A stretch of 64,000 nucleotides of DNA from Isoetes taiwanensis (lineage: Eukaryota; Streptophyta; Lycopodiopsida; Isoetales; Isoetaceae). Below the pieces are notes generated by a model. It worked only from the letters and a program-made list of their open reading frames with translations. It was not told the origin of the DNA and did not search any database. The stretch is taken from positions 5,522,698 through 5,586,697 of the forward strand of contig JAJEKV010000051.1 in assembly GCA_021234155.1 (NCBI GenBank). Reading direction: 5' to 3'. Within the stretch, counting starts at the first letter, position 1. Each line of letters opens with the position of its first letter. Shown piece after piece: positions 1 through 64,000 of the stretch. The translations under genes and the position numbers were made by a program.

Positions 1-1
1 G

Positions 2-2965
2 AAGGAGCAAACAATGGAATATGCCCCGCCAGAGGCATTATTTTTCAAACATTGGTTGCATTTGCATCCAGATCAGACCACTTCGTGAGTTCGATTCACC
101 TTTTTATCCAATCATACATAGTTATCATGGCTCAAGTAATTGGTTAATTGCTTTAGTTGCATGTGGGCAGAACATGCAGCATCACATGCATTTAAGACAA
201 ACATAAGACCTCACCCACTTCTCTATTTGTTCATCAGCATCATGTCTCTATTTGAAAATCTTGGTGGTTTTATTACTACAGATATGACATGTGGAGCATT
301 GGGGTAGTGATGCTAGAATTGGTGCTAGGGACACCTCATGTTTTCCAGATTAGTTCCCGTGTGCGTGCATTTCTTAATCAACAGTATAAAGAGCTGGATG
401 ACGATTCAAAACAAACATTATATTTGTAAGTTATTACAGAGATCTGTATTATTTCTTTGTTAAGCCAGTCTGAAGAAATAGCTATAAGTGAAATACTGCT
501 ATTAAAACTATTACCTCGGACTGAAACACTTGAGAAGCTTGCTTCGTCATTTTTGCCTCCCTCATCATGAGCTGATCCTAAAAATACCCGTACAGTTTCA
601 AAATTAAATTCTTTTTAGAGACATTGATTGCATGTCAATGTTTACTGGTTCAGAACTGGTGGAAATCCACTCAAGATAATAAAAAGGTTTCATATCTGAG
701 TCCCTTGCAATTTCTTGTATATGTATGTTATTTGTTACACTTTAGTGGCTATTTCAGCAGTTTGTTAAGCCTCGCCTTTTTCAACAGGCTCAGGGCTTTC
801 ATAGAAATGTGCATTTTGATTCCTTATGCATCACCTCAACATCATGATCATCTGCCACTGCAGCCGGTTAGTACCATGGTGATTCTAATATGCATTGGGT
901 TGCCGAAAGCTAAAAAATTTCATTGAACTTATTTATTTGCTGTCTTATTTGGTTCTTAGATGACATAATAGTGCTAGGTAATTGCAAGTTACACAAGACT
1001 GTATTACTTTGTAGGATAGAAAACCTGCAAAGTCTCTACATGCCTGCCTCAATGATATTAAACTTGTAGCATAGCATGACCATGCCATTGATAGGAATTC
1101 ATATATCCTTAACGTGTCCCTAAATATTCTTAATATGTTCCTATTTTGTTCTTTGAAGGAGGTGCATCCAGTTTCATGGGATTGTAGCGAATCTGCAGTT
1201 ATGCAACAAATAAAGCAACGGGATCCACTAAACTTGGGGTATTTTCCACCCTACAATTTTTCTCTTTTCATAAAATAGTCTGTGTATTGTACTCAATACA
1301 TGTGGTCTGCGTGTATACAATAAAGAACAGGTAGGTATCTTGTGTGCTTAGCACCTGAAAAGATGGGTGTGAGCTTGAATGTGGGCTTTAGTAACGTAAT
1401 GGAATGATGAAAGCTGAGGTCTCGTATGTAGTCCTCCACGGTCCCATTTTGAACTTCCATGCCTCCCTAAATGAAGTAAATGTCTATGGAAGGGATTGTA
1501 CAGAATTGGGAATACAAAGGAGAGATGCAAGAAGCTTTTATTGATCAAGGTGGTCTTTGTAGACAAATTAAATGTCTCCTTACTTACCGATTAGCCATTA
1601 AATTGACCATTGATACTTTAGTTTGTGTTATTGACATCCATTTAAACTTAAGTGTGAACTTTTATTGAAGTCAACTTTGACACTCCCTTTAAACTAGAGT
1701 GTGAAGTTCAGTAAATTTTAAACACTGCTGGTTTTCCCCTTTAGGCAGAATGCAAACCATGGTAAGCTGTTTCTTAAACTTGGTGATCTGAAGTTCCTGC
1801 TGGAGGTTTGATGAACAAGTCAGCAAGCTGGTCACGAGTGAATGGTAGGCCAATCCAAGTTGACCCCCCAGAGATAAATGCTGGCAGCTGCAGTTCCATC
1901 CATAAGTTCTTCAGGCATAAGGCTATCTGTACGCACAGATTAAATTCGTCTTCAGCACTGCTCAATGTAGGCTGCTTCTTTGACATGGAGCATCTTGTAT
2001 CTTAGCAACCTAAACAATCAGCATCTACGTAAAGAGAATATGGTGTCTGCATTTGGCCTGGTAATAGTGAGATACAACAAGGCACAAATCCAACAAAGCA
2101 CCACAATTTGAGCTCTCAGCAACCACACTGGGTTTGGTCCTGGAGGGGGCATGAAGCTGGTCTAAATTCAGGCATAAGATTTAGACCAACTATTTTGTGT
2201 TTGGCCAAGAAAAAGTGGCGGGACCATAAGTCATGTCAAAAAGCACGTGAGAGATTTCTTGTAGATTACGTGCATGGCATCATCTGAATTTGAAGTCGAG
2301 TGCCTTTCAATGAAAGCTACTTTGCTTGAATTAAGTATATCTATGGGTCTCATTCTGCAGGATGCCAAATGTGTGGGCTGTACGGCTTTTGCGTCAACTT
2401 TTGCAATGGTATCCTGTAAGTTGTAAAGCTCATTTATTCCCTATACTTAATGTTTCTGTATTGTTTGATTTATCATGTTAAGTCTATATTCTGCTTCCAT
2501 TATCATGCTAAATCTATATTGTCCTCCCATGCATGGGGGTTAGTGTGGATTTTGAAGCGTTATAATTGCAGTATGATCTCAATGTTACCTGATTTGAAAA
2601 TTCTCACTACTGTGAGTTAGTCAAAGGTAGGTTGTTAGATTGAGGAACTTTTAAGTCTGCAAGTATAGTAAGTTTGTTATTGAAACTTACATAATCTCAT
2701 TGATCTCATTGCCGCTTTGAAATGAGGCTTTGTAACACCACTACAAAGTTATGGTTACTAAAGGACTTTATATTCGTATGATGCAATTTAGGAGGATCGG
2801 ATATCTGTTGATGACGCGCTTAATCATCCGTATTTTAAGCAGAACTTTGAAGGTATCAAAAAGAAAACTTTCTATTGCATTAATATCCGCTTTCCTTAAG
2901 CTGTATCATTGCAAATTCTTGCAGATGCCAAAAATAAACGGGCTCATTTTGGACAAAATATCTAG
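2..2965 (+). CDS. C-terminal part of a PP2C/protein-kinase-type gene, seven exons (5' part outside window)
   Basis: Seven exons can be joined in phase with GT-AG borders: <2-84, 282-425, 788-866, 1159-1238, 2361-2415, 2792-2852 and 2925-2965 (TAG). Together they encode the C-terminal lobe of a protein kinase. Exon 1 carries a YAPPEAL motif (kinase subdomain VIII, the APE position). Exon 2 begins YDMWSIGVVMLELVLG (subdomain IX, D-x-W-S-x-G). Later exons give MCILIP, MPNVWAVRLLRQLLQW and EDRISVDDALNHPYF (subdomain XI, the DALxHPYF end). From memory this pattern matches plant proteins that fuse a kinase-like domain with a PP2C phosphatase (Arabidopsis At3g63340 type, PP2C 51). The phosphatase part would lie outside the window, so that assignment is inference. 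Donors after exons 1 and 5 are near-consensus (GTGAGT, GTAAGT). No frameshift or stop is seen, so the gene looks intact. Intron 4 (1239-2360) holds a copia remnant. Confidence 0.8.
1774..2020 (-). mobile_element. Ty1/copia RNase H remnant in an intron
   Basis: On the minus strand the reading frame gives SKKQPTLSSAEDEF and, after internal loss, RDQLADLFIKPP. These are the two signature ends of the copia RNase H region (family form SSKKQPTVSRSSTEAEY and QLADLFTKPL). Just upstream in the same frame is a DADxxGC-like stretch followed by a stop. The part between the signatures is shortened. This is a dead fragment inside intron 4 of the kinase-type gene, opposite to its transcription. No LTRs were found. 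Confidence 0.6.
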
Positions 2966-3139
2966 ATTATGGAAAGAATTAATTATGTCCACTTATTATA
3001 AACAAATATTTATTAAGATAGCTCTATCTAACTTCAGAAGGCAAATAGATTATGATTATACTCTGTGTTGTTTTGAGTCCCATGTCACAGGTCTCTTGTA
3101 TGTATCTTGATTTTCCTTGATAATAAATTGTCGTTCTTC

Positions 3140-3170
<31 letters not shown>

Positions 3171-3418
3171 TATTGTTTGACTTACATTTGCATTCTTATC
3201 TTAGACCTCTATAAGATAAAATAAGATAAGATAAAGAAAATTAACATCCACGGAGGCCCTTGGGCCATAGGACAGTGTTACAGCTTCTAGGGGGAAGTGG
3301 CTCAGACTCAATCAGTGTTGTTTACGTACCTATATTTTACATTTACATACGTCACACACTTCTCCATAGTATTATATGTACTATACCTATAAGTTGACAG
3401 GCCAAATTGTGGTCGTGT
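2966..3418. other. 3' region of the kinase-type gene with an internal poly(A) tract
   Basis: AT-rich sequence follows the TAG at 2963-2965. At 3140-3168 there are 29 uninterrupted A residues, preceded by a TAATAAATTG stretch. A genomic poly(A) run of this length after an AATAAA-like signal usually marks the 3' end of a retroposed sequence such as a 5'-truncated LINE. I could not find a convincing target duplication. At 3250-3275 there is a GC-rich hairpin motif (GGCCC-TT-GGGCC) that reappears near 44325. Confidence 0.4.
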
Positions 3419-3427
3419 TTTATTAAT

Positions 3428-3760
3428 GGGGAAAACTACAAAATACCCCTTAACTTTTTACAAAATTCACAGTATACCCCTAACTTTCTAAAAATTCACA
3501 AAATGCCCCTAAAAAACCTATACATGTATTTGTATTTCTTATGTTTTCATAAAACGCTCTTAACTTTTGTTTTATTTTATAAAATACCCCTAACTTTTAA
3601 TGAAATTCAAGAAATGCCCCCAACTTTTGTAATATTTGACCAAAAGCCCTTGTTCAACGTATGACAATTTAGAAATTTAGAAGATATTGATGGAATACCC
3701 CTAACTTTTTATAAAATTCACAAAATGCCCTCAAGTTTGGTTAAATTCACAAAATGCCCC
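3428..3760 (+). repeat. Left MULE terminal region, tandem ~35-bp units
   Basis: About eight degenerate units of roughly 35 bp are seen, each with the order (T/G)CCCCTAACTTTT, then AAAATTCAC, then AAAATG or AAATA. They start at the MULE terminus. Subterminal repeats of this type are known in MULEs as candidate transposase-binding sites. The right end (5195-5269) carries only two or three units in inverse orientation, so the two ends are unequal. Confidence 0.75.
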
Positions 3761-3916
3761 TTGTACAGTCAAGAAGCCTGAGACTTGAAATAGAGACGAA
3801 TGAGAATAGAACATAAACAAGGTTTTCAACTGACTAGAACTCCCAATTTCCAACAGGATCAAGTTTTCAAAACAATTTAAGACTTGCAATTGACGGTCAA
3901 AGCAGGTAGATGTTTT

Positions 3917-4510
3917 TCAGATTGCAGCCCTGCATGTACGTGTATTATGCCCTGTTCCCTTGCATCTAGCACAATGATGGACCTCCTTCAATTCACCTTC
4001 GGTACGAATTCTCTTACTTCCTGGACGTCCAGGAGGTCTTCTAGTGGTTGGTGGTAAAGTGTCATCCAATGTTAGGGGAACCACAACAGGATGAAGTACT
4101 TCTCTGTATGTCTCAAAGTGCGAAGTCATGAAGAACGCGAAATGGACATAGCTTCTTACGGATTCTTTCCTGTACAGTATGGCACAAGCAGCATGAGAAC
4201 AAGGAATACCAAACTGTTTCCATCTCTTACATATACATGTGTTCTGCCGCAAGTCTACAACTCTTGTGTCCTTATGCACATGCCTTCTTCAATTCTTGCT
4301 CAGCTCGAGGAGTTAAGGCTAAATAAGTGTGTTCCATAGCATCTGTCGTAGAAGAAAATGCCTGACGTCTTCGCTCAGCAAACCAAGTCATTAGCTTATG
4401 ACGGATTAACTCCAACATAGCAAGTATAGGTAGCTCACTAGGCTCTCGAAGCCATGAATTGAAAGATTCAGCAAAGACTCATCCAAAGATGCCCAGGTTG
4501 ATCCAGTTTG
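3917..4510 (-). pseudogene. MULE transposase C-terminal remnant (SWIM zinc finger)
   Basis: The open part (3917-4279) encodes about 120 residues with CICKRWKQFGIPCSHAACAI, the C-x-C...C-x-H signature of the SWIM zinc finger that follows the MuDR-family transposase core. A C-terminal zinc knuckle reads CARCKGTGHNTRTC. Upstream (to about 4510) a second frame reads HKLMTWFAERR, typical of the segment just before the SWIM domain, then is broken by a stop and frameshift. The catalytic DDE core is missing. It is the source of the element's family assignment and cannot encode an active transposase. Confidence 0.75.
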
Positions 4511-5194
4511 CAATGCCATGTTAATGTAGGATCTGTTTATCAATTGCAATGAAGCAAAGGCAAACATTTTTTGAAAAGGGAACATGATTGGCATGCTTTT
4601 CTGATACAAATGAACAAATGAGAGTTCACTCCAAACAATGCTTAAATAGAGTTCCCAAGAACTTTTCCATCTCTACCTGGCTAAAGAAGTTCCTTGAAGC
4701 ATACGGTCCTTCCAATAAAGTAGCTGATGCAAATCTTGCAAAGAAAAGAAAGCTTTGGAGTGTTTGATGAAGGAGCTAAAAGAATCAGATCTTTTTACAG
4801 TAGGAAATTTCTGCCTATTCTTGGTCAAAATTTCCGCCTATTCCAGATGTGAAATTGAGGTTTTTCAAGGTCACAGCCTTTTCCTATCTCTATCCCAACC
4901 GGAGTTGCATGTTTACAATGCTAATTCTGAGCAAAATCATCTAAATGAAATTCAAAGATTCAAGCAAGAACATACCGGAATTCAGGTTGGAGAAGACCAT
5001 CCATCAATGAAGCTCCATCTTGCAGCGAAATCCTTCATCCTGGCCTCTACTCTAGTGGAACTCCACCGCATGCGCAATCGGTTCCCGCCAACGGGAAGTT
5101 TTTGCAAGTTTTTTGGTTGTGTTACAGTTTTGACAAATACGAGGAGGGGTATACGCTTTTTGACAAATACGGTGCACAAGTCTATATAGGGGCA

Positions 5195-5269
5195 TTTCAT
5201 GAATTTTCTAAAAGTTAGGGGTAAGTTGTGAATTTTGCAAAAAGTTAGGGGTATATTGTAGTTTTTCCC
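5195..5269 (-). repeat. Right MULE terminal inverted repeat
   Basis: Two to three units related to the left terminal repeats appear in inverse orientation, with AAAAGTTAGGGGTA and GTAGTTTTTCCC at the very end. They are directly followed by the 9-bp target duplication TTTATTAAT at 5270-5278. Confidence 0.8.
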
Positions 5270-5278
5270 TTTATTAAT

Positions 5279-5600
5279 ATCGTGCTAAACATACTAACAT
5301 GTAAAGTACATATGATAAGTACTTCAAACAAAAAAGATCCAGATGATATTAGACCATTGAATAAATAGAGAATTATAGAATTGGAATTAAAAAATTAACC
5401 AAAACTTTGTACAAAAATTTCTTTTCCTTTACCCCTCTTTCTCCTCGCCCTAGCAGCCGGAATGGAGATGGAGATGCAATCTCTTCTTTTCGCTATTTCT
5501 TTTTGCAAATAAGGTAGGCTGCAAACGCTCTGGCCGCCTATCTTTCTAGGTTTCATTTTTGTTTCTTCCAGCATATTGTTTATTGCGTGATTGTTTGTAG
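5279..5600. other. Unassigned AT-rich flank between MULE and LINE
   Basis: No protein family is recognisable. The stretch ends in a polypyrimidine-rich segment and TTGTTTGTAG at 5591-5600, which reads as a splice acceptor for the exon that the LINE interrupts. Confidence 0.4.
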
Positions 5601-5826
5601 GTGAATCCAAATGAAATAGATGTCATAAGAACAACAAGTGGGAAAAGATGGAGGACACGTCATCAAGCAGCGCCAATTTTCTTGAATTGTTTGTTTTTTG
5701 TGATTCAAACACTTTCTTGATCCGATTCATCAGAGAATTCATCGTTTGATCCGAATTTGCCCTCCCCATCTTGCTGGCCCTGTAGAGGCCTAGCAATATT
5801 CGCCATATTCAACAATTCCTCTATGT

Positions 5827-6120
5827 ATGGATACCAAATTCTTCACTGTTCTGAAGCAGGATCGTAGAATTACCTGTGGTTCTTTATCTGGATCATCCTC
5901 CGAACTCTGGGACTGTCTTGTTCGCAATCAATTCTTCCCAGATCACCTTTTTGAACCGGAATACTCAATTGTACCGTCTACAGAAGAATTTGAAGCTGAG
6001 ATTATTGAAGCTTGGGTGCTAGAATTTACAGGCAAAAAGAACATCTCAGCTACTGCAACTTTTCAGGTACATTGTGAATGGTCAATGAACAAAATTATGG
6101 TTAAAATATTCTCAGAATGA
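5827..6120 (+). CDS. Small ORF in the LINE 5' region, function unknown
   Basis: A 97-residue ORF starts ATG GAT ACC and ends TGA, wholly inside the LINE 5' of ORF1. No motif is recognised. It contains a hydrophobic/acidic mix without signal peptide or zinc ligands. It could be a chance ORF in the 5' UTR, a leader peptide, or a piece of captured sequence. The presence of TTTTCAG at about 6060 would also allow a splice acceptor. Confidence 0.2.
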   Translation: MDTKFFTVLKQDRRITCGSLSGSSSELWDCLVRNQFFPDHLFEPEYSIVPSTEEFEAEIIEAWVLEFTGKKNISATATFQVHCEWSMNKIMVKIFSE

Positions 6121-6273
6121 TTCAATCTCTGTTCTTGATTACCTCTGGCAATTTTATGGTTCTTTTACCCATTCAAGTTCTTAGATAGAATTCTTTCAAA
6201 ATCTCATCTCCAATCCGCTTTCCTATCTAGCCTATCCAGCCTCTGACAGCCTTCTCCCTTTTACTCTGCATTT

Positions 6274-9045
6274 ATGGCGATTTCCCCCCAAAAAAAAAAT
6301 AAATACCTTTTTCATGACCCGTCTACCCTAAATTCAAACTCTCTCTCGATCCTTCATAATTTCATGCTCCTTCCTGCTGCTCAAAGGGACGCTCTTCTAT
6401 CTCAGTTAAGTGCATTCCACCTCGATCCTTCAAAAATTATCAAATTTGGGGACTTTGCTAACCATGAGCCTCTGTCAAAAGATATGAACCATTTCAGCTA
6501 TCTTGCTCCAAATTGGGATACTCTTGCTCTAGACCAGAGGGGATCCCAAACCTTACCAAGATTGGATGAAAATGGAGTTCCAGTACCATTATTTGCTCGA
6601 CCAGCACAGCCAATCACCTCAAATGAGCAATTGGCTTCTGAATTTGCATACCAACAGTCCAGGGCCCCTACAAATACACAACTTTTCAGAGGTATTCAAC
6701 TAAACTCACCTCTGATTGCATCCAAAATTGAATCTTTATCAAAGGTTGCTGTTGTTGTCAAAGTGGACTCTGTCGGATTGAAAATAGAAAAACTCTGGGA
6801 TCATCTTTTAAGGCTGCATAAAGGCATTGTCATAAACTCTATTTACTGGCTAAACTACCCTTACATTATGGTGGAATGTGGCTGCCCCAAGACCTCAAAT
6901 TATCTGCTGAAGCTAAGCATCACTACCTGTGACACCTTCCAAATATCCTTCTTAAAATGGAATGCCACTTTACCCATAAATGAATTCAGAAAGTATCACA
7001 TTGCTTCTGTCACTATGAGTGAGCTAAGTCCCATTTACTGGAATGAAGATTGCTTCTCTTCCATCTTTAACACCATTGGCACTTACCTTACCACAGAATA
7101 TTCACCCTACAAACCTCCCAAATGCTACATACAGCTGGACATCACCAAAATCATCCCTACTGCCATATCTTTCTTGGATTTCTTTGGAAAAACATCTATC
7201 TTACAACTTAGATGGGTAGGTTTACCAAATCATTGCCAGAGATGTAATTCTAGACATAAGATTGGCAGTGAATGTTTCCTTACTCAAAAGGATACAAATC
7301 AGAAGGATCCTCAGGAAAAAGGAATTGCTATCTCAGAGCAATACAAGCAAACCAATAATCAAGCATCAGCATGTATTAACACGTCAGTACAGGATACTCC
7401 TCATATTCAAAAAGAATGGAGCAATGTAAATGGAAGTGCTAGAAGGATTCAAAAACGCAGGGAATTCAGGAACCTGGTACAACAGAACCATGATATTTCT
7501 AACAACTCTCAGCTATCCTACATGACATCATCTTCTACCAAGCATATGGGAATCAAGGTCCTGAACAAAGGAATATTTATCAAAGAAAATCGACCAGCAG
7601 ATGGTTTGGAAAAGCCAGGCATGATAGCAAAAGAATCCTCTCAAGGTGTCTTACAAACAAGCAAATCAAACATTGAGCAAAACAGAAATAAGCTAAAAGG
7701 CAAAGGTCAGTGGCCACTGATACCCTCAAAAATTGATCTTCATAAGACTTTGACAAACATCTTGAAGGATTCCAAGAGCAACACCAGCAATCAAAATTTA
7801 TCAAACAAATCATCTCGAGATATTCCTTTTGGAAATAAAAAGGTCTCATTCTCACCTACAGAGAATAATCTAACTGAGACAGAAGGTTTGAATGGAGTTC
7901 CATTAATTAATGAAAAAGGTAATGATCATACTGTGCAAGACATGCAACATGGATCCACAAGTGCACAAACCCCTTCACACATTGTGGAAAATACAGATAA
8001 TGAACCTGCAGAAGACAGTGGTAATGATCTCAGTGACATAGAAGTGTCAAATTCATTTGCCATTCTTGCAGACATGCCAGAAGATCCAGATGTTGATAAT
8101 GCTGTTGATGTTATATGCAACAGTCTCACCAAGCCACCCCCCCATCACTCTCACCCCCCTATCACATCAACCACTCATGCCACTCACTCCACTCCCCCCA
8201 CTAAACCTTCACCTCAAATAGAAACTGAAACTGATTCCCCCCTCTTACAGCTCGACTTTGATGACATCAAAATCTCAACTTCCAATTTACCTACTAAATC
8301 AGCCATCTCCTCAGAAATAGCTCAGCAGCTACAAGAATTAGAGGTAGTGGTAGTGGCAGATGAGATGTTTGACATGTTAACAGACAAGGTACCAGAAACT
8401 CCTGAAAATATGTTAGTTGACTCGAAAGACAGATATGAAAAGGCTAGAGATATATCACATGTCTGGGAACAAAATTTATGGTGTGCAGACTCTCAAGAAC
8501 ACACAGAGCAAGTACAGGGTCAGCAAGACAAGATGGAACATGCAGACTCTACTCAAAAGACACCTGCAGATCCATTACACATTCAACAAAATATTCCCAG
8601 GCAAGATCTTTCCATTTCAAATGCTGAAATTAATTTGATGTCTAATCTAAATAGGGATAATATTGCTCCTGATTACATTGACAATACCCCTGGGATGCCT
8701 ATGCAACCTGAATGTTGCAAATCCAAATTCTGGCAATGCTCTCACTTTAACAAAAATTCGGAGGGTATTAACTCTGAAGACTTAGACCTTGATCTGGATC
8801 CTCATAAAGAGAATAACCCCAAACAAAACTCTTCAATTCCTGAAGGCCTATGGGATAATGACGAGTATCTCATTGCTCATCAAAGTAAGACTTCTGGTAA
8901 GACTTCTATTGATAAGACCTCTGCAGATCACTCTATTGCTAAGAAAAACAAAAAGAAAAAAGGCAGACATATTCTTGGACAGCTACATAACACCCCTGCA
9001 GCCAACACTAGGCTTAAATCCAAAAGAGCTACCAGACTTCATTGA
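6274..9045 (+). CDS. LINE ORF1 protein (nucleic-acid binding, zinc knuckle)
   Basis: The ORF is open for 923 residues. The N-terminal 150-320 region has the look of the plant LINE DUF4283 domain (KIEKLWDHLLRLHKG, then FLKWNATLP). It is followed at about residue 305-335 by LRWVGLPNHCQRCNSRHKIG and a further Cys, a C-x2-C-x3-H-x5-C knuckle. The spacing departs slightly from the usual C-x2-C-x4-H-x4-C. The remainder is a long, low-complexity Ser/Thr/Asn/Asp-rich tail with a Pro/His-rich tract (about 620-650) and a Lys-rich C-terminus. ORF1 proteins coat LINE RNA. It is intact while ORF2 is broken, and at 923 residues it is long for the family. Confidence 0.85.
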   Translation: MAISPQKKNKYLFHDPSTLNSNSLSILHNFMLLPAAQRDALLSQLSAFHLDPSKIIKFGDFANHEPLSKDMNHFSYLAPNWDTLALDQRGSQTLPRLDENGVPVPLFARPAQPITSNEQLASEFAYQQSRAPTNTQLFRGIQLNSPLIASKIESLSKVAVVVKVDSVGLKIEKLWDHLLRLHKGIVINSIYWLNYPYIMVECGCPKTSNYLLKLSITTCDTFQISFLKWNATLPINEFRKYHIASVTMSELSPIYWNEDCFSSIFNTIGTYLTTEYSPYKPPKCYIQLDITKIIPTAISFLDFFGKTSILQLRWVGLPNHCQRCNSRHKIGSECFLTQKDTNQKDPQEKGIAISEQYKQTNNQASACINTSVQDTPHIQKEWSNVNGSARRIQKRREFRNLVQQNHDISNNSQLSYMTSSSTKHMGIKVLNKGIFIKENRPADGLEKPGMIAKESSQGVLQTSKSNIEQNRNKLKGKGQWPLIPSKIDLHKTLTNILKDSKSNTSNQNLSNKSSRDIPFGNKKVSFSPTENNLTETEGLNGVPLINEKGNDHTVQDMQHGSTSAQTPSHIVENTDNEPAEDSGNDLSDIEVSNSFAILADMPEDPDVDNAVDVICNSLTKPPPHHSHPPITSTTHATHSTPPTKPSPQIETETDSPLLQLDFDDIKISTSNLPTKSAISSEIAQQLQELEVVVVADEMFDMLTDKVPETPENMLVDSKDRYEKARDISHVWEQNLWCADSQEHTEQVQGQQDKMEHADSTQKTPADPLHIQQNIPRQDLSISNAEINLMSNLNRDNIAPDYIDNTPGMPMQPECCKSKFWQCSHFNKNSEGINSEDLDLDLDPHKENNPKQNSSIPEGLWDNDEYLIAHQSKTSGKTSIDKTSADHSIAKKNKKKKGRHILGQLHNTPAANTRLKSKRATRLH

Positions 9046-9079
9046 ATTACCCCAAGGTCATCTCTCCATTATTAACATA

Positions 9080-12000
9080 ATGAAGATTCTCAGTTGGAAT
9101 CTAAGAGGCATAAAAGGCCCTCTAAAAAGGAGAAGAGCCATCTCACAAATTAGAAGCTATGATGCGCATATCATTCTTCTTCAAGAACTTAGACCGCCAA
9201 GCTTTGAGTGTTCTAATCTAGCGTGATCGGATTGGCCCTGGATTTTCCTCTACCTGGATTGAAGCAACTGGGACCTCAGGTGGACTCTGCATTATCTGGA
9301 GACATCTTACTCATATTTCTGTTTTCACAAGCCCATGCAGATCTTGGCAATCAGTAATTCTTAAACATAATGATTCTAGATTTGGTGTGATAAATATTTA
9401 TGCCTCCACAGAATCTAGATCTAGGGCTAACACTTGGCTCACTGTCAACAATCACATTGCATCTAGTGATTGTGACACCTGGATTGTGGCTGGGGACTTT
9501 AATAACACTCCTAACTGGGACTTGAAAATTGGTAAAAATCTGAACATGTCTTCTCCAGAAAGAGCTCAATGGGATCAATTGCTTGACAACCATTTTCTTC
9601 AGCATATCCCATCTTCCACAGCAGCCTACACTTGGTCCAATAAACAAGAAGGGAATAGTAGAGTCTACTGTGCACTTGACAGATTTTACATAAACAATAC
9701 TGACAATGAAGTCTGGAATAATTGCTTGGTACACAGTGACGAATGTACTTCACTTTCTGATCATCAGCCTCAATTTTTTACCACCAATCTTATGCTTTCC
9801 ATCAAGAGACATGGTAACACTCCTTTCAAGTTGAATTGCTCCCTCCTTGACTCTGATTCTTTCTGTCAAGATTTCATTGCCTATTATATCACTCTTCCCA
9901 AAGTCAGATCTACAAATTCCATGAGAACCTTTTATGCTAAAATTAAAAATTCTAAGGCCTGGATTAAACAGTGGTCAAAGAATCATCATAACACCAAGCA
10001 GGAAGAAAAGCAATCCTATCTACAGGAAATGAAGGAGATCAGAATAAATCTGCAACAAGACCCCTTCAACATTGATCTCCATAGGCGAGAGGGAAATCTA
10101 GAAATGGTAATTAAAACTATTGAGGAGCTGGAAGCAAAAGGTGCATCTATCAGATGTAAACTTAAATACTTATCCAATTTGGATCATGGCAATTCAAGAT
10201 TCTTTTACAGAGTGGCTAAGTCTAGGCTCCTGAAAAGTCAACTTATCTCACCAAAGATGAAAATGACAACACTATTACGATCGAAAAGAAATTTCTAATT
10301 TCTTCTGCTCAAACTATGCTAATATTTTCTCTCAACCGAGAGATAGACATATCCAAATTGCAGAAGCTAAATCATTCACTGATTTGATTGAAATCAATGA
10401 CCTTCACAGTAACATTGCTATGAATCCTGCTATTGAGGCTAGTCCAAATGAAGATGAGATTCTCTTCACCCTAAAAAGTTTGGCAAAAGGTAAAAGTCCA
10501 GTCCGGATGGGTCTGCCACCCGAATTTTTCATTACTTTTTGGGAAATCATCAAAGATGACTTTGTGCATATGATCAAAGGATTCGAATTCAAATCACCTA
10601 CATCCTTCTCTATCACCGGCCTCATTACTCTAATTCCTAAGGTGGACAATCCTCGGTCTTTCTCTCGATTGGAGGCCTATTTCTCTTACAAACTCCACCT
10701 ATAAGGTCTCCATGCCAAAATCATAGCTAACAGGTTAAATCTCATCTCCAAAATGTTATCACCTCGAACCAATCGCTTTCCTTCCCAACAGATTCATCCT
10801 AGACAATTACATAGCAGCCATGGAGGGAATGCATTGAATAATCTTAGTAAGCAAAACGTATCTTGCTCAAACTTGACTTCTCAAAGGCTTTTGATACCGT
10901 TAGATGGAACTTTCTAGAATTCTCTTCAAAAGCTTGGGTTCGAAAAAGATCATTAAGCTTATCTTGGGCCTAAATTCTAGATCTCAATCAACTGTTTTGT
11001 TAATGGTTCCCCGCTACTTTTTTCCCTCTAGCTCGAGGTGTGAGACAGGGGATGTCCCCTAGCACCTTATTTATTCTTGGCTGTAAGAGATGTTAACTAG
11101 GGTGATTACCTATCATCAATCTATGGGGAATATTATTGGCCTTAATCTTCCTGACAATTCAACCAAACTGTGCATCCTCCAATATGCAGATGATTCCTTC
11201 AGCTTTCTCAAAAATGACTCCAGCAACATTGCCAATTTCCTTCACATCATTCAAATCTTTGAGCCGCTCGAATTCAACTGAATCTTAACAAATGCACTAT
11301 TATAGGTGAGGTAGACACCAATAACATTTCAGGAATCAAATGCATTAGACCAACTGAGACAACAAATCTGTTAGGCATGCCTCTGTCTCTCAATCCCAGT
11401 CTGAAAGAGTTATGGTCCCCTATAGTTGCAAGAATTAGAAAGAAATTAGGCAATTATGGCAATTGTCTCTCTCTTGCTGGGAGAACAATAATTGCTAATT
11501 CTGTCATTGCTGCCTCCCACATTTATTATTCCTCAGCTCTCTTGGCTCCTAAAGGCATCTACCAACAAATTGAGAGAATTGTAAGAAATTTTATCTGGAA
11601 GAATCACCACATGGTAAACTGGAATACTACCACCAGAAGTAAGAAAGATGGTGGCCTTGGCTGCAAAAACTTGATCCTTCAGGGCTATGCTTTAGCTGGG
11701 AAATACATTTGGAAATCCCTATCCAATCAAAACAATCCAGCCATGATTTTCATCAAACATTGGCTATCTTGTAGCCATCCCAAAGGGCATCCTTCCATCA
11801 GTCATAACTTACACCTCCGGCTTTTCACGACTCTGAAACCTGCACCTAATACTTCTCCTCTCATGAGAAATTTTATTCTGGCCTGGAATAAGGTTCACAA
11901 AATCTTTGACCCATCTGATATTGGGAAGAGCCATTCCAACACAAGTCTATTTTGGAATCCTAACTTTTCCAGAGATAACATTACCCCTCTGGCCATTAAT

Positions 12001-12891
12001 CATCCAAAGATCTATAAAAAATGGATGTCAAATGATATTTTAAATCTTGGTGATCTCTGGGATCACAATAGATGGATCTCCTGGACCAATTTGAAGAATA
12101 AAATTAGGGGCAGCTCTTCTGACAAAATTATTTTTAGATTTATCATGCAAAAAGTTAGAAATGTCAACATTCAGAACAATCCTATCACTGCCCAATGGAC
12201 CCTTTCTGGTAAGCCCAGTTATAATGTTTCCAAGATTTACAATGGCTTAAATAAGCCTCAAGTCCCATCCAAATCTAAGCTCTATTGGGGTCTTTCAGAT
12301 GACACTGAAATCAAATTGTTCCAAAATATCTGGCTCTCATACCTCCCACCCAAGATTTCATACTTTGCATGGCTAATTGCAAATAAGAGTGTGTCATGCT
12401 TGGAAGCTATGTCAAGGCACTACAATTCAGCAACAAATTCTTTAACAAATTCAAATCCCTCCCCGCCTCTTGGTTGCAGTCATATAGAATCTATGGAGCA
12501 TATATTTGGCTGTGTTAAACTTAACACCTTTTGGACATGGTTTGAAGAGACCTTTCATATAAATTGCCCTGCTACTTTGCTTGAATTTTTGATGAATGAT
12601 GATGCATTTAAGAATTCTTTATGCTGTATTGCTTTATGGAATGTCTGGAAGCATAGAAATAGATGCCAATATGGAGGGAAACAAATATCTATATTCTGGA
12701 TTAAATCTCAGGTTATATATGACATTGAGATGGTTGCAACCAGTCAAAAACACCTGCACAAAGATGACGTGGATACAAATTGGTTAAACATAGGCCAATT
12801 CATGGGAGCTCATAAACTGTTTAAACTAAATTGTCATGATTCACTTACTAACATTCATTGTATTTCTGCTAGATTACATGAGGAGTCTTAG
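9080..12891 (+). pseudogene. LINE ORF2 pseudogene: endonuclease, reverse transcriptase, zf-RVT
   Basis: The start reads MKILSWNLRGIKGPLKRR, the L1 endonuclease opening with N-L-R-G. ILLQELRPP follows, then a frameshift near 9220. The frame at 9387-10298 carries VAGDFNNTP and SLSDHQP, the D-x-N and S-D-H catalytic motifs. Reverse transcriptase starts near 10480 (GKSPVRMGLPPEFF) and is badly eroded at 10700-11080. The catalytic box LQYADD is legible at about 11190. The last open block (11377-12891, 504 residues) covers the thumb/connection (SLAGRTIIANSVI, NFIWKN) and the C-terminal zf-RVT region (PPKISYFAWL, HIESMEHIFGCV). At least four frame breaks make it non-functional. Confidence 0.88.
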
Positions 12892-12982
12892 CAGAGACTT
12901 TGGCACTTCAGTTGAGCCAGAGAGTACAAGCTTGTTCCCGTGACGTAGGGCTGGTACATGACATACAAGATACACACATGAC

Positions 12983-13249
12983 ATGTGGACAGAGAACGAT
13001 CGAGGCAACACAAATATAGACATAGTTGACATACCCGACGAGGAATTAGACTGGGCAATGGAATTTTGCAGAAGTACATACTTAATGCATCAGCTATGGT
13101 GGTTTATGGAAATTAATAGCAGGGGAATGACAGACCAACAGTTTGAGTTCTATAGGGAATGTTATTACCATCATAGGGGACTGGCAGATGCATATGGAAC
13201 CTTAATTATTCTGATGTCAACCACCAATGCGCATAAAGTTGATCATTGA
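12983..13249 (+). other. Short ORF in LINE 3' region
   Basis: An 88-residue reading frame rich in Asp/Glu/Tyr/His follows ORF2 and precedes the 3' UTR. No family is recognised. It may be an extension of ORF2 displaced by a frameshift, or chance. Confidence 0.2.
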
Positions 13250-13693
13250 GCTGAACTGGGGAGATGGCAGAACTCTAGTACTTCAACCAAACTTCCAAGC
13301 TCAATTTGATTTTCTGCACTCCTATCACTTTCACACAACTCATCTCAACATCCAAAATCAGTGACCTGTACCTATCCCTTTTTGGCTTGGATCAGACTTA
13401 CATATAACTTTTACAGCCCATTAACATCTACATTTTTCTGCAGGAATTGAGCTGATATAAGTGTGTACTGGGGCTGCCTACATATTAAGCTGCAGCACAC
13501 CACCACATACTTCATTTTCTTTTACAGTTTGTTATTTACTGTTCTTGCTAGCATATAACACTATTATGTGTCTACAGCAGCACTTATTTCATTTGGATTT
13601 ATTTGCACGTTGTATTATGAGTAGCTTAATTATTAAGGCTCACTCAATATGTTGTACCTTTTTCTATAATTAATGGAAAAAACCCCATTCACT

Positions 13694-13694
<1 letters not shown>

Positions 13695-13728
<34 letters not shown>
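13695..13728 (+). repeat. LINE poly(A) tail, 34 A
   Basis: An uninterrupted A run follows ATTCACTC and is directly abutted by the downstream target duplication starting GATGTCATAAAGA. The unbroken tail suggests a fairly recent insertion, although ORF2 has several indels. Confidence 0.9.
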
Positions 13729-13730
<2 letters not shown>

Positions 13731-13950
13731 TGTCATAAAGACTCCTGACTTTTTGCCTTCTAGCCATGATAATGATATTGATAAAGAGATTTATGAAATA
13801 TATTTTCAAGAGACCATGAGCTTGAGAAGAAGGAGAAGGAGACGGACTATGACAAGAGATGTAGCATCTTCATCACAAGGACCTTTTACTAGCCGAATAG
13901 ATAGGCATAGACAAAGAAGGATGTCTACTCGTAGTGGGCGAGTGATATGA

Positions 13951-15364
13951 TCAATCGGAGCTTCTGGTTTATCAAATGAAGATGTACTTAATTTTCTAGA
14001 GTAGTATATTCTGGTTTATTATTTAAAACGTGAAGTTCTTTTTCCATTTTGTTATTGCAACTATTTCAACTGTACAGGAAGTACTTAACACACTATACAT
14101 AAAGTATGTATTTTATGTAATAAGTATTTTATACTTCTCGAAAACATTAATACTAGAGTTGTTACTGAAACTATTATGGGTTCATCCATCAGAATTGGTC
14201 CAGCATACCCTCTGCCACTTAAACCCAGATATCTAACAAGAAAAATTTTCAATTCATAAGATACTGCCACTTTTAGAATCTTCACTCAATTTTTTATGGC
14301 CATGGAGAATTTCATGACCAATAGATTTATTGATTTGTTGTGGTGATTGCCACAACCTCATAGAATTCAACAGTTTTTGTGCCAGGCCAGAAATGCATTC
14401 TCTAAACTTTCTAGCATAAAGGGATCCAAAGGTTTCTAAAATTGAAAGTAATTGATGTTTTATGATAAAACATGTTGATTTGCATGTTTTCATGTTTTGC
14501 TGCTCTTAGATAACATTATATGAAGGCGTCAAACCATATTTAGCTCAAAAATGCTGTCTGAGGTTGTGAATTGTTTCTCCTTTAATTATCACAAGTTTTG
14601 ACATAAGACTTGCGGCCACAAGTTGTCAACTCTAAGAGCTATAAGCCAATAATTTTTTGAAGTGTCCATCACTTGTGTTGATCTCAATTTTCATGAAAGA
14701 AAATTCAACAAAGAATCCAGGATAAAATAGAACTAAAATGGTTAAACTAAACTCGTATATAAGCTTTCTAAGGGCAATAAATGATGCATTCCATACATTC
14801 CACTTATATCTACATAATAAAGAATTTTATCAACTTACATATGTTGAATAACCATGTCTATCTTGTTAATTTGGGATTTTTCGATCTGAATAAAACGTTT
14901 TTGGAATCTTATATAACTCGATTTCCTAAGTTTTTGAGGAGTTTCTCTGCCGGAAAAACTTTCAGGTTCTCTAAAAATCAGGAAGGAATTTCTTCATACT
15001 ATTTTATTGGCAAATTTCCCCCTTCTACAAATTGCCTCCTTCTGCATGGCAGCGTGCATGTCACGATTGCTGAAGAGCATTGGAAGATTCCTGGATTGAT
15101 GGTTCTGTGCAGATGCAAAGGTGTCGGCCAGTTTCCAGTGCATAAGGCAGAAAGGCGGAGACTCGGATTTGGAGAAAGGAGGTGCTGATTTGGGCTGGAG
15201 GTAGAGGATGGAAGAATTCTTGGATTGCAGGCGCCGATTCGGACTGGAGGTAGAAGATTTCTCCATATCCATCTAGAGAATTTAAAGCTCTGATATTTTA
15301 CTTAGTTTTCAATAAACAGACCACTCAATATCTCAACTTTCTTCTTCCGGACTCATGTGAGACA
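13951..15364. other. Intergenic or 3' flank, no recognisable gene
   Basis: AT-rich DNA with only short frames. A purine-rich stretch at 15110-15260 repeats the phrase GGACTGGAGGTAGA twice. No protein family, RNA gene or terminal repeat was recognised before the chromovirus target duplication CAATT at 15365-15369. Confidence 0.4.
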
Positions 15365-15369
15365 CAATT

Positions 15370-16952
15370 TGTGACGCTCCCTGAATATATATGACCCCCG
15401 GTCGTATACATACGGGGAATTTTACCCTCCCATGGCGACCATCTCGCCACGAGCAGGGCCCTCCATCTAACCCGGGCCGTCTACGAAGAGACGCTCAGGT
15501 GAAGGACACGGAGGGGTCATTCGGCCCACGCCTTCGATGGGCCCTACGTCGCGGAAGCATGAATACAAGGTTAGCATACACATAAATCACATATAAATAA
15601 CCACCACGAGGGGTGGCACATCCATCCAAATACCAACGGCAAAGAATATGCATCTAAGCTAAGAAAACACCCCAAACCCAGGTTCTACCCCTGCTGCACT
15701 CTAGTGAGGAGCGTCGACTACTGGGTCTCGGGAGATCAGCCAGGGCCAGAAGTCTTGGCATGGCGCTTAGGCTGGCATAGAACGGCGGCTAGGGTTGTCC
15801 ACTCCATCCGCCCCTCACATTACACTTTGCAGATGGGTCGATTCACGCTATGGCTTCGCTATAGCCTTCCTGAGACGTAGACTCTAGGGTATCACCCTTT
15901 GAGCCTACTCCGTGTTCATGACACTGTCCGATGAGGCAGGTCTGGGGAAGCGCCCCTTCCGGGATCACAAATGGTTCCATGGGTGAGCTAGAGAACGCTG
16001 TCAGCGTCGGCCACCCCCCACATCCGTACCCAACTTACTCACCTAAATCTACTCAAAGTGCATGGTGCCCCATACGGGTCACACCACCGCACCCGTGGAG
16101 TGTCGGACCCATACCCGACCCTCCACGTGGCCCGCCATCGGGCCCTAGCCCATCAGGAGTCTCAGGAGCCTTTTATGCTCATGCAAGACCCCACCCCCTA
16201 CTTCCCCACTGTGTCCCTTGTCTGGTGCTAAGCCAGACCATAGCGTCTATGACCCGGTGGGTTCTTGTGCACAGGCCGAAACTAGTAGGGTGTTAACGGA
16301 AGTACTAGGAGCATTCTATACCCAAGCTCAGAGGCCTCTACCCCCCTTTTAATCTCTGTTTACTGGAATTACTAAACTAACTCATAGAGACATCGACCAT
16401 CCCATAACAGAGCATCATTCATAATTGAAAAGTATTCCTAATTACCAAAGAAGGGTTAATCTCAACCAAAACTAGCCAGAAACGAATACTAGAGTATTAT
16501 TCTACAATTTGCAAGTTAAACTACCACTAACCAGAGTTTCGACTGGACCCGTTGTCAAGGGGTGCTTCCATAGTGCTGTACTGGGGTAGCAGCGACAGGT
16601 AGAGGGTGTCTTGGCGATTGGAAGATGTTCAGCAACTGTGCTCTGAGCGCTTAGCTGCTCCTTGGTGCTGGCTGGGTCGAAATTGGGGTTAAGATGGGGG
16701 TGGCGCTGCCTTTGGTGGCTCAGTTTAGAAACCCCCATGCTGGCCACTCAGGTTATGCCAAATGGCGCCTTCCCACCATTAGGTGACTTAATAGCAAGTA
16801 TTAGATAATTATCCTTTATAGTTAATTTAACATAGCTAATTAAATCCATTGTGGCCAACCCCCTAGGTTATCATACCTCAGGTGGCGTATCCATACCGAG
16901 TGACGTGTCAATATATTTATACGTACACCGTATAAATACTTGGAACGTCACA
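15370..16952 (-). repeat. 3' LTR of the chromovirus (1583 bp)
   Basis: It matches 26673-28239. The inner half (about 16380-16952) is almost identical to its partner by eye. The outer part (about 15680-16320) differs by many clustered substitutions and small indels. The terminus on the minus strand is TGTGACGTTCCAAG with a TATTTATA box about 15 bp in. The other end, next to CAATT, is CGTCACA. Confidence 0.95.
16502..16747 (-). CDS. LTR-borne small ORF (81 residues), duplicated in both LTRs
   Basis: An 81-residue frame starting MASMGVSKLSHQRQRHP is open in this LTR, and its twin is open at 27789-28034 with only a few replacements. No domain is recognised. LTR sequences are duplicated by mechanism, so keeping both frames open is weak evidence for coding. 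The region is near-identical between LTRs anyway. It may be chance. Confidence 0.2.
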   Translation of the reverse strand: MASMGVSKLSHQRQRHPHLNPNFDPASTKEQLSAQSTVAEHLPIAKTPSTCRCYPSTALWKHPLTTGPVETLVSGSLTCKL

Positions 16953-16967
16953 TTCTCCCCTCCTTAG
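16953..16967 (-). promoter_or_regulatory. Polypurine tract next to the 3' LTR
   Basis: On the element's strand the sequence directly before the 3' LTR reads CTAAGGAGGGGAGAA. A purine run at this position primes plus-strand DNA synthesis in LTR retrotransposons. Confidence 0.8.
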
Positions 16968-17582
16968 AATTAATGCTGTCCTCAGCATTGGGGTTAGTTA
17001 GGAATGTAGAAAGAAATACATTACGAAGGAAGGTAATTCCTTATTTTTCCAAAAGTCATACATATATTCAAAACTTTTAAAGTTTGTAAAACAGTTCAAG
17101 CACCGTGGTGCATTCGACATGATTATCATAATCAACAAAAAAGTTCAAGGACCGAAGTCCAATACCAACATCAGTGGAACAATAAACAAAACATGTAGGC
17201 AAAATAAAACCCCGAAGAGTTCGGTCATCGGTAACCCTCTAGCATGGGGCAGGGCATGCAATCGCTTCGCCCGCATGTCGGTATATATCACATATGATGA
17301 AATTGTGGTTGAAGGGACCACCCCCTTATAATAATTAAAAGAAAATACTATCTATCAGGGAACCTATCATGTCTATGGGTTGCAGTTCCTTGCAGCGTAG
17401 GGATTGGTCAAGTTCCCATTGTAGCCGTAAGGAAGGCGGCCTATCAACTATATGCTCGAACAAGTTGTGGTCGTCACTATTGACAAGATTACCACGCCCT
17501 AGAGAACACAAGGTGATCTCATCATCGGTTACTTGTTATTATTTAGGATGCATCTTCCCCTCTAAAGCTACCCCCCCGGCAA
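16968..17582 (-). other. 3' non-coding segment between chromodomain and 3' LTR
   Basis: About 600 bp between the end of the pol remnants and the polypurine tract. It holds short frames on both strands, none recognisable. It is the expected position of the element's 3' untranslated region. Confidence 0.5.
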
Positions 17583-17786
17583 TCAAGCTTCTAAGCTTAC
17601 CGCCCAATCTATGGGTTGATAGCATCGTTGATGGTGCGGCCTTGAGACTTCGCGCATGAAATCCGGATAATGCTTGTCAAGGTCTATCTTCATCACCCAC
17701 GTAGCATCCTCAACCGGTAAGTGTTTCCACTTAACCAAGTATTGCAACATTTGAGTCCTTCGGTTTTGTTTATGCAGCTCGATCAA
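17583..17786 (-). pseudogene. Integrase C-terminal chromodomain (displaced frame)
   Basis: The frame reads RTQMLQYLVKWKHLPVEDATW followed by an acidic segment and HYPDF. This is the chromodomain core (YLVKWKxLPxxxATWE) found at the C-terminus of chromovirus integrases. The aromatic cage positions Y and W/W are legible. It lies just after, and in a different frame from, the integrase ORF, so a frameshift separates them. In other chromoviruses this domain directs integration to chromatin marked on histone H3. Its co-occurrence with an H3-fold ORF in the same element is notable. Confidence 0.8.
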
Positions 17787-17801
17787 GAAGAGCTTGGGGC
17801 A

Positions 17802-19328
17802 CTATTTCGAAGTTGCTCTTACGTCATTTCTAGGAGGATTGGGGTATCCAAAACCTCCTCTCGGATCGTGGGTGTGTTGCTTGGAAGACTCACGTGAAAG
17901 ACCTTGTGGATCTTCAAGCGTATGCGGCAATTCTAAGCGATATGCCTGCTCTCCAATGCGCTCAATAATCTTGAATGGTCCAGCCCATCTGGGGGCCAAC
18001 TTTTTACAGTTGCCAATCTTAAGCTTGGCTTGCTTCACTTTAATCTTAAGCCAAACTGATTCGCCCACCTGGAAAACGAGTGGGGTTCTGTGCTTATCGG
18101 CTACACTCTTCTGGCGGCTTCGTGCGGCCAACAAATACCCACGAACTTCTTCGACCAGAGCTTGCATCTCCAGGAGGAGTTTTTGAGAAACCTCTACCTT
18201 AGAAACGGGGTTATGCCAAGTGTCTGGAGTAAGACATTGGTAACCATAGTTTATCATAAAGGGAGACATTTTGGAAGACTCCTGTTTCATGCTATTATAG
18301 GCAAACTCGACCAGATAAATATAGTCAGCCCATTGTGATTGCTTACTCCACACATAACTTCTTAGCATATCGTCTATAATGCGATTGGTACGTTCTGTCT
18401 GACCGTCTGTTTGAGGATGATATGTTGTACTCATAGCAAGCTTGGTCTGAATGGTGGTAAAGAAATCTTTCCAGAATGCACTTACAAATTTGGGATCCAT
18501 GGTTATCACTTCCCATTTGGCGTTGGGCACATCTAGAGGTTGCAACTCACCTGGGATTCTTAACTGTTCAGCTTTAGTTTGCTGGCATACTTGACACTGC
18601 CGGATGTATCTGGCAATGTCCTTCTTCATAGAAGGCCAGAAATAGCTGGAGCGAATTTTAAAGTAGGTTTTCATAAAACCGGCGTGTCCAGCTATAGGGC
18701 TATTGTGTGTGTCATGAAGAATAAGCTTCCGTACTCCTGAAGTCTCCGGCACACACAACTTATCCTTGTGATATAATAAGTTGCCCTCTTTCTTATATGC
18801 ATGAAAAGCCTCACGCTCTGTATCCGTGCGAGCTTCCTTAGCCAAACTATCCCAAATGTCACAAAACTCCGGATATGTGGGCAAGGTCTGCTCTATCTGT
18901 TTCCCAAACTCACTGGTGAGCGTAGAAATGGCATTACAATGGGTTCGGGTTACCAAGGGATGGCGTGACAATGCATCCGCAATCACATTGTGCTTGCCAG
19001 GCTTATACATAATCTCGAAATCATACTCCTCCAAGAATTCCATCCATCTTCTTTGTCGGAGATTGAGATTTGGCTGGGTGGATAGATAACGGAGACTTTG
19101 ATGATCCGTATCCAACTGGAATCTTCTACCAAGAAGGTAGTGTCTCCATATCCGTAGGGCACGGACAACGGCCAACAATTCCTGATCATGGGTAGGATAT
19201 CGCTGCTCGGTTTCATTCATTTTCTTTGAGTCGTAGGCAATAACCCTCCCCTCCTGTATTAGGACTCCCCCGGTGGCAATCTTGCTGGCATCCGTCGCCA
19301 CCAGTTTATCCTGGTCAGGATCGGGCAA
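17802..19328 (-). pseudogene. RNase H and integrase region, with the integrase core deleted
   Basis: The 508-residue frame opens with RNase H (VATDASKIATGGVLIQ, then TDHQSLRYL and DALSRHP). The integrase zinc-binding HHCC follows (LHDTHNSPIAGHAG ... CQVCQ). Near 18495 the reading jumps from KWEVITMD directly to PKFVSAFWKDFF. In related elements about 60 residues of the catalytic core, including the first two acidic residues of the D-D-35-E triad, lie between these, so they are lost in frame. The remainder has TTYHPQTDGQTERTNR and a GPF module (PRWAGPFKIIERIGEQAYRL). The deleted core means no active integrase. Confidence 0.88.
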
Positions 19329-19364
19329 TGTGAGAACTGGTGCTGATGTTAAGGCATCCTTAAG

Positions 19365-20165
19365 CTACTGGAAACTTTCCTGAACTTTTGTCTTCCAGTG
19401 CTCCATCCAATCTTTCACCTTCTCTTGCTTTGTGAGATTTGTAAGAGGGGCTGCAATCTTTGCAAAATCCTTTACAAATTTTTGATAATATCCTGCTAAT
19501 CCCAAGAAACTCCGGACTTCGGAAACATTCCCTGGAATAGGCCATTCTCTTACGGCCTCTATCTTTGCGGGGTCTGTAGCAATTCCCTCTGCCGAAATGA
19601 TATGGCCCAAATAATCGACCTTCGGAGTGGCAAACTTGCACTTAGAGAACTTAGCATAGAGCTGATGACGCCTTAGCTTTTGTAGGGCCAATTTAAGATG
19701 TTTCTCATGCTCCTCGAGGGTCTTACTATAGATGAGAATGTCGTCGAAGAAAATAACAACAAAATCATCCAAGTATTGTCGGAAGACATCATTCATTAGT
19801 CGCATGAACGTTGCTGGGGCATTAGTTAATCCAAAAGGCATAACTGTAAATTCATAATGCCCATACCTAGTGCGAAAAGCGGATTTATGGATGTCCTCCT
19901 CTTTGATCCTTATCTGATGGTATCCGGAGCATAGATCAATCTTTGAGAAATACTTAGCCCCTTGCAACTGATCCATTAGGTCATCGGCTCGAGGCAAAGC
20001 ATAGCGATTCTTGATGGTATGCTTGTTGAGTTGCCGATAATCAATACACATCCTCAGCGAGCCGTCCTTTTTCTTAACGAAGAGAATAGGAGCGCCAAAA
20101 GGCGAAACGCTAGGTCGGATGAAACCTAGGTTTAGTAGCTCCTGAAGTTGCTTCTGCTTAAGTTC
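19365..20165 (-). pseudogene. Gypsy reverse transcriptase
   Basis: Clear Ty3/gypsy [22 protein letters not shown] (upstream, by translation), [55 protein letters not shown]. The catalytic box is FFDDILIYS, and [13 protein letters not shown] and [15 protein letters not shown] follow. The DD pair is intact. The frame is broken at both ends: a stop precedes RT near 20170-20360, and the RT/RNase H junction is at about 19340. Individual motifs are preserved, so inactivation looks fairly recent. Confidence 0.9.
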
Positions 20166-20365
20166 CCTGCCAATTACGAGGACTCATGCGGTGCACGGGC
20201 CTTGGCCGGGCGGGCTTGGTACCGGCTCTAAAGCTATTTCACATTCCACCGCTCTAAAAGGAGGAAGCTTCTGAATCTCATCTGGGAAAAGGTCACCAAA
20301 TTCCCGGAGAAGATGAGCAATCCCTCCGCAAGGTATCGATTATTTGCTTCGCTTAGCATCCGACT

Positions 20366-20740
20366 CTATGGAAGCAAGCATAATGACGCAAAAGGAGCTT
20401 TTCCTTTATGTATAGCTTTAGCTAACTTGTCGATGGATATAGACTGCATGATAGGGTTGAATGATTCACCTTTGATAGTCACGCAGGCTCCATTAGCGGC
20501 GTTGAAGGTAACTTCTCTCTTCTCGCAGTCTATGTTGGCTTTTGCAGATGCCAAGAATTCCATACCAACAATGAGGTCATATTTGCCAATATCCATCAAT
20601 TCGCACCCAAAGCAACCGGGTGCACTGCAAATCATCTTAAGATTGATGCGGGCGCCATGAGTATGCCCGACTTTACCAGCGGCTAGAGTAACAGGCCTCG
20701 GTCGATCTTAATGTTTCAAGTCAGAAGACCCGCCATCCTA
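20366..20740 (-). pseudogene. Retropepsin-type protease with frameshift at the active site
   Basis: The downstream half reads KYDLIVGMEFLASAKANIDC, the conserved (D)xILGMDWL-like segment of gypsy proteases. The catalytic D-S/T-G region lies at the end of the gag frame: VILMD is followed by a lost nucleotide, after which the next frame reads GSTHNFAS. One missing base right at the catalytic triplet separates gag from protease in this copy. Confidence 0.7.
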
Positions 20741-20752
20741 GGGGAAGCAAAA

Positions 20753-21736
20753 TTATGTGTACTTCCGATCCATAAGAATTACAAAAGGCTTACTGTCTAC
20801 TTGACCTATTGTGGAAATGACAGCAGGCTGACTTTCGGCATTGCCGGTTTCTATAGCTGCAAGGATATGAGACGCACCGTGAATATACTCGGGAGCCTCG
20901 TCTTCGACAGGTAAGGTCGACTCCAGATCGTCCCAATCGAGGTCGGCCATGGCCAGCTGGGCAGTCTGCGTAACATAAGGACAATTGTGCATAAAGTGCC
21001 CGGGCCGCATACACCTGTAGCATGCCTTATCCCGGCGGAGCTGTTCTCGGGCCTCTTTAGGAATCGACTGTAAGAGGTTCCGTATTTCCTTACCGACATT
21101 GCTCTGTTTATCCGCCGTGGTGAAGGTAACTTTCTTTTCCTGGCGGCCATAGGAATTCTGCGGAGAGGGGCCCGGGCTTGGCGACCGGGGTTTGTATGGT
21201 GTGGATGGACGGGGCTGCGAGTAAGGAGCAGGACGCGGATACTGGTTCCTTGGTGTGTCCTCCTCGAGGCTCAATGCTTTAGCCTCAGCCTCCGCAACTG
21301 ATTTCGGGTCTATAGCCTTAACCATCCGTTTGATTGATGGGGCCAACCCTTCAATATAGCCCTCTACGGCTCTCTTTTCATTCATACCTGGTACATACAG
21401 CCTCAGGCGCATAAATTCATCAGTGTAAGCCTGAACGGACATACCCTTCTGCTCCAACCTATAAAAGGTCTGAATTTGCTGGCACTTGTGCGCACGAGGC
21501 ACATAATGCGACTTGAATGCTTTGGCAAACTTCCTGAAGTTGCATCTGCTCCTGTCTAGGTGCTTGGCCCTGGCATAGCCCTTCCACCAAATACGGGCAG
21601 CCCCTGTAAGGTTGGTGGTGGCAACCTTTCCTGTATCTTTCTCCGTCATGCCATAGGACTTCCCAAACTCCTTCATTTCGTCCAACCAGGACTCTGCATT
21701 CAGTCCGCCTCTGGATTTCCCATCAAACTGGGCCAA
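20753..21736 (-). pseudogene. Gag capsid and nucleocapsid
   Basis: The frame (327 residues) has the retrotransposon gag pattern GGLNAESWLDEMKEFGKSYG, LTGAARIWWKGYA, FRKFAKAFKSHYVP and QIQTFYRLEQKGMSVQAYTDEF. A Pro/Ser/Arg-rich linker follows, then a zinc knuckle CYRCMRPGHFMHNC (C-x2-C-x4-H-x4-C). There is no ATG at the apparent start; the frame opens on TTG and continues upstream. About 40 extra bases around 21740-21780 interrupt the natural join to the N-terminal gag frame (21760-22188), so gag is split in this copy. Confidence 0.88.
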
Positions 21737-21759
21737 TTTCCTATTCTTCCATATACTAG

Positions 21760-22188
21760 TTATATAGCTGTATCAACCGTCTTACGGTATTCCTTATCCC
21801 GGCGCTTTGCATGGTCACCAGTTGATACCGATGAACCAGAAGACCCCGAAGTGGTTGAGCGTGAGGAAGTGGCACTATCCTTAGAGGAACTTCGGTGACG
21901 CTTAGCATGAGGCCTCCTCGGTGCAGGTACAGGACTGGCTCCAGGGGGAGATGGCTGTTGTGTAGGTGGACTCGGTGGTAGCGGAGGTAACTCCGGTCCA
22001 TCTTCCTGGGTTGGCTGCGGTGGGTTGGCATGCAACACATAGGCTTGTAACTCGCCTAGCTGCCTTTTCATTAACATCAGTTCCTGTTCGGGTGTGAGTC
22101 TACTGGCATTTGAAGGCGTCTGCCAGGCGGCGTTACGTGCACCGTCTAAATCGAGCATGAAAATGGTATAAGCATACTTATAACACAT
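21760..22188 (-). pseudogene. Gag N-terminal region, separated by a frame break
   Basis: A 142-residue frame. The likely start is the internal ATG giving MLDLDGARNAAW. A short helical segment (TPEQELMLMKRQLGELQAYV) is followed by Pro-rich and Ser-rich stretches and ends EYRKTVDTAI. Its position directly before gag and the helix plus disordered linker fit a gag N-terminus. The terminal residues appear to be caused by the ~40-base insertion that disconnects it from the capsid frame. Confidence 0.55.
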
Positions 22189-22405
22189 AAATTCTTACAA
22201 ATTTTATCATGTCGGACAAAGGGTAGAGAGAGAACATAAGGAAAATTTGTTATTATAAGAGGAAAACTTTTCTATTACAGTTTCACACCTTAGTACTGTC
22301 AAAAGTTGATACAGGAGTATTACAACTGACAACATGATACAACTGAAGCTTAAAGTTGAGCTCACATACAGTATATAACACAAAAAGAAACTGGAAAGAC
22401 CCGGC

Positions 22406-22869
22406 CTAGGGGTTCGCAAAGGGGTACAGGATTGAATAGCGAACACTCTCACGCACAGCCCTAACGAGCTTATAGCGTGCCCAGGCCTGGACAATGACTG
22501 GTTGGTATTCCCACGTTGGGCTAATAATGAGGAGATTGAAAAGCCTCCTCAAAGCATAAAAGAGTTGCCACAGGTGGTCGTTAGCGTCCTCGAAGGCTTC
22601 ATGCCTGGTCATGCTCCAGTAGTCCCATGTGCGGCACAGAGTTTTCTTCAGGTCCTCAAAAGCTCTGTCCCTGAGGATATTAACTATCTCCATCCCTTTG
22701 GCTGGATCATAGGGTTCTCCTGGTGGCGGGGGTTCCATCTCGTATCCTTCATCCCATTCTGGATATTCTCCATATCTTTGGCCATAGTCCTGTTCGGGCG
22801 GCCCTGGATCCTCCCTCCTGATCAGATCTGTAATCCTCTCTTCATATTCCAGAAGAGTTTCTTCTGCAA
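22406..22869 (-). CDS. Third extra ORF upstream of gag, unknown function
   Basis: A 110-residue ORF starts MEPPPPGEPYDPAKG. The same frame is open farther upstream to about 22869, where TTGTCTTGCAG looks like a splice acceptor, so it may be the second exon of a spliced product. The body is helical and Trp/Arg-rich (TWDYWSMTRHEAFEDANDHL). No family is recognised. It has the same strand and element as the two larger ORFs, and spacing to the 466-residue ORF is about 215 bp. Confidence 0.4.
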
Positions 22870-23084
22870 GACAATGGCAATAAATATAGAGTGTTGCATA
22901 ATTTTATTTTACTCTAACTCCAATGATTAGAAGAACTTAACATGGAAAAGAACAATTGTATTCCTCGATAGCATAATCACAGTCGATCAAAAAAAAAGTA
23001 TATCATATTATAGAATGGCTAAAGAATTTGCCAAAACAAAATTTTACAATCATACGCAATACAAAAATTGCGTAGTACAATTAT

Positions 23085-24485
23085 TTAAGAACTAGGTCCT
23101 CCCTCTTCATTTGTAGGCCTAGGAGGTGGTGGTGGCGGTCGGTGTCGCAGCAGAGTCACCCCGGGGTCTATTGTGGCAGCCGCAATAGATGCAACCTCTG
23201 GTGGATAAGCAACAGCCAATGGGGCTGCCGTAAGGAGCTTCATGCTCATCCAGGGTGCAATATCTTGGCCCAAGGCCGTTAGGGCAAGATCCCGCCGCAC
23301 GAGTACATAAGTAAACGTACGATAGGGGAGCTTCTTGTGCCCGGCCAATGTGGAGAGAGCACGAAGGGTCCACCATGAAGCTTCAGCCTCCGGCCCTAAA
23401 TCTCGGGCTATGAAAAGAACTTGCCCCTGTCGAAAGGCTGATAGGAAGAAACGGGTAAGGTGGTTGCCCAATACCTTCCCTTGCGGGGTCTCTGATGTGG
23501 CCACCTCCTTATCCAGATCCATGGGAACCTCTTCGTCCTTAAGTTCTTGCTGCTCCTCCTTCAAATGAGCAGGATTGTGGTATAAATCCTCTCCCTCGTC
23601 ATCTGAACCGGAGGGAACCTCAACCATATTAATATTTGGGACATGAGGTCCCATAGCCGTGAAGGCATCTGGTGAGGGCTGAGAGGGCGGCTCCTGCATC
23701 ACCAAGTCCCGAAGCCGTAGCAATGTCTCGGCGGGTTCTATAGTCTCTTGGCGGAACTGGAGCAGCTGCTGCACCTCCGGAGGAAGCTCAATAGAAGTGA
23801 AGTCGATGAAATCGTCCATACAATACTCCGCAAGCTCATAAAGCACATGGTCTTTTCGCTTGCGCCTAAATCCAGCCACCATGTGATAGGTCCAGATAAT
23901 ATCCTCCAAGAGAAGATATTCTTGCCCTTGGTGATAAATAACTGGAAGGGCATCCAGCCCTGACAAGCCTACAGTTTGCTCACGGCGCGGTGGCAGCTCT
24001 TCCGCCAGCTGCTTCCAATGGGCGAAGTCGCCCATGCCTATGTGTTCGTCTTCCCCCTCCTCGGAAGACTCAGGCAGTTTGCCTTTCTCTACAGGCAAGG
24101 TTTCATCCTCGACGTATTGGTCCATGAGGATGGCTAGGGCGAAGGCAACCTCAAGATACTGCCGCCCCTGATGCTGCACAACGGGCAGGTGTTTGCCCCA
24201 TCGGAGCTTCCCCTTCAGCACATCATATGCATGGGTGTCTCCCCCTAGCATCTCCCAGACTACCTCCCGCTCCAGATACAGTTGGGGAGGATCCCCAAGA
24301 GGAATACACAGAGGGAGCATCTCCTCCATGTAGAAGTCTAGAAATCCGGCATAATCTGGATGCCGCTGCATGTTGGAAATGAGATCTAGGCGCTGGCATA
24401 GCAAGGGCCGCAGCTGGTCGAAGGCCACTTGCGGATCCCAGTGCTCTCCGTCTTCGTACCATGCAAGCAAGTCGGTGGCTGCCAT
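23085..24485 (-). CDS. Second extra ORF (466 residues), unknown function
   Basis: The frame is intact from MAATDLLAWYEDGEHW to a Pro-rich tail (HRPPPPPPRPTNEEGG). It is acidic and helix-rich. An internal repeat is visible: LPVVQHQGRQYLEVAFAL near residue 100 and LPVIYHQGQEYLLLEDIIW near residue 180 share LPV(V/I)xHQGxxYL. An acidic disordered stretch occupies about 280-330. I recognise no known domain: it is not gag, not a transmembrane envelope (no signal peptide or membrane segment seen), and not a nuclease. It lies about 215 bp after the H3-fold ORF on the same strand. An intact 1.4-kb frame in an element whose pol is broken hints at past selection on it. Confidence 0.65.
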   Translation of the reverse strand: MAATDLLAWYEDGEHWDPQVAFDQLRPLLCQRLDLISNMQRHPDYAGFLDFYMEEMLPLCIPLGDPPQLYLEREVVWEMLGGDTHAYDVLKGKLRWGKHLPVVQHQGRQYLEVAFALAILMDQYVEDETLPVEKGKLPESSEEGEDEHIGMGDFAHWKQLAEELPPRREQTVGLSGLDALPVIYHQGQEYLLLEDIIWTYHMVAGFRRKRKDHVLYELAEYCMDDFIDFTSIELPPEVQQLLQFRQETIEPAETLLRLRDLVMQEPPSQPSPDAFTAMGPHVPNINMVEVPSGSDDEGEDLYHNPAHLKEEQQELKDEEVPMDLDKEVATSETPQGKVLGNHLTRFFLSAFRQGQVLFIARDLGPEAEASWWTLRALSTLAGHKKLPYRTFTYVLVRRDLALTALGQDIAPWMSMKLLTAAPLAVAYPPEVASIAAATIDPGVTLLRHRPPPPPPRPTNEEGGPSS

Positions 24486-24700
24486 GGCGCTGGAAGGGAG
24501 GAGAGAGAAGGAGAAACAGATCTAACAATTGAAATGAACTTTAAAAGTTCTTTTAACTCCTTTTATTTATGCTGACGTCAGCAATTTTGACATTTAAAAT
24601 CAAATATAAGGTTCTTAATACAACTTTGACTCGGGACAAAAAGAGTTTTTATTATTTATCAAAAAGATATTTACAATGGGAAAACCCCGGTAACACGAGG

Positions 24701-25915
24701 CTAAGGACGCTCCCCCCGAATCCTGCGGGCGAGGGCTAAATCCTTTGGCATAATGGTGACTCTCTTTGCGTGGATCGTGCAAAGGTTAGCGTCACCAAAA
24801 AGTGCCAAAATAGCAAAGGTCTGGAAACGGAGATCGGTTTTGAACTCCTGCGCGATCTCCCGTACCAGCCTCTGGAAGGGAAGCTTCCGTATCAGAAGTT
24901 GGGTTGACTTCTGAAATTTACGGATCTCCCGTAAGGCAACAGTGCCGGGGCGGAACCTGTGAGGCTTCCTCTGTGGGGCAGGTTTTGTGGGCGGCCCCTT
25001 CGGTACTGGCACTGTCTTGGCCCCAACAACTGGTTGGGAGTCATCCACCCGCTGGTGTCTCCGACTGGAGCTGGTATTCTTGCCAAAAGCTCCGACAGTC
25101 TTTAATTTCTCCTTGTATTGACTGCCGGATTTTCGGGCCACGGCCTTCTTACGGTGCTTAATGGTCGTGTGCTCGGTGGGTATTGGTCCCGACCCACTCC
25201 CTGATCCCCCTCCGTCCTGCGGGTTCAGCTGGTCCTGCCGAGCCCTCTCCTCCTGTTCAAGCCTCTCCCGTTCCTCCCGGGCTCTCCTCAAATCTTCTTG
25301 AACCTGAGCGAAATGTTGTGCTGCGCTTCGACGAAGAAGTTCAGCATGGTACCGCTGAGGCCGCTGACTCATATCAATCTGGATCGTCGTTAGGTAATCC
25401 AGGCTGATATCAGGGATCGGGGCTCCCCACATGAAGCTCTGGGAAGCTTCATGCCATTCATACGGGGGAACCTCAATTGCCCTGCCATCTATGACGGCAA
25501 GCCCGTCCCCTAAATACCGGTACTCCCTTCCCCGAGCCGCCGTATCCGCTCGCTCAATCTCCCGATGATCATCTTTCTTAGCCAAGCCTCTGATGCGATC
25601 GGCCTCTGTCCTGATGTCCTCCTCCTCGGTATGGCCCTCTTGTTCAGGAGGATAGAACTTGATCAGCATCATGACCATGTCATGTTGCTCGACGATGGTA
25701 TAAGAAAGCTGGCAAAGGTTCAGCCGGATCAGGAATGGCTCCGAGAAATGGTAGATAGGATAGGGGATCCTATCGTTATTCTCAAACCGGTTCACCAACT
25801 CATCCAAAAGGATGTCGATGAAAGCCGGGTCTGTAGCCATGTACCAGGCGATCATGGCATAAATCTTCACTATGCTTAGGGTAGAAGGGTCCGGGGCGCT
25901 CTTGGTATTGGCCAT
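24701..25915 (-). CDS. Histone H3-fold ORF carried by the chromovirus (404 residues)
   Basis: The best start is ATG at 25915, giving [13 protein letters not shown]; an in-frame ATG 30 codons earlier exists. Residues about 1-130 form a helical domain unknown to me ([27 protein letters not shown]). A charged coiled-coil-like segment follows ([15 protein letters not shown]), then a basic Ser/Lys-rich linker. The last ~85 residues are histone H3: [63 protein letters not shown] and [10 protein letters not shown] at the very C-terminus. Helix alpha-N, alpha-1 and alpha-3 regions are nearly canonical; 11 residues (H3 93-103) are missing from alpha-2. It is of canonical H3, not CENH3, character. The frame is open. 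Function is unknown; a chromatin-mimicry or nucleosome-interaction role is inference. Confidence 0.93.
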
Positions 25916-26168
25916 AGCTGTGGCACTAAGGTCTACGAAGGCGGGCAGTGAGGCGCTGGCGGCGAAGGAGACGGCAAAGGAGGCGCTAGGGTTCGCAAGG
26001 CACAAGGGCGGAAGAGCAAAGTCAGGTCTGGTGGCAATGGCGGGCGTCGGCTCAGGCGGTCGAAGGCGCTGAAGGCAAGGCGAAATAATCAGAACGAAAT
26101 TTTCTTATTAACTTTTTAATTTTGTTATTATAAAATAATTATACGGCGGAAATACGCGGGGCATACGG

Positions 26169-26345
26169 TCGGGCGCCGGCTGCATTATACGTGCTCCCGC
26201 CTCGACTGGGGGTCGTCAAAAGGCAAGCGGCGCCCGAGTTGACCTTGCGGGCCCACGTTGACTCCCATTTGTACGGTCGGGCGCCGACTGCATTTTCGGC
26301 TCTTCCACCGTGACTACAAGACGATAAAAAGCAAGCGGCGCCCGA
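26169..26345 (-). repeat. Two tandem leader hairpins with GGCGCC cores
   Basis: TCGGGCGCCG at 26169-26178 pairs with CGGCGCCCGA at 26228-26237. The same pair recurs 108 bp on at 26277-26286 and 26336-26345. Both lie between the primer-binding site and the first ORF, in the RNA leader. The stems are perfect 10-bp inverted repeats, and GGCGCC itself is self-complementary. A related CTCGGGCGCCG lies in the leader fragment at about 35600. Position and shape fit a packaging or dimerisation element (inference). Confidence 0.6.
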
Positions 26346-26658
26346 ATTGGTTTTCGGGCCTGCCCCTTGACCATTTTTCGCCGGGAGACGAGTGTTCTAG
26401 GGTAATTTGAGTACGCCCGATCCAATGGAACCACCTTCTCCGTCTTTGGAGCTACCCACTGATATTTACATCTTTTCCAATCTTGGCCCCTCCAGTCGCC
26501 CTATCCTCTTTAAAGCTACAATTCCTTAATTTAACCTAACACCAAACCAAACATCAAAGGGGACTAACAACACATTAACTTAGCCTCCTCCTAACTACCG
26601 GTATTTTCACGAAGTTAGTGTTTGGCCGGTGCTATGATTTCGAGTAACCAAAAATCAC

Positions 26659-26670
26659 GGCTCGATACCA
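26659..26670 (-). promoter_or_regulatory. Primer-binding site (initiator tRNA-Met type)
   Basis: Two bases after the 5' LTR end the element's strand reads TGGTATCGAGCC. This matches the common plant TGGTATCAGAGCC, complementary to the 3' end of initiator tRNA-Met, with one base missing. It confirms element orientation. Confidence 0.8.
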
Positions 26671-26672
26671 CT

Positions 26673-28239
26673 TGTGGCGCCCCCGAATATATAATGACCC
26701 CGGTCATATACATACGGGACTTTCCCCCCATGGCGACCATCTCATACGGCGGGCCCTCCATCTAACCCGAGCCGTCTACGAAGAGACGCTCAGGTGAAGG
26801 ACACGGAGGGGTCATTCGGCCCACGCTTTCGATGGGCGCCTACGTCGCGGAAGCATGAATACAAGGTTAGCATACACATAAATCACATATAAATAACCAC
26901 CACGAGGGGTGGCACATCCATCCAAGTACCAACGGCAAAGAATATGCATCTAAGCTAAGAAAACACCCCAAACCCAGGTTCTACCCCGGTTCAGACTCTA
27001 GTGAGGAGCGACTGACGGCTGGGTCTCAGGAGATCAGCCAGACCGAAGTCTTGGCATGGCGCTATCGGCATAGAACGCCGGCTAGGGTTGTCCACTCCAT
27101 CCCCCCCTCCAGTGCACACTTTGCGATGGGTCGATTCACGCTTATGGCTTCGCTATAGCCTCCCGACGAGACTCTAGGTATCACCCTTTGAGCCTACTCC
27201 AGGTTCATGACACCTGGTCCGATGAGGCAGGTCGGGGAAGCGTCCCTTTCCAGGATCACAGTGGTTCCATGGGTGAGCTAGAGAACGCGTGCCGCATCAG
27301 CGACCCCCGCATCCGTACCCAACTTACTCACCCTAAATCTACTCAAAGTGCATGGTGCCCCATACGGGTCACACCACTGCACCCAGGGAGTGTCGGACTC
27401 CATACCCCCCCTCCACGTGACCGCTATCGCCTAGCCCCATCAGGAGTCTCGTGAGCCTTTTATGCTCATGCAAGACCCCACCCCTACTTCCCCACTGTCC
27501 CCTTGTCGGTGCTAAGCCGCACCATAGCGCCTATGACCCGGGGGTTCTTGTGCACAAAGCCGAAAACTAGTAGGGTGTTAACGGAAGTACTAGGAGCATT
27601 CTATACCCAAGCTCGGGGGAGGCCTCTACCCCCTTTTAACCCCTCAAGCATCGAACTACTAAACTAACTCATAGAGACATCGACCATCCCATAACAGAGC
27701 ATCATTCATAATTGAAAAGTATTCCTAATTACCAAAGAAGGGTTAATCTCAACCAAAACTAGCCAGAAAAGAATACTAGAGTATTATTCTACAATTTGCA
27801 AGTTAAACTACCACTAACCAGAGTTTCGGCTGGACCCGTTGTCAAGGGGTGCTTCCATAGTGCTGTACTGGGGTAGCAGCAACAGGTAGAGGGTGTCTTG
27901 GCGATTGGAAGATGTTCAACAACTGTGCTCTGAGCGCTTAGCTGCTCCTTGGTGCTGGCTGGGTCGAAATTGGGGTTAAGATGGGGGTGGCGCTGCCTTT
28001 GGTGGCTCAGTTTAGAAACCCCCATGCTGGCCACTCAGGTTATGCCAAATGGCGCCTTCCCACCATTAGGTGACTTAATAGCAAGTATTAGATAATTATC
28101 CTTTATAGTTAATTTAACATAGCTAATTAAATCCATTGTGGCCAACCCCCTAGGTTATCATACCTCAGGTGGCGTATCCATACCGAGTGACGTGTCAATA
28201 TATTTATACGTACACCGTATAAATACTTGGAACGTCACA
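26673..28239 (-). repeat. 5' LTR of the chromovirus (1567 bp)
   Basis: Partner of 15370-16952. Starts (element strand) TGTGACGTTCCAAG and ends GCGCCACA. It is followed on the outside by the target duplication CAATT at 28240-28244. The 81-residue ORF of the other LTR is repeated at 27789-28034. Confidence 0.95.
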
Positions 28240-28355
28240 CAATTGATCCCTTCAGTGCCCACGTCCCATTTTCTGTGTTGATGTTTTCTGATTTGCACAA
28301 ACAGAAAATACTATACAAGCATACAGATATTTTCTTTTATTTGATTTGGTTTCAG

Positions 28356-28464
28356 ATTTGATCTACAGTCTCAAAAGCAGCCATTGTGTACAAACCCTCT
28401 GGAAAATGAGAGCTCTCTGCTGGCACTTACTGATTTAATATGTTTGGCTATTTGCATTTGTTGG
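28356..28464 (+). CDS. Possible exon of an unidentified plus-strand gene
   Basis: The segment is bounded by TTTGGTTTCAG on the left and GGTAAATGG on the right. It is open for 36 codons in one frame (containing NPLENESSLLALTDLICLA) and ends in phase 0. The exon at 39137 begins in phase 0, so the two could be joined across a repeat-filled intron of 10.7 kb. No family is recognised, and an accidental open frame is possible. Confidence 0.3.
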
Positions 28465-28820
28465 GTAAATGGTTTGCGTATAATTTTCTATGTTTTTTAG
28501 CTTTTGAGATAAAGACATCGTGTGGAAAAATATGCACCTTCATTCCTTGCTCCTATGTTATCCATAATGACATCATTTCATTTCCTGTCATGGTGGATCG
28601 GGAGTTTAATGGTTAGCAACCTTTCCCACTAACCATACATGCTGGTGCTACTAATGTATAAGTGGCTCTGTTGGTCAGTGCTTTATATATGTTTCTACTT
28701 TCCTCTCCATGTAAAATAGTTTCTGAGCAACTCTTCGTATTGTTCCGTCCAAAGAATCATGCTGAGACTGGCATATGTCCCAAGTACAAGGACGTTCCAG
28801 AAATCTTTTGCTAATTTCAA

Positions 28821-28997
28821 GATGCTTTAAGGATTGATTAAAAGTGCATATGGTATTGTTGAATGGCATGTTTGTTTTTAATTCTAAAATCCATTCATCC
28901 TCTGCTAGCTTCACAGATGCTTTAAGGATTGATTAAAAGTGCATACGGTATTGTTGCATGGCATGTTTGTTTTCAATTCTAAAATCCATTCATCCTC
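28821..28997. repeat. Tandem duplication, two copies, 95-bp period
   Basis: GATGCTTTAAGGATTGATTA begins at 28821 and again at 28916. The copies match over about 85 bp with a few substitutions. Confidence 0.85.
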
Positions 28998-29270
28998 ATT
29001 TTCATACACACCTTCTAAGCCAATGGTGGAATATTTTTTATTGTGATGTTTTTGGCATAGTGAATTATCTACAATGGTTATATTGACACACGTGTGCACA
29101 ACTTATGCAAAGTTTTGCTAACCTTCAACAATATTACTTTAATCACTATGCTCAGATATATGGAATTATGTTCTTCTAAGAAATTGCTTAGTTATTGTGC
29201 CTCACATATATATGTGCTTGAAAAAAACTCTCTTCGGGCATTTCAAATGAAGTTGCATCATATTCATGTT

Positions 29271-30073
29271 TGATATGGAGCATGCTAGGGGGAGTGGTCC
29301 AACACTAAGGGATTAAGGCAATGGGCATAGGAATACCTAAGGTTACAAGAAATGACTAATCAAAAGGGGCAAGATATTAGGCCATATTCAACTATTGAAG
29401 CCAAAGTATAGGGGGAAAATACTTTATTCAAAAGTAAAGTAGAACGAAAGCAACTATTTTTATAAAAGGGGAGGCGAGCTGGCGGAGATCAGAATCGTGT
29501 GTGAATCTGGTTAAAAGGGGAAGCAGAAAAATAGTCTCGACTTCTTTGAAGATTCATGCAAACACAAGTAGCCGAAAAGGAAAAAGATAGATATGTATAT
29601 AGAAGAGAGCATCCGGCCACTTACAGAAAGGAACAACCCATGCGGCAGAGATCCGGCAGTTAACCTTTGCTCTTTGTTGTTGCCACTTCCAGGCTTGCTA
29701 GAACCAAGACCCCATCAAAGTCCTTCTTCCATTATCCGGCTGGAGTTCCTTCTGTGGAAGACAGGGAGGGAATCTAATCTCATTTCCGGCTGCCCTAAGC
29801 TTACTGGTGCTTGTAATCAGTGTGTATTGAGGTCACTGGCTTAAGGATAATTAAGCTAAGACTGAAATCCGTTAACTCTTGCCCTTGGAAATTGCCTTAG
29901 TGTTGGATCCGGTTGGGTGGAAACTGGATGCTCCATACCCGGTTGTGGAAACCATGCTTAATTGCTTTTGAGAAAGGTTGTTATAAGACTCTATGAATTA
30001 TCTCCTCTGTTTCTATCTGTTTAATTGTTGAACAAGTGGGTAATATTCTTCAAAAAAACCTTAAACCATATCA
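29271..30073 (+). repeat. Left LTR of the gag-only element (803 bp)
   Basis: TGATATGG...CCATATCA. An 83-residue frame at 29593-29844 is also open and identical in the other LTR (32047-32298); this is expected from LTR duplication and not by itself evidence of coding. Confidence 0.93.
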
Positions 30074-30110
30074 AGTGGTATCAGAGCGAGCCGATCCTCA
30101 TACCTGATCA

Positions 30111-31307
30111 ATGGCTCAACGCTTCAATGTTACTGAAGCACAGTACCAGCAAGCCTTGTCTAATGCCAGCTATATTGCATCCCAGTTAGCATTGCCTACG
30201 CCTAGCAGTCAGCAAGAGCATGACAGGCAAGTGGAATTGCTGTCTATTCTGTATCGCTTCCTTCCTGATATTTATCTGCAACCCTCGCAACCTCCTTTGC
30301 CTAATGGACCTCCACCAGTAACTCCTCCACCGCCACCTAAGCTGAGAAAGTGGTTAGAGAAAGCAGACATGCCGTCTTTCAAAGGGGGAAAGACAAAGCC
30401 TGTCAAGGTCGTCAGTTTCATCAGTCAGTGGGAAAAGTTCTTTGAATGTGTGCAGGCAACAGATGTGGAAAGACTGCAAGCCATGGACACCTATCTAAAA
30501 GATCAAGCCCAAGCATGGTGGCAAGGCAGACGAGAATGTGATCCCAGAATCAGTAATTGGGAAAGTTTCAAAACGACATTTGAAGCACATTATTTACCCT
30601 CTAACTATTACAGTGAGTTACGCAGGGAATGAGATCGTGTGAAACAGGGGAAAACTGAGAGTAGTCAGTCCTACACTTTCAAATCCACTCATTTAGCGGC
30701 ACTAATAAGGAATCTGGATGGGAAAGAGCTTCTGAGAAAATATGTCAGCGGATGTAGAGACGATATCTATGCAGAGATGGAAATATTTCATCCTAAAGAC
30801 TTAGATGAAGCTATAAAATTAGCATCCGCAGTGGAGTGGAAAATAGATCCAAAATCTAGGAAATTTGATTTTTAGGATGAAGACACTTCAGATCAAGAAG
30901 ACAAAAAGAGTAGCAAAGAGAAGAATGGAAGCAAGGAATCTTCCAGAAATTTCAAGAGGAAGAGAAATAACGGCAATGGTAATGGTTCCGAAAGGAAGCG
31001 AGAAGAAGAAAGTCAAAGTAGAGCGCGGAAGGAAACTAAGGAACCAAAGGGAGGCTGCTATAGATGCAGGGGAAAACATTACTTAAGGGATTGTCCGTTT
31101 GGAGAAGGGGGGATCACAAAGGTTGAGACACCTAAACCTCAAAGGGGTGTACAAATGCATGCTATTGAAGGTCCCAAACCGGAGGATATACCTGAGACCT
31201 CTAAAGCTGCTGATGAGTGGAAGAAAGGTGTCAGCTTCCAAGATGAGGAACGGGCAAAGGCTAATGCCAAAGATCGAAGGTGGCTCCAAATGGGAACTCT
31301 GGGGTAA
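30111..31307 (+). pseudogene. Gag polyprotein of the gag-only element, with two in-frame stops
   Basis: A single frame of 398 codons from ATG at 30111 to TAA at 31305-31307. TGA at 30630-30632 and TAG at 30873-30875 interrupt it. Features in order: Pro-rich linker (PPPVTPPPPPKLRKW); capsid-like helices with FISQWEKFFECVQ, QAQAWWQGRR and WESFKTTFEAHYLP; then LRKYVSGC; a basic Lys/Arg-rich region; and a zinc knuckle CYRCRGKHYLRDC, which is C-x2-C-x3-H-x4-C, one residue short of the usual spacing. Similar gags occur in plant Ty3/gypsy elements. Translation would stop after 173 residues unless the stops are suppressed. Confidence 0.85.
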
Positions 31308-31470
31308 AATAGCAAAATTTACATCACTTAGGATAAGATTTGTGAGATTTGATTTGTATGTTTTTCGTGTGGAATGAAATTAAACTATTATGCAAGCATG
31401 GTGCATTAAATGTAAATTTTGAAGAATGGTAATTGTAGTTGTAGCAATAGGCCTGACAAAATTTACAATA

Positions 31471-31575
31471 GTATCGCGGAGATACAATGATTGGGTATCG
31501 AGGAGATACTGTATCATGCAGATACAATCAAGTGGTACCGCGGAGGTACAAGGATATATCGTACTGCGGAAGTAC
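31471..31575 (+). repeat. Array of five 15-nt hairpins with covarying stems
   Basis: Five perfect 5-bp stems with 5-nt loops are seen at 31471-31485, 31495-31509, 31511-31525, 31535-31549 and 31561-31575. Stems are GTATC/GATAC (three times), GTACC/GGTAC and GTACT/AGTAC; the changed stems are compensated on both sides. Loops are GCGGA, GAGGA, ATGCA, GCGGA, GCGGA. Spacing is 16-26 nt. Two further short palindromes (GATATATC and GGATATCC) lie within the same stretch. The array sits between gag and the 3' LTR. Base-pair conservation suggests RNA structure, but a repeat-generating mechanism at DNA level is possible. Confidence 0.85.
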
Positions 31576-31726
31576 GCGGATATCCATAACTATTTCTTAA
31601 GTTTGCAGGATTAAGAAACCCTTCGATGCAATTTGATTTGGACGCAATTATCTTGAGAAGGGATGGACCCATCTCAGGTGCATTCGAAAGATCGCGGACG
31701 ATCTTCTTTTTAAGAAGGGATGGAAC

Positions 31727-32527
31727 TGATATGGAGCATGCTAGGGGGAGTGGTCCAACACTAAGGGATTAAGGCAATGGGCATAGGAATACCTAAGGTT
31801 ACAAGAAATGACTAATCAAAAGGGGCAAGATATTAGGCCATATTCAACTATTGAAGCCAAAGTATATGGGGAAAATACTTTATTTAAAAGTAAAGTAGAA
31901 GGAAAGCAACTATTTTTATAAAAGGGGAGACGAGCTGACGGAGATCAGAATCGTGTGAATCTGATTAAAAGGGGAAGCAGAAAAATAGTCTCGACTTCTT
32001 TGAAGATTCATGCAAACACAAGTAGCCGAAAAGGAAAAAGATAGATATGTATATAGAAGAGAGCATCCGGCCACTTACAGAAAGGAACAACCCATGCGGC
32101 AGAGATCCGGCAGTTAACCTTTGCTCTTTGTTGTTGCCACTTCCAGGCTTGCTAGAACCAAGACCCCATCAAAGTCCTTCTTCCATTATCCGGCTGGAGT
32201 TCCTTCTGTGGAAGACAGGGAGGGAATCTAATCTCATTTCCGGCTGCCCTAAGCTTACTGGTGCTTGTAATCAGTGTGTATTGAGGTCACTGGCTTAAGG
32301 AGAATTAAGCTAAGACTGAAATCCGTTAACTCTTGCCCTTGGAAATTGCCTTAACGTTGGATCCGGTTGGGTAGAAACTGGATGCTCCATACCCGGTTGT
32401 GGAAACCATGCTTAATTGCTTTTGAGAAATGTTGTTATAAGACTTTATAAATTATCTCCTTTGTTTCTATCTGTTTAATTGTTGAACAAGTGGGTAATAT
32501 TCTTCAAAAAAACCTTAAACCATATCA
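31727..32527 (+). repeat. Right LTR of the gag-only element (801 bp)
   Basis: Near-identical to 29271-30073, with the 5-bp target duplication ATGTT immediately after it. Confidence 0.93.
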
Positions 32528-32631
32528 ATGTTTGGATTTAATAATGTATTATTGATGAAATTTTGAGCTTAACTTTGGTTCTATTTATTGTTCCGTGCCT
32601 GAGTTCTAATATATTTGTGTTTTATTATTAG

Positions 32632-32695
32632 AGAAGGAGGCGTCCAACTATTGTTTTAAAATTGGGGGAAAACATTGACAAACGAAGAAAATCAA
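32632..32695 (+). CDS. Possible 64-bp exon upstream of the Helitron Rep
   Basis: Flanked by TTTATTATTAG and GTAAGTTATT, with a frame rich in Arg/Lys (RRRRPTIVLKLGENIDKRRK). It could be an exon of a host gene or of the Helitron transcript. The phase does not match the exon at 39137. No family is recognised. Confidence 0.25.
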
Positions 32696-32746
32696 GTAAG
32701 TTATTTTTCCATTTCAAAGTATTAGGTATGTGAATGTTCATCCTTC

Positions 32747-33412
32747 TTGGAAAGTCAAAGATGGTGTTCTGTTCAAGTTGTTGACGCGTTGGCACTGTCT
32801 AGAGCAAAAGGTTGTCCTACTTTATTTATCACTATGATTACAAATACAGATTGGCCAGAAATAAAGGCCACTCTTAGGCCTGGACAAAATGCATCTGATG
32901 TTCCTATGTTTGTCGTCCAGTATTTTCATGGAAGACTACAAAAATTAAAGGAACTTCTTCATAAGTTTTTCCAGTATATATCATATGTAATAACCATCAT
33001 AGAATTTCAAAAGCGCAGATTGCCACACGCTCACATCGTCTTGCGGACTGAACCTGATATACCTTTTGAATGCATTGATGAAATTATCTCTGCCAAATTG
33101 CCCGCGGATCCAATCCTTCGAGGGCAAGTTCATAAATTCATGATACATAGACATACGCAGAGATGCTCCCCAAATGGCGCGGCCTGTTGTTACAAATATC
33201 CAAAGGATGTCAACTCGACGATGCATCTCGATTCAAAAGGTTATATTCTGTACAGAAGAAGAAGTATAGATGATGTATGGGTGGTGCCATACAATCCCTT
33301 CTTGCTACATGAATTGGATTGCCATATTATGGTGGATGTGGCATCTACAGTACACGTATTTTCTTATCTTTATGCTTATATCTACAAAGGATTCGACAGT
33401 GCCAATTTTTGA
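32747..33412 (+). pseudogene. Helitron Rep (HUH) domain fragment
   Basis: A 221-residue frame. GCPTLFITMITNTDWPEIKA is the Helitron Rep opening. IIEFQKRRLPHAHIVLRTE carries the H-x-H of the HUH nickase. The segment ends at YLYAYIYKGFD, the two-tyrosine site that attacks DNA (family form YLYKYIYKG). The catalytic residues are thus present. It is truncated at both ends relative to a Helitron polypeptide and cut off from the helicase by frameshifts. Confidence 0.85.
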
Positions 33413-33719
33413 GTTACTTAAGAAAGACATGCATCCTGCATACCATCATCATTGAGTAACCAATATGGAGAAACTACAGAGAGTTCATTCAGTAACAGTG
33501 ATGCAAGACAGCATGGCACAGGTCAACTATCTGCGAGGGAGAATACAATGAGTCAGTCAATAGAGAACATGTCGTCTGAACAAGCACCTGGAAGACGTCC
33601 CAGAGACGAAATACAGGACATATTTATCAGCAACAGAAGCAGCGTGGAGGACAATGTCCTATGATATAACTAATAAGTCTTCTGCAGTTAAATGCCTACC
33701 ATCACATCTACCAATGTCG

Positions 33720-34143
33720 AGCACACGATCATTGTTGGACCGGTACTTTTTGCGTCCTCTAGATCCTGGATTTGATGCTTTCATATACATTCAGTACTAT
33801 GAATAACACACATTCATCACATTTAGTTCTGCATTAAGAGTCGAGCCTGGAAACTATACAGAACAAGAACGAGAGGGATTCTCGACGAACATGCAGCCAA
33901 TCGTGTGTAGAATACGATTACTATTGCCTCGAGTCGGTGAAGCATTTTATCTTAGACAAATATTGCTTCATCGCGCTGCAAGAACTTGGGATGAACTAAA
34001 AATTGTCAATGGTAAACATTATGAGACATATCAGCAAGCTGCAGAGACGGGAGGGTTGCACGTAGCGCACAACGAAGCGTTACAAGTAATGGAAGAGGCA
34101 GTTTCATTATCATTAGGACCGACACAACTGCGGTTTTTCTTTT
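33720..34143 (+). pseudogene. Helitron linker region between Rep and helicase
   Basis: In broken frames one reads RIRLLLPRVGEAFYLRQILLH, TWDELKIVNGKHYETYQQAA and GPTQLRFFF. These correspond to the conserved stretch FYLRxLL..., SFEDLRTVNGxxYxTFKEAA and P.QLR.LF between the Rep and helicase domains. Stops occur at 33805 and between segments. Confidence 0.75.
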
Positions 34144-34146
34144 GCC

Positions 34147-34653
34147 ATGCGTCTACTTGACCAAGGTCCAACAATTGAGCGATGGACTAGGTTTCAAACT
34201 CCGATGAGTGTCGACCTCCTAGATGAATATCCAAACGATGAGACAGTTGCTTTCAATGAATCCCTTCATTTGGTCAATAACATTCTAACACAATATAATA
34301 CTAACATCACGGCATTCGGTCTCCAACTGCGGCCTCATCTTGGAAGAGATGTCATGCATGAGTTGCAAAAATTTTCCAATCATTGGACATACTTGGACGC
34401 TATGATGCAAATGACGAATGTTATGAAAAAGGACCAACAGGAGATATATACCTTTATTCAACAATGGTTGGAATTACAACAAAGCAACCAACCTATATTC
34501 ATTGATGGAAAAGCTGGCAGAGGAAAAACATTCCTGCTAAATTGTGTATGTCTATTTATGCGGGGCAACCCAAGTATAGTATTTCTATGCGGTACAACAG
34601 CATTAGCAGGTCGCCAATATCCAGGAGGCGCTATTCCAAATTCCCGTGAATGA
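34147..34653 (+). pseudogene. Helitron helicase N-terminal part with Walker A
   Basis: A 168-residue frame with FNESLHLVNNIL, KKDQQEIYTFI and the Walker A box IDGKAGRGKTFLLN of Pif1-family helicases. GTTALAGRQYPGG follows, where Helitrons have A..YPGG and then a TAHSTF motif. After PGG the frame is lost; the next frame reads LFQIPVNEN, the following Helitron motif. The next helicase motifs are not here but appear inverted at 36119-36755. Confidence 0.85.
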
Positions 34654-34699
34654 GAATATGTAGGGCTTCAATTGATGATAGAAAATGATTCATTGTGAT

Positions 34700-35597
34700 T
34701 GTATTTGCAAATAGATAACAATTATTTATCGGGAATTGATCTAAGATTCATCTATAATTTGAAGACCATATATGGTTGTCCACCAATTAAATGTGTCGTC
34801 GTTGTTCTTCACTTGCCCCTCGTAAGAGGCGCTCGATCTTTGAGGAGTTTTTGGATGTGCGCTCTTATGCATAAGCAAGTTGCTTCATTCAGTGGGTTTC
34901 TATGGTTATCCTCTGAGATTTTTTTTTCTTTTGACGGCTTCTATATGAATTAATTTATGTATATGTAAATACAAAAAGATAGTGCTTTTTTCTTAAAGGG
35001 AAACATTAACCCTTAAAAGGCAAAATAGTGCTTATCAAAAACACGAGTCAACCAAGATAGGATGAGATCATTAAAAATAGATAATGTCCAGCTAGTGGTA
35101 TGTCATCAGGTTGAAATTCCTCCTTTTTCCCTCTTCCTTTCACAGCCAGGCTTAAACTCCATTTGAATCGCCTAACTAATACCATAAGTAGCCTTGCATA
35201 AGAACAAGACCATAAGTATCATTTTCGAATTTCATTGATCCAATGCATATCATATTGAAATTGCTTAATAACCCCTTTTGGACTGGTAATTCCATGGTTA
35301 AAAATAGAGTTGTTTCTACCTTTAAATATCCTCCAAAGGAGAATATATATCCTCCAGTCTATCAGATTATCAGGTAGAAAAAAAAATCAGTGTCAGAAAT
35401 GTTAACCAGATCATGACAAAAATCGGAGAAACAATTTCAAGAATCCATTCTGCCCATAGATAAGTAAGCAGGAGGTCTGCATGTTCCAAGCGCCATAACT
35501 TTCTCCAAGTAGCTCGGATGGACGAAATTTTTGACACAAATTGTCGTGCATGGTCCAATTATCCTCATCATCGAAAAGGAAGCAAACGGGCCCAAAA
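34700..35597. other. Non-Helitron DNA between helicase fragments
   Basis: AT-rich sequence with no recognisable protein or RNA gene. It separates the plus-strand helicase start from the chromovirus-leader fragment and the inverted helicase piece. It may be part of an insertion that split the Helitron. Confidence 0.4.
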
Positions 35598-36105
35598 CCC
35601 TGCTCGGGCGCCGCTATACTTTGGACGTCTTAGAATCCAGAGAGAAACATGTATAAATCCAGCAGCGCTCGGCATATAAAAACGCGTATTCCGCTGCCGT
35701 ATAAATTAAAAAAAAAAAGGTTTTGACAAAAAAAATGTTGAATTTAAAAAACAAAAAGTGACGGTTTTAAGTCCTCTTCCACTTAGCGCCCCGCCTCACC
35801 TGTCCGCCATAGCCGCCGGAGTAGAAGCTTGGGTGCCCTGCCTTCACCGTTACCTACGCCTCCTACCAGCGCCTCCTCTCCCACCTTTCTTTTTCCATGC
35901 CAACGAATATGGCTCGTACCAAAAGTACCCAAAGCTACGGCAGTCTTAGCGTGCCCCAAATCTTTGCCGAGCTTAGGGAGCAACTCGCTACCGATCCTGC
36001 CAAAGTAGAGCTCCTTTTGGTTGAGCTTGTGCAACACTTCGTTGCCAGGCATAAAATCCCTTACCCCATCTTCCATTTGACGTCTAGTCGTTTCATAATG
36101 TGACA
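35598..36105 (+). mobile_element. Fragment of a second chromovirus leader plus start of its H3-associated ORF
   Basis: The leader carries CTCGGGCGCCG and CGCGTATTCCGCTGCCGTAT, close to the leader of the 15-28 kb element. It is followed by an ORF (ATG at 35909) reading MARTKSTQSYGSLS and then LATDPAKVELLLVELVQHF and KIPYPIFHL. This is clearly homologous to the N-terminus of the 404-residue ORF ([27 protein letters not shown]). The frame ends at 36103 where homology stops. The MARTKS start is closer to the histone H3 tail start than the MANTKS of the full element. Confidence 0.75.
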
Positions 36106-36118
36106 TATAGCCCCTACC

Positions 36119-36755
36119 TTAAGTTGAGTTCGTGGTTGGGTATTCCAGAATGTGTGAAGTTATTAAGGAAGTCTGATGTTGCATAGAGTGGTCATGTATA
36201 ATTTCATCTTGTTCGGTAATGTGGATATAGCTATAATATGATTTATCTTGGCTTGGAATCCTATTGAGAACGTCATCATTGACATTATCAACACTCTTAT
36301 TGATTGGTGACAAAAAGTTGCGTTTCTTGCATGTTGTTGGATCTTGAAGGACACTGAAAGGATACAAAAAATCAGTGGCAGCTGTTATGCTAGTTGTTAT
36401 ATTGAAGATGCCCAACGAGACCGTGGAATTCTTCGAATTCTCTCCTATGTGATCGACAAATCGCATTAGTTCGAGATCATCTACATTATATATCGGTTCT
36501 TCTAATCTCATCGCGCGAAAGCTTTTTCACAACGACGATGACTTAATGGATGCGTTGTATGCTGCATTTCTTCCACCTCCCTTTACCACCGACGCGACCT
36601 GTCTGAAGTCTCCAGAAGCAATAAAATGTTTGCCTTCAAAAGGAAGATTACTCCTGCATAGCCATTGCAATAGATGATGAACACTTTCAATGGCAGCTTT
36701 GTTGGCCATTGGAAATTCATCCCAGATGATAACCTTAGCTGCAATGAGCAGGCCT
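36119..36755 (-). pseudogene. Helitron helicase middle segment, inverted
   Basis: On the minus strand: AAKVIIWDEFPMANKAAIES (Walker B), LPFEGKHFIASGDFRQVASV, then after a frameshift FLSPINKSVDNVNDDVLNRI. These are consecutive motifs of the Helitron Pif1-type helicase. Both the preceding and following parts of the same domain are on the plus strand, so this ~640-bp block is inverted relative to its neighbours. Confidence 0.8.
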
Positions 36756-37055
36756 GCTGCTGAAAACGGTCTGGTGAAAAATGTGAGAGTTATGATCGTA
36801 TCAATGCATGCAAAGTTCGTAATAGTGAAAGTATTGGATGAAGCATCCCAGGAAGATGTATGCACATATCCGATCTCTAGAACTGACTTCTTCTATCAAC
36901 CAGAGAATCGACCATGGACCATTCATAGGCGACAAATTGCCCCTTCCACTATCTTATTCAACTACTTTCAATAGCTGCCAAGGACTTACACTAGATCGCC
37001 TCGTCATTGATCACGTACCAATGTATTTGCACGTGGCCAGTTATACACGGTAGCT
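36755..37055 (+). pseudogene. Helitron helicase C-terminal segment
   Basis: Plus strand: NGLVKNVRVMIVSMHAKFVI, RPWTIHRRQ and, in the next frame, FNSCQGLTLDRLVIDHVP. These match the Helitron helicase end (NGLCNGTRL..., RRQFPVRLAFAMTINKSQGQTLD). The frame is broken between the motifs, and typical AYSRVRS-like residues are eroded. Confidence 0.8.
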
Positions 37056-37059
37056 TACT

Positions 37060-38395
37060 CGCAAGCGAAAGAGAGATGATGCGCTCATTCTCCTCTCACT
37101 AGAAAACACTATGAGACGGATGACAAATGTCATCTACAAGGAACTGCTTTGCTGATGAGATACGCTTTCCTCTACCCTCCTCTATGCAGGTCACATAAAA
37201 ACTATACGCATATCGTATGTAGAGTTTGACTTCAAATAAGGTACATTCTTTTTGCCTGTTATGAGTACCAGAGAGAGCTGTCTCAAAAATATGGGAGCCA
37301 CTATCTGCGTGTATCATACATGGGCTGTTGTCTAGTTACCATAAGGTTCCTCTCATTGATGAAAGATGATAGATGGTCCGCTGTGCGATAACCATGAGAT
37401 TCTCTCAAGAAAAAAATCCTGTAATGAAAGGTATGCTTACTCGATTCACTCCTCAAATCCTCTCTGTTATTTTCTGCTATTAGAATTTAGAATGCATCAT
37501 CTCATTTGAAAGAAAGAAAGAAAGAAAAAAAATCAGCCTGTATGATAGATGGTATACTATTCAATTACCATGGGATTTCCCTCATCTAACTTTTGTGAAA
37601 TTGAAAGAAAAAGAAACGAAGAGTGAAAAAGACATTCATTACGATGCCGGGCTAGTGGTCAAGCCATTGATTATGGGCGGTCCCCAGCCAGGCCAAAAAC
37701 CCACTGACAACCATCAGATGGAAAGAAGAAAAACTTAAAAAACATCTATCGCAATGACAATTTAGTGGTCGAGCCATTGGTTATGGGTGGCCCCCAGCCA
37801 GGCCCCAAACCCACTGATTATCATCGGATATGGATAAAGAAAAAAAAAGGGGGGGGGGAGGATACAAGTTTATCACGATGCAATAGTGGGAATCCATGGT
37901 CATCGATTATAGCACTTATCTATCCTTTACAGGCAAGAAAACATAGGACAAGAATGCAAGGTTCAACTCCTGCATGTTCTGGGCCAATTCTAATCCTTTG
38001 TGAATAGATATAAAGTCATTACTAAGCAGATATTGCAAGGTTCAACTCCTGCATGGTTCAACTCCTGCATGTTCTGGGCCAATTCTAATCCTTTGTGAAT
38101 AGATATAAAGTCATTACTAAGCAGATATTGCATTAGAAGGGTGGACGTTGATACTATAGTAGGTACAACCTCACAAGGCCGCCGCGATAAATTTCTTGTA
38201 GAAATAATTATACAACAAGTGATTTGGAATATTATTGTTAAGATGCTACAATATTCAATGACTCTAACGACTCTCTCACGTGGTTTCCCCATATATTCAA
38301 TGAGATGATGATGCGAAGGGCCAAAAGGGTAAGAAGAGAGGGTTATCATGTTTTAGTGCTCATGGAATTTATGATTGGAAATTTATTTTATTATC
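37060..38395. other. Non-coding, repeat-rich stretch before the tRNA gene
   Basis: Contains two related blocks at about 37650-37720 and 37760-37830 sharing GAGCCATTGGTTATGGGTGG-like phrases (GGTCAAGCCATTGATTATGG in the first), and a (GAAA)n tract near 37510. No gene is recognised. The phrase GGTTCAACTCC further on resembles a pol III B box, but no matching A box at the right distance was found. Confidence 0.4.
37960..38130. repeat. Tandem duplication, 95-bp period, with a short third partial copy
   Basis: GTTCAACTCCTGCATGTTCT begins at 37961 and 38056, with a partial copy at about 38040. The intervening GAATAGATATAAAGTCATTA and GCAGATATTGCA are repeated exactly. Confidence 0.9.
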
Positions 38396-38467
38396 GGTTC
38401 TATGGTGTAGTGGTTAGCACTCTGGACTTTGAATCCAGCGACCTGGGTTCGAATCCCGGTAGGACCT
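38396..38467 (+). tRNA. tRNA-Gln (anticodon UUG)
   Basis: A complete cloverleaf can be folded. The acceptor stem GGTTCTA pairs with TAGGACC (one G-T wobble). The D arm is TGGTGTAGTGGTTAGCA, the anticodon arm CTGGA-CTTTGAA-TCCAG with TTG, and the T arm CCTGGG-TTCGAAT-CCCGG. Internal pol III A and B boxes (TGGTGTAGTGG and GGTTCGAATCC) are present. A TTTT terminator follows at 38469-38472. No intron. The CCA end is not encoded, as expected for a nuclear gene. It matches the plant nuclear tRNA-Gln(UUG) sequence I know. Confidence 0.95.
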
Positions 38468-38477
38468 GTTTTGTTCT

Positions 38478-38504
38478 GACTCCGGACTTTGAATCCAGCA
38501 ACCT
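38478..38504 (+). repeat. Duplicated anticodon-arm fragment of the tRNA-Gln
   Basis: CTCCGGACTTTGAATCCAGC repeats the anticodon arm of the adjacent tRNA with a 60-bp period, including the TTG anticodon. The T arm and most of the acceptor are missing. The trailing TTGTTTTGTTCTG is also repeated, so a whole 60-bp unit was duplicated and then eroded. Confidence 0.8.
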
Positions 38505-38579
38505 TCCCGTCTGACCTTGTTTTGTTCTGCATAATGAGCCTTGCATTTTTGGACAGGCGTGCGACGAAATAGTTTTTGT

Positions 38580-38915
38580 TAGCTCTATTTATCGGAACTC
38601 TATTTCAGCCTTAATTAAGATCATATTCAAGATCATAGTTCCCGGCATCACAGGATAATTTGAGTTGGATGTGGCTTAAGCCATTTGATCATGATCTAAA
38701 ATCGACTGTTTTCAAAATTCAATGGCCGTTTTGGACCGTCGCCTAGGTCAGATCAGAAGATGCTCCATAAAGGTATGGATCGTCGTCTATGGTTAGGTCA
38801 GAAGATGCTCCACAATGGCAAATTAGGGTTTTTATAGCTCCTATTTATCGTAGCTTTACCCAGTCTTAATTAAGATCATATTCAAGATTATAGTTCCCGC
38901 CATCACAGAATAATG
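38580..38915. repeat. Direct repeat about 250 bp apart
   Basis: CTATTTATCG...CTTAATTAAGATCATATTCAAGAT...ATAGTTCCC occurs at 38583-38665 and 38838-38915. Between them a shorter phrase (GGTCAGAAGATGCTCCA) is also doubled. It looks like a degenerate tandem duplication. Confidence 0.75.
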
Positions 38916-39136
38916 ACGTCCTGGCATTTGAGACGTGAGTTACTATGCCATGCCATTTGCATTTCGGGTTCTCACTTTGGTATGGACCAACATGTCTATT
39001 TGCCAGTGTGGTCTGTAATCTTTGCAAGTTGATGTTTAGATGTGGTGGGGTCAGTTCTAGCTGCAAAGGCATGTGCAATGCATTCTTTAGTAAAAACCTC
39101 TGCATGACATGATTAAAAGTTTTATCTGACGAACAG

Positions 39137-39216
39137 GGCCTGAGTGATAATTTCTCTGGTGCTAGCCTTTATATGGCAATTATACAGTCTATGGCTTTTA
39201 ATTCGTCAACACAAAG
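39137..39216 (+). CDS. Exon of an unidentified plus-strand gene (a)
   Basis: Begins after GACGAACAG and ends before GTATGCC. 80 bp, 26 codons plus 2 bases, reading GLSDNFSGASLYMAIIQSMA and onward. Its dangling AG is completed to AGG by the first base of the exon at 40315, so the frame continues cleanly across an intron of 1.1 kb. I do not recognise the family. Confidence 0.5.
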
Positions 39217-39257
39217 GTATGCCAGTCTGTATGTCTCTTAAGTTGCCGGCTGCCTTC

Positions 39258-39323
39258 AATGCATCAAATAAGAAGGGGCGATTTGAACTCAATGCATCAA
39301 ATAAGAAGGGGCGATTTGAACTC
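39258..39323. repeat. Perfect 33-bp tandem duplication
   Basis: The unit AATGCATCAAATAAGAAGGG... is repeated exactly twice. It is in-frame (11 codons) if translated, but lies in a presumed intron. Confidence 0.95.
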
Positions 39324-40314
39324 AATGCATCAGCATATGGCTATGACTCTTTTGGGAATTTGAAAGACCAAAACGTCCCCCTTTTCTATATGTAGGACAA
39401 TAATGGTAGTCAATCCACATTTTGATCTACATACCTTGCTGTCGATGTGTTGCAGAACCAAAAATTCTATATGAAAATGCAGCATTCTGTATCTCTAATG
39501 TGGCTACTCATCGCTCCTTCAGCCTGCCATTTCTTTCCTAGGTTTATCTTAATCAATTATTATCAGCACATAATGTTGCAAACTGGTAAAGAACATATAT
39601 GTGCTGGCACAAGGTTAATTCTTGGTTCGTTTTTTGAGGTTATGACTCTGCATATTGCTTTGTAAGCCTCCTATCTTCTCTTGGATTATAGGGCCTGTGA
39701 TTATACTTAGTGGATAATCCTCTAATACTTAGTCTGCATAGGCATCCTCTAAACTAGTGGCTAGACATAAACATCCTCTAAACTAGTGGCTAGGTGGAGT
39801 ATTATAGTTTGGCAGCTTCCCAATTCCAGGCAATTGCATCAGAATATATTTGTCATGTTTAGGGCTGTGCATATGCTCAGTGTAATAGGATACCTCTGCA
39901 TAAGGATCCTCTAAACTGTTGACTAAGCTTCCCAAGGAGTATGGATGCAATAGAATTGACAATTCCTCTTTGGAACAGTTAACTATCCAATGGCGTTATT
40001 TAATTTGTTTGTTTGAAATTATTTTCTTGGTTTAGGCTTATTGTGATTTAGCTGAATTATGTTGAAAATTAGTTACTTGTGTCATTTCAAGAAAGTCTCG
40101 GTGCTTCCAACTTCAAGAAAGTCCTGGAGTGGACCCTCAGCCTGCCGTAACCTGCTGCAGTCTTGTCTACTAACTTTCTTCGTATTTTGTTTGGTGGGTA
40201 ATGCCTAACTATCTAGTTCTTTTTTATTGTAACTTTTATTTTAAGATACTTGTTTGAGGGTTTCTTCTTACGGTTATAGACGATATTGTGTTACACGTAT
40301 GTAGGTTTTTGCAG

Positions 40315-40392
40315 GCAGCTCAATTGGGTGGAAGGATTATCTCTTAAGGGTCTTTATTCTGGTTCAAATGGAAACCTTGCTGGAGTTCTACC
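40315..40392 (+). CDS. Exon of an unidentified plus-strand gene (b)
   Basis: Acceptor TAGGTTTTTGCAG, donor GTAAGTGC. In phase with the exon at 39137-39216, it reads QLNWVEGLSLKGLYSGSNGN then LAGVLP. Good splice signals on both sides and phase agreement support a real exon pair. Protein family unknown. Two bases (CC) dangle into the next exon. Confidence 0.5.
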
Positions 40393-41522
40393 GTAAGTGC
40401 TTTCTTGTTTATTTACAGGTTATAAATTTCCATAAAAAACTCTATTTTACTGTGTATCAAAGGCATGACTGCATGAAGAATCTTAATTTTTTAGACAACT
40501 AAAGCAAACAATTGTTTTAACTGCTAAGAACATCCACATCCGCATGAATTTTTGGTGCTTATGACAAGCTGGTTTGTGAATGCATCATATTTTGCTCGAA
40601 TGTTTAAGCATGAATGTTTAAGCATGAACGCAAGGGAAGAAGGCACAGAGGAGGACCCTAAGTGAAGTTATTTATTCTCTTCAGAACTTCGTAGGAAGTA
40701 AAGGGTCATAGATGGCACAGGGGAGTGCTATTCTATCAGGGGTTCAGAGGGGCCTTATATCCTATGCCTGCAATTGAACTTGACTAACTAATCGGGTGTG
40801 TATGAACCTGTCAAGCAGAAGCTACTCAAAAAATTTCCAGAGAATTTTAGTTCAATTGCTGGTTCGAACCTCTTGTGTTTTCCTGTCATTACATAGTCTA
40901 GCCCATGGTTGTTCTTACTTGGTAAAACTGGCCACTGAAACCAATACATGACTTAAATTGAAAGTCTACTAAGAAAAGAAACCACATGTACTAGCAGCGT
41001 TTAAAAATTCCCGCTTTTAAATAACCATGATATATGATGAAGACAACAAAAGTTGAGGGCCCAGTACAAGTGCATAGTACAACTACATACAGTTTCTGAT
41101 ATGGTGATATGCTTGCACGCACGGTTTGCTACGAGCAGTGGTACAGATTTATGTAGATGAGACTGAGATGCTGGTTTCTAGTGGGCAGAGAGGATAAGCT
41201 GCTACTCAATAGTACAGAAATGGTCGAGAGAAACGGCCTCTCAGCCATACAGTCCAACAATGCAATGAGAACATCAATGCTTTGTGGGGGAGATGTCTAA
41301 AGATTATTTACATTTAACTTTAGCTTGTCTTGTTGGGAGTTATGACGATGCATATTGCTTTTTTGCAGAACTTGAGCATGGAGCGACCTCCTATTGCTAA
41401 AAGTTTACGAAAACTTAAGAGTAAGAAGTAAGAATTCATCGTTATAGGGGTTTATTTGATGAAAGTTATCCTTGTTTTGATTCTATGTGACAACTATTTA
41501 GACCACTAGCAGATCATTGCAG

Positions 41523-41595
41523 ATGCATGCTTTCGCTTTTAAGCACAGCATGGCAAATAGATGAAGTTGAGGACTTTTTAATAACAAACCAATAG
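41523..41595 (+). CDS. Possible last exon of the same gene (c)
   Basis: After ATCATTGCAG the frame that completes the dangling CC reads CMLSLLSTAWQIDEVEDFLI and ends in TAG at 41593-41595. The phase fits, but the acceptor is weak and one of several possible. The candidate at 41371 gives an immediate stop. Confidence 0.2.
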
Positions 41596-41599
41596 AGCC

Positions 41600-44290
41600 T
41601 GATTTGGTGAGTTGGGCTGAATTCTTGGGGTGTTCTGAGTGTCACGAGAAAACTGCACCTTAGATCATATGTTTGATGAATTCTGGGCAGATAAGAAACA
41701 ATTCTTATGAATTAGTTGGGAGTTCTATGATAAACAAATAAAAAAAGGATTCAGTCAATCAACGATCATCTTCAGGAAGGCAAGTTGCTTGCTGCTTATG
41801 GAAGTCAGGCTTGTTTCAACAAATTAAGATCATGAATGATATTAGGCTGTGCTATTGGTTTAGTGGCTGTGTTTCCAGTTCAAGGATTATACCTTCTTCC
41901 TTTCTAGACATTCTGGTTGTCAGGTAATCTGTTTGATCTCTCATAATAACCTGGGCATTACAGTTTGATATTTTAATTTTGGGGTGGCGAATCATTTCAT
42001 GAAATCATACAAGAGTCTTGTTGGAGACTGTAATGCTTGTATAGGTCGATCTAGAACTTGAAAGTTTTATTTTAAACAAGCCACTTTTCAAAGGCAAATT
42101 TATTTACTTCCTAGACTGAGGAAAAAATATGTCTTCTAGGGTGTGGGGTTCAATTCTCCAATCCCTTTCTTTAGGTGCCTTACTGCAGCTGTTTAATCTA
42201 ACTTTCACGAACAGCATACATAATGAATGTTTGTCACTTCATAGTAAATTTTATGTTTACGGAATCAGAGCTTTCCTAATATGCACTTTCAAATGCCGAA
42301 TATAATGAAACAGATTAAGAAAATCAAGGCACTGTGTGCCTCCTATGTGGTGTAATAGAATCATCTTCTCCACATGATGGTCTAAGAGAATCATCTTCTC
42401 TACATGATGGTCAAATGGGATGCAAGGACACCATATTAGAATATATTCTACTTGTCAGCGATTCTCACATGGTTCTCCATGCTCGATCTCGTAACTTATA
42501 TCCTAATATACCATGTCGAACTACAGAAGAGAATAAATAAAAAGTATTGAGTCAACCTGCCAATAGAACTTGAAAGCTCTAGTATGCACTTGACTTGAAA
42601 GCTCTAGTATTGTAGCATTCTTAACAATTAGCTCAGCAAAATGTGACTGAATACAATTGTTGCAAACAATGCTTTGTCGTGATTACTACCATCTCGGATC
42701 ATAACATAAGCACACACTTGTACCATGATGTGGCTTCTAAGATAATAGGTTTGAAACACGAGAGTTATTTTAATGCTAAAATTTTCATATCAGTTGACAT
42801 CATTGTAGTTGACATCATTGTCTGTTGCTCAATGCTAATTTGAAGTTAGTTTGCATGTCAATTGACACCATTTGTAGGTTGTAGTGGATATAAGTTGTCA
42901 CTTTCTGTTTTCTTGCAATATTGGCCTTGTTTGGCTATCTTGCAATATTGGCCTTAGTTGGTCTTGTTCAACAAGATATGCTTGTGCATGAGCAAATGCA
43001 ACATGTATCCTTGACCCCCCAAAAAAAGGGACTAGCAAAAAGGTGCAGCAAAAGGCTTGGGCAATTTTAAGCTGGAATTCACTATGTAAAATAGAGAAGG
43101 TAGTCACATCCATTAGATATAGTTTTATTATGCTTTTGGAATGGAATTGAATTAAATAATATGATAACAAAATGTACCGAGGTCATGAAAGTGTGAAAAC
43201 AATGCAGAGTATTATCTTTATAGAGCATTGTTTTAAAAGATATACAAAGACAACTTAAATTCACATGAATGGTGTAAGAAAGGGCATGAGGGTTTATGAG
43301 ATGTGAATGAATTGAAGGGAAATTTGGTGTAACCAAATGTAATGAGAAAACAAATATAGTGGAGCATATATTGGTGACAACTAGGTGAGTTAAATGTTCA
43401 AAATAAAGAAAGCACAAGGATTTGAACCTATGCATCTAACTATCAAGCCTCTAGGCTGCCACAACTCATGATGATTTTGAAGTTAAGTATAATATTATAA
43501 TGTTCAACAGTTGACTAGAAACCACAGATTTTGTTGCAAACTGGCCACTCGACAGCAAGCGCTGCAGTGATTTGTAAGGTACGCATCTTTGCCAAAATGT
43601 AAGCACCTATTCATGAAGAACTCAAAATAGGGTTGAGGACGGATTAAAAAAGCTGGTTGGCTTTGTTAATAGAGCAAAAGCAGATTGGGCTTGGTGAGAA
43701 GGCAGAAGCGAAGGTTGCCACTTAAAAAACTCTCTAGGAGGACAAAAAATTGCATTTTAGGTCAGCAATCAGTATTTCATGGCCATTCCTCATGTGGAAT
43801 AAAAAACTATTATGGATTACAGTGCATATAAGTATATATAACTAGAGAGGATTTCCATCAAACGTTTGCGGGTTCCAAATTCACTACCTCTGCTGCAGAG
43901 CTTTCGTTAACAAAGTTTTAAGAAATTTGTTACAAGGGCAGATTCTAACCACAAAAAACTAATAAAATTGAAAGGGAAAGTAGGCAAAGACTCGGGAAAT
44001 ACTTTTATCAGGCAAACTTATTAACTCAATCTTGTAGATGCAACACCTTTTTCAATCTTTGGTGAGAGTGACCAGGATGAAAACTTGAATATCGACAGCT
44101 AGAGATATGAGGAAGCTAACAAAAAGGCAGACGAGAGAGGTGGCAACACGTGGTTTGTTTTCTATCAAACTTAAAGGAAAGGGAAAAATTCATTCCTTCC
44201 TAAATATGACTCAATGGAATTGATATTTGATTAAGTTCAGTGGCTCAACCGCAAATGACAGTATTTGCTAAACAAAACTATAACTGGTTA
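41600..44290. other. Non-coding region with short tandem duplications
   Basis: No gene recognised. Short direct duplications are visible: 30 bp at about 42360-42415 (GAATCATCTTCT), 15 bp at 42797-42826 (TTGACATCATTGTAG) and about 35 bp at 42912-42960 (CTTGCAATATTGGCCTT). A similar 27-bp one lies just upstream at about 39737-39792. Confidence 0.45.
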
Positions 44291-44700
44291 GAGGAAGGAA
44301 GGAAGGAAGGTTCTTTTATCGTCCGCGGAGGCCAATCGGCCTATGGGACCCAAATTACACGGGTGCAGCAAGCCCGTTGCTACCCGGATTAAAAACCCCC
44401 TTACGAGGGAAAAATCGTCGCAGCAACAAGCGTGCTGGCAGCTGTACAAATATACATATACACATGAATTTCCGGCACCTCAGGTAGGCGCGCGGGGACA
44501 GAGGTGAGTCCGCAGATCCAAAACCTCCTGGAGGTATGTGCCAAGGGATCGAACTGACGGCGTACTGAGTAGCTCGTGCAGTGGCAGACCAGGTCGCACC
44601 AAGAGGGCATAGCGAGCCCGAATCTGACTATAGGCTGGACAGCTATGGAAGGCAATGGGAGCAATATGCCAGCATATGAAAGCTAGGAAATTTTCTTGCC
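44291..44700. other. GC-rich island with GGAA microsatellite and repeat motif
   Basis: (GGAA)5 at about 44293 is followed by TCCGCGGAGGCCAATCGGCC and TATGGGAC, then several hundred bases of GC-rich sequence unlike the AT-rich surroundings. The GGAGGCC...GGCC hairpin motif is shared with about 3250. It may be an unclassified transposon remnant. No protein family is seen in the 87-residue minus-strand frame. Confidence 0.35.
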
Positions 44701-46354
44701 AATATAAAGAACACGTTGTAGAGGCTTCAACACGACATTCTCATTGCCATGGCCTAATCTCAGCCTTGAACGCTACTACGGTTAACACTACCAGAAAATT
44801 TTTGTCTGCAAAGAATTACAGATTGGAATACGAAAAATAGTAGATGTTAAGTATTCTTCGTCTTAGACAAATAAAATGGAAAATAAAACACATCCAGAAT
44901 AGGACCATCCAACATAGGTTTCTTCTTTCTTGCTTTGAGTAGTTCATAGCCAACTAAACTCAAGAATCACGCCTTAAAAAGTGGTGTAACTTGATGCCTT
45001 TAAAAGCTTGTAGAGGTATCTCTATAAGTGCATGAGGTATTACTAATCTTGTTGCCTTTTGCATGCCTCTATTAATCGTGCTTAAACTCAAACATTGGAA
45101 CCGTGTAAAATAGCTGTGAATCTCTTGGAAAACATGCATTTGCAACGTAATGGAGGAAGAACAATGAGATGGGAGAGATAGTGGGGAAAGCCTTAAAGGA
45201 ACAGTGAGATAGTGAGGAAAATTCAACATTGCAGCTAGGGCGGGAAATGGACAAGGGGCCAAGAAACATTGCTCTCAGACTATCCCGAAAAGCCATGCGG
45301 ATTTGAAAAGAAAAGGGACTGGCAGGAAAACATAATATTAAGAGCATCATAACACATTTATGAGAAACCCTGAAGTCTCTATCCAAGGACTACGGCAGCG
45401 GTTGGAAGGCCATAAATTTCCAAAAAGAAACATAAAAATAAAAAAATACACATAATAATGAGATCCAAAAGAAGCATAGATTGCCACAATAAATAAGGTA
45501 CTATAAGCTGATCCATCATCATATGTATTGTTGTAAGAGATATAACCTATTATCTTCAGCAAAAGATGACAAATTTCATACTTCAAATGGAATGCAAAAT
45601 GTTCAAACATGTTCCAAGCCAGGCCTATGGATTTAATGTAGTAAGTTAGAACATGTGCCACTCATGATTGATAGCTGTTGCAGAGAGTAAAGAAGCAAAA
45701 TAAGTTGGTGGTCTTAAAGCAACAAAGACAAAGGAGCTCATTTGATTCTGAAGGGCTCTACGAATGCCAGTTCTTTAGAGCCACTTTTCTACTATAAAGA
45801 GCAATATCAAAGCATAAAATGAAGGGCCTTTATGGAAACACATAGCTATCCATGATCAAAGGATTCCTGCACCACTTTGTCTTGGGAAAAAATTGTTGCT
45901 CTATGAATCAGGCTGCCTGTTATCAATAAAAATTTCTTGCTTATTTAGAGTATTTATATCATGCACCATGCATTGTCACTTTCAAGGCTCAAATCGGCCA
46001 AAAATGTATTGACTAACTCCTTCCCACTATTGCACATCCATTTTTGGTTTGAACAGAATGAGCACAAAATATTAATATGAGACTGTTTATAGCTAAGGCC
46101 AGCATTCAAACACAAGGAAGATCTATACAAAGATTATTTGAAAAGTCCATTAACCTATCCCGGTACCATGGACTACTATGGATATGCATGTAAATCAGTG
46201 GCAATGGAAATCCAGGGTCAAAGCCGTAGCAAGGAAAATACATAGACAAATATGGTTAGGGGAATTTGGCAAGTTGCACAATATGGAAAAGCATTTTGGG
46301 GTTAGGGTGATGTTGAAACTCAGCCTACCTACTAGTAGTTAAAAAGAGGAGAGG
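44701..46354. other. Non-coding region
   Basis: AT-rich sequence with scattered short frames on the minus strand, none recognisable. No terminal repeats were noticed. Confidence 0.4.
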
Positions 46355-46760
46355 ACAACACTTCTAGTATTATATGACACCTGACACAACCATAATAGCA
46401 CTTCTAATATTATATACTACATGACACAACCATGATATATAGCAACAAGTAGTATATGGCACATGACATAACCATGATGTACAACGACACTTATGACACG
46501 TGACAATGACAAGTGACACAACCATGATATATAGCAATGCTTGTAGTAGTATATGACATACGGCAATAACACATGACACAACCATGACATATAGCAATAC
46601 TTCTAAATATTATATGTTACGTGGCACGATCATGTTATCAAAATGGCACACTTGGAAAGCAAGACATATAAAAGTAACTACTAGTGTTGTATGACATGTG
46701 ACACAATTATAGCAATACTTCTATGACAAGTGAGACTAATGGCATGCCAAATATAACATT
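46355..46760. repeat. Minisatellite, degenerate units of about 45-65 bp
   Basis: At least six units share TATATGACA-like and GACACAACCATGATATATAGCA phrases, with variable-length AGTATTATAT spacers. The unit boundaries drift, and copies diverge toward the right end (46640-46760). Confidence 0.8.
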
Positions 46761-47139
46761 TGATATATGTCATAAGTTTCTCAATACAGAAGACATGAAA
46801 ATGAGTAGCAATATATGACATAAGGCATTCCACATTTTTAGATTATATAATTGGAGTGAGATGCATTTGTTGTTTGTTATATAAAATATGACAGGTGCAT
46901 TTAGTGTTAGTTTTATTGCATCTAGTAGCTTCAAATTGTGCTTAAGGTTCAAAACTTTCTATTGCGCATCTTTGCTAGTTTTTTTTTATGGAAGAAAAGT
47001 CTAATACATTAAAAATTATAAACATGAGGAAAAGACGCAAACGAAGCTGAGCTTCAAATCAGGGTTCATTCCGTAGGGAACTTGACGTCCGAGAAAATTG
47101 TCGACCAACTTCTCTGTTGATCTAATGAAAGCTGAACGG

Positions 47140-47679
47140 CAATGAAGGTTAGGCCGGGGACGAATGGATAATAGCAGAATGAATGTAATCGCTTTTTAAG
47201 CTTAGACTTTCAGTGATTATCTGCCATTGTTACTTATATTGTGAAATGAAAAGATGAAGATTAGAATGGAGATGAATGAATAATGCCGGAATGAATGAAA
47301 TCGCGTGAAAAATCAAGTTTAAAGTTAGAGTTTCAGTGATTTTCTGCCATTGTTACTTAGGTTGCAGAATGAAGAGAATTGGAAGCTTTAGGCATTTATA
47401 CAACTTGCAGTAAGGACTTATATAGGTTAACAGCAAACTTCATGATGCAAACTCGCCGGTTAGTTTTCCTCATTCGCCCCTTCCCTGCGTGGGGCTTTAT
47501 GCCAAATAACAGCAGAAAATGCCCGGCACAGCCTGCAAGTTATGTCTTCTGGTCATGTCTAAGGAGCACATAGCATGTTGTAGGAAATGCTATACAGAAA
47601 ATGCCCAGCACAACCTGTAAGTTATATCTTATGGTCATGTCTAAGGAGCACATTGCATATTGTAGGAAATGTTATACAG
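47140..47679. repeat. Two tandem duplications (about 125 bp, and 82 bp)
   Basis: First: TTTCAGTGAT...CTGCCATTGTTACTTA with AGAATGAATG(T/A)AATCGC occurs at about 47165-47240 and 47290-47365. Second: CAGAAAATGCCC(G/A)GCACA at 47513 and 47595 with an 82-bp period, including GGTCATGTCTAAGGAGCACA in both. Confidence 0.85.
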
Positions 47680-48800
47680 TCTGGCCCTGATACATGGGCA
47701 TTGGATGAGCTACATAGTTTTGACATTCTCCCCTTCTTGGGCCGTGTGCTTAATGTTTAGCGAGCATCTACCTATATCCCCTCTGTATTGTCAGTTAAGG
47801 TTAGGTCCTCATGTTTTGCTAATGGTTTGCCATGGTGATTGCAACGTGCGAAAGCCTGTCTATGGCCTTGCACCAGCCTATGGCTTCTATTTGAGCTCAC
47901 CCTGAATTTTGCAACTTTACAAGGGATTATTTTGTCACACTCATCTTGTGACAAATAATAGTACATCCCTTGTAATCACTATGGCCAAACTAGCCACTGC
48001 TCTCTTCCTATCCCATTTGCAATGTATTTTCCTAATTACTAAACTCGTTTGACTATTGCATAGCTTTTTCTCTGTGATTTCTCCCCATCTCGTCCTTTCC
48101 ATATTTAGCCTTAGACTCTATTTTCAGATCTGGAACATTACCTTACATTGCAGACTCATAATACATTAATGGTTCTGGATACCTTTGTGACACTGACCTT
48201 TAAATGTCATTGTCAACTAACTTCCCCTCTGTCATGACATGTACACTTGGACCTCTATTGCATACATGGAACCCTAGCAGATCCTGTACAAGGCTTTAGA
48301 AAATATGCAAAATAGGGTATATTTCTATATCTCTTGGTATTCTCTTTGCTTGCATAATAGAAACAGAAAACACACGTGTTGAGAACTATGTTACATTCTT
48401 ACAGAACATAGAGACTCTTAAAACTAGTCATGGTCTCCATTCTGACATTAGGTATGCAAAACCATGTAGTATTGACATCATCTTTCTACTTGAATCACTT
48501 CAGATTGTAGGTACAAGAGGTAGCTCAGGGCATTACATACAATATAAATCGTGGAGGCTTGAGATATTACAGGACTTGATGTTTGGCCTTGATAAATTAT
48601 ACCATTTTCAAGCTCCTTGCAGGGACGGTTCTATCTATATTGTAGTTGTAACCCAATGGGTGGTATTGGTACTGTGACAGAAGTCGACATTCATGACTAT
48701 GACAAAAGTTGGTCTTATTTGCAGCAGAAGAGAGAAGGAAAAACACTGTTTTTGTAGCATTGAAGGCAGGGATCGTTGAATAAGGCACATATTATTTTAG

Positions 48801-48950
48801 CAGATGCCTTGTGAATATTTAGACTCATATCTCAAAAGCTTTAGAAGATGCTCAGCTTGTATTTGATGTAATCATACAGATGCCTTGTGAAGATGTAGGC
48901 TCATATTTCGAAAGAGTTTAGAAGATGCTCAACTTATATTTGATGTAATG
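48801..48950. repeat. Tandem duplication, 76-bp period
   Basis: CAGATGCCTTGTGAA starts at 48801 and 48877. Both copies run through TTTAGAAGATGCTCA and TATTTGATGTAAT. Confidence 0.88.
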
Positions 48951-50115
48951 ACTTTGGTGGAGTTATTGCAATTGATTTTGCAAACGACTTGTTGAAAAAC
49001 CAAAAGATCAAATGTGTTTTGGAATTGTTGACTCGATTGTGTCAAGACACCCAGTTGAAATAGCATAAAATGCTGCATAAACATTTCACTGCCTTTTCTC
49101 TACATATGTAATATATATTTGTTAATTTTTTTTTTTTTTGTTCCTGTAATATATATTTTGCTAATTTTCTGGGCTGTAAGCTATATTGCACATGTGCTGC
49201 CACGTTTTTCAGCACAACCATCCATATCTTCTTCTGGCTGCCACTATTGGAGCTTCACCCACCGCAATCCATTCCTTTTGATTCTTCTCCATTCCAAAGA
49301 CCACAATGTGGATCCGTCTGAAATTCTCGATTCTTTTACTGCATCAAAGGCAACTGCTCCAAAACATCATTTTGCCAGATTTTAACGTTCCTTTGAAGCA
49401 ATAAGAGGCTGCGAAATAGTAGTGGAAAGAAAGAATAATGTTGTTATGGTGTATGATGTGCGGTCGCGCACCAATAAATTAATGAAGTTAAAATTTAGTG
49501 AAAGAATAGATCAATATGCTTAATTGTTACATATCCGCATAGTGGTTGGCAGAAAGAGAACTTCATGATGTGGATTTCACTAGGAGATATCAATGTAGAG
49601 ATAATTGTCAAAGTTTCTCTAATTATAAATACATTAAAATAATTGTAAATTCTTTCTACTTTATCTTTTCTTTTTAATAATCTTTGCATCATTTCTTTAT
49701 GCAAGAATCATATCCATTTTTGTTCTTTCTAAGCCACATGAGTTACAAAATTGCATGGATGTCCTTACCATAGAAGGCTTTTGAGTATCATGAATCAACA
49801 GCAAATGAACGAAAGCAACATGTGTGAAAATATTTATTGTGCTTCCAGCAGTTGCAAAATCACAAAAAGCAAGTTGGATAATCTTGTACAAGGGAAGTTG
49901 TCCTTGGAACTTCGAGACGATGACCAGACTCCGTCATTTGATCTTGCATGTACATTCCACAAACAAAATCAAGAGATTTATATTCACGGCTATTACACTA
50001 CAAGGAGACAATTTCAAGAAATGATATCCTCTCCTTTCTCCCTCTTCCCATCCTTCTCTCTAGCTGCTTCCCATCCTTCTCTCTCTAGCACCTTTGGTCA
50101 CTCTCTCTCTGGAAT
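48951..50115. other. Non-coding region before the second LINE
   Basis: A T-run (49127-49139) and scattered frames. No gene family is recognised. CT-rich sequence (CTCTCTAGCTGC) leads into the tandem repeats at 50116. Confidence 0.4.
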
Positions 50116-50450
50116 TAGGGTTTTACCTACGCTCTCTCGCTAGGGTTTTGCTTCTAGAGTCTAAATTATTGTGCATTTCGAGTCTCCATTTTGGATTCTA
50201 AGCGTCCAAAACGTCCTTTGAGCAACACTTCTCTCTTGCCTATTCTCTCACTAGGTTTTGCTTTTAAGGTCCAAATCGTTATTGAAACGACGTTTTGAGT
50301 CCCCGTTTTGGATTCTGAGCGTCCAAAACGTCCTTTGAGCAACACTTCTTTCTTGCCTACTCTCTCACTAGGGTTTTGCTTTCAGGGCCCAAATTGTTGT
50401 GCAAACGACTTTTTTGAATCCCCATTCTAGTCATTTGAGCAACACCTCCG
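50116..50450 (+). repeat. Tandem repeats of 111-117 bp upstream of the second LINE
   Basis: TAGGGTTTTGCTT-type starts occur at 50141, 50252 and 50369, each followed by GGATTCT(A/G)AGCGTCCAAAACG or a decayed version and TTTGAGCAACAC. A partial unit precedes at 50116. The arrangement resembles the monomer repeats found in the 5' UTR of some L1 elements, but promoter activity is only inferred. Confidence 0.75.
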
Positions 50451-50740
50451 CTTTCCCCTGATCTCTACCTGGACCTTATCTTGCACACCCCAAACGACCA
50501 TGATCACTTATGTAGCCCCCTATCACGATCCCAATTTGGATGGAGACACCCATCAAACCACAATCCAATCCCAGAGACACACCCCCCCAAAAAAAAAAAA
50601 AACAACCCAGACCCAGCCTCATGCCTAGGCACACCCACAACCTAACGACCCCTCGCATGCCGAGCTCTCCTGGGAAGACCAAGGGGAGGGGCCACCACAA
50701 AATGACCTAGACCAGATAGGAAAGGCAAGGGAGAAGCCTC

Positions 50741-52141
50741 TTCCATGAGAAGGGAGGCACGAGAGAAGGCTCAATCAACAAAGTCGGTTAGGCAGGCAGT
50801 TGACTGCTGCTTAGGTACGACAGAAAACCAAGCATCAACAGAGGCCTGGAAAGAACTCGAGGCAAGAATTGAGAATAACAATACCCGAATTGCAGACTTG
50901 ATAGAAGAGGTGCAGACTCAGTACCCCAGGTGCTCAGGAGGCAATTGCCAATAGAGAAACAACCAATTGCAGAGATAAAAGTGCTAAACGCAGCAAATGG
51001 AATGCAACATTTGCTTGGTGCACTTTGAGAGGCAACAGGACAAGCAGGGTCTTACTGACCTCATGCTCACGTGGGCTCCCTATCCACCACCATGGAAGCC
51101 ATAATACAGGACATGCAATATGCTGAACAGGAGACGATGGCAACATCTCCCACCTTCGATCAAAAACTGAGGAGGTCGCTACCATGCTGCGAAGGGTCCA
51201 GGTCGCCTTTGAAGAATGCTAGTTACAAGTAAGAGCCCTTCAGAGTAAGATCGAGACACGGGAAGTGGCCTCATTGGGACTGAACCTTGCGCTAGACTCT
51301 CGCCTACAGAAACTGGAGCACAACCTTGTTGCACGAGATCGGGAGGTGCGGGAGGTGCGGGCAGCCGCCGCCCAACAAAGCAAGGGCCTCCATGCAGAGG
51401 CCCATGAGCAACAAGGCATGAATTGACAAGGCAGCAACAATTCTAGCAGAGTTGAGCTCCAAACTTTAGGAAGGAGAGGCCATTTTATAGGCCACGACAG
51501 TCCCACACATCCAAAAAGTCTACATGGCATTAGCCCGGGGATGTCACATAGTTTAAGGCGTATATACCATGTGTGTGAAAGGGGTGGGTTTTTTTTACCC
51601 TAAACCGTATCTATAAATATGGATAGGGGCTTGGCTAGGGGGTTTTCTGGGGGGAATCCAGTGTAATATGTATACGGGAAGGGGCATTTAGAAGGTTGGA
51701 CAAGGCGTATACGGAGGGTTTTTTGCTGACCCCATTAACGCACGTGGCGTATCACCTTTATAGTAGGTGAAACCCCTGGGGGCATTATCCAGGTCGCCAA
51801 GCCGTCCCATGCCACCATAGCCCTAATGCAGGCCATAGCCTACACCTCGCCAATTGCAGACAGCACTTGCCATGCTTGTCAGCATTGACTCGACGATGGG
51901 AGAACTCCAGGAGCTGGGACGTAGAAGTTATAATGTGGTGATACGCGAGCTAACAAACGAAACGAGGGAGGACCTCATCAACCGGCTCCAGACGTTGATC
52001 CTCACTCAAGTGGCATTCCATATGCCCGTGCACATTGTTAAGGCAAGCCTCCATGGTGCCCAGCGTCCTGATCGCCCTGGGGTGGTCATATTCACGGTCA
52101 ATGCGCAAGTGCAAAAAACTATCCTGCGTCAGGGCAAGTAG
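50741..52141 (+). pseudogene. ORF1 of a second LINE type (coiled coil plus L1-like C-terminal domain)
   Basis: Broken frames carry, in order: a helical N-part (STEAWKELEARIENNNTRIA, DLIEEVQTQ) at 50745-50954; heptad-rich LQSKIETREVASLGLNLALD and LQKLEHNLVARDREVREVRA near 51240-51370; and, from 51914, YNVVIRELTNETREDLINRL with RPDRPGVVIFTVNAQVQKTI and LRQGK, followed after a stop by LNGTTLYVD. The last part looks like the RRM/C-terminal region of L1 ORF1 proteins, not the zinc-knuckle ORF1 of the LINE at 5.6-13.7 kb. A promoter-like, possibly foreign, segment with TATAAATATGG lies at 51540-51780. Confidence 0.5.
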
Positions 52142-52429
52142 TTGAATGGGACCACCCTATATGTTGACTGAGATCTAACTTTAGCACAACTCGAAGACCG
52201 TAGCACGAGTTGGCCAAAGTTAAGCGCGTCTTCAGACAAGGGAGACTGCAGGACTGATCTGGGGCAAGATGCAGATCCTCTGGCTTTTAAATGGTGCTGC
52301 AAATGCTTCGAACCCTCGGGGCCCTTTTGTTGAGGCCCTAGCCACTCCTGACCATGTTCCTGCTTCGTCTGCTATAGCTGCACCCCCTGCTCTGGTTGAC
52401 TCACTTGTCGCTGCACGGATGCCATGCCT

Positions 52430-52990
52430 CTACATGATCTCCTGGAATTGTCGGGGCTTTCCATGGCAGAAGGGAGATCGTCTCAACTCGGTTGCCGTAG
52501 ATGTAGACCTCATCTTCCTCATGGAAACATGGGATCATGCAAGACACAGGCTACCCAACTTGCCAGGATATCAGCGCTACCCAGTCATCAATAACTGCAC
52601 AGAAAAGCGGGGATACGGGAGGTCGCTACTACAGGATAGCCCTGGTACAATCAATCTTCCTGTGCAAGAAGGACATGTGCAACTGGTACCTATGGGTGCA
52701 TGGCAGCCCTCTCTTTATGGCGGCCTGCTACTTTCCACAAACTGAGAGCAACTTCTATCACACCACTCAGATGTGGATAGGCTGGACCTCTATGTTGATC
52801 TATATGATGATATAGAGTAGCACAAGCACTTGGGCAGTGTCATACTCCTTAAAAACTTCAATGCACGCATGGGAGTAGAACAGCCCATGAGCTTTGACCC
52901 ATTGATAGATGATGTATTGCCGTTGCGCCTTGTAGAAGAAGCTCAGCCATGGGGTTATCATATGCCAATCAGATTATGTGCTTGGTAGAC
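52430..52990 (+). pseudogene. Endonuclease (EEP) domain remnant of the second LINE
   Basis: Reads MISWNCRGFPWQKGDRLNSV, DLIFLMETWDH and LPNLPGYQRYP, the opening of a LINE apurinic-type endonuclease (N and E positions legible). After a frameshift it reads MCNWYLWVHGSPLFMAACYF, and then LLKNFNARMGVEQ, corresponding to the GDFNAR box. Homology fades near 52950, and no reverse transcriptase was found downstream, so the element is 3' truncated or replaced. Confidence 0.65.
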
Positions 52991-53198
52991 AATTACTTTT
53001 GCTTTGTGGTATCTTTGACCTTATAATTTGCTGCCACGTCCTTTGACCCATCAATTCACCGTCAAGCAAGTTTTTGTGCTGCTCTTAAGTGCCTTCTCCA
53101 ATGTTCGATTACTCGATGCCACGCAGCAATTCTGCAGCTTCCCAAACAACGGAGAAGGGCCACCGGTCTACTGCCCACACCACCCACGACCGATGGGA

Positions 53199-53766
53199 TT
53201 AGTCTCCCAGAGACTAACCAGGAAGTTCAGCTTCCTCTTGATTCTGGCAACTAGAATCGAATAATCATTTGCACACAAGGGTTGACGAATTATCTTCCTG
53301 AGATAATTCTTTGGATGCAGTTATGATCCTGGCAATCAATACCGGTTCTGCAATTCAATGCAAGCAATGCCTTTGTATTCCAAATACAAGCAAAGTTTTT
53401 GCAATAATCAAAGCAACACAAGAAATTATCGGAGAGAGATTCTTCCGATTCTTTCCACAACCACCCAGTGGTGTAGCAAAGAGCCAGAACCTACTCTAAT
53501 GGGTCGGATTTGAGTTGTAGGGCTTTGGATAAGCAAAGGTAATTCAACCTGCACAAGCACAAAAGAATTACAAAGCTTTGTCAATCCGTGGGTCTCTCAA
53601 AAGCATCTCCTCTGGCTTTAAATCGGAGCGATTATTGCTCTGGCATGCACTATATATCAGTTTCGATCACATCCACGTGTCTCTCATGCCCTGGCATGTG
53701 ATCCCTGAGAGAAATTCGGCCTGCTACCGTTTGCACAGCCTCATATCAGAAAAGCTTCGAGCTTTT
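53199..53766 (+). repeat. Hairpin-rich segment: at least eight short perfect stem-loops
   Basis: Stems with positions: TTAGTCT, loop CCCAG, 53199-53217; AGGAAG, loop TTCAG, 53220-53236; GATTCT, loop GGCAACT, 53240-53258; GAATTATCT, loop TCCTG, 53287-53309; TTGTAT, loop TCCAA, 53373-53389; ATCGGA, 10-nt loop, 53428-53449; CATGC, 4-nt loop, 53685-53698; AAAAGC, loop TTCGA, 53750-53766. Five of eight have 5-nt loops, the same geometry as the array at 31471. Stem sequences are all different. No ORF or known RNA family is recognised. Confidence 0.7.
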
Positions 53767-53879
53767 TTAAGCCATTTCCTTATTGGCCTATTCGAACCAA
53801 TACCAAAGTGCCATGTGACCCCCCTTTTAACATTAATATTAATGTCCAAAGAACCATAGCTAATGTTTTATTCATAGAC

Positions 53880-55290
53880 ATTAAATGTTGTGTCCCCTAG
53901 GGCCAACTTTGCTAGCCCCGGAACGTCCCCATAGCCTGATTACGAACTTATGGTCTGCCGCATAGCCACTATGCCCTCGGCATGCTATCGATGGTACCCC
54001 TGTGTGCCCATGGATATCCGTCAGGAGTAAGTGAAAACGGTCACCCCTGGGAGCACCTATAGCACTCGACGCCGTCCGAATATTACTAAAATCCAAATGC
54101 CAGTGCTGGTGCTTTTGGTCTCCAGACTTGCCTACTCATCGAGTGTCAGTATGCTCCCGCGGAGGCTCACCGTGCTTTTGAAGACATGGCGCAGTCTGGG
54201 TTTCTGATAGATGTGTCACCTTCTATCAGGGTACACACTTCCGATGTCTTGAAAGATCGGCAAGATCTCATCTAGAAATATCACTCTGAGGCACGTCCTC
54301 ACAGCCGGCAGGATGATTTCGACAAAGTTCCTAGTTTTCCTCCCCCTGAATCTATGCCTACTTTTCTTCTTTGGTGGGGGAGGAGTGTTAGTCCTGTGCA
54401 GCCAGGCACAAGACTATTCCTAAGTACCACGCAGGGCAGAAGCAAGGGAGCAGGTCAAGCGTCAGGTAGCAAACCCAGGCCCCACCGAAAACCACGCAGA
54501 AGTCCACACCCCAGTCAAAGAAGAGAGCCAGACAAGACAAATGACGGCCTCCGGGGAGTTCGGCCTTAAATTAGTGGGATTCCAAGCACTAATGACGGCA
54601 CTGCAAGATTTCCTTAAATCATGCATATGATCCAGGAGTTGGTGACCGAGATCTGCCATCTATCTATTCTGGGCCCAAGGCCATTGTACTATATATATCA
54701 GTAGAGATAGATCTCAAGTTTTTAGATAAGTCTTAGTGTTGTCTTCTTTCATTCTTCTTGCTTGACGAGAGTTCATGTACTCTTATTGATATTCAAGGAG
54801 CCTTATCTTGGCATATAGTCTCTTTGTTTTTCTGTTTTGTTTCCTTCTTTCTGCTCTGATCTCTTGCAAAATCCCGCGTGACACTCTACTAGGATTTGCC
54901 CGTTTGATCCAAGGGTCCTCACAGAGGGATGTCTTGCAGGCGATCCCGAACCCAGATCCTAAACATCTCTGTATCCTCTTTCTTTTTGTTTGATCATGAT
55001 AGCTTTCTGGATATCCCTTCAGGGGCAATTCATTAGCAAGAAAGTGGGTTTGGGCATCTTATAGTATATTCTCAACATATTGGTTTTTTATCTTTTGGTA
55101 TCTTTACATATTCTATTTATATGTCAAAAACTAGAAAACTCCAAACATGTAGACGTTTATCTCGATCTTTATATGACTCCACTTACCACATCGAACATGC
55201 AAATCTTCACCGTCGAAGAAGAATCTTGATCTAACTATTTAAATATGGACAAAAATACTCCTATCATCCTCTAAAGCAGTCGACCAGTCC
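53880..55290. other. Unassigned region, possibly decayed transposon
   Basis: GC-richer than the surroundings up to about 54650 with several short frames (71 residues at 54354-54569 rich in Arg/Pro/Ser). No family or terminal repeat was recognised. 54700-55290 is AT-rich and featureless. Confidence 0.35.
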
Positions 55291-55392
55291 TAGATGGAGC
55301 TTCCTCTGCAAATGTAGCTGTCGAATGATTTCTGGACCAGAAATGAGTTGTAGATGGAGCTTCCTCTGCAGATGTAGCTGTCGGATGACCTC
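55291..55392. repeat. Tandem duplication, 60-bp period
   Basis: TAGATGGAGCTTCCTCTGCA starts at 55291 and 55351, followed in both by ATGTAGCTGTCG. Confidence 0.9.
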
Positions 55393-56082
55393 CCTACATC
55401 CGGAATGGTTGGATGCGCAAATGTTTGGTCCAACAAAGCAAGCACTTAGCAAGAACAAACCATAAAAGAAAATTTGCAACGCACACATGCACGCACCAAA
55501 TATTTCCATAGCAAGAGCGTCTCGCAAAAAAAAGTGTTCCCACCCACCAACACCGTCACAAATTACGTACAGTTGCAAGTTGAGGCCAGAAACTAAGAAT
55601 ATTCAAGCACATACCATAAATATTCTCACCCACTAGAAGGAAGCACCTAGAAGTAACAATATAAAAAAAAACCCTTCCTCCTGTATCATTTCTTAATCTC
55701 TTCTGTTCGCAGAGCCAGATTCCACATGCGGCAGCGTCACTTCTCTGTGATATCTCAACTTCCGGCTTCTTTTTTTGAGGGCAACCGCTCTCTAATTCGC
55801 AGTATGAAACCAATTCAAAAATTAAGATCATGTTTTTAGGGGAATCAATGGCATTAATTGTGTGGTATTTGATTCAAGCTTTAAAGGCCAGGGGATCACC
55901 CCCATCAATTAAGGGAGAGTTTTGAAGTTAAAGTGGCAGTGTTTTCAGTTTTAAGAAAAGTGTTTTGGTATTTGCTAACTCTTGCAATGTAATTAGAAGA
56001 CAAGCGGTCGTTACGATGTACCATTGTAAAATTGATTCAGGCAATTGGTTCTGACACTAGTCTAATTTCCATAGTCGAATCA

Positions 56083-56205
56083 GGCCCTTAGTTGTACGCC
56101 CCATCACTTTCAATGGAATAAAACCAAACAAACGGGCAACCTATCATCTGGCCCTTAGTTGTACGCGCCATCACTTTGAATGGAATGAACGGGCAACCGA
56201 TCATG
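56083..56205. repeat. Tandem duplication, 67-bp period
   Basis: GGCCCTTAGTTGTACGC and CCATCACTTT(C/G)AATGGAAT occur twice, with ACGGGCAACC in both copies. It lies in AT-rich DNA with no gene. Confidence 0.85.
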
Positions 56206-57910
56206 CGACGAATCCATGAGACGAATGAAACGAAACCAAGCAACCAAACGTTAAACCGAGTTCCAACTATCCTCCCAGGTCTTAAGGACGGCACAAAATT
56301 AAAAGATACTGGGGTTGGCTTCTAGTATAATCAGACACGTCAAAAAAAATTTGCTTTTGCCAAAAGTTACATTTCGATGCACTTCTCCATATACAGAAGT
56401 TAGTTCATTCAGGGGTGTTCACCACTCCCATGAGAAGAGTATTTCGTTACACGTAAAAGCACCATCAAGCCAAGAAAATTTACTCATCAGACTTGATATT
56501 TTTTGACATATAATAAAAGCCGTCTCCATTGCCACTCTAGCCCGTACTATGCCAATTCCCTCTCGGTTAATGTGGCTTGATCCATTGCATATAATCTAGT
56601 AAATAAACAAAGTGAACATACTTGGCTCCTTAGGGGTCGCATGAAGCGTATAGAATTATGGAACATAGGATAGGATATAGCTATCTTCGAGATCAAGCCA
56701 TTAAACAAATATCTGGACAGTGTTTGCTCCTTTGTGAATCTGCAAAAAAAGAAGACATGTTAGTTTGAAACAACACCAGCCTCCTAAATATTATCTGCCT
56801 TTTAAGTGATACCTGTAGACCTGCTTCAATCTCAACGTGCTAATGAGGCCACTGCCTCAGAAAACCCCATATGCTCTGGTGAGTTCCGATACTCACGAGA
56901 ATCACAGTGCCTCATGAGACTCCTAGTATCGGTAAAAATTTGTGACATTCTGCACCTCAAACCAATCCAAAGACTACCGTCATTAATAGCAAACCATCTT
57001 TGACAAGTAAAATGTCAACAAAATCCATGTCAAGAAGAAGACATGGAGCACCACAACTGTCTGTTAGACTAGTGATGGTGTACCAAATCCTGCCACAGGC
57101 AGCACTGCTCCTATAGGCCTATTAGACCCCCTGTCTACAAAGTAATGCTAACACCTTAGAACCTCAATAATTCCCATGGTCCATGATTTTGTACAGAACG
57201 TTCTTACTAAGAAAAGATCTTCTAAGGACTTGCAAGCACAAGCCACAAATGCAATTCTTGAATGCAAATTAATTCATCACATATTTTCTCAAAAGTCAAA
57301 TAGCATTTGTTTGCCCTTCATGCTTAGCAAACTTGTATCCAAACAATTTCTGGAAGGCAAAACAAGGAGCCATGATAAAACAAACAAGGAGCCATGATAA
57401 ATAATGTCTAAACATTAGTCTTTAAAAAGGCCAGCGCTTTTCATCTGAAAGATTGCACAGCACATTTCCCTATTTTTCTCCTTTTTATTCCTCACCTACA
57501 GATTTTTAAGAACATTTAGGAAGGCCCTTCCTCTACATAAGCAAAATCAGCATTCCTCCCTATTTTGATCCTCCCCCCGAAAAGTGTTGCTGCTGACTTC
57601 TCATTTCAACATTGAGGTCTCAAGGATTTTACACAAAAATCCTTGTCATCAACACTAGGTGTTAATCCCAGATAATATAGTCCCAATAAGCTCATGCTGT
57701 TGAACAGGAAAAGGTCTAATTATACATAGACCTTAATCTAGTCAATGATGATGGAAATTTCTTCAATTTAAATGCGACTAATGTAAATTTCTCAAACTTA
57801 AATATTCTTCTATTGAACCCGAACACATGTTTTCTGCAATGTAACAATAGCAAAGAGAAAACAGATTATTCTCTATAAGGCTTACATGACAAGCACATAA
57901 CCTGTGTCAA
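56206..57910. other. Non-coding region
   Basis: No gene recognised on either strand. A 22-bp duplication (AACAAGGAGCCATGATAAA) is at about 57360-57400. Downstream exons of the minus-strand gene at 61.4-62.7 kb were expected in this range but could not be identified. Confidence 0.4.
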
Positions 57911-58035
57911 TTTCTCCTTTAGGAGATGGACAAAAGATTGCAAAGCTGTTAAGACTCACTTTAGCACATTGTGAATTTCTCCTTTAAGTGATGGCCAAAA
58001 GATTGTAAGGCTGTTAAGACTCACTTTAACACCTG
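57911..58035. repeat. Tandem duplication, 65-bp period
   Basis: TTTCTCCTTTA(G/A)G(A)GATGG and GCTGTTAAGACTCACTTTA occur twice, starting at 57911 and 57976. Confidence 0.88.
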
Positions 58036-60202
58036 ATAAAAAAGGCTACATAGAATAAAAACATGTTGCTGTTCTGGCTTGACCAAAATAACTTTTCGTG
58101 CCCGATACCTAGCAGGCCGAATGCTTTGCTTTTCTGTGTTTATTTGCAGCTTTCTGCTTCACTTCCTAGAAGTACCCAAGGTTACTTGTTAGAAACCTCG
58201 AGTTCACCATGTTCTTCTGATCCATTTTGTTTGTAACAAATGGAAGACCATGGCTATGTTTCACTTGCCTCGACCCCTAAGAGACCTGGTCGGGGAGTGT
58301 CTGGCTTCTGTTCTTTGCCGATTGCGGACCGGTGCAGACAACTGAAAGACGAACTTGTGACTACTTTTAAGAAGTTGCAAGTCTTCTTCGAGGAAAAGAC
58401 AGTACTAATTCTTCAGTCTTGTTGATCCACGAAAGAATGAAAGATTGCAGGAGTTTCTTTGATATGAAATAGAGGTAATAAAGGTGATGGGCCACAAGTT
58501 CACAATCTACCAATGCCAATTATCATATATGGGGAGCGTTTCTCAAGCATTACCTGATCTTTAGCACCAAGAATGGAAAACCAGCAAAGCTGAATGCCAC
58601 TGTAGTTTATGCTATCAATTCTTGGTAGCTAAACTTAGACCACTCTGATAACAATTCATGGGCAAGCCCACGCCCCAACAATCAAGAACGCAAACATGCC
58701 AGGATTTCCATCCAAAAAATATGGAAACACAGCCTATTTAAATTGGTCATATCCGAAAAAGGCAATTGGATGAAACCATTGTTCGGCAATGCTGCCTATC
58801 AAAAGGCTAAAAAATAGCACTCTCTGATAGTCGCAGTTATCCTGTCAGACATTAACAGCTAAGGTCCTCAGAAACAAGAACATCTTCACGGCTGTTGCAG
58901 CAAAAAGACTACCTTGTTTTGGCACAAGATCCTTGCTAGTCAAAGATTGCATAAAGAGCCTGCCAAATACCATAACTTAGGGAAACAATAATAAACGCAA
59001 GGTAGAGTTAAACCTTTTCACTCTCGCTTGCGAGAAGCCATAAGCCAGCCAGAAGGACAGCAGAAAGTGATGAACTTCGACCTGCCTTTAATGCATGGTC
59101 TAATGGGCCATTCACATACGACATGTTTGGCCCTGCGCTGAAAAGTAACAGGGCCTATTATCAACTGCTGCCAACTTTTGGCCCCGCAAAGCGCAGCAAA
59201 TGGCGCGAGAGGTGAGCCACAATTTTCCTTCGGCTGAGGTAGCATGGAATCAGCTAGCTGATGCACAAATTCTGTTCACATGGCGATTCCTTTCAGAAGC
59301 TCAGTAGGGCCTGGCTGGGAAATATCCTGCCCCGGCCATGTGAATGGCAGCTGAGAAGCCATGTTCAGCACTGGGCAGCTTCAACTCAGGCCCGCAAAAA
59401 TTTAGTTTCACGTAAATCCTACATAAAAACCTCAACTGGAGTAATCTGTCTGACCATGATAGGAACATCATGGCTACATTTATCAAAGTAAAGAAACGCA
59501 TTAAACGTATGGTGGATGAATAGCCTCAAGCATGACTAACAATAAATAGCATTTTCGTCTGTGATCCACAGTTTTCCGATTCTATAGGACCTTCGACATA
59601 AATGGTGCACCTTTAAAATTCAACGAAGCTATCGGCGAGATTAACCTAAAAATATTTCAGGTTTGTGTAATTGCTCTATGAACGCAAGGCAGGCCAATTT
59701 CCTCTTCCAAGGTAACATGTGCTTACCTCTAAAAGTCTTCAGAATCAGAAAGGTGTGCAAATAGACATCCAGCCAATGATTTAGCATAAGAGGTCTTTCC
59801 TAATAAAGCAAGCGAACATGCATACATACCAGAATCGTCAGTAGCAGAGAAATTCGTTTTTTCTCTCTGTTCTTGTTCTATTACAACATCATTGGCACTT
59901 CTCTTCCCCTACTTTGCTAACAGCTGCAGGCTACGTGGATCCATCACTATAAATAGCAGAGAAATTCGTCTTCCTCTGTGTTCTTTTTCTATTATAACAT
60001 TGGCACTTCTTTTCCCCTACCTTTGGGTGCTTAACAGCTGCAATCTACCTGAAATTTCGATTTTCATAAAATTTACCTTGTAACTTTTGAATCTCATAAA
60101 ATCATTATGCTTTATCTTCGCACTTGATGGCAGATTACAAGTTCAATGTGGAACTTTCTGCCATGCTTTCAATAATTACCTTGTAAAACCATTGCCTCTC
60201 TG
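58036..60202. other. Region without a supported gene
   Basis: Several frames of 60-80 residues on both strands lack splice support or family resemblance. A pair of repeats at about 59860 and 59950 shares AGCAGAGAAATTCGT and CACTTCT(C/T)TTCCCCTAC. Confidence 0.4.
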
Positions 60203-60225
60203 TTGGAGTGTGGGAATTTCCTTCA

Positions 60226-60330
60226 GCAAGTGATTCTTCATAGAAGAAATCTGCTGAAGGAGCAGGCTGGAGGGAGAGCTGGACAGGAAAATGACCCCAC
60301 ACAAAGGCAGATCACCCTCCTTCTCATTGG
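60226..60330 (+). CDS. Weak exon candidate on the plus strand
   Basis: Bounded by TTTCCTTCAG and GGTAATAATA, with an open frame (QVILHRRNLLKEQAGGRAGQ...). The frame continues beyond the donor into a Lys/Arg-rich stretch (MKVSRRRKRAVKEKDK) to 60514. No family is recognised. It may be part of a gene antisense to the intron of the XS-type gene, or chance. Confidence 0.2.
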
Positions 60331-61433
60331 AGGTAATAATAGCATTAAACGAAAGTCAGGTCCTCTTCCTGGACCATCTAATCCGATCCCAAGACGGGTA
60401 ACCATGAAAGTGTCAAGAAGAAGAAAGCGAGCAGTAAAGGAAAAAGATAAGCAATCCTTTAGAAGAAAGAAAACAAGTATCACATCACTTCATACTTTGA
60501 GCCAGTGGCCATGAAGAAGACAAAAGTTCCTGATTTCATCATTTTAGATTTTCTCACTTTAATGCAGCATCCTAGGATTCTGCAAACGCACCCCTAGCTG
60601 CAAATGATCGCTGTATAATTGGTCTCATAGACCCAAGTGGTCTCTCGTAGACGTTAATATAATCTTTCTCTCTCTCTCTCTCCTTTGAGCGCCAGAGAAT
60701 TAGAAGCCATGAATTTTCTTCTGAGCTCTCCAATTTTGAACACTGAAGATTAGAAGCCCATGCAATTTCCTTTGATCTCACACGATATTAAGCACTAAGG
60801 ATTTAGAAGCCGTATGCCACACCCAGCCGTAGCCGTCTTATATGAACTGTGTACTCTCAACCAATCACAGAGCAGATCACGCGCTACAGGTTTGTACTCT
60901 TCAAGCCTTTGATGCTGATGCGTCAGAAAGTTGCTGCATCTTGCTGTTCATCTTCCGTTTACGCCTCAAACTAAATGTCATATTCTTTTTCTGCTGACAT
61001 GGTGGTAAGTATGCAGAAGAAAAAATAGTAGCAAGTTCAATGTGGAAAACGCAGAGTGATGTTATTTTTCTTACACATTCATAGTTATGGTGTCTCTCAG
61101 ATGTCTTCCTCACTCTTCTGACAATATCTAAATGACGAAAATTTTATGTGTCCTAATGCCTCACCAATTTAAAATGGAAATGGGGTTATAGTATGGGCGT
61201 TCCCGAACATGAAAAAAAATCAGTTCTAAACAAGTACACAATAAGCTGCCATGACTTCTACATGTTTTGGGACATGCCCAACTCTTTCCAGAGATGTTTG
61301 ATACTTGCGTCCACACTTTGGTGCAAAAATGCACATGATTAGAGCTAAATATCATTGACCATACCATCACAAAGTATTCAGATACTATGTATATGAAATG
61401 ACTAACGTAAGAAGAACAACATGTGGCACATAC

Positions 61434-62662
61434 CTTCCACAAGCAAGGCAGTGCAAAGCTCCCCTACCACCAAGTTCTTGATGGCGCCTCCACCTAGGGT
61501 CATCCTGAAGGGCATGCACATAATATGAATATGCCCTGTCAACCAGCACCTTCAACCTCTCTCGTTCTACTAGTTCATCATATCGGTGCTCATCCTCATC
61601 TCTTGCCCAAGAATCATGTCGGCCTCTTTTCCCATGTGTCTCCTCTGGTGAATAATGCTTTTTCAGGGGTTGGTCCCTATCTGAAAAGCCATTTTTATGA
61701 TTAGTTCCTGGAGAATATCCACGGAGTCTCCTTTCTCTGTCTCGTAAGTTGGCTTCTTCACCATATGAATCTCTACGAATTTCCCGAAAATGTGCATAAC
61801 CGTCAACGTAACCATCTGAAACACCCCTTTCAGTCATTACCATACGAGAATCAAATGCAGGGTCCCTTAAAGGCGGACTGCGACTCCTGGCCGAATGGTG
61901 CGCAGCAGCTTCTATAGCTGCTCTTTGCCTCATGTAGATAGGATCCCTTCCTGGACTCAAATTGGTCATGTCCACGTGTCCTCTCATGTTGCTAAGTAGC
62001 ATCATATCTTCATATGACATGCCTAACATCCTGTCTTCGTGTGCAATGCGTCTTTCATCTAAATAATTTTCCCTTTGCATAAGTAGTGGATACGCATCCT
62101 CAACAGTCCAGCCTCCATGCAGCATTTCCTTTTGGGTTAGCCCCCGTCCTGGGTATGGCCCTTCCTCAGGTGAGAAAAGTTCAAAGGGTTGTGGAGGAGT
62201 TGGCACAAAATCTGGAGGCATAGGATAATCCGCAGGCAAGGAGTAATACCGACATATGGTACCATCAAGCAGGACAAGCTTGTTTAGCTCAAGCAAATCA
62301 TCAATGCTTGGAAACTGTAGACCTTGATCCAATCCCTGATTAGCTGAATTATGAATAAACTCATTGTTATATGTAGCCCCTGAATCAACTCTTGTCCCAT
62401 CAGGTATAACATCAGAATGATGTTCTACTTTTGAGGCGTTCTCAATACCAAGCCTGTCTTTATCCCATCTGCTTGACTTTTCCCATCTTGATGACCTAGA
62501 ACGCCTGCCTTCAGTTTCATCCTTATCGTCATTTTGAGATAGATGATCTGCAGATGGATGATCTGCAGATAATTCTTTCTTCACAGGGACATCATCATGC
62601 TTACCTTTCTTAACTGGCATCCTTGATTCATTCCTCCTTCTGATGCTACCAGATTTATCCAT
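61434..62662 (-). CDS. First coding exon of a probable XS-domain protein
   Basis: Starts at ATG 62662 in the context AAAATGG and runs 409 codons to the donor AAG|GTATGT at 61434/61433. N-terminal Ser/Arg/Lys-rich, with RRSRSSRWEKSSRWDKDRLG at about 55-75. A conserved block follows (LNKLVLLDGTICRYYSLPAD, YPMPPDFVPTPPQPF, LTQKEMLHGGWTVEDAYPLL), then an Arg-rich region. The exon ends LGGRGALHCLACGR, a C-x2-C zinc-ligand start. From memory this matches plant proteins of the At3g22430 type, in which the next exons carry the XS domain, an RNA-recognition-like domain shared with SGS3. I could not find those exons on the minus strand within 55-61 kb, so the family call rests on the N-terminal part and the gene could be truncated. 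Confidence 0.65.
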
Positions 62663-63060
62663 TTTGTTAGCTGCTAATTCCGCCTCCTAATCCTAGACCG
62701 ACCCTAATTATTATGTCCAAAAAACAGCTGCACCAAACCTGTTATTAATAAGAAAAAACCCAGGTTTTCAGCAGAATCTGAAGGCCCATAATAGCAGTCT
62801 ATCAAATCGAAATACAGTAATGTCCATCTCCTCATTATAGGTATTTCTCAAATAACCTTTTAAAATACCTAATCCAAAGCATAAAGGGATGCAGCGAGAG
62901 GGGATAAAACTGTGGTCGCCGACGCCCAAAACACTGAAGACGAAAACCTAATCATCCACGACCAGCGTCAGATAGATAGATATCCGAGGACACGTGCACC
63001 GTACAATAAAATGCTTATTTTTTCAGCGCGATCTTGAATTATAGTCACAAAGAAGCTTAA
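62663..63060. promoter_or_regulatory. 5' UTR and proximal promoter of the XS-type gene
   Basis: The sequence upstream (higher coordinates) of the ATG is AT-rich with no long frame. No clear TATA box could be fixed. It ends at the GTTAA-rich repeat block. Confidence 0.35.
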
Positions 63061-63097
63061 ATTGAACGTGAGTAAGGGTACCTTTGCACTCGCCGTT

Positions 63098-63500
63098 AAG
63101 TTAAGATAAATCTTAATTTTTAGCACAAGTTTTATTCACACCACTAGTTAAGTTAGCATTAGGTTAAGAATTTTAGTTGTCACATAACTTTTTTTAATGA
63201 ATAGAATAGAATAGAATAGTTAACGGAAATGTTAACGGAAATTATGTTCGCACTACGTTCCCACTTTTAAAGTTAGGAGAAATTTATTTTTTAAGTAAAA
63301 GTTTCGTTCGCACTGCTAGTTAAGTTAGCATTTAAGAATTTCAGTTAAGTGGCAGTTAACTTTTTTAAATGAAAATGTTAACAAAAATTATGTTCGCACT
63401 ATGTTGGGTTAAGTTAGTAAAATTAACACAAAATTAACCCAATCCAAAAAATACACTAAAAGTTAAAGTGACCTTAAGTTTAAGGTCAGTTAAAGCCATT
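63098..63500. repeat. Degenerate GTTAAGTTAG-rich repeat, about 2.5 units of 140-180 bp
   Basis: Two long copies (about 63098-63270 and 63270-63410) share CTAGTTAAGTTAGCATT, AATTTCAGTT-like and AATTATGTTCGCACTA. A third partial copy follows. A microsatellite (AGAAT)n lies at about 63203-63220. The density of TTAAC/GTTAA words is striking. It may be a MITE-like or satellite fragment between two promoters. Confidence 0.7.
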
Positions 63501-63731
63501 TTAATGATAGCTTAGGCCGAAATCACATTAGGGCTAAACCCAAAAAATAATATTCAACTTACGAATAAAATAATGCCAAGTGGATAGTTTAGGCGCCCAC
63601 CCTATTACATCATCGTGCCTAATTGCTGACTCATCGATTAGGCACCCTTCCCATTTTGGACGGGCGAATGTGCCTGTCCTAAGTTTTGGCAGTGGCCACA
63701 TCGACCAATTTATCCACGTACGCCTATCTTC

Positions 63732-63743
63732 TTGGCGCCAAAA
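63732..63743. promoter_or_regulatory. E2F-like palindrome
   Basis: TTGGCGCCAAAA contains TTTGGCGC on the minus strand, the E2F consensus TTTSGCGC, centred in a perfect TTGGCGCCAA palindrome. A second GCGC-rich word (AGCGCGCCAG) is about 25 bp downstream. The site lies between the minus-strand XS-type gene and a plus-strand start. Function is inferred from motif only. Confidence 0.45.
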
Positions 63744-63759
63744 ACACAAAAGAATAGAT

Positions 63760-64000
63760 AGCGCGCCAGTTTTATTCTCTGTCTGCCGGAATCGAACAAG
63801 CTCCTCCATCAATTTCTACTGCAATTTCGACAGGTATGACTTTTGGAACATCAATTGATGAAGTAGAAGATTTCAAATTTGCTAGTTTTTAATGCTTTAT
63901 TATGTTTTGTCTTTGCATCGTTCTTTCATTTTTTTTCCAAATCTACGCTCGAATTTGTCCATCTACTGTTCTTTCTCTGTGAAGGTCAAAAGTATGAGAT
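63760..64000 (+). other. Likely 5' end of a plus-strand gene running off the window
   Basis: CT-rich leader sequence followed by TTTCGACAG|GTATGAC, a plausible first-intron donor at about 63830, and pyrimidine-rich sequence after. No coding start can be fixed within the window. Confidence 0.3.

Follow-up and report, generated by a model that had tools for sequence, protein, structure and literature searches.

A histone H3-core gene under purifying selection in a Ty3/gypsy chromovirus family of Isoetes taiwanensis

Virus-encoded histones are known, such as the histone doublets of the Marseilleviridae and the H4 of bracoviruses. The element described here likewise is a mobile genome encoding a core histone fold, but the Marseilleviridae and bracoviruses are DNA viruses, whereas this is a retrotransposon in which H3 and an element-specific domain form a single fusion protein. 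Among plant mobile elements, its closest described counterparts are the Ty3/gypsy chromoviruses (REXdb CRM, Reina, Tekay, Galadriel, Tcn1 and Chlamyvir), which as described in PMC6317226 have the same LTRs, 5-bp target duplication, gag, reverse transcriptase (RT), RNase H, integrase end and chromodomain. In contrast to these, the H3 element has ~3.7 kb, from the start of ORF1 to the N-terminal part of gag, that hold the H3-bearing ORF1, ORF2 and ORF3, and its primer binding site is presumably of the tRNA type, unlike that of most Tcn1 elements as described in the same source. Extra genes as such are not without precedent. In plant LTR elements with aORFs, sense ORFs upstream of gag-pol are one known arrangement, as in the H3 element, although reported aORFs are mostly located between pol and the 3' LTR (PMC7264820, as far as consulted). 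The gypsy elements of Phalaenopsis also carry an extra host-derived ORF that was kept through several replication rounds, but theirs is an AlkB-type 2-ODD demethylase domain, whereas here it is a histone core (PMC9289625). The screen of 121 angiosperm genomes in that work names PMD, G-patch, AIR1, 2-ODD and other extra domains, and no histone is among those named in the consulted text, its supplementary chart aside. The word histone is absent from the consulted main texts of PMC7264820 and PMC6431247, and its one mention in the consulted text of PMC6317226 concerns chromodomain ligands. No retrotransposon with a histone gene was found in the literature searched, a body of work that has most subscription journals outside its scope.

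The window, a 64-kb stretch of the I. taiwanensis genome, contains a Ty3/gypsy chromovirus of 12,870 bp on the minus strand, running from 28239 to 15370 (Table 1). Along the element, the 5' LTR and the primer binding site-like motif are followed by a leader, ORF1, ORF2, ORF3, gag, RT, RNase H, the integrase ends, the chromodomain, the purine tract and the 3' LTR; the sequence gag, RT, RNase H, H2C2 and SH3-like end is the Ty3/gypsy order. The motif TGGTATCGAGCC resembles what we take to be an initiator-methionine tRNA primer binding site. The first-pass annotation had placed ORF1 within the LTRs, on the element's strand and between target duplications, and this is borne out by an LTR pair of 92% identity and by CAATT at both element ends. 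A chromodomain (PF00385, E = 2.3e-8, above the cut-off) lies after the integrase in a broken frame, and since gag, RT and the chromodomain are all on the strand of ORF1, the term chromovirus in that annotation is correct. Both gag and pol of the window copy are interrupted by frame breaks or stops, and the domain search gave no match to the integrase core domain in this copy. ORF2 of the window copy has no Pfam match above the cut-off, and ORF1 and ORF2 have no similarity to each other.

Table 1. Features of the H3-bearing element, in their order along the element, with positions in the window
Feature	Position	Strand	Basis
Target site duplication CAATT, 5' side of element	28240..28244	.	sequence
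5' LTR, 1,567 bp	26673..28239	-	LTR comparison
Primer binding site-like TGGTATCGAGCC, just internal to 5' LTR	26659..26670	-	motif
ORF1, 404 codons: N-domain, long helix (likely coiled coil), Gly/Ser linker, basic segment, H3 core	24701..25915	-	
Histone H3 core of ORF1, H3 numbering 37-135, without 11 alpha-2 residues in the window copy	24704..24967	-	
ORF2, 466 codons, orphan accessory gene	23085..24485	-	dN/dS 0.092 (15 copies)
ORF3, 110 codons	22406..22738	-	no family match
gag N-terminal part, assigned by position, different frame from remaining gag	21760..22188	-	
gag: Retrotrans_gag, Ty3_capsid, weak CCHC	20753..21736	-	Pfam
Reverse transcriptase	19365..20183	-	domain match
RNase H, integrase H2C2 zinc finger, SH3-like end	17802..19364	-	domain match
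Chromodomain piece downstream of frame break	17586..17801	-	PF00385
Purine-rich tract adjoining 3' LTR; polypurine tract inferred by position	16953..16965	-	
3' LTR, 1,583 bp	15370..16952	-	LTR comparison
Target site duplication CAATT, 3' side of element	15365..15369	.	sequence

The LTR pair is itself a mosaic. Its first 300 alignment columns are identical, columns ~600 to 1350 are only 80-89% identical with indels, the next 150 reach 98% and the last 95 fall to 74%. An exchange between subfamilies, by gene conversion or template switching, or a poorly sequenced stretch would explain this pattern better than uniform ageing would.

ORF1 opens with an ATG at 25915, and its stop codon ends at 24701; given the base composition, the chance of an open frame of 404 codons is ~3e-8. 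Its C-terminus matches the Pfam Histone family (PF00125, E = 3.4e-27) and solved H3 chains (best E = 1.4e-40), in agreement with the earlier reading of a 404-residue frame that ends in core H3. The part upstream of H3 consists of an N-domain, a long helix, a Gly/Ser linker and a basic segment. The helix, which is the sole confident part of a single-sequence structure model of the N-part, is likely a coiled coil. For the N-domain there was no confident relative in Pfam, PDB or the protein database: its best match, a class I tRNA-synthetase model hit by 6 of 34 members, has E = 0.0063, and the one PDB chain reached has E = 0.51, both sub-threshold. In the protein database, neither the first 310 residues of ORF1 nor the element's gag frame had a match, and scans of viral contigs likewise yielded none. 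With full ORF1 as the query, 120 proteins were among the matches listed, each covering 21-36% of the query, a stretch that amounts to the histone part and at most some linker; the seven that were inspected all have repeated H3 units.

In the window copy the H3 core is damaged. Eleven alpha-2 residues are missing, 93-103 or equally well 91-101, and 75 of the 88 remaining positions are identical to canonical H3. AlphaFold2 modelled this H3 part with a pLDDT of 48 and a broken alpha-2, in an uncontrolled run on a 20-row alignment of closely similar H3s, and the window copy is probably non-functional because its H3 part models poorly. A selection test on conservative replacements in this copy only was weak (p = 0.03), and the multi-copy dN/dS is preferred. 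The gap is unique among the 90 fetched copies, and its absence from all the others rules out an adaptive shortening; L020, L024, L046, L050 and L064 lose the same alpha-2 stretch, but via frame breaks.

A search of the I. taiwanensis genome alone (1.66 Gb, 1,110 contigs) returned at least 97 matches to ORF1, the window included, at 77-100% identity. These are the best 97 of 10,402 first-look candidates and represent a lower bound; 90 of the 97 were fetched and analysed. Of the 90 fetched copies, 70 retain 98 or more of the 99 H3-core codons and have no stop among them, and 56 are also stop-free from the ATG position to the end of ORF1. Copy L004 gives a gapless 98-residue match to an H3 chain (E = 1.6e-53), with alpha-1, alpha-2 and alpha-3 at full length. 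The surroundings are kept as well: where 1.5-kb flanks were included (30 loci), ORF1 is preceded by LTR DNA in 29 (the exception is L017), the leader is found in all 30, and all 30 have an ORF2 match downstream (37 residues only in L029), while gag and RT follow in order in both of the two further copies that were read. The genome contains 137 instances of an exact 20-mer of the family H3 DNA (reversed control, 0), and 40 of the 90 fetched copies have this 20-mer, from which we would guess that the first subfamily numbers ~300 copies. The copies are spread over many contigs, and the copying was fairly recent, since the two most similar of the 90 copies share 98.9% identity across ORF1.

Viewed from RT, a listed ORF1 or H3 match lies upstream on the same strand for 35 of 142 RT matches (the best 142 of 33,235 candidates), against 2 in a control on the wrong side or strand. 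The ORF1 start is 5.3-6.3 kb upstream of RT and H3 mostly 4.7-6.1 kb, with three nearer. Among the matches listed, 107 of 142 RT matches are without an upstream ORF1 or H3. Three such sites were read: at L099 an ORF1 with H3 is present in divergent, broken form, and L097 and L098 have none within the 2 kb read. Given these 107 matches and two empty sites out of three, the H3 gene may not be present throughout the RT family, and RT relatives without H3 may exist.

Selection on ORF1 was estimated by the Nei-Gojobori method in 44 intact copies, each with at least 95 H3-core codons. The dN/dS was 0.046 for the H3 core (99 codons; dN 0.022, dS 0.48), 0.108 for the N-domain (243 codons) and 0.223 for the basic segment (68 codons); the 26 in-frame codons before the ATG, an imperfect built-in control, gave 0.60 and not 1. 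With damaged copies added (83 copies, at least 85 core codons), the value for the core was 0.039. Replacement and silent changes were also mapped on a tree of 87 copies. For the H3 core, with a neutral site ratio of ~3.1, the counts were 22:303 on internal and 143:422 on terminal branches (Fisher p = 5e-13), and for the N-domain 377:920 and 761:1248 (p = 2e-7). Internal and terminal branches were alike in the basic segment (p = 0.78, same tree), and the pre-ATG control gave 167:85 and 264:102 (p = 0.13). Among the tested parts of ORF1, constraint is strongest on the H3 core. For ORF2, dN/dS was 0.092 in 15 copies, namely 18 loci with a match starting at residue 1 minus three with at least two stops. 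ORF1 and ORF2 look like working element genes because both are under purifying selection, and the data show ORF1 to be a selected accessory gene of a large, diverse chromovirus family.

These results bear on the simplest alternative, a one-off transduction in which host H3 DNA is passively carried without function. The first-pass annotation expected, in that case, that no other copy would carry the frame and that the H3 segment would decay neutrally. The window copy is indeed damaged; however, at least 97 copies and a second subfamily exist, the H3 part has a dN/dS of 0.046 between the 44 intact copies, and its silent divergence from host H3 is saturated, the opposite of that expectation. A passive transduction is hardly credible and is ruled out by copy number and by selection on the H3 core. 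That an H3-fold frame is a stable gene in a Ty3/gypsy family, as the same annotation had suggested, is strongly supported by the many copies at the same place and the strong purifying selection; further elements with the frame in that position were found in a kept context of LTR, leader and ORF2.

The host itself has 15 canonical full-length H3 genes among the matches listed (the best 150 of 9,022 candidates). Next come 135 other H3-like matches, for which the score drops from 270 bits to at most 188; 42 of them sit within the 97 listed ORF1 matches. Such H3-like element copies could mislead automatic histone annotation of the I. taiwanensis genome. The four host genes that were fetched have Y41, E77 and L90, compared with F41, D77 and A90 in the angiosperm H3.1 examined; in the element, L90 is typical, position 41 is Y or F and position 77 is E or Q, so that L90 and E77 occur in both host and element H3. 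Between 80 element cores and the four host genes, pN was 0.117 and pS 0.94, and silent sites are thus saturated. From this saturation, and from the presence of Y41, E77 and L90 in the host and in many copies, we infer that the capture was old and that its source was an H3 of the host's lineage. Both a source H3 in the host and selection across copies (dN/dS 0.046), as looked for in a captured host gene, are found.

The second subfamily, family B, was reached via the RT copy L099. It has at least 150 matches (the best 150 of 2,635 candidates), with an open frame of at least 400 residues in 59 of the 150. Six of its loci were fetched; in L101, L103 and L105 the frame stays open through H3, and L100 is the same broken copy as L099. 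The N part of family B is 30% identical to that of the first subfamily (score 312, against a maximum of 69 in 300 shuffles), and the H3 cores are identical at 81-85 of 99 positions in nine comparisons. F87, A107 and L124 are common to both subfamilies and unlike host H3, as is I89 in two of three family-B copies. Since a subfamily so divergent shares derived H3 residues, a single ancient H3 capture that predates the split is likely, being the simplest account. In the search with the family-B N-domain, matches went down to 58% identity among the matches listed, which suggests a superfamily larger than the two subfamilies analysed.

What was kept and what was lost of H3 differ sharply. The native tail, residues 1-36 with K4, K9, K14, K27 and K36, is absent from ORF1 and, compared with canonical H3.1 and H3.3, has been replaced. 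The replacing segment has no significant likeness to the H3 tail in the window copy (shuffle p = 0.34) or in three family-B copies (p = 0.24, 0.23 and 0.35), and its ARKS-like motif varies, being ARKS in 45, ARKT in 13 and AHKA, AHKS or AHKT in 25 of the 90 copies. Mimicry of the H3 tail by this segment is therefore rejected for lack of significant likeness in these copies and of a kept ARKS. The first-pass annotation had also suggested that the protein might imitate H3 to host chromatin readers or recruit the element's own chromodomain. Because the modifiable tail is lost and the ARKS-like motif varies, these two suggestions are unsupported, and the earlier interpretation holds only in part: a stable H3 gene of the family stands, while imitation and chromodomain recruitment find no support.

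The core, on the other hand, remains close to canonical plant H3.1 and H3.3, and positions 37-135 of three family-A copies are identical to one host H3 at 84-88 of 99 positions. Thirteen of the 99 positions (54, 59, 77, 86, 87, 89, 102, 105, 107, 124, 125, 134 and 135) have a family-typical residue that neither plant H3.1 nor H3.3 has there; among them, E77 is the host H3's own residue. T86, F87, A102, G105, A107 and L124 are common to all 83 compared copies, and F54, I89, A125 and P135 occur in nearly all of them. Family-typical residues equal plant H3 throughout loop 1 (78-84), 108-123 and 126-133. Alpha-2 is the most conserved helix of the family core (0.99), and G102A and E105G are fixed within it; these two changes could weaken rather than keep the pairing with H4.

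Taken together, the sequence evidence leads us to favour, with some confidence, a reading in which the captured H3 core pairs with H4 and anchors an element protein to chromatin. A host H3 sequence would have been captured once, long ago, and fused onto the C-terminus of an element protein, its core then coming under stronger selection than the other tested parts of ORF1. A core so kept would presumably still do the jobs of an H3 core, namely H4 pairing, chaperone handling and DNA contact. It would pair with H4, find at least partial acceptance by the host's H3-H4 chaperones, and be deposited on DNA in nucleosomes or H3-H4-like complexes, where it would anchor the N-domain and any bound element particle or complex to chromatin. 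Chromatin with ORF1 H3 would be without the K4, K9, K27 and K36 tail sites of host silencing. The conserved fold fits H4 binding or nucleosome entry, both of which had been proposed at first pass. Also in favour of this reading, residues 87-90 fall at the binding region of H3.3-specific chaperones (PMC4510971, PMC3342937). The absence of the H3 tail, which is needed in most known H3 signalling, counts against a chromatin anchor. A related possibility, which we hold to be doubtful, is that the protein serves as the element's own nucleosomal H3 variant, replacing host H3 on element DNA while the N-domain tethers element machinery; the element's chromatin would then resist silencing because it has no K9/K27 tail.

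Packaging inside the particle and titration of chaperones are the main rivals to the chromatin anchor. Histone folds bind nucleic acid, and the H3 core could work within the particle in a nucleocapsid-like, basic compaction of DNA or RNA, possibly with H4, and not in host chromatin. This established binding, the position of ORF1 upstream of gag and the strongly positive net charge of the window copy (+14 in the basic segment, +13 in the H3 core) are in its favour. However, charge alone needs no core up to 88/99 identical to host H3, alpha-2 is the most conserved helix, and the basic segment is the less constrained part (0.223), which makes such a role unlikely in our view.

The second of these rivals sees ORF1 as a decoy that titrates H4 or the chaperones ASF1, CAF-1 and HIRA, such that new element DNA escapes histone deposition. 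Residues 120-123, 126-131 and C110, which we take to be the ASF1-facing side of H3, are unchanged in the family-typical core, and this fits normal deposition equally well. The retention of the core while the tail was lost, and changes at 86, 87 and 89 within or beside a chaperone-specificity patch, would suit a decoy. Positions 87 and 90 are described as essential in Arabidopsis H3 (PMC3342937), and for animal H3.3, UBN1 and DAXX are described as binding around residue 90, with UBN1 contacting 87 and 89 (PMC4510971); the altered 86-89 patch thus touches positions that, in the consulted parts of these two papers, decide the handling of H3 variants. A decoy would, however, require high expression, and we consider it improbable.

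CENH3 has a diverged core and a longer loop 1. A CENH3-like fusion that, with the chromodomain, steers integration to a centromere or other chromatin compartment was also considered. The element does contain a chromodomain, and chromodomains are described as targeting integration (PMC9289625). The core, however, is that of canonical H3 and not CENH3, with 84-88 of 99 positions identical to host H3 in three copies and without a loop-1 insertion, and the copies lie on many contigs. CENH3 identity is ruled out by the canonical core and the absent insertion, and targeting of this kind is very unlikely.

In nearly all models of genome silencing, retrotransposons are the target and histones carry the mark. 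The H3 element reverses these roles, in that it supplies a chromatin component of its own, a conserved H3 core. With such a family, it becomes directly testable whether a histone variant provided by a mobile element can serve to escape silencing or direct integration. In addition, the family offers many natural, selected H3-core sequences without the H3 tail.

Several other features were observed in the window. A short element at 29271-32000 has direct repeats of ~280 bp at its ends and a gag-like ORF (30108-30629) between them; its 2.2-kb interior seems too short for pol. Helitron remains, with Helitron_like_N and a piece of PIF1 helicase, lie on the plus strand at 32726-34650. At 6247-12888 there is a LINE-like element with a long first ORF that weakly matches DUF4283, an endonuclease-like frame recognised by eye and a zf-RVT piece below the cut-off. 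The 433-codon open frame on the minus strand at 61388-62686 has no Pfam match and by eye resembles a host-gene exon. A tRNA-Gln (TTG) gene at 38396-38467 is the sole RNA family match at the gathering threshold in the window.
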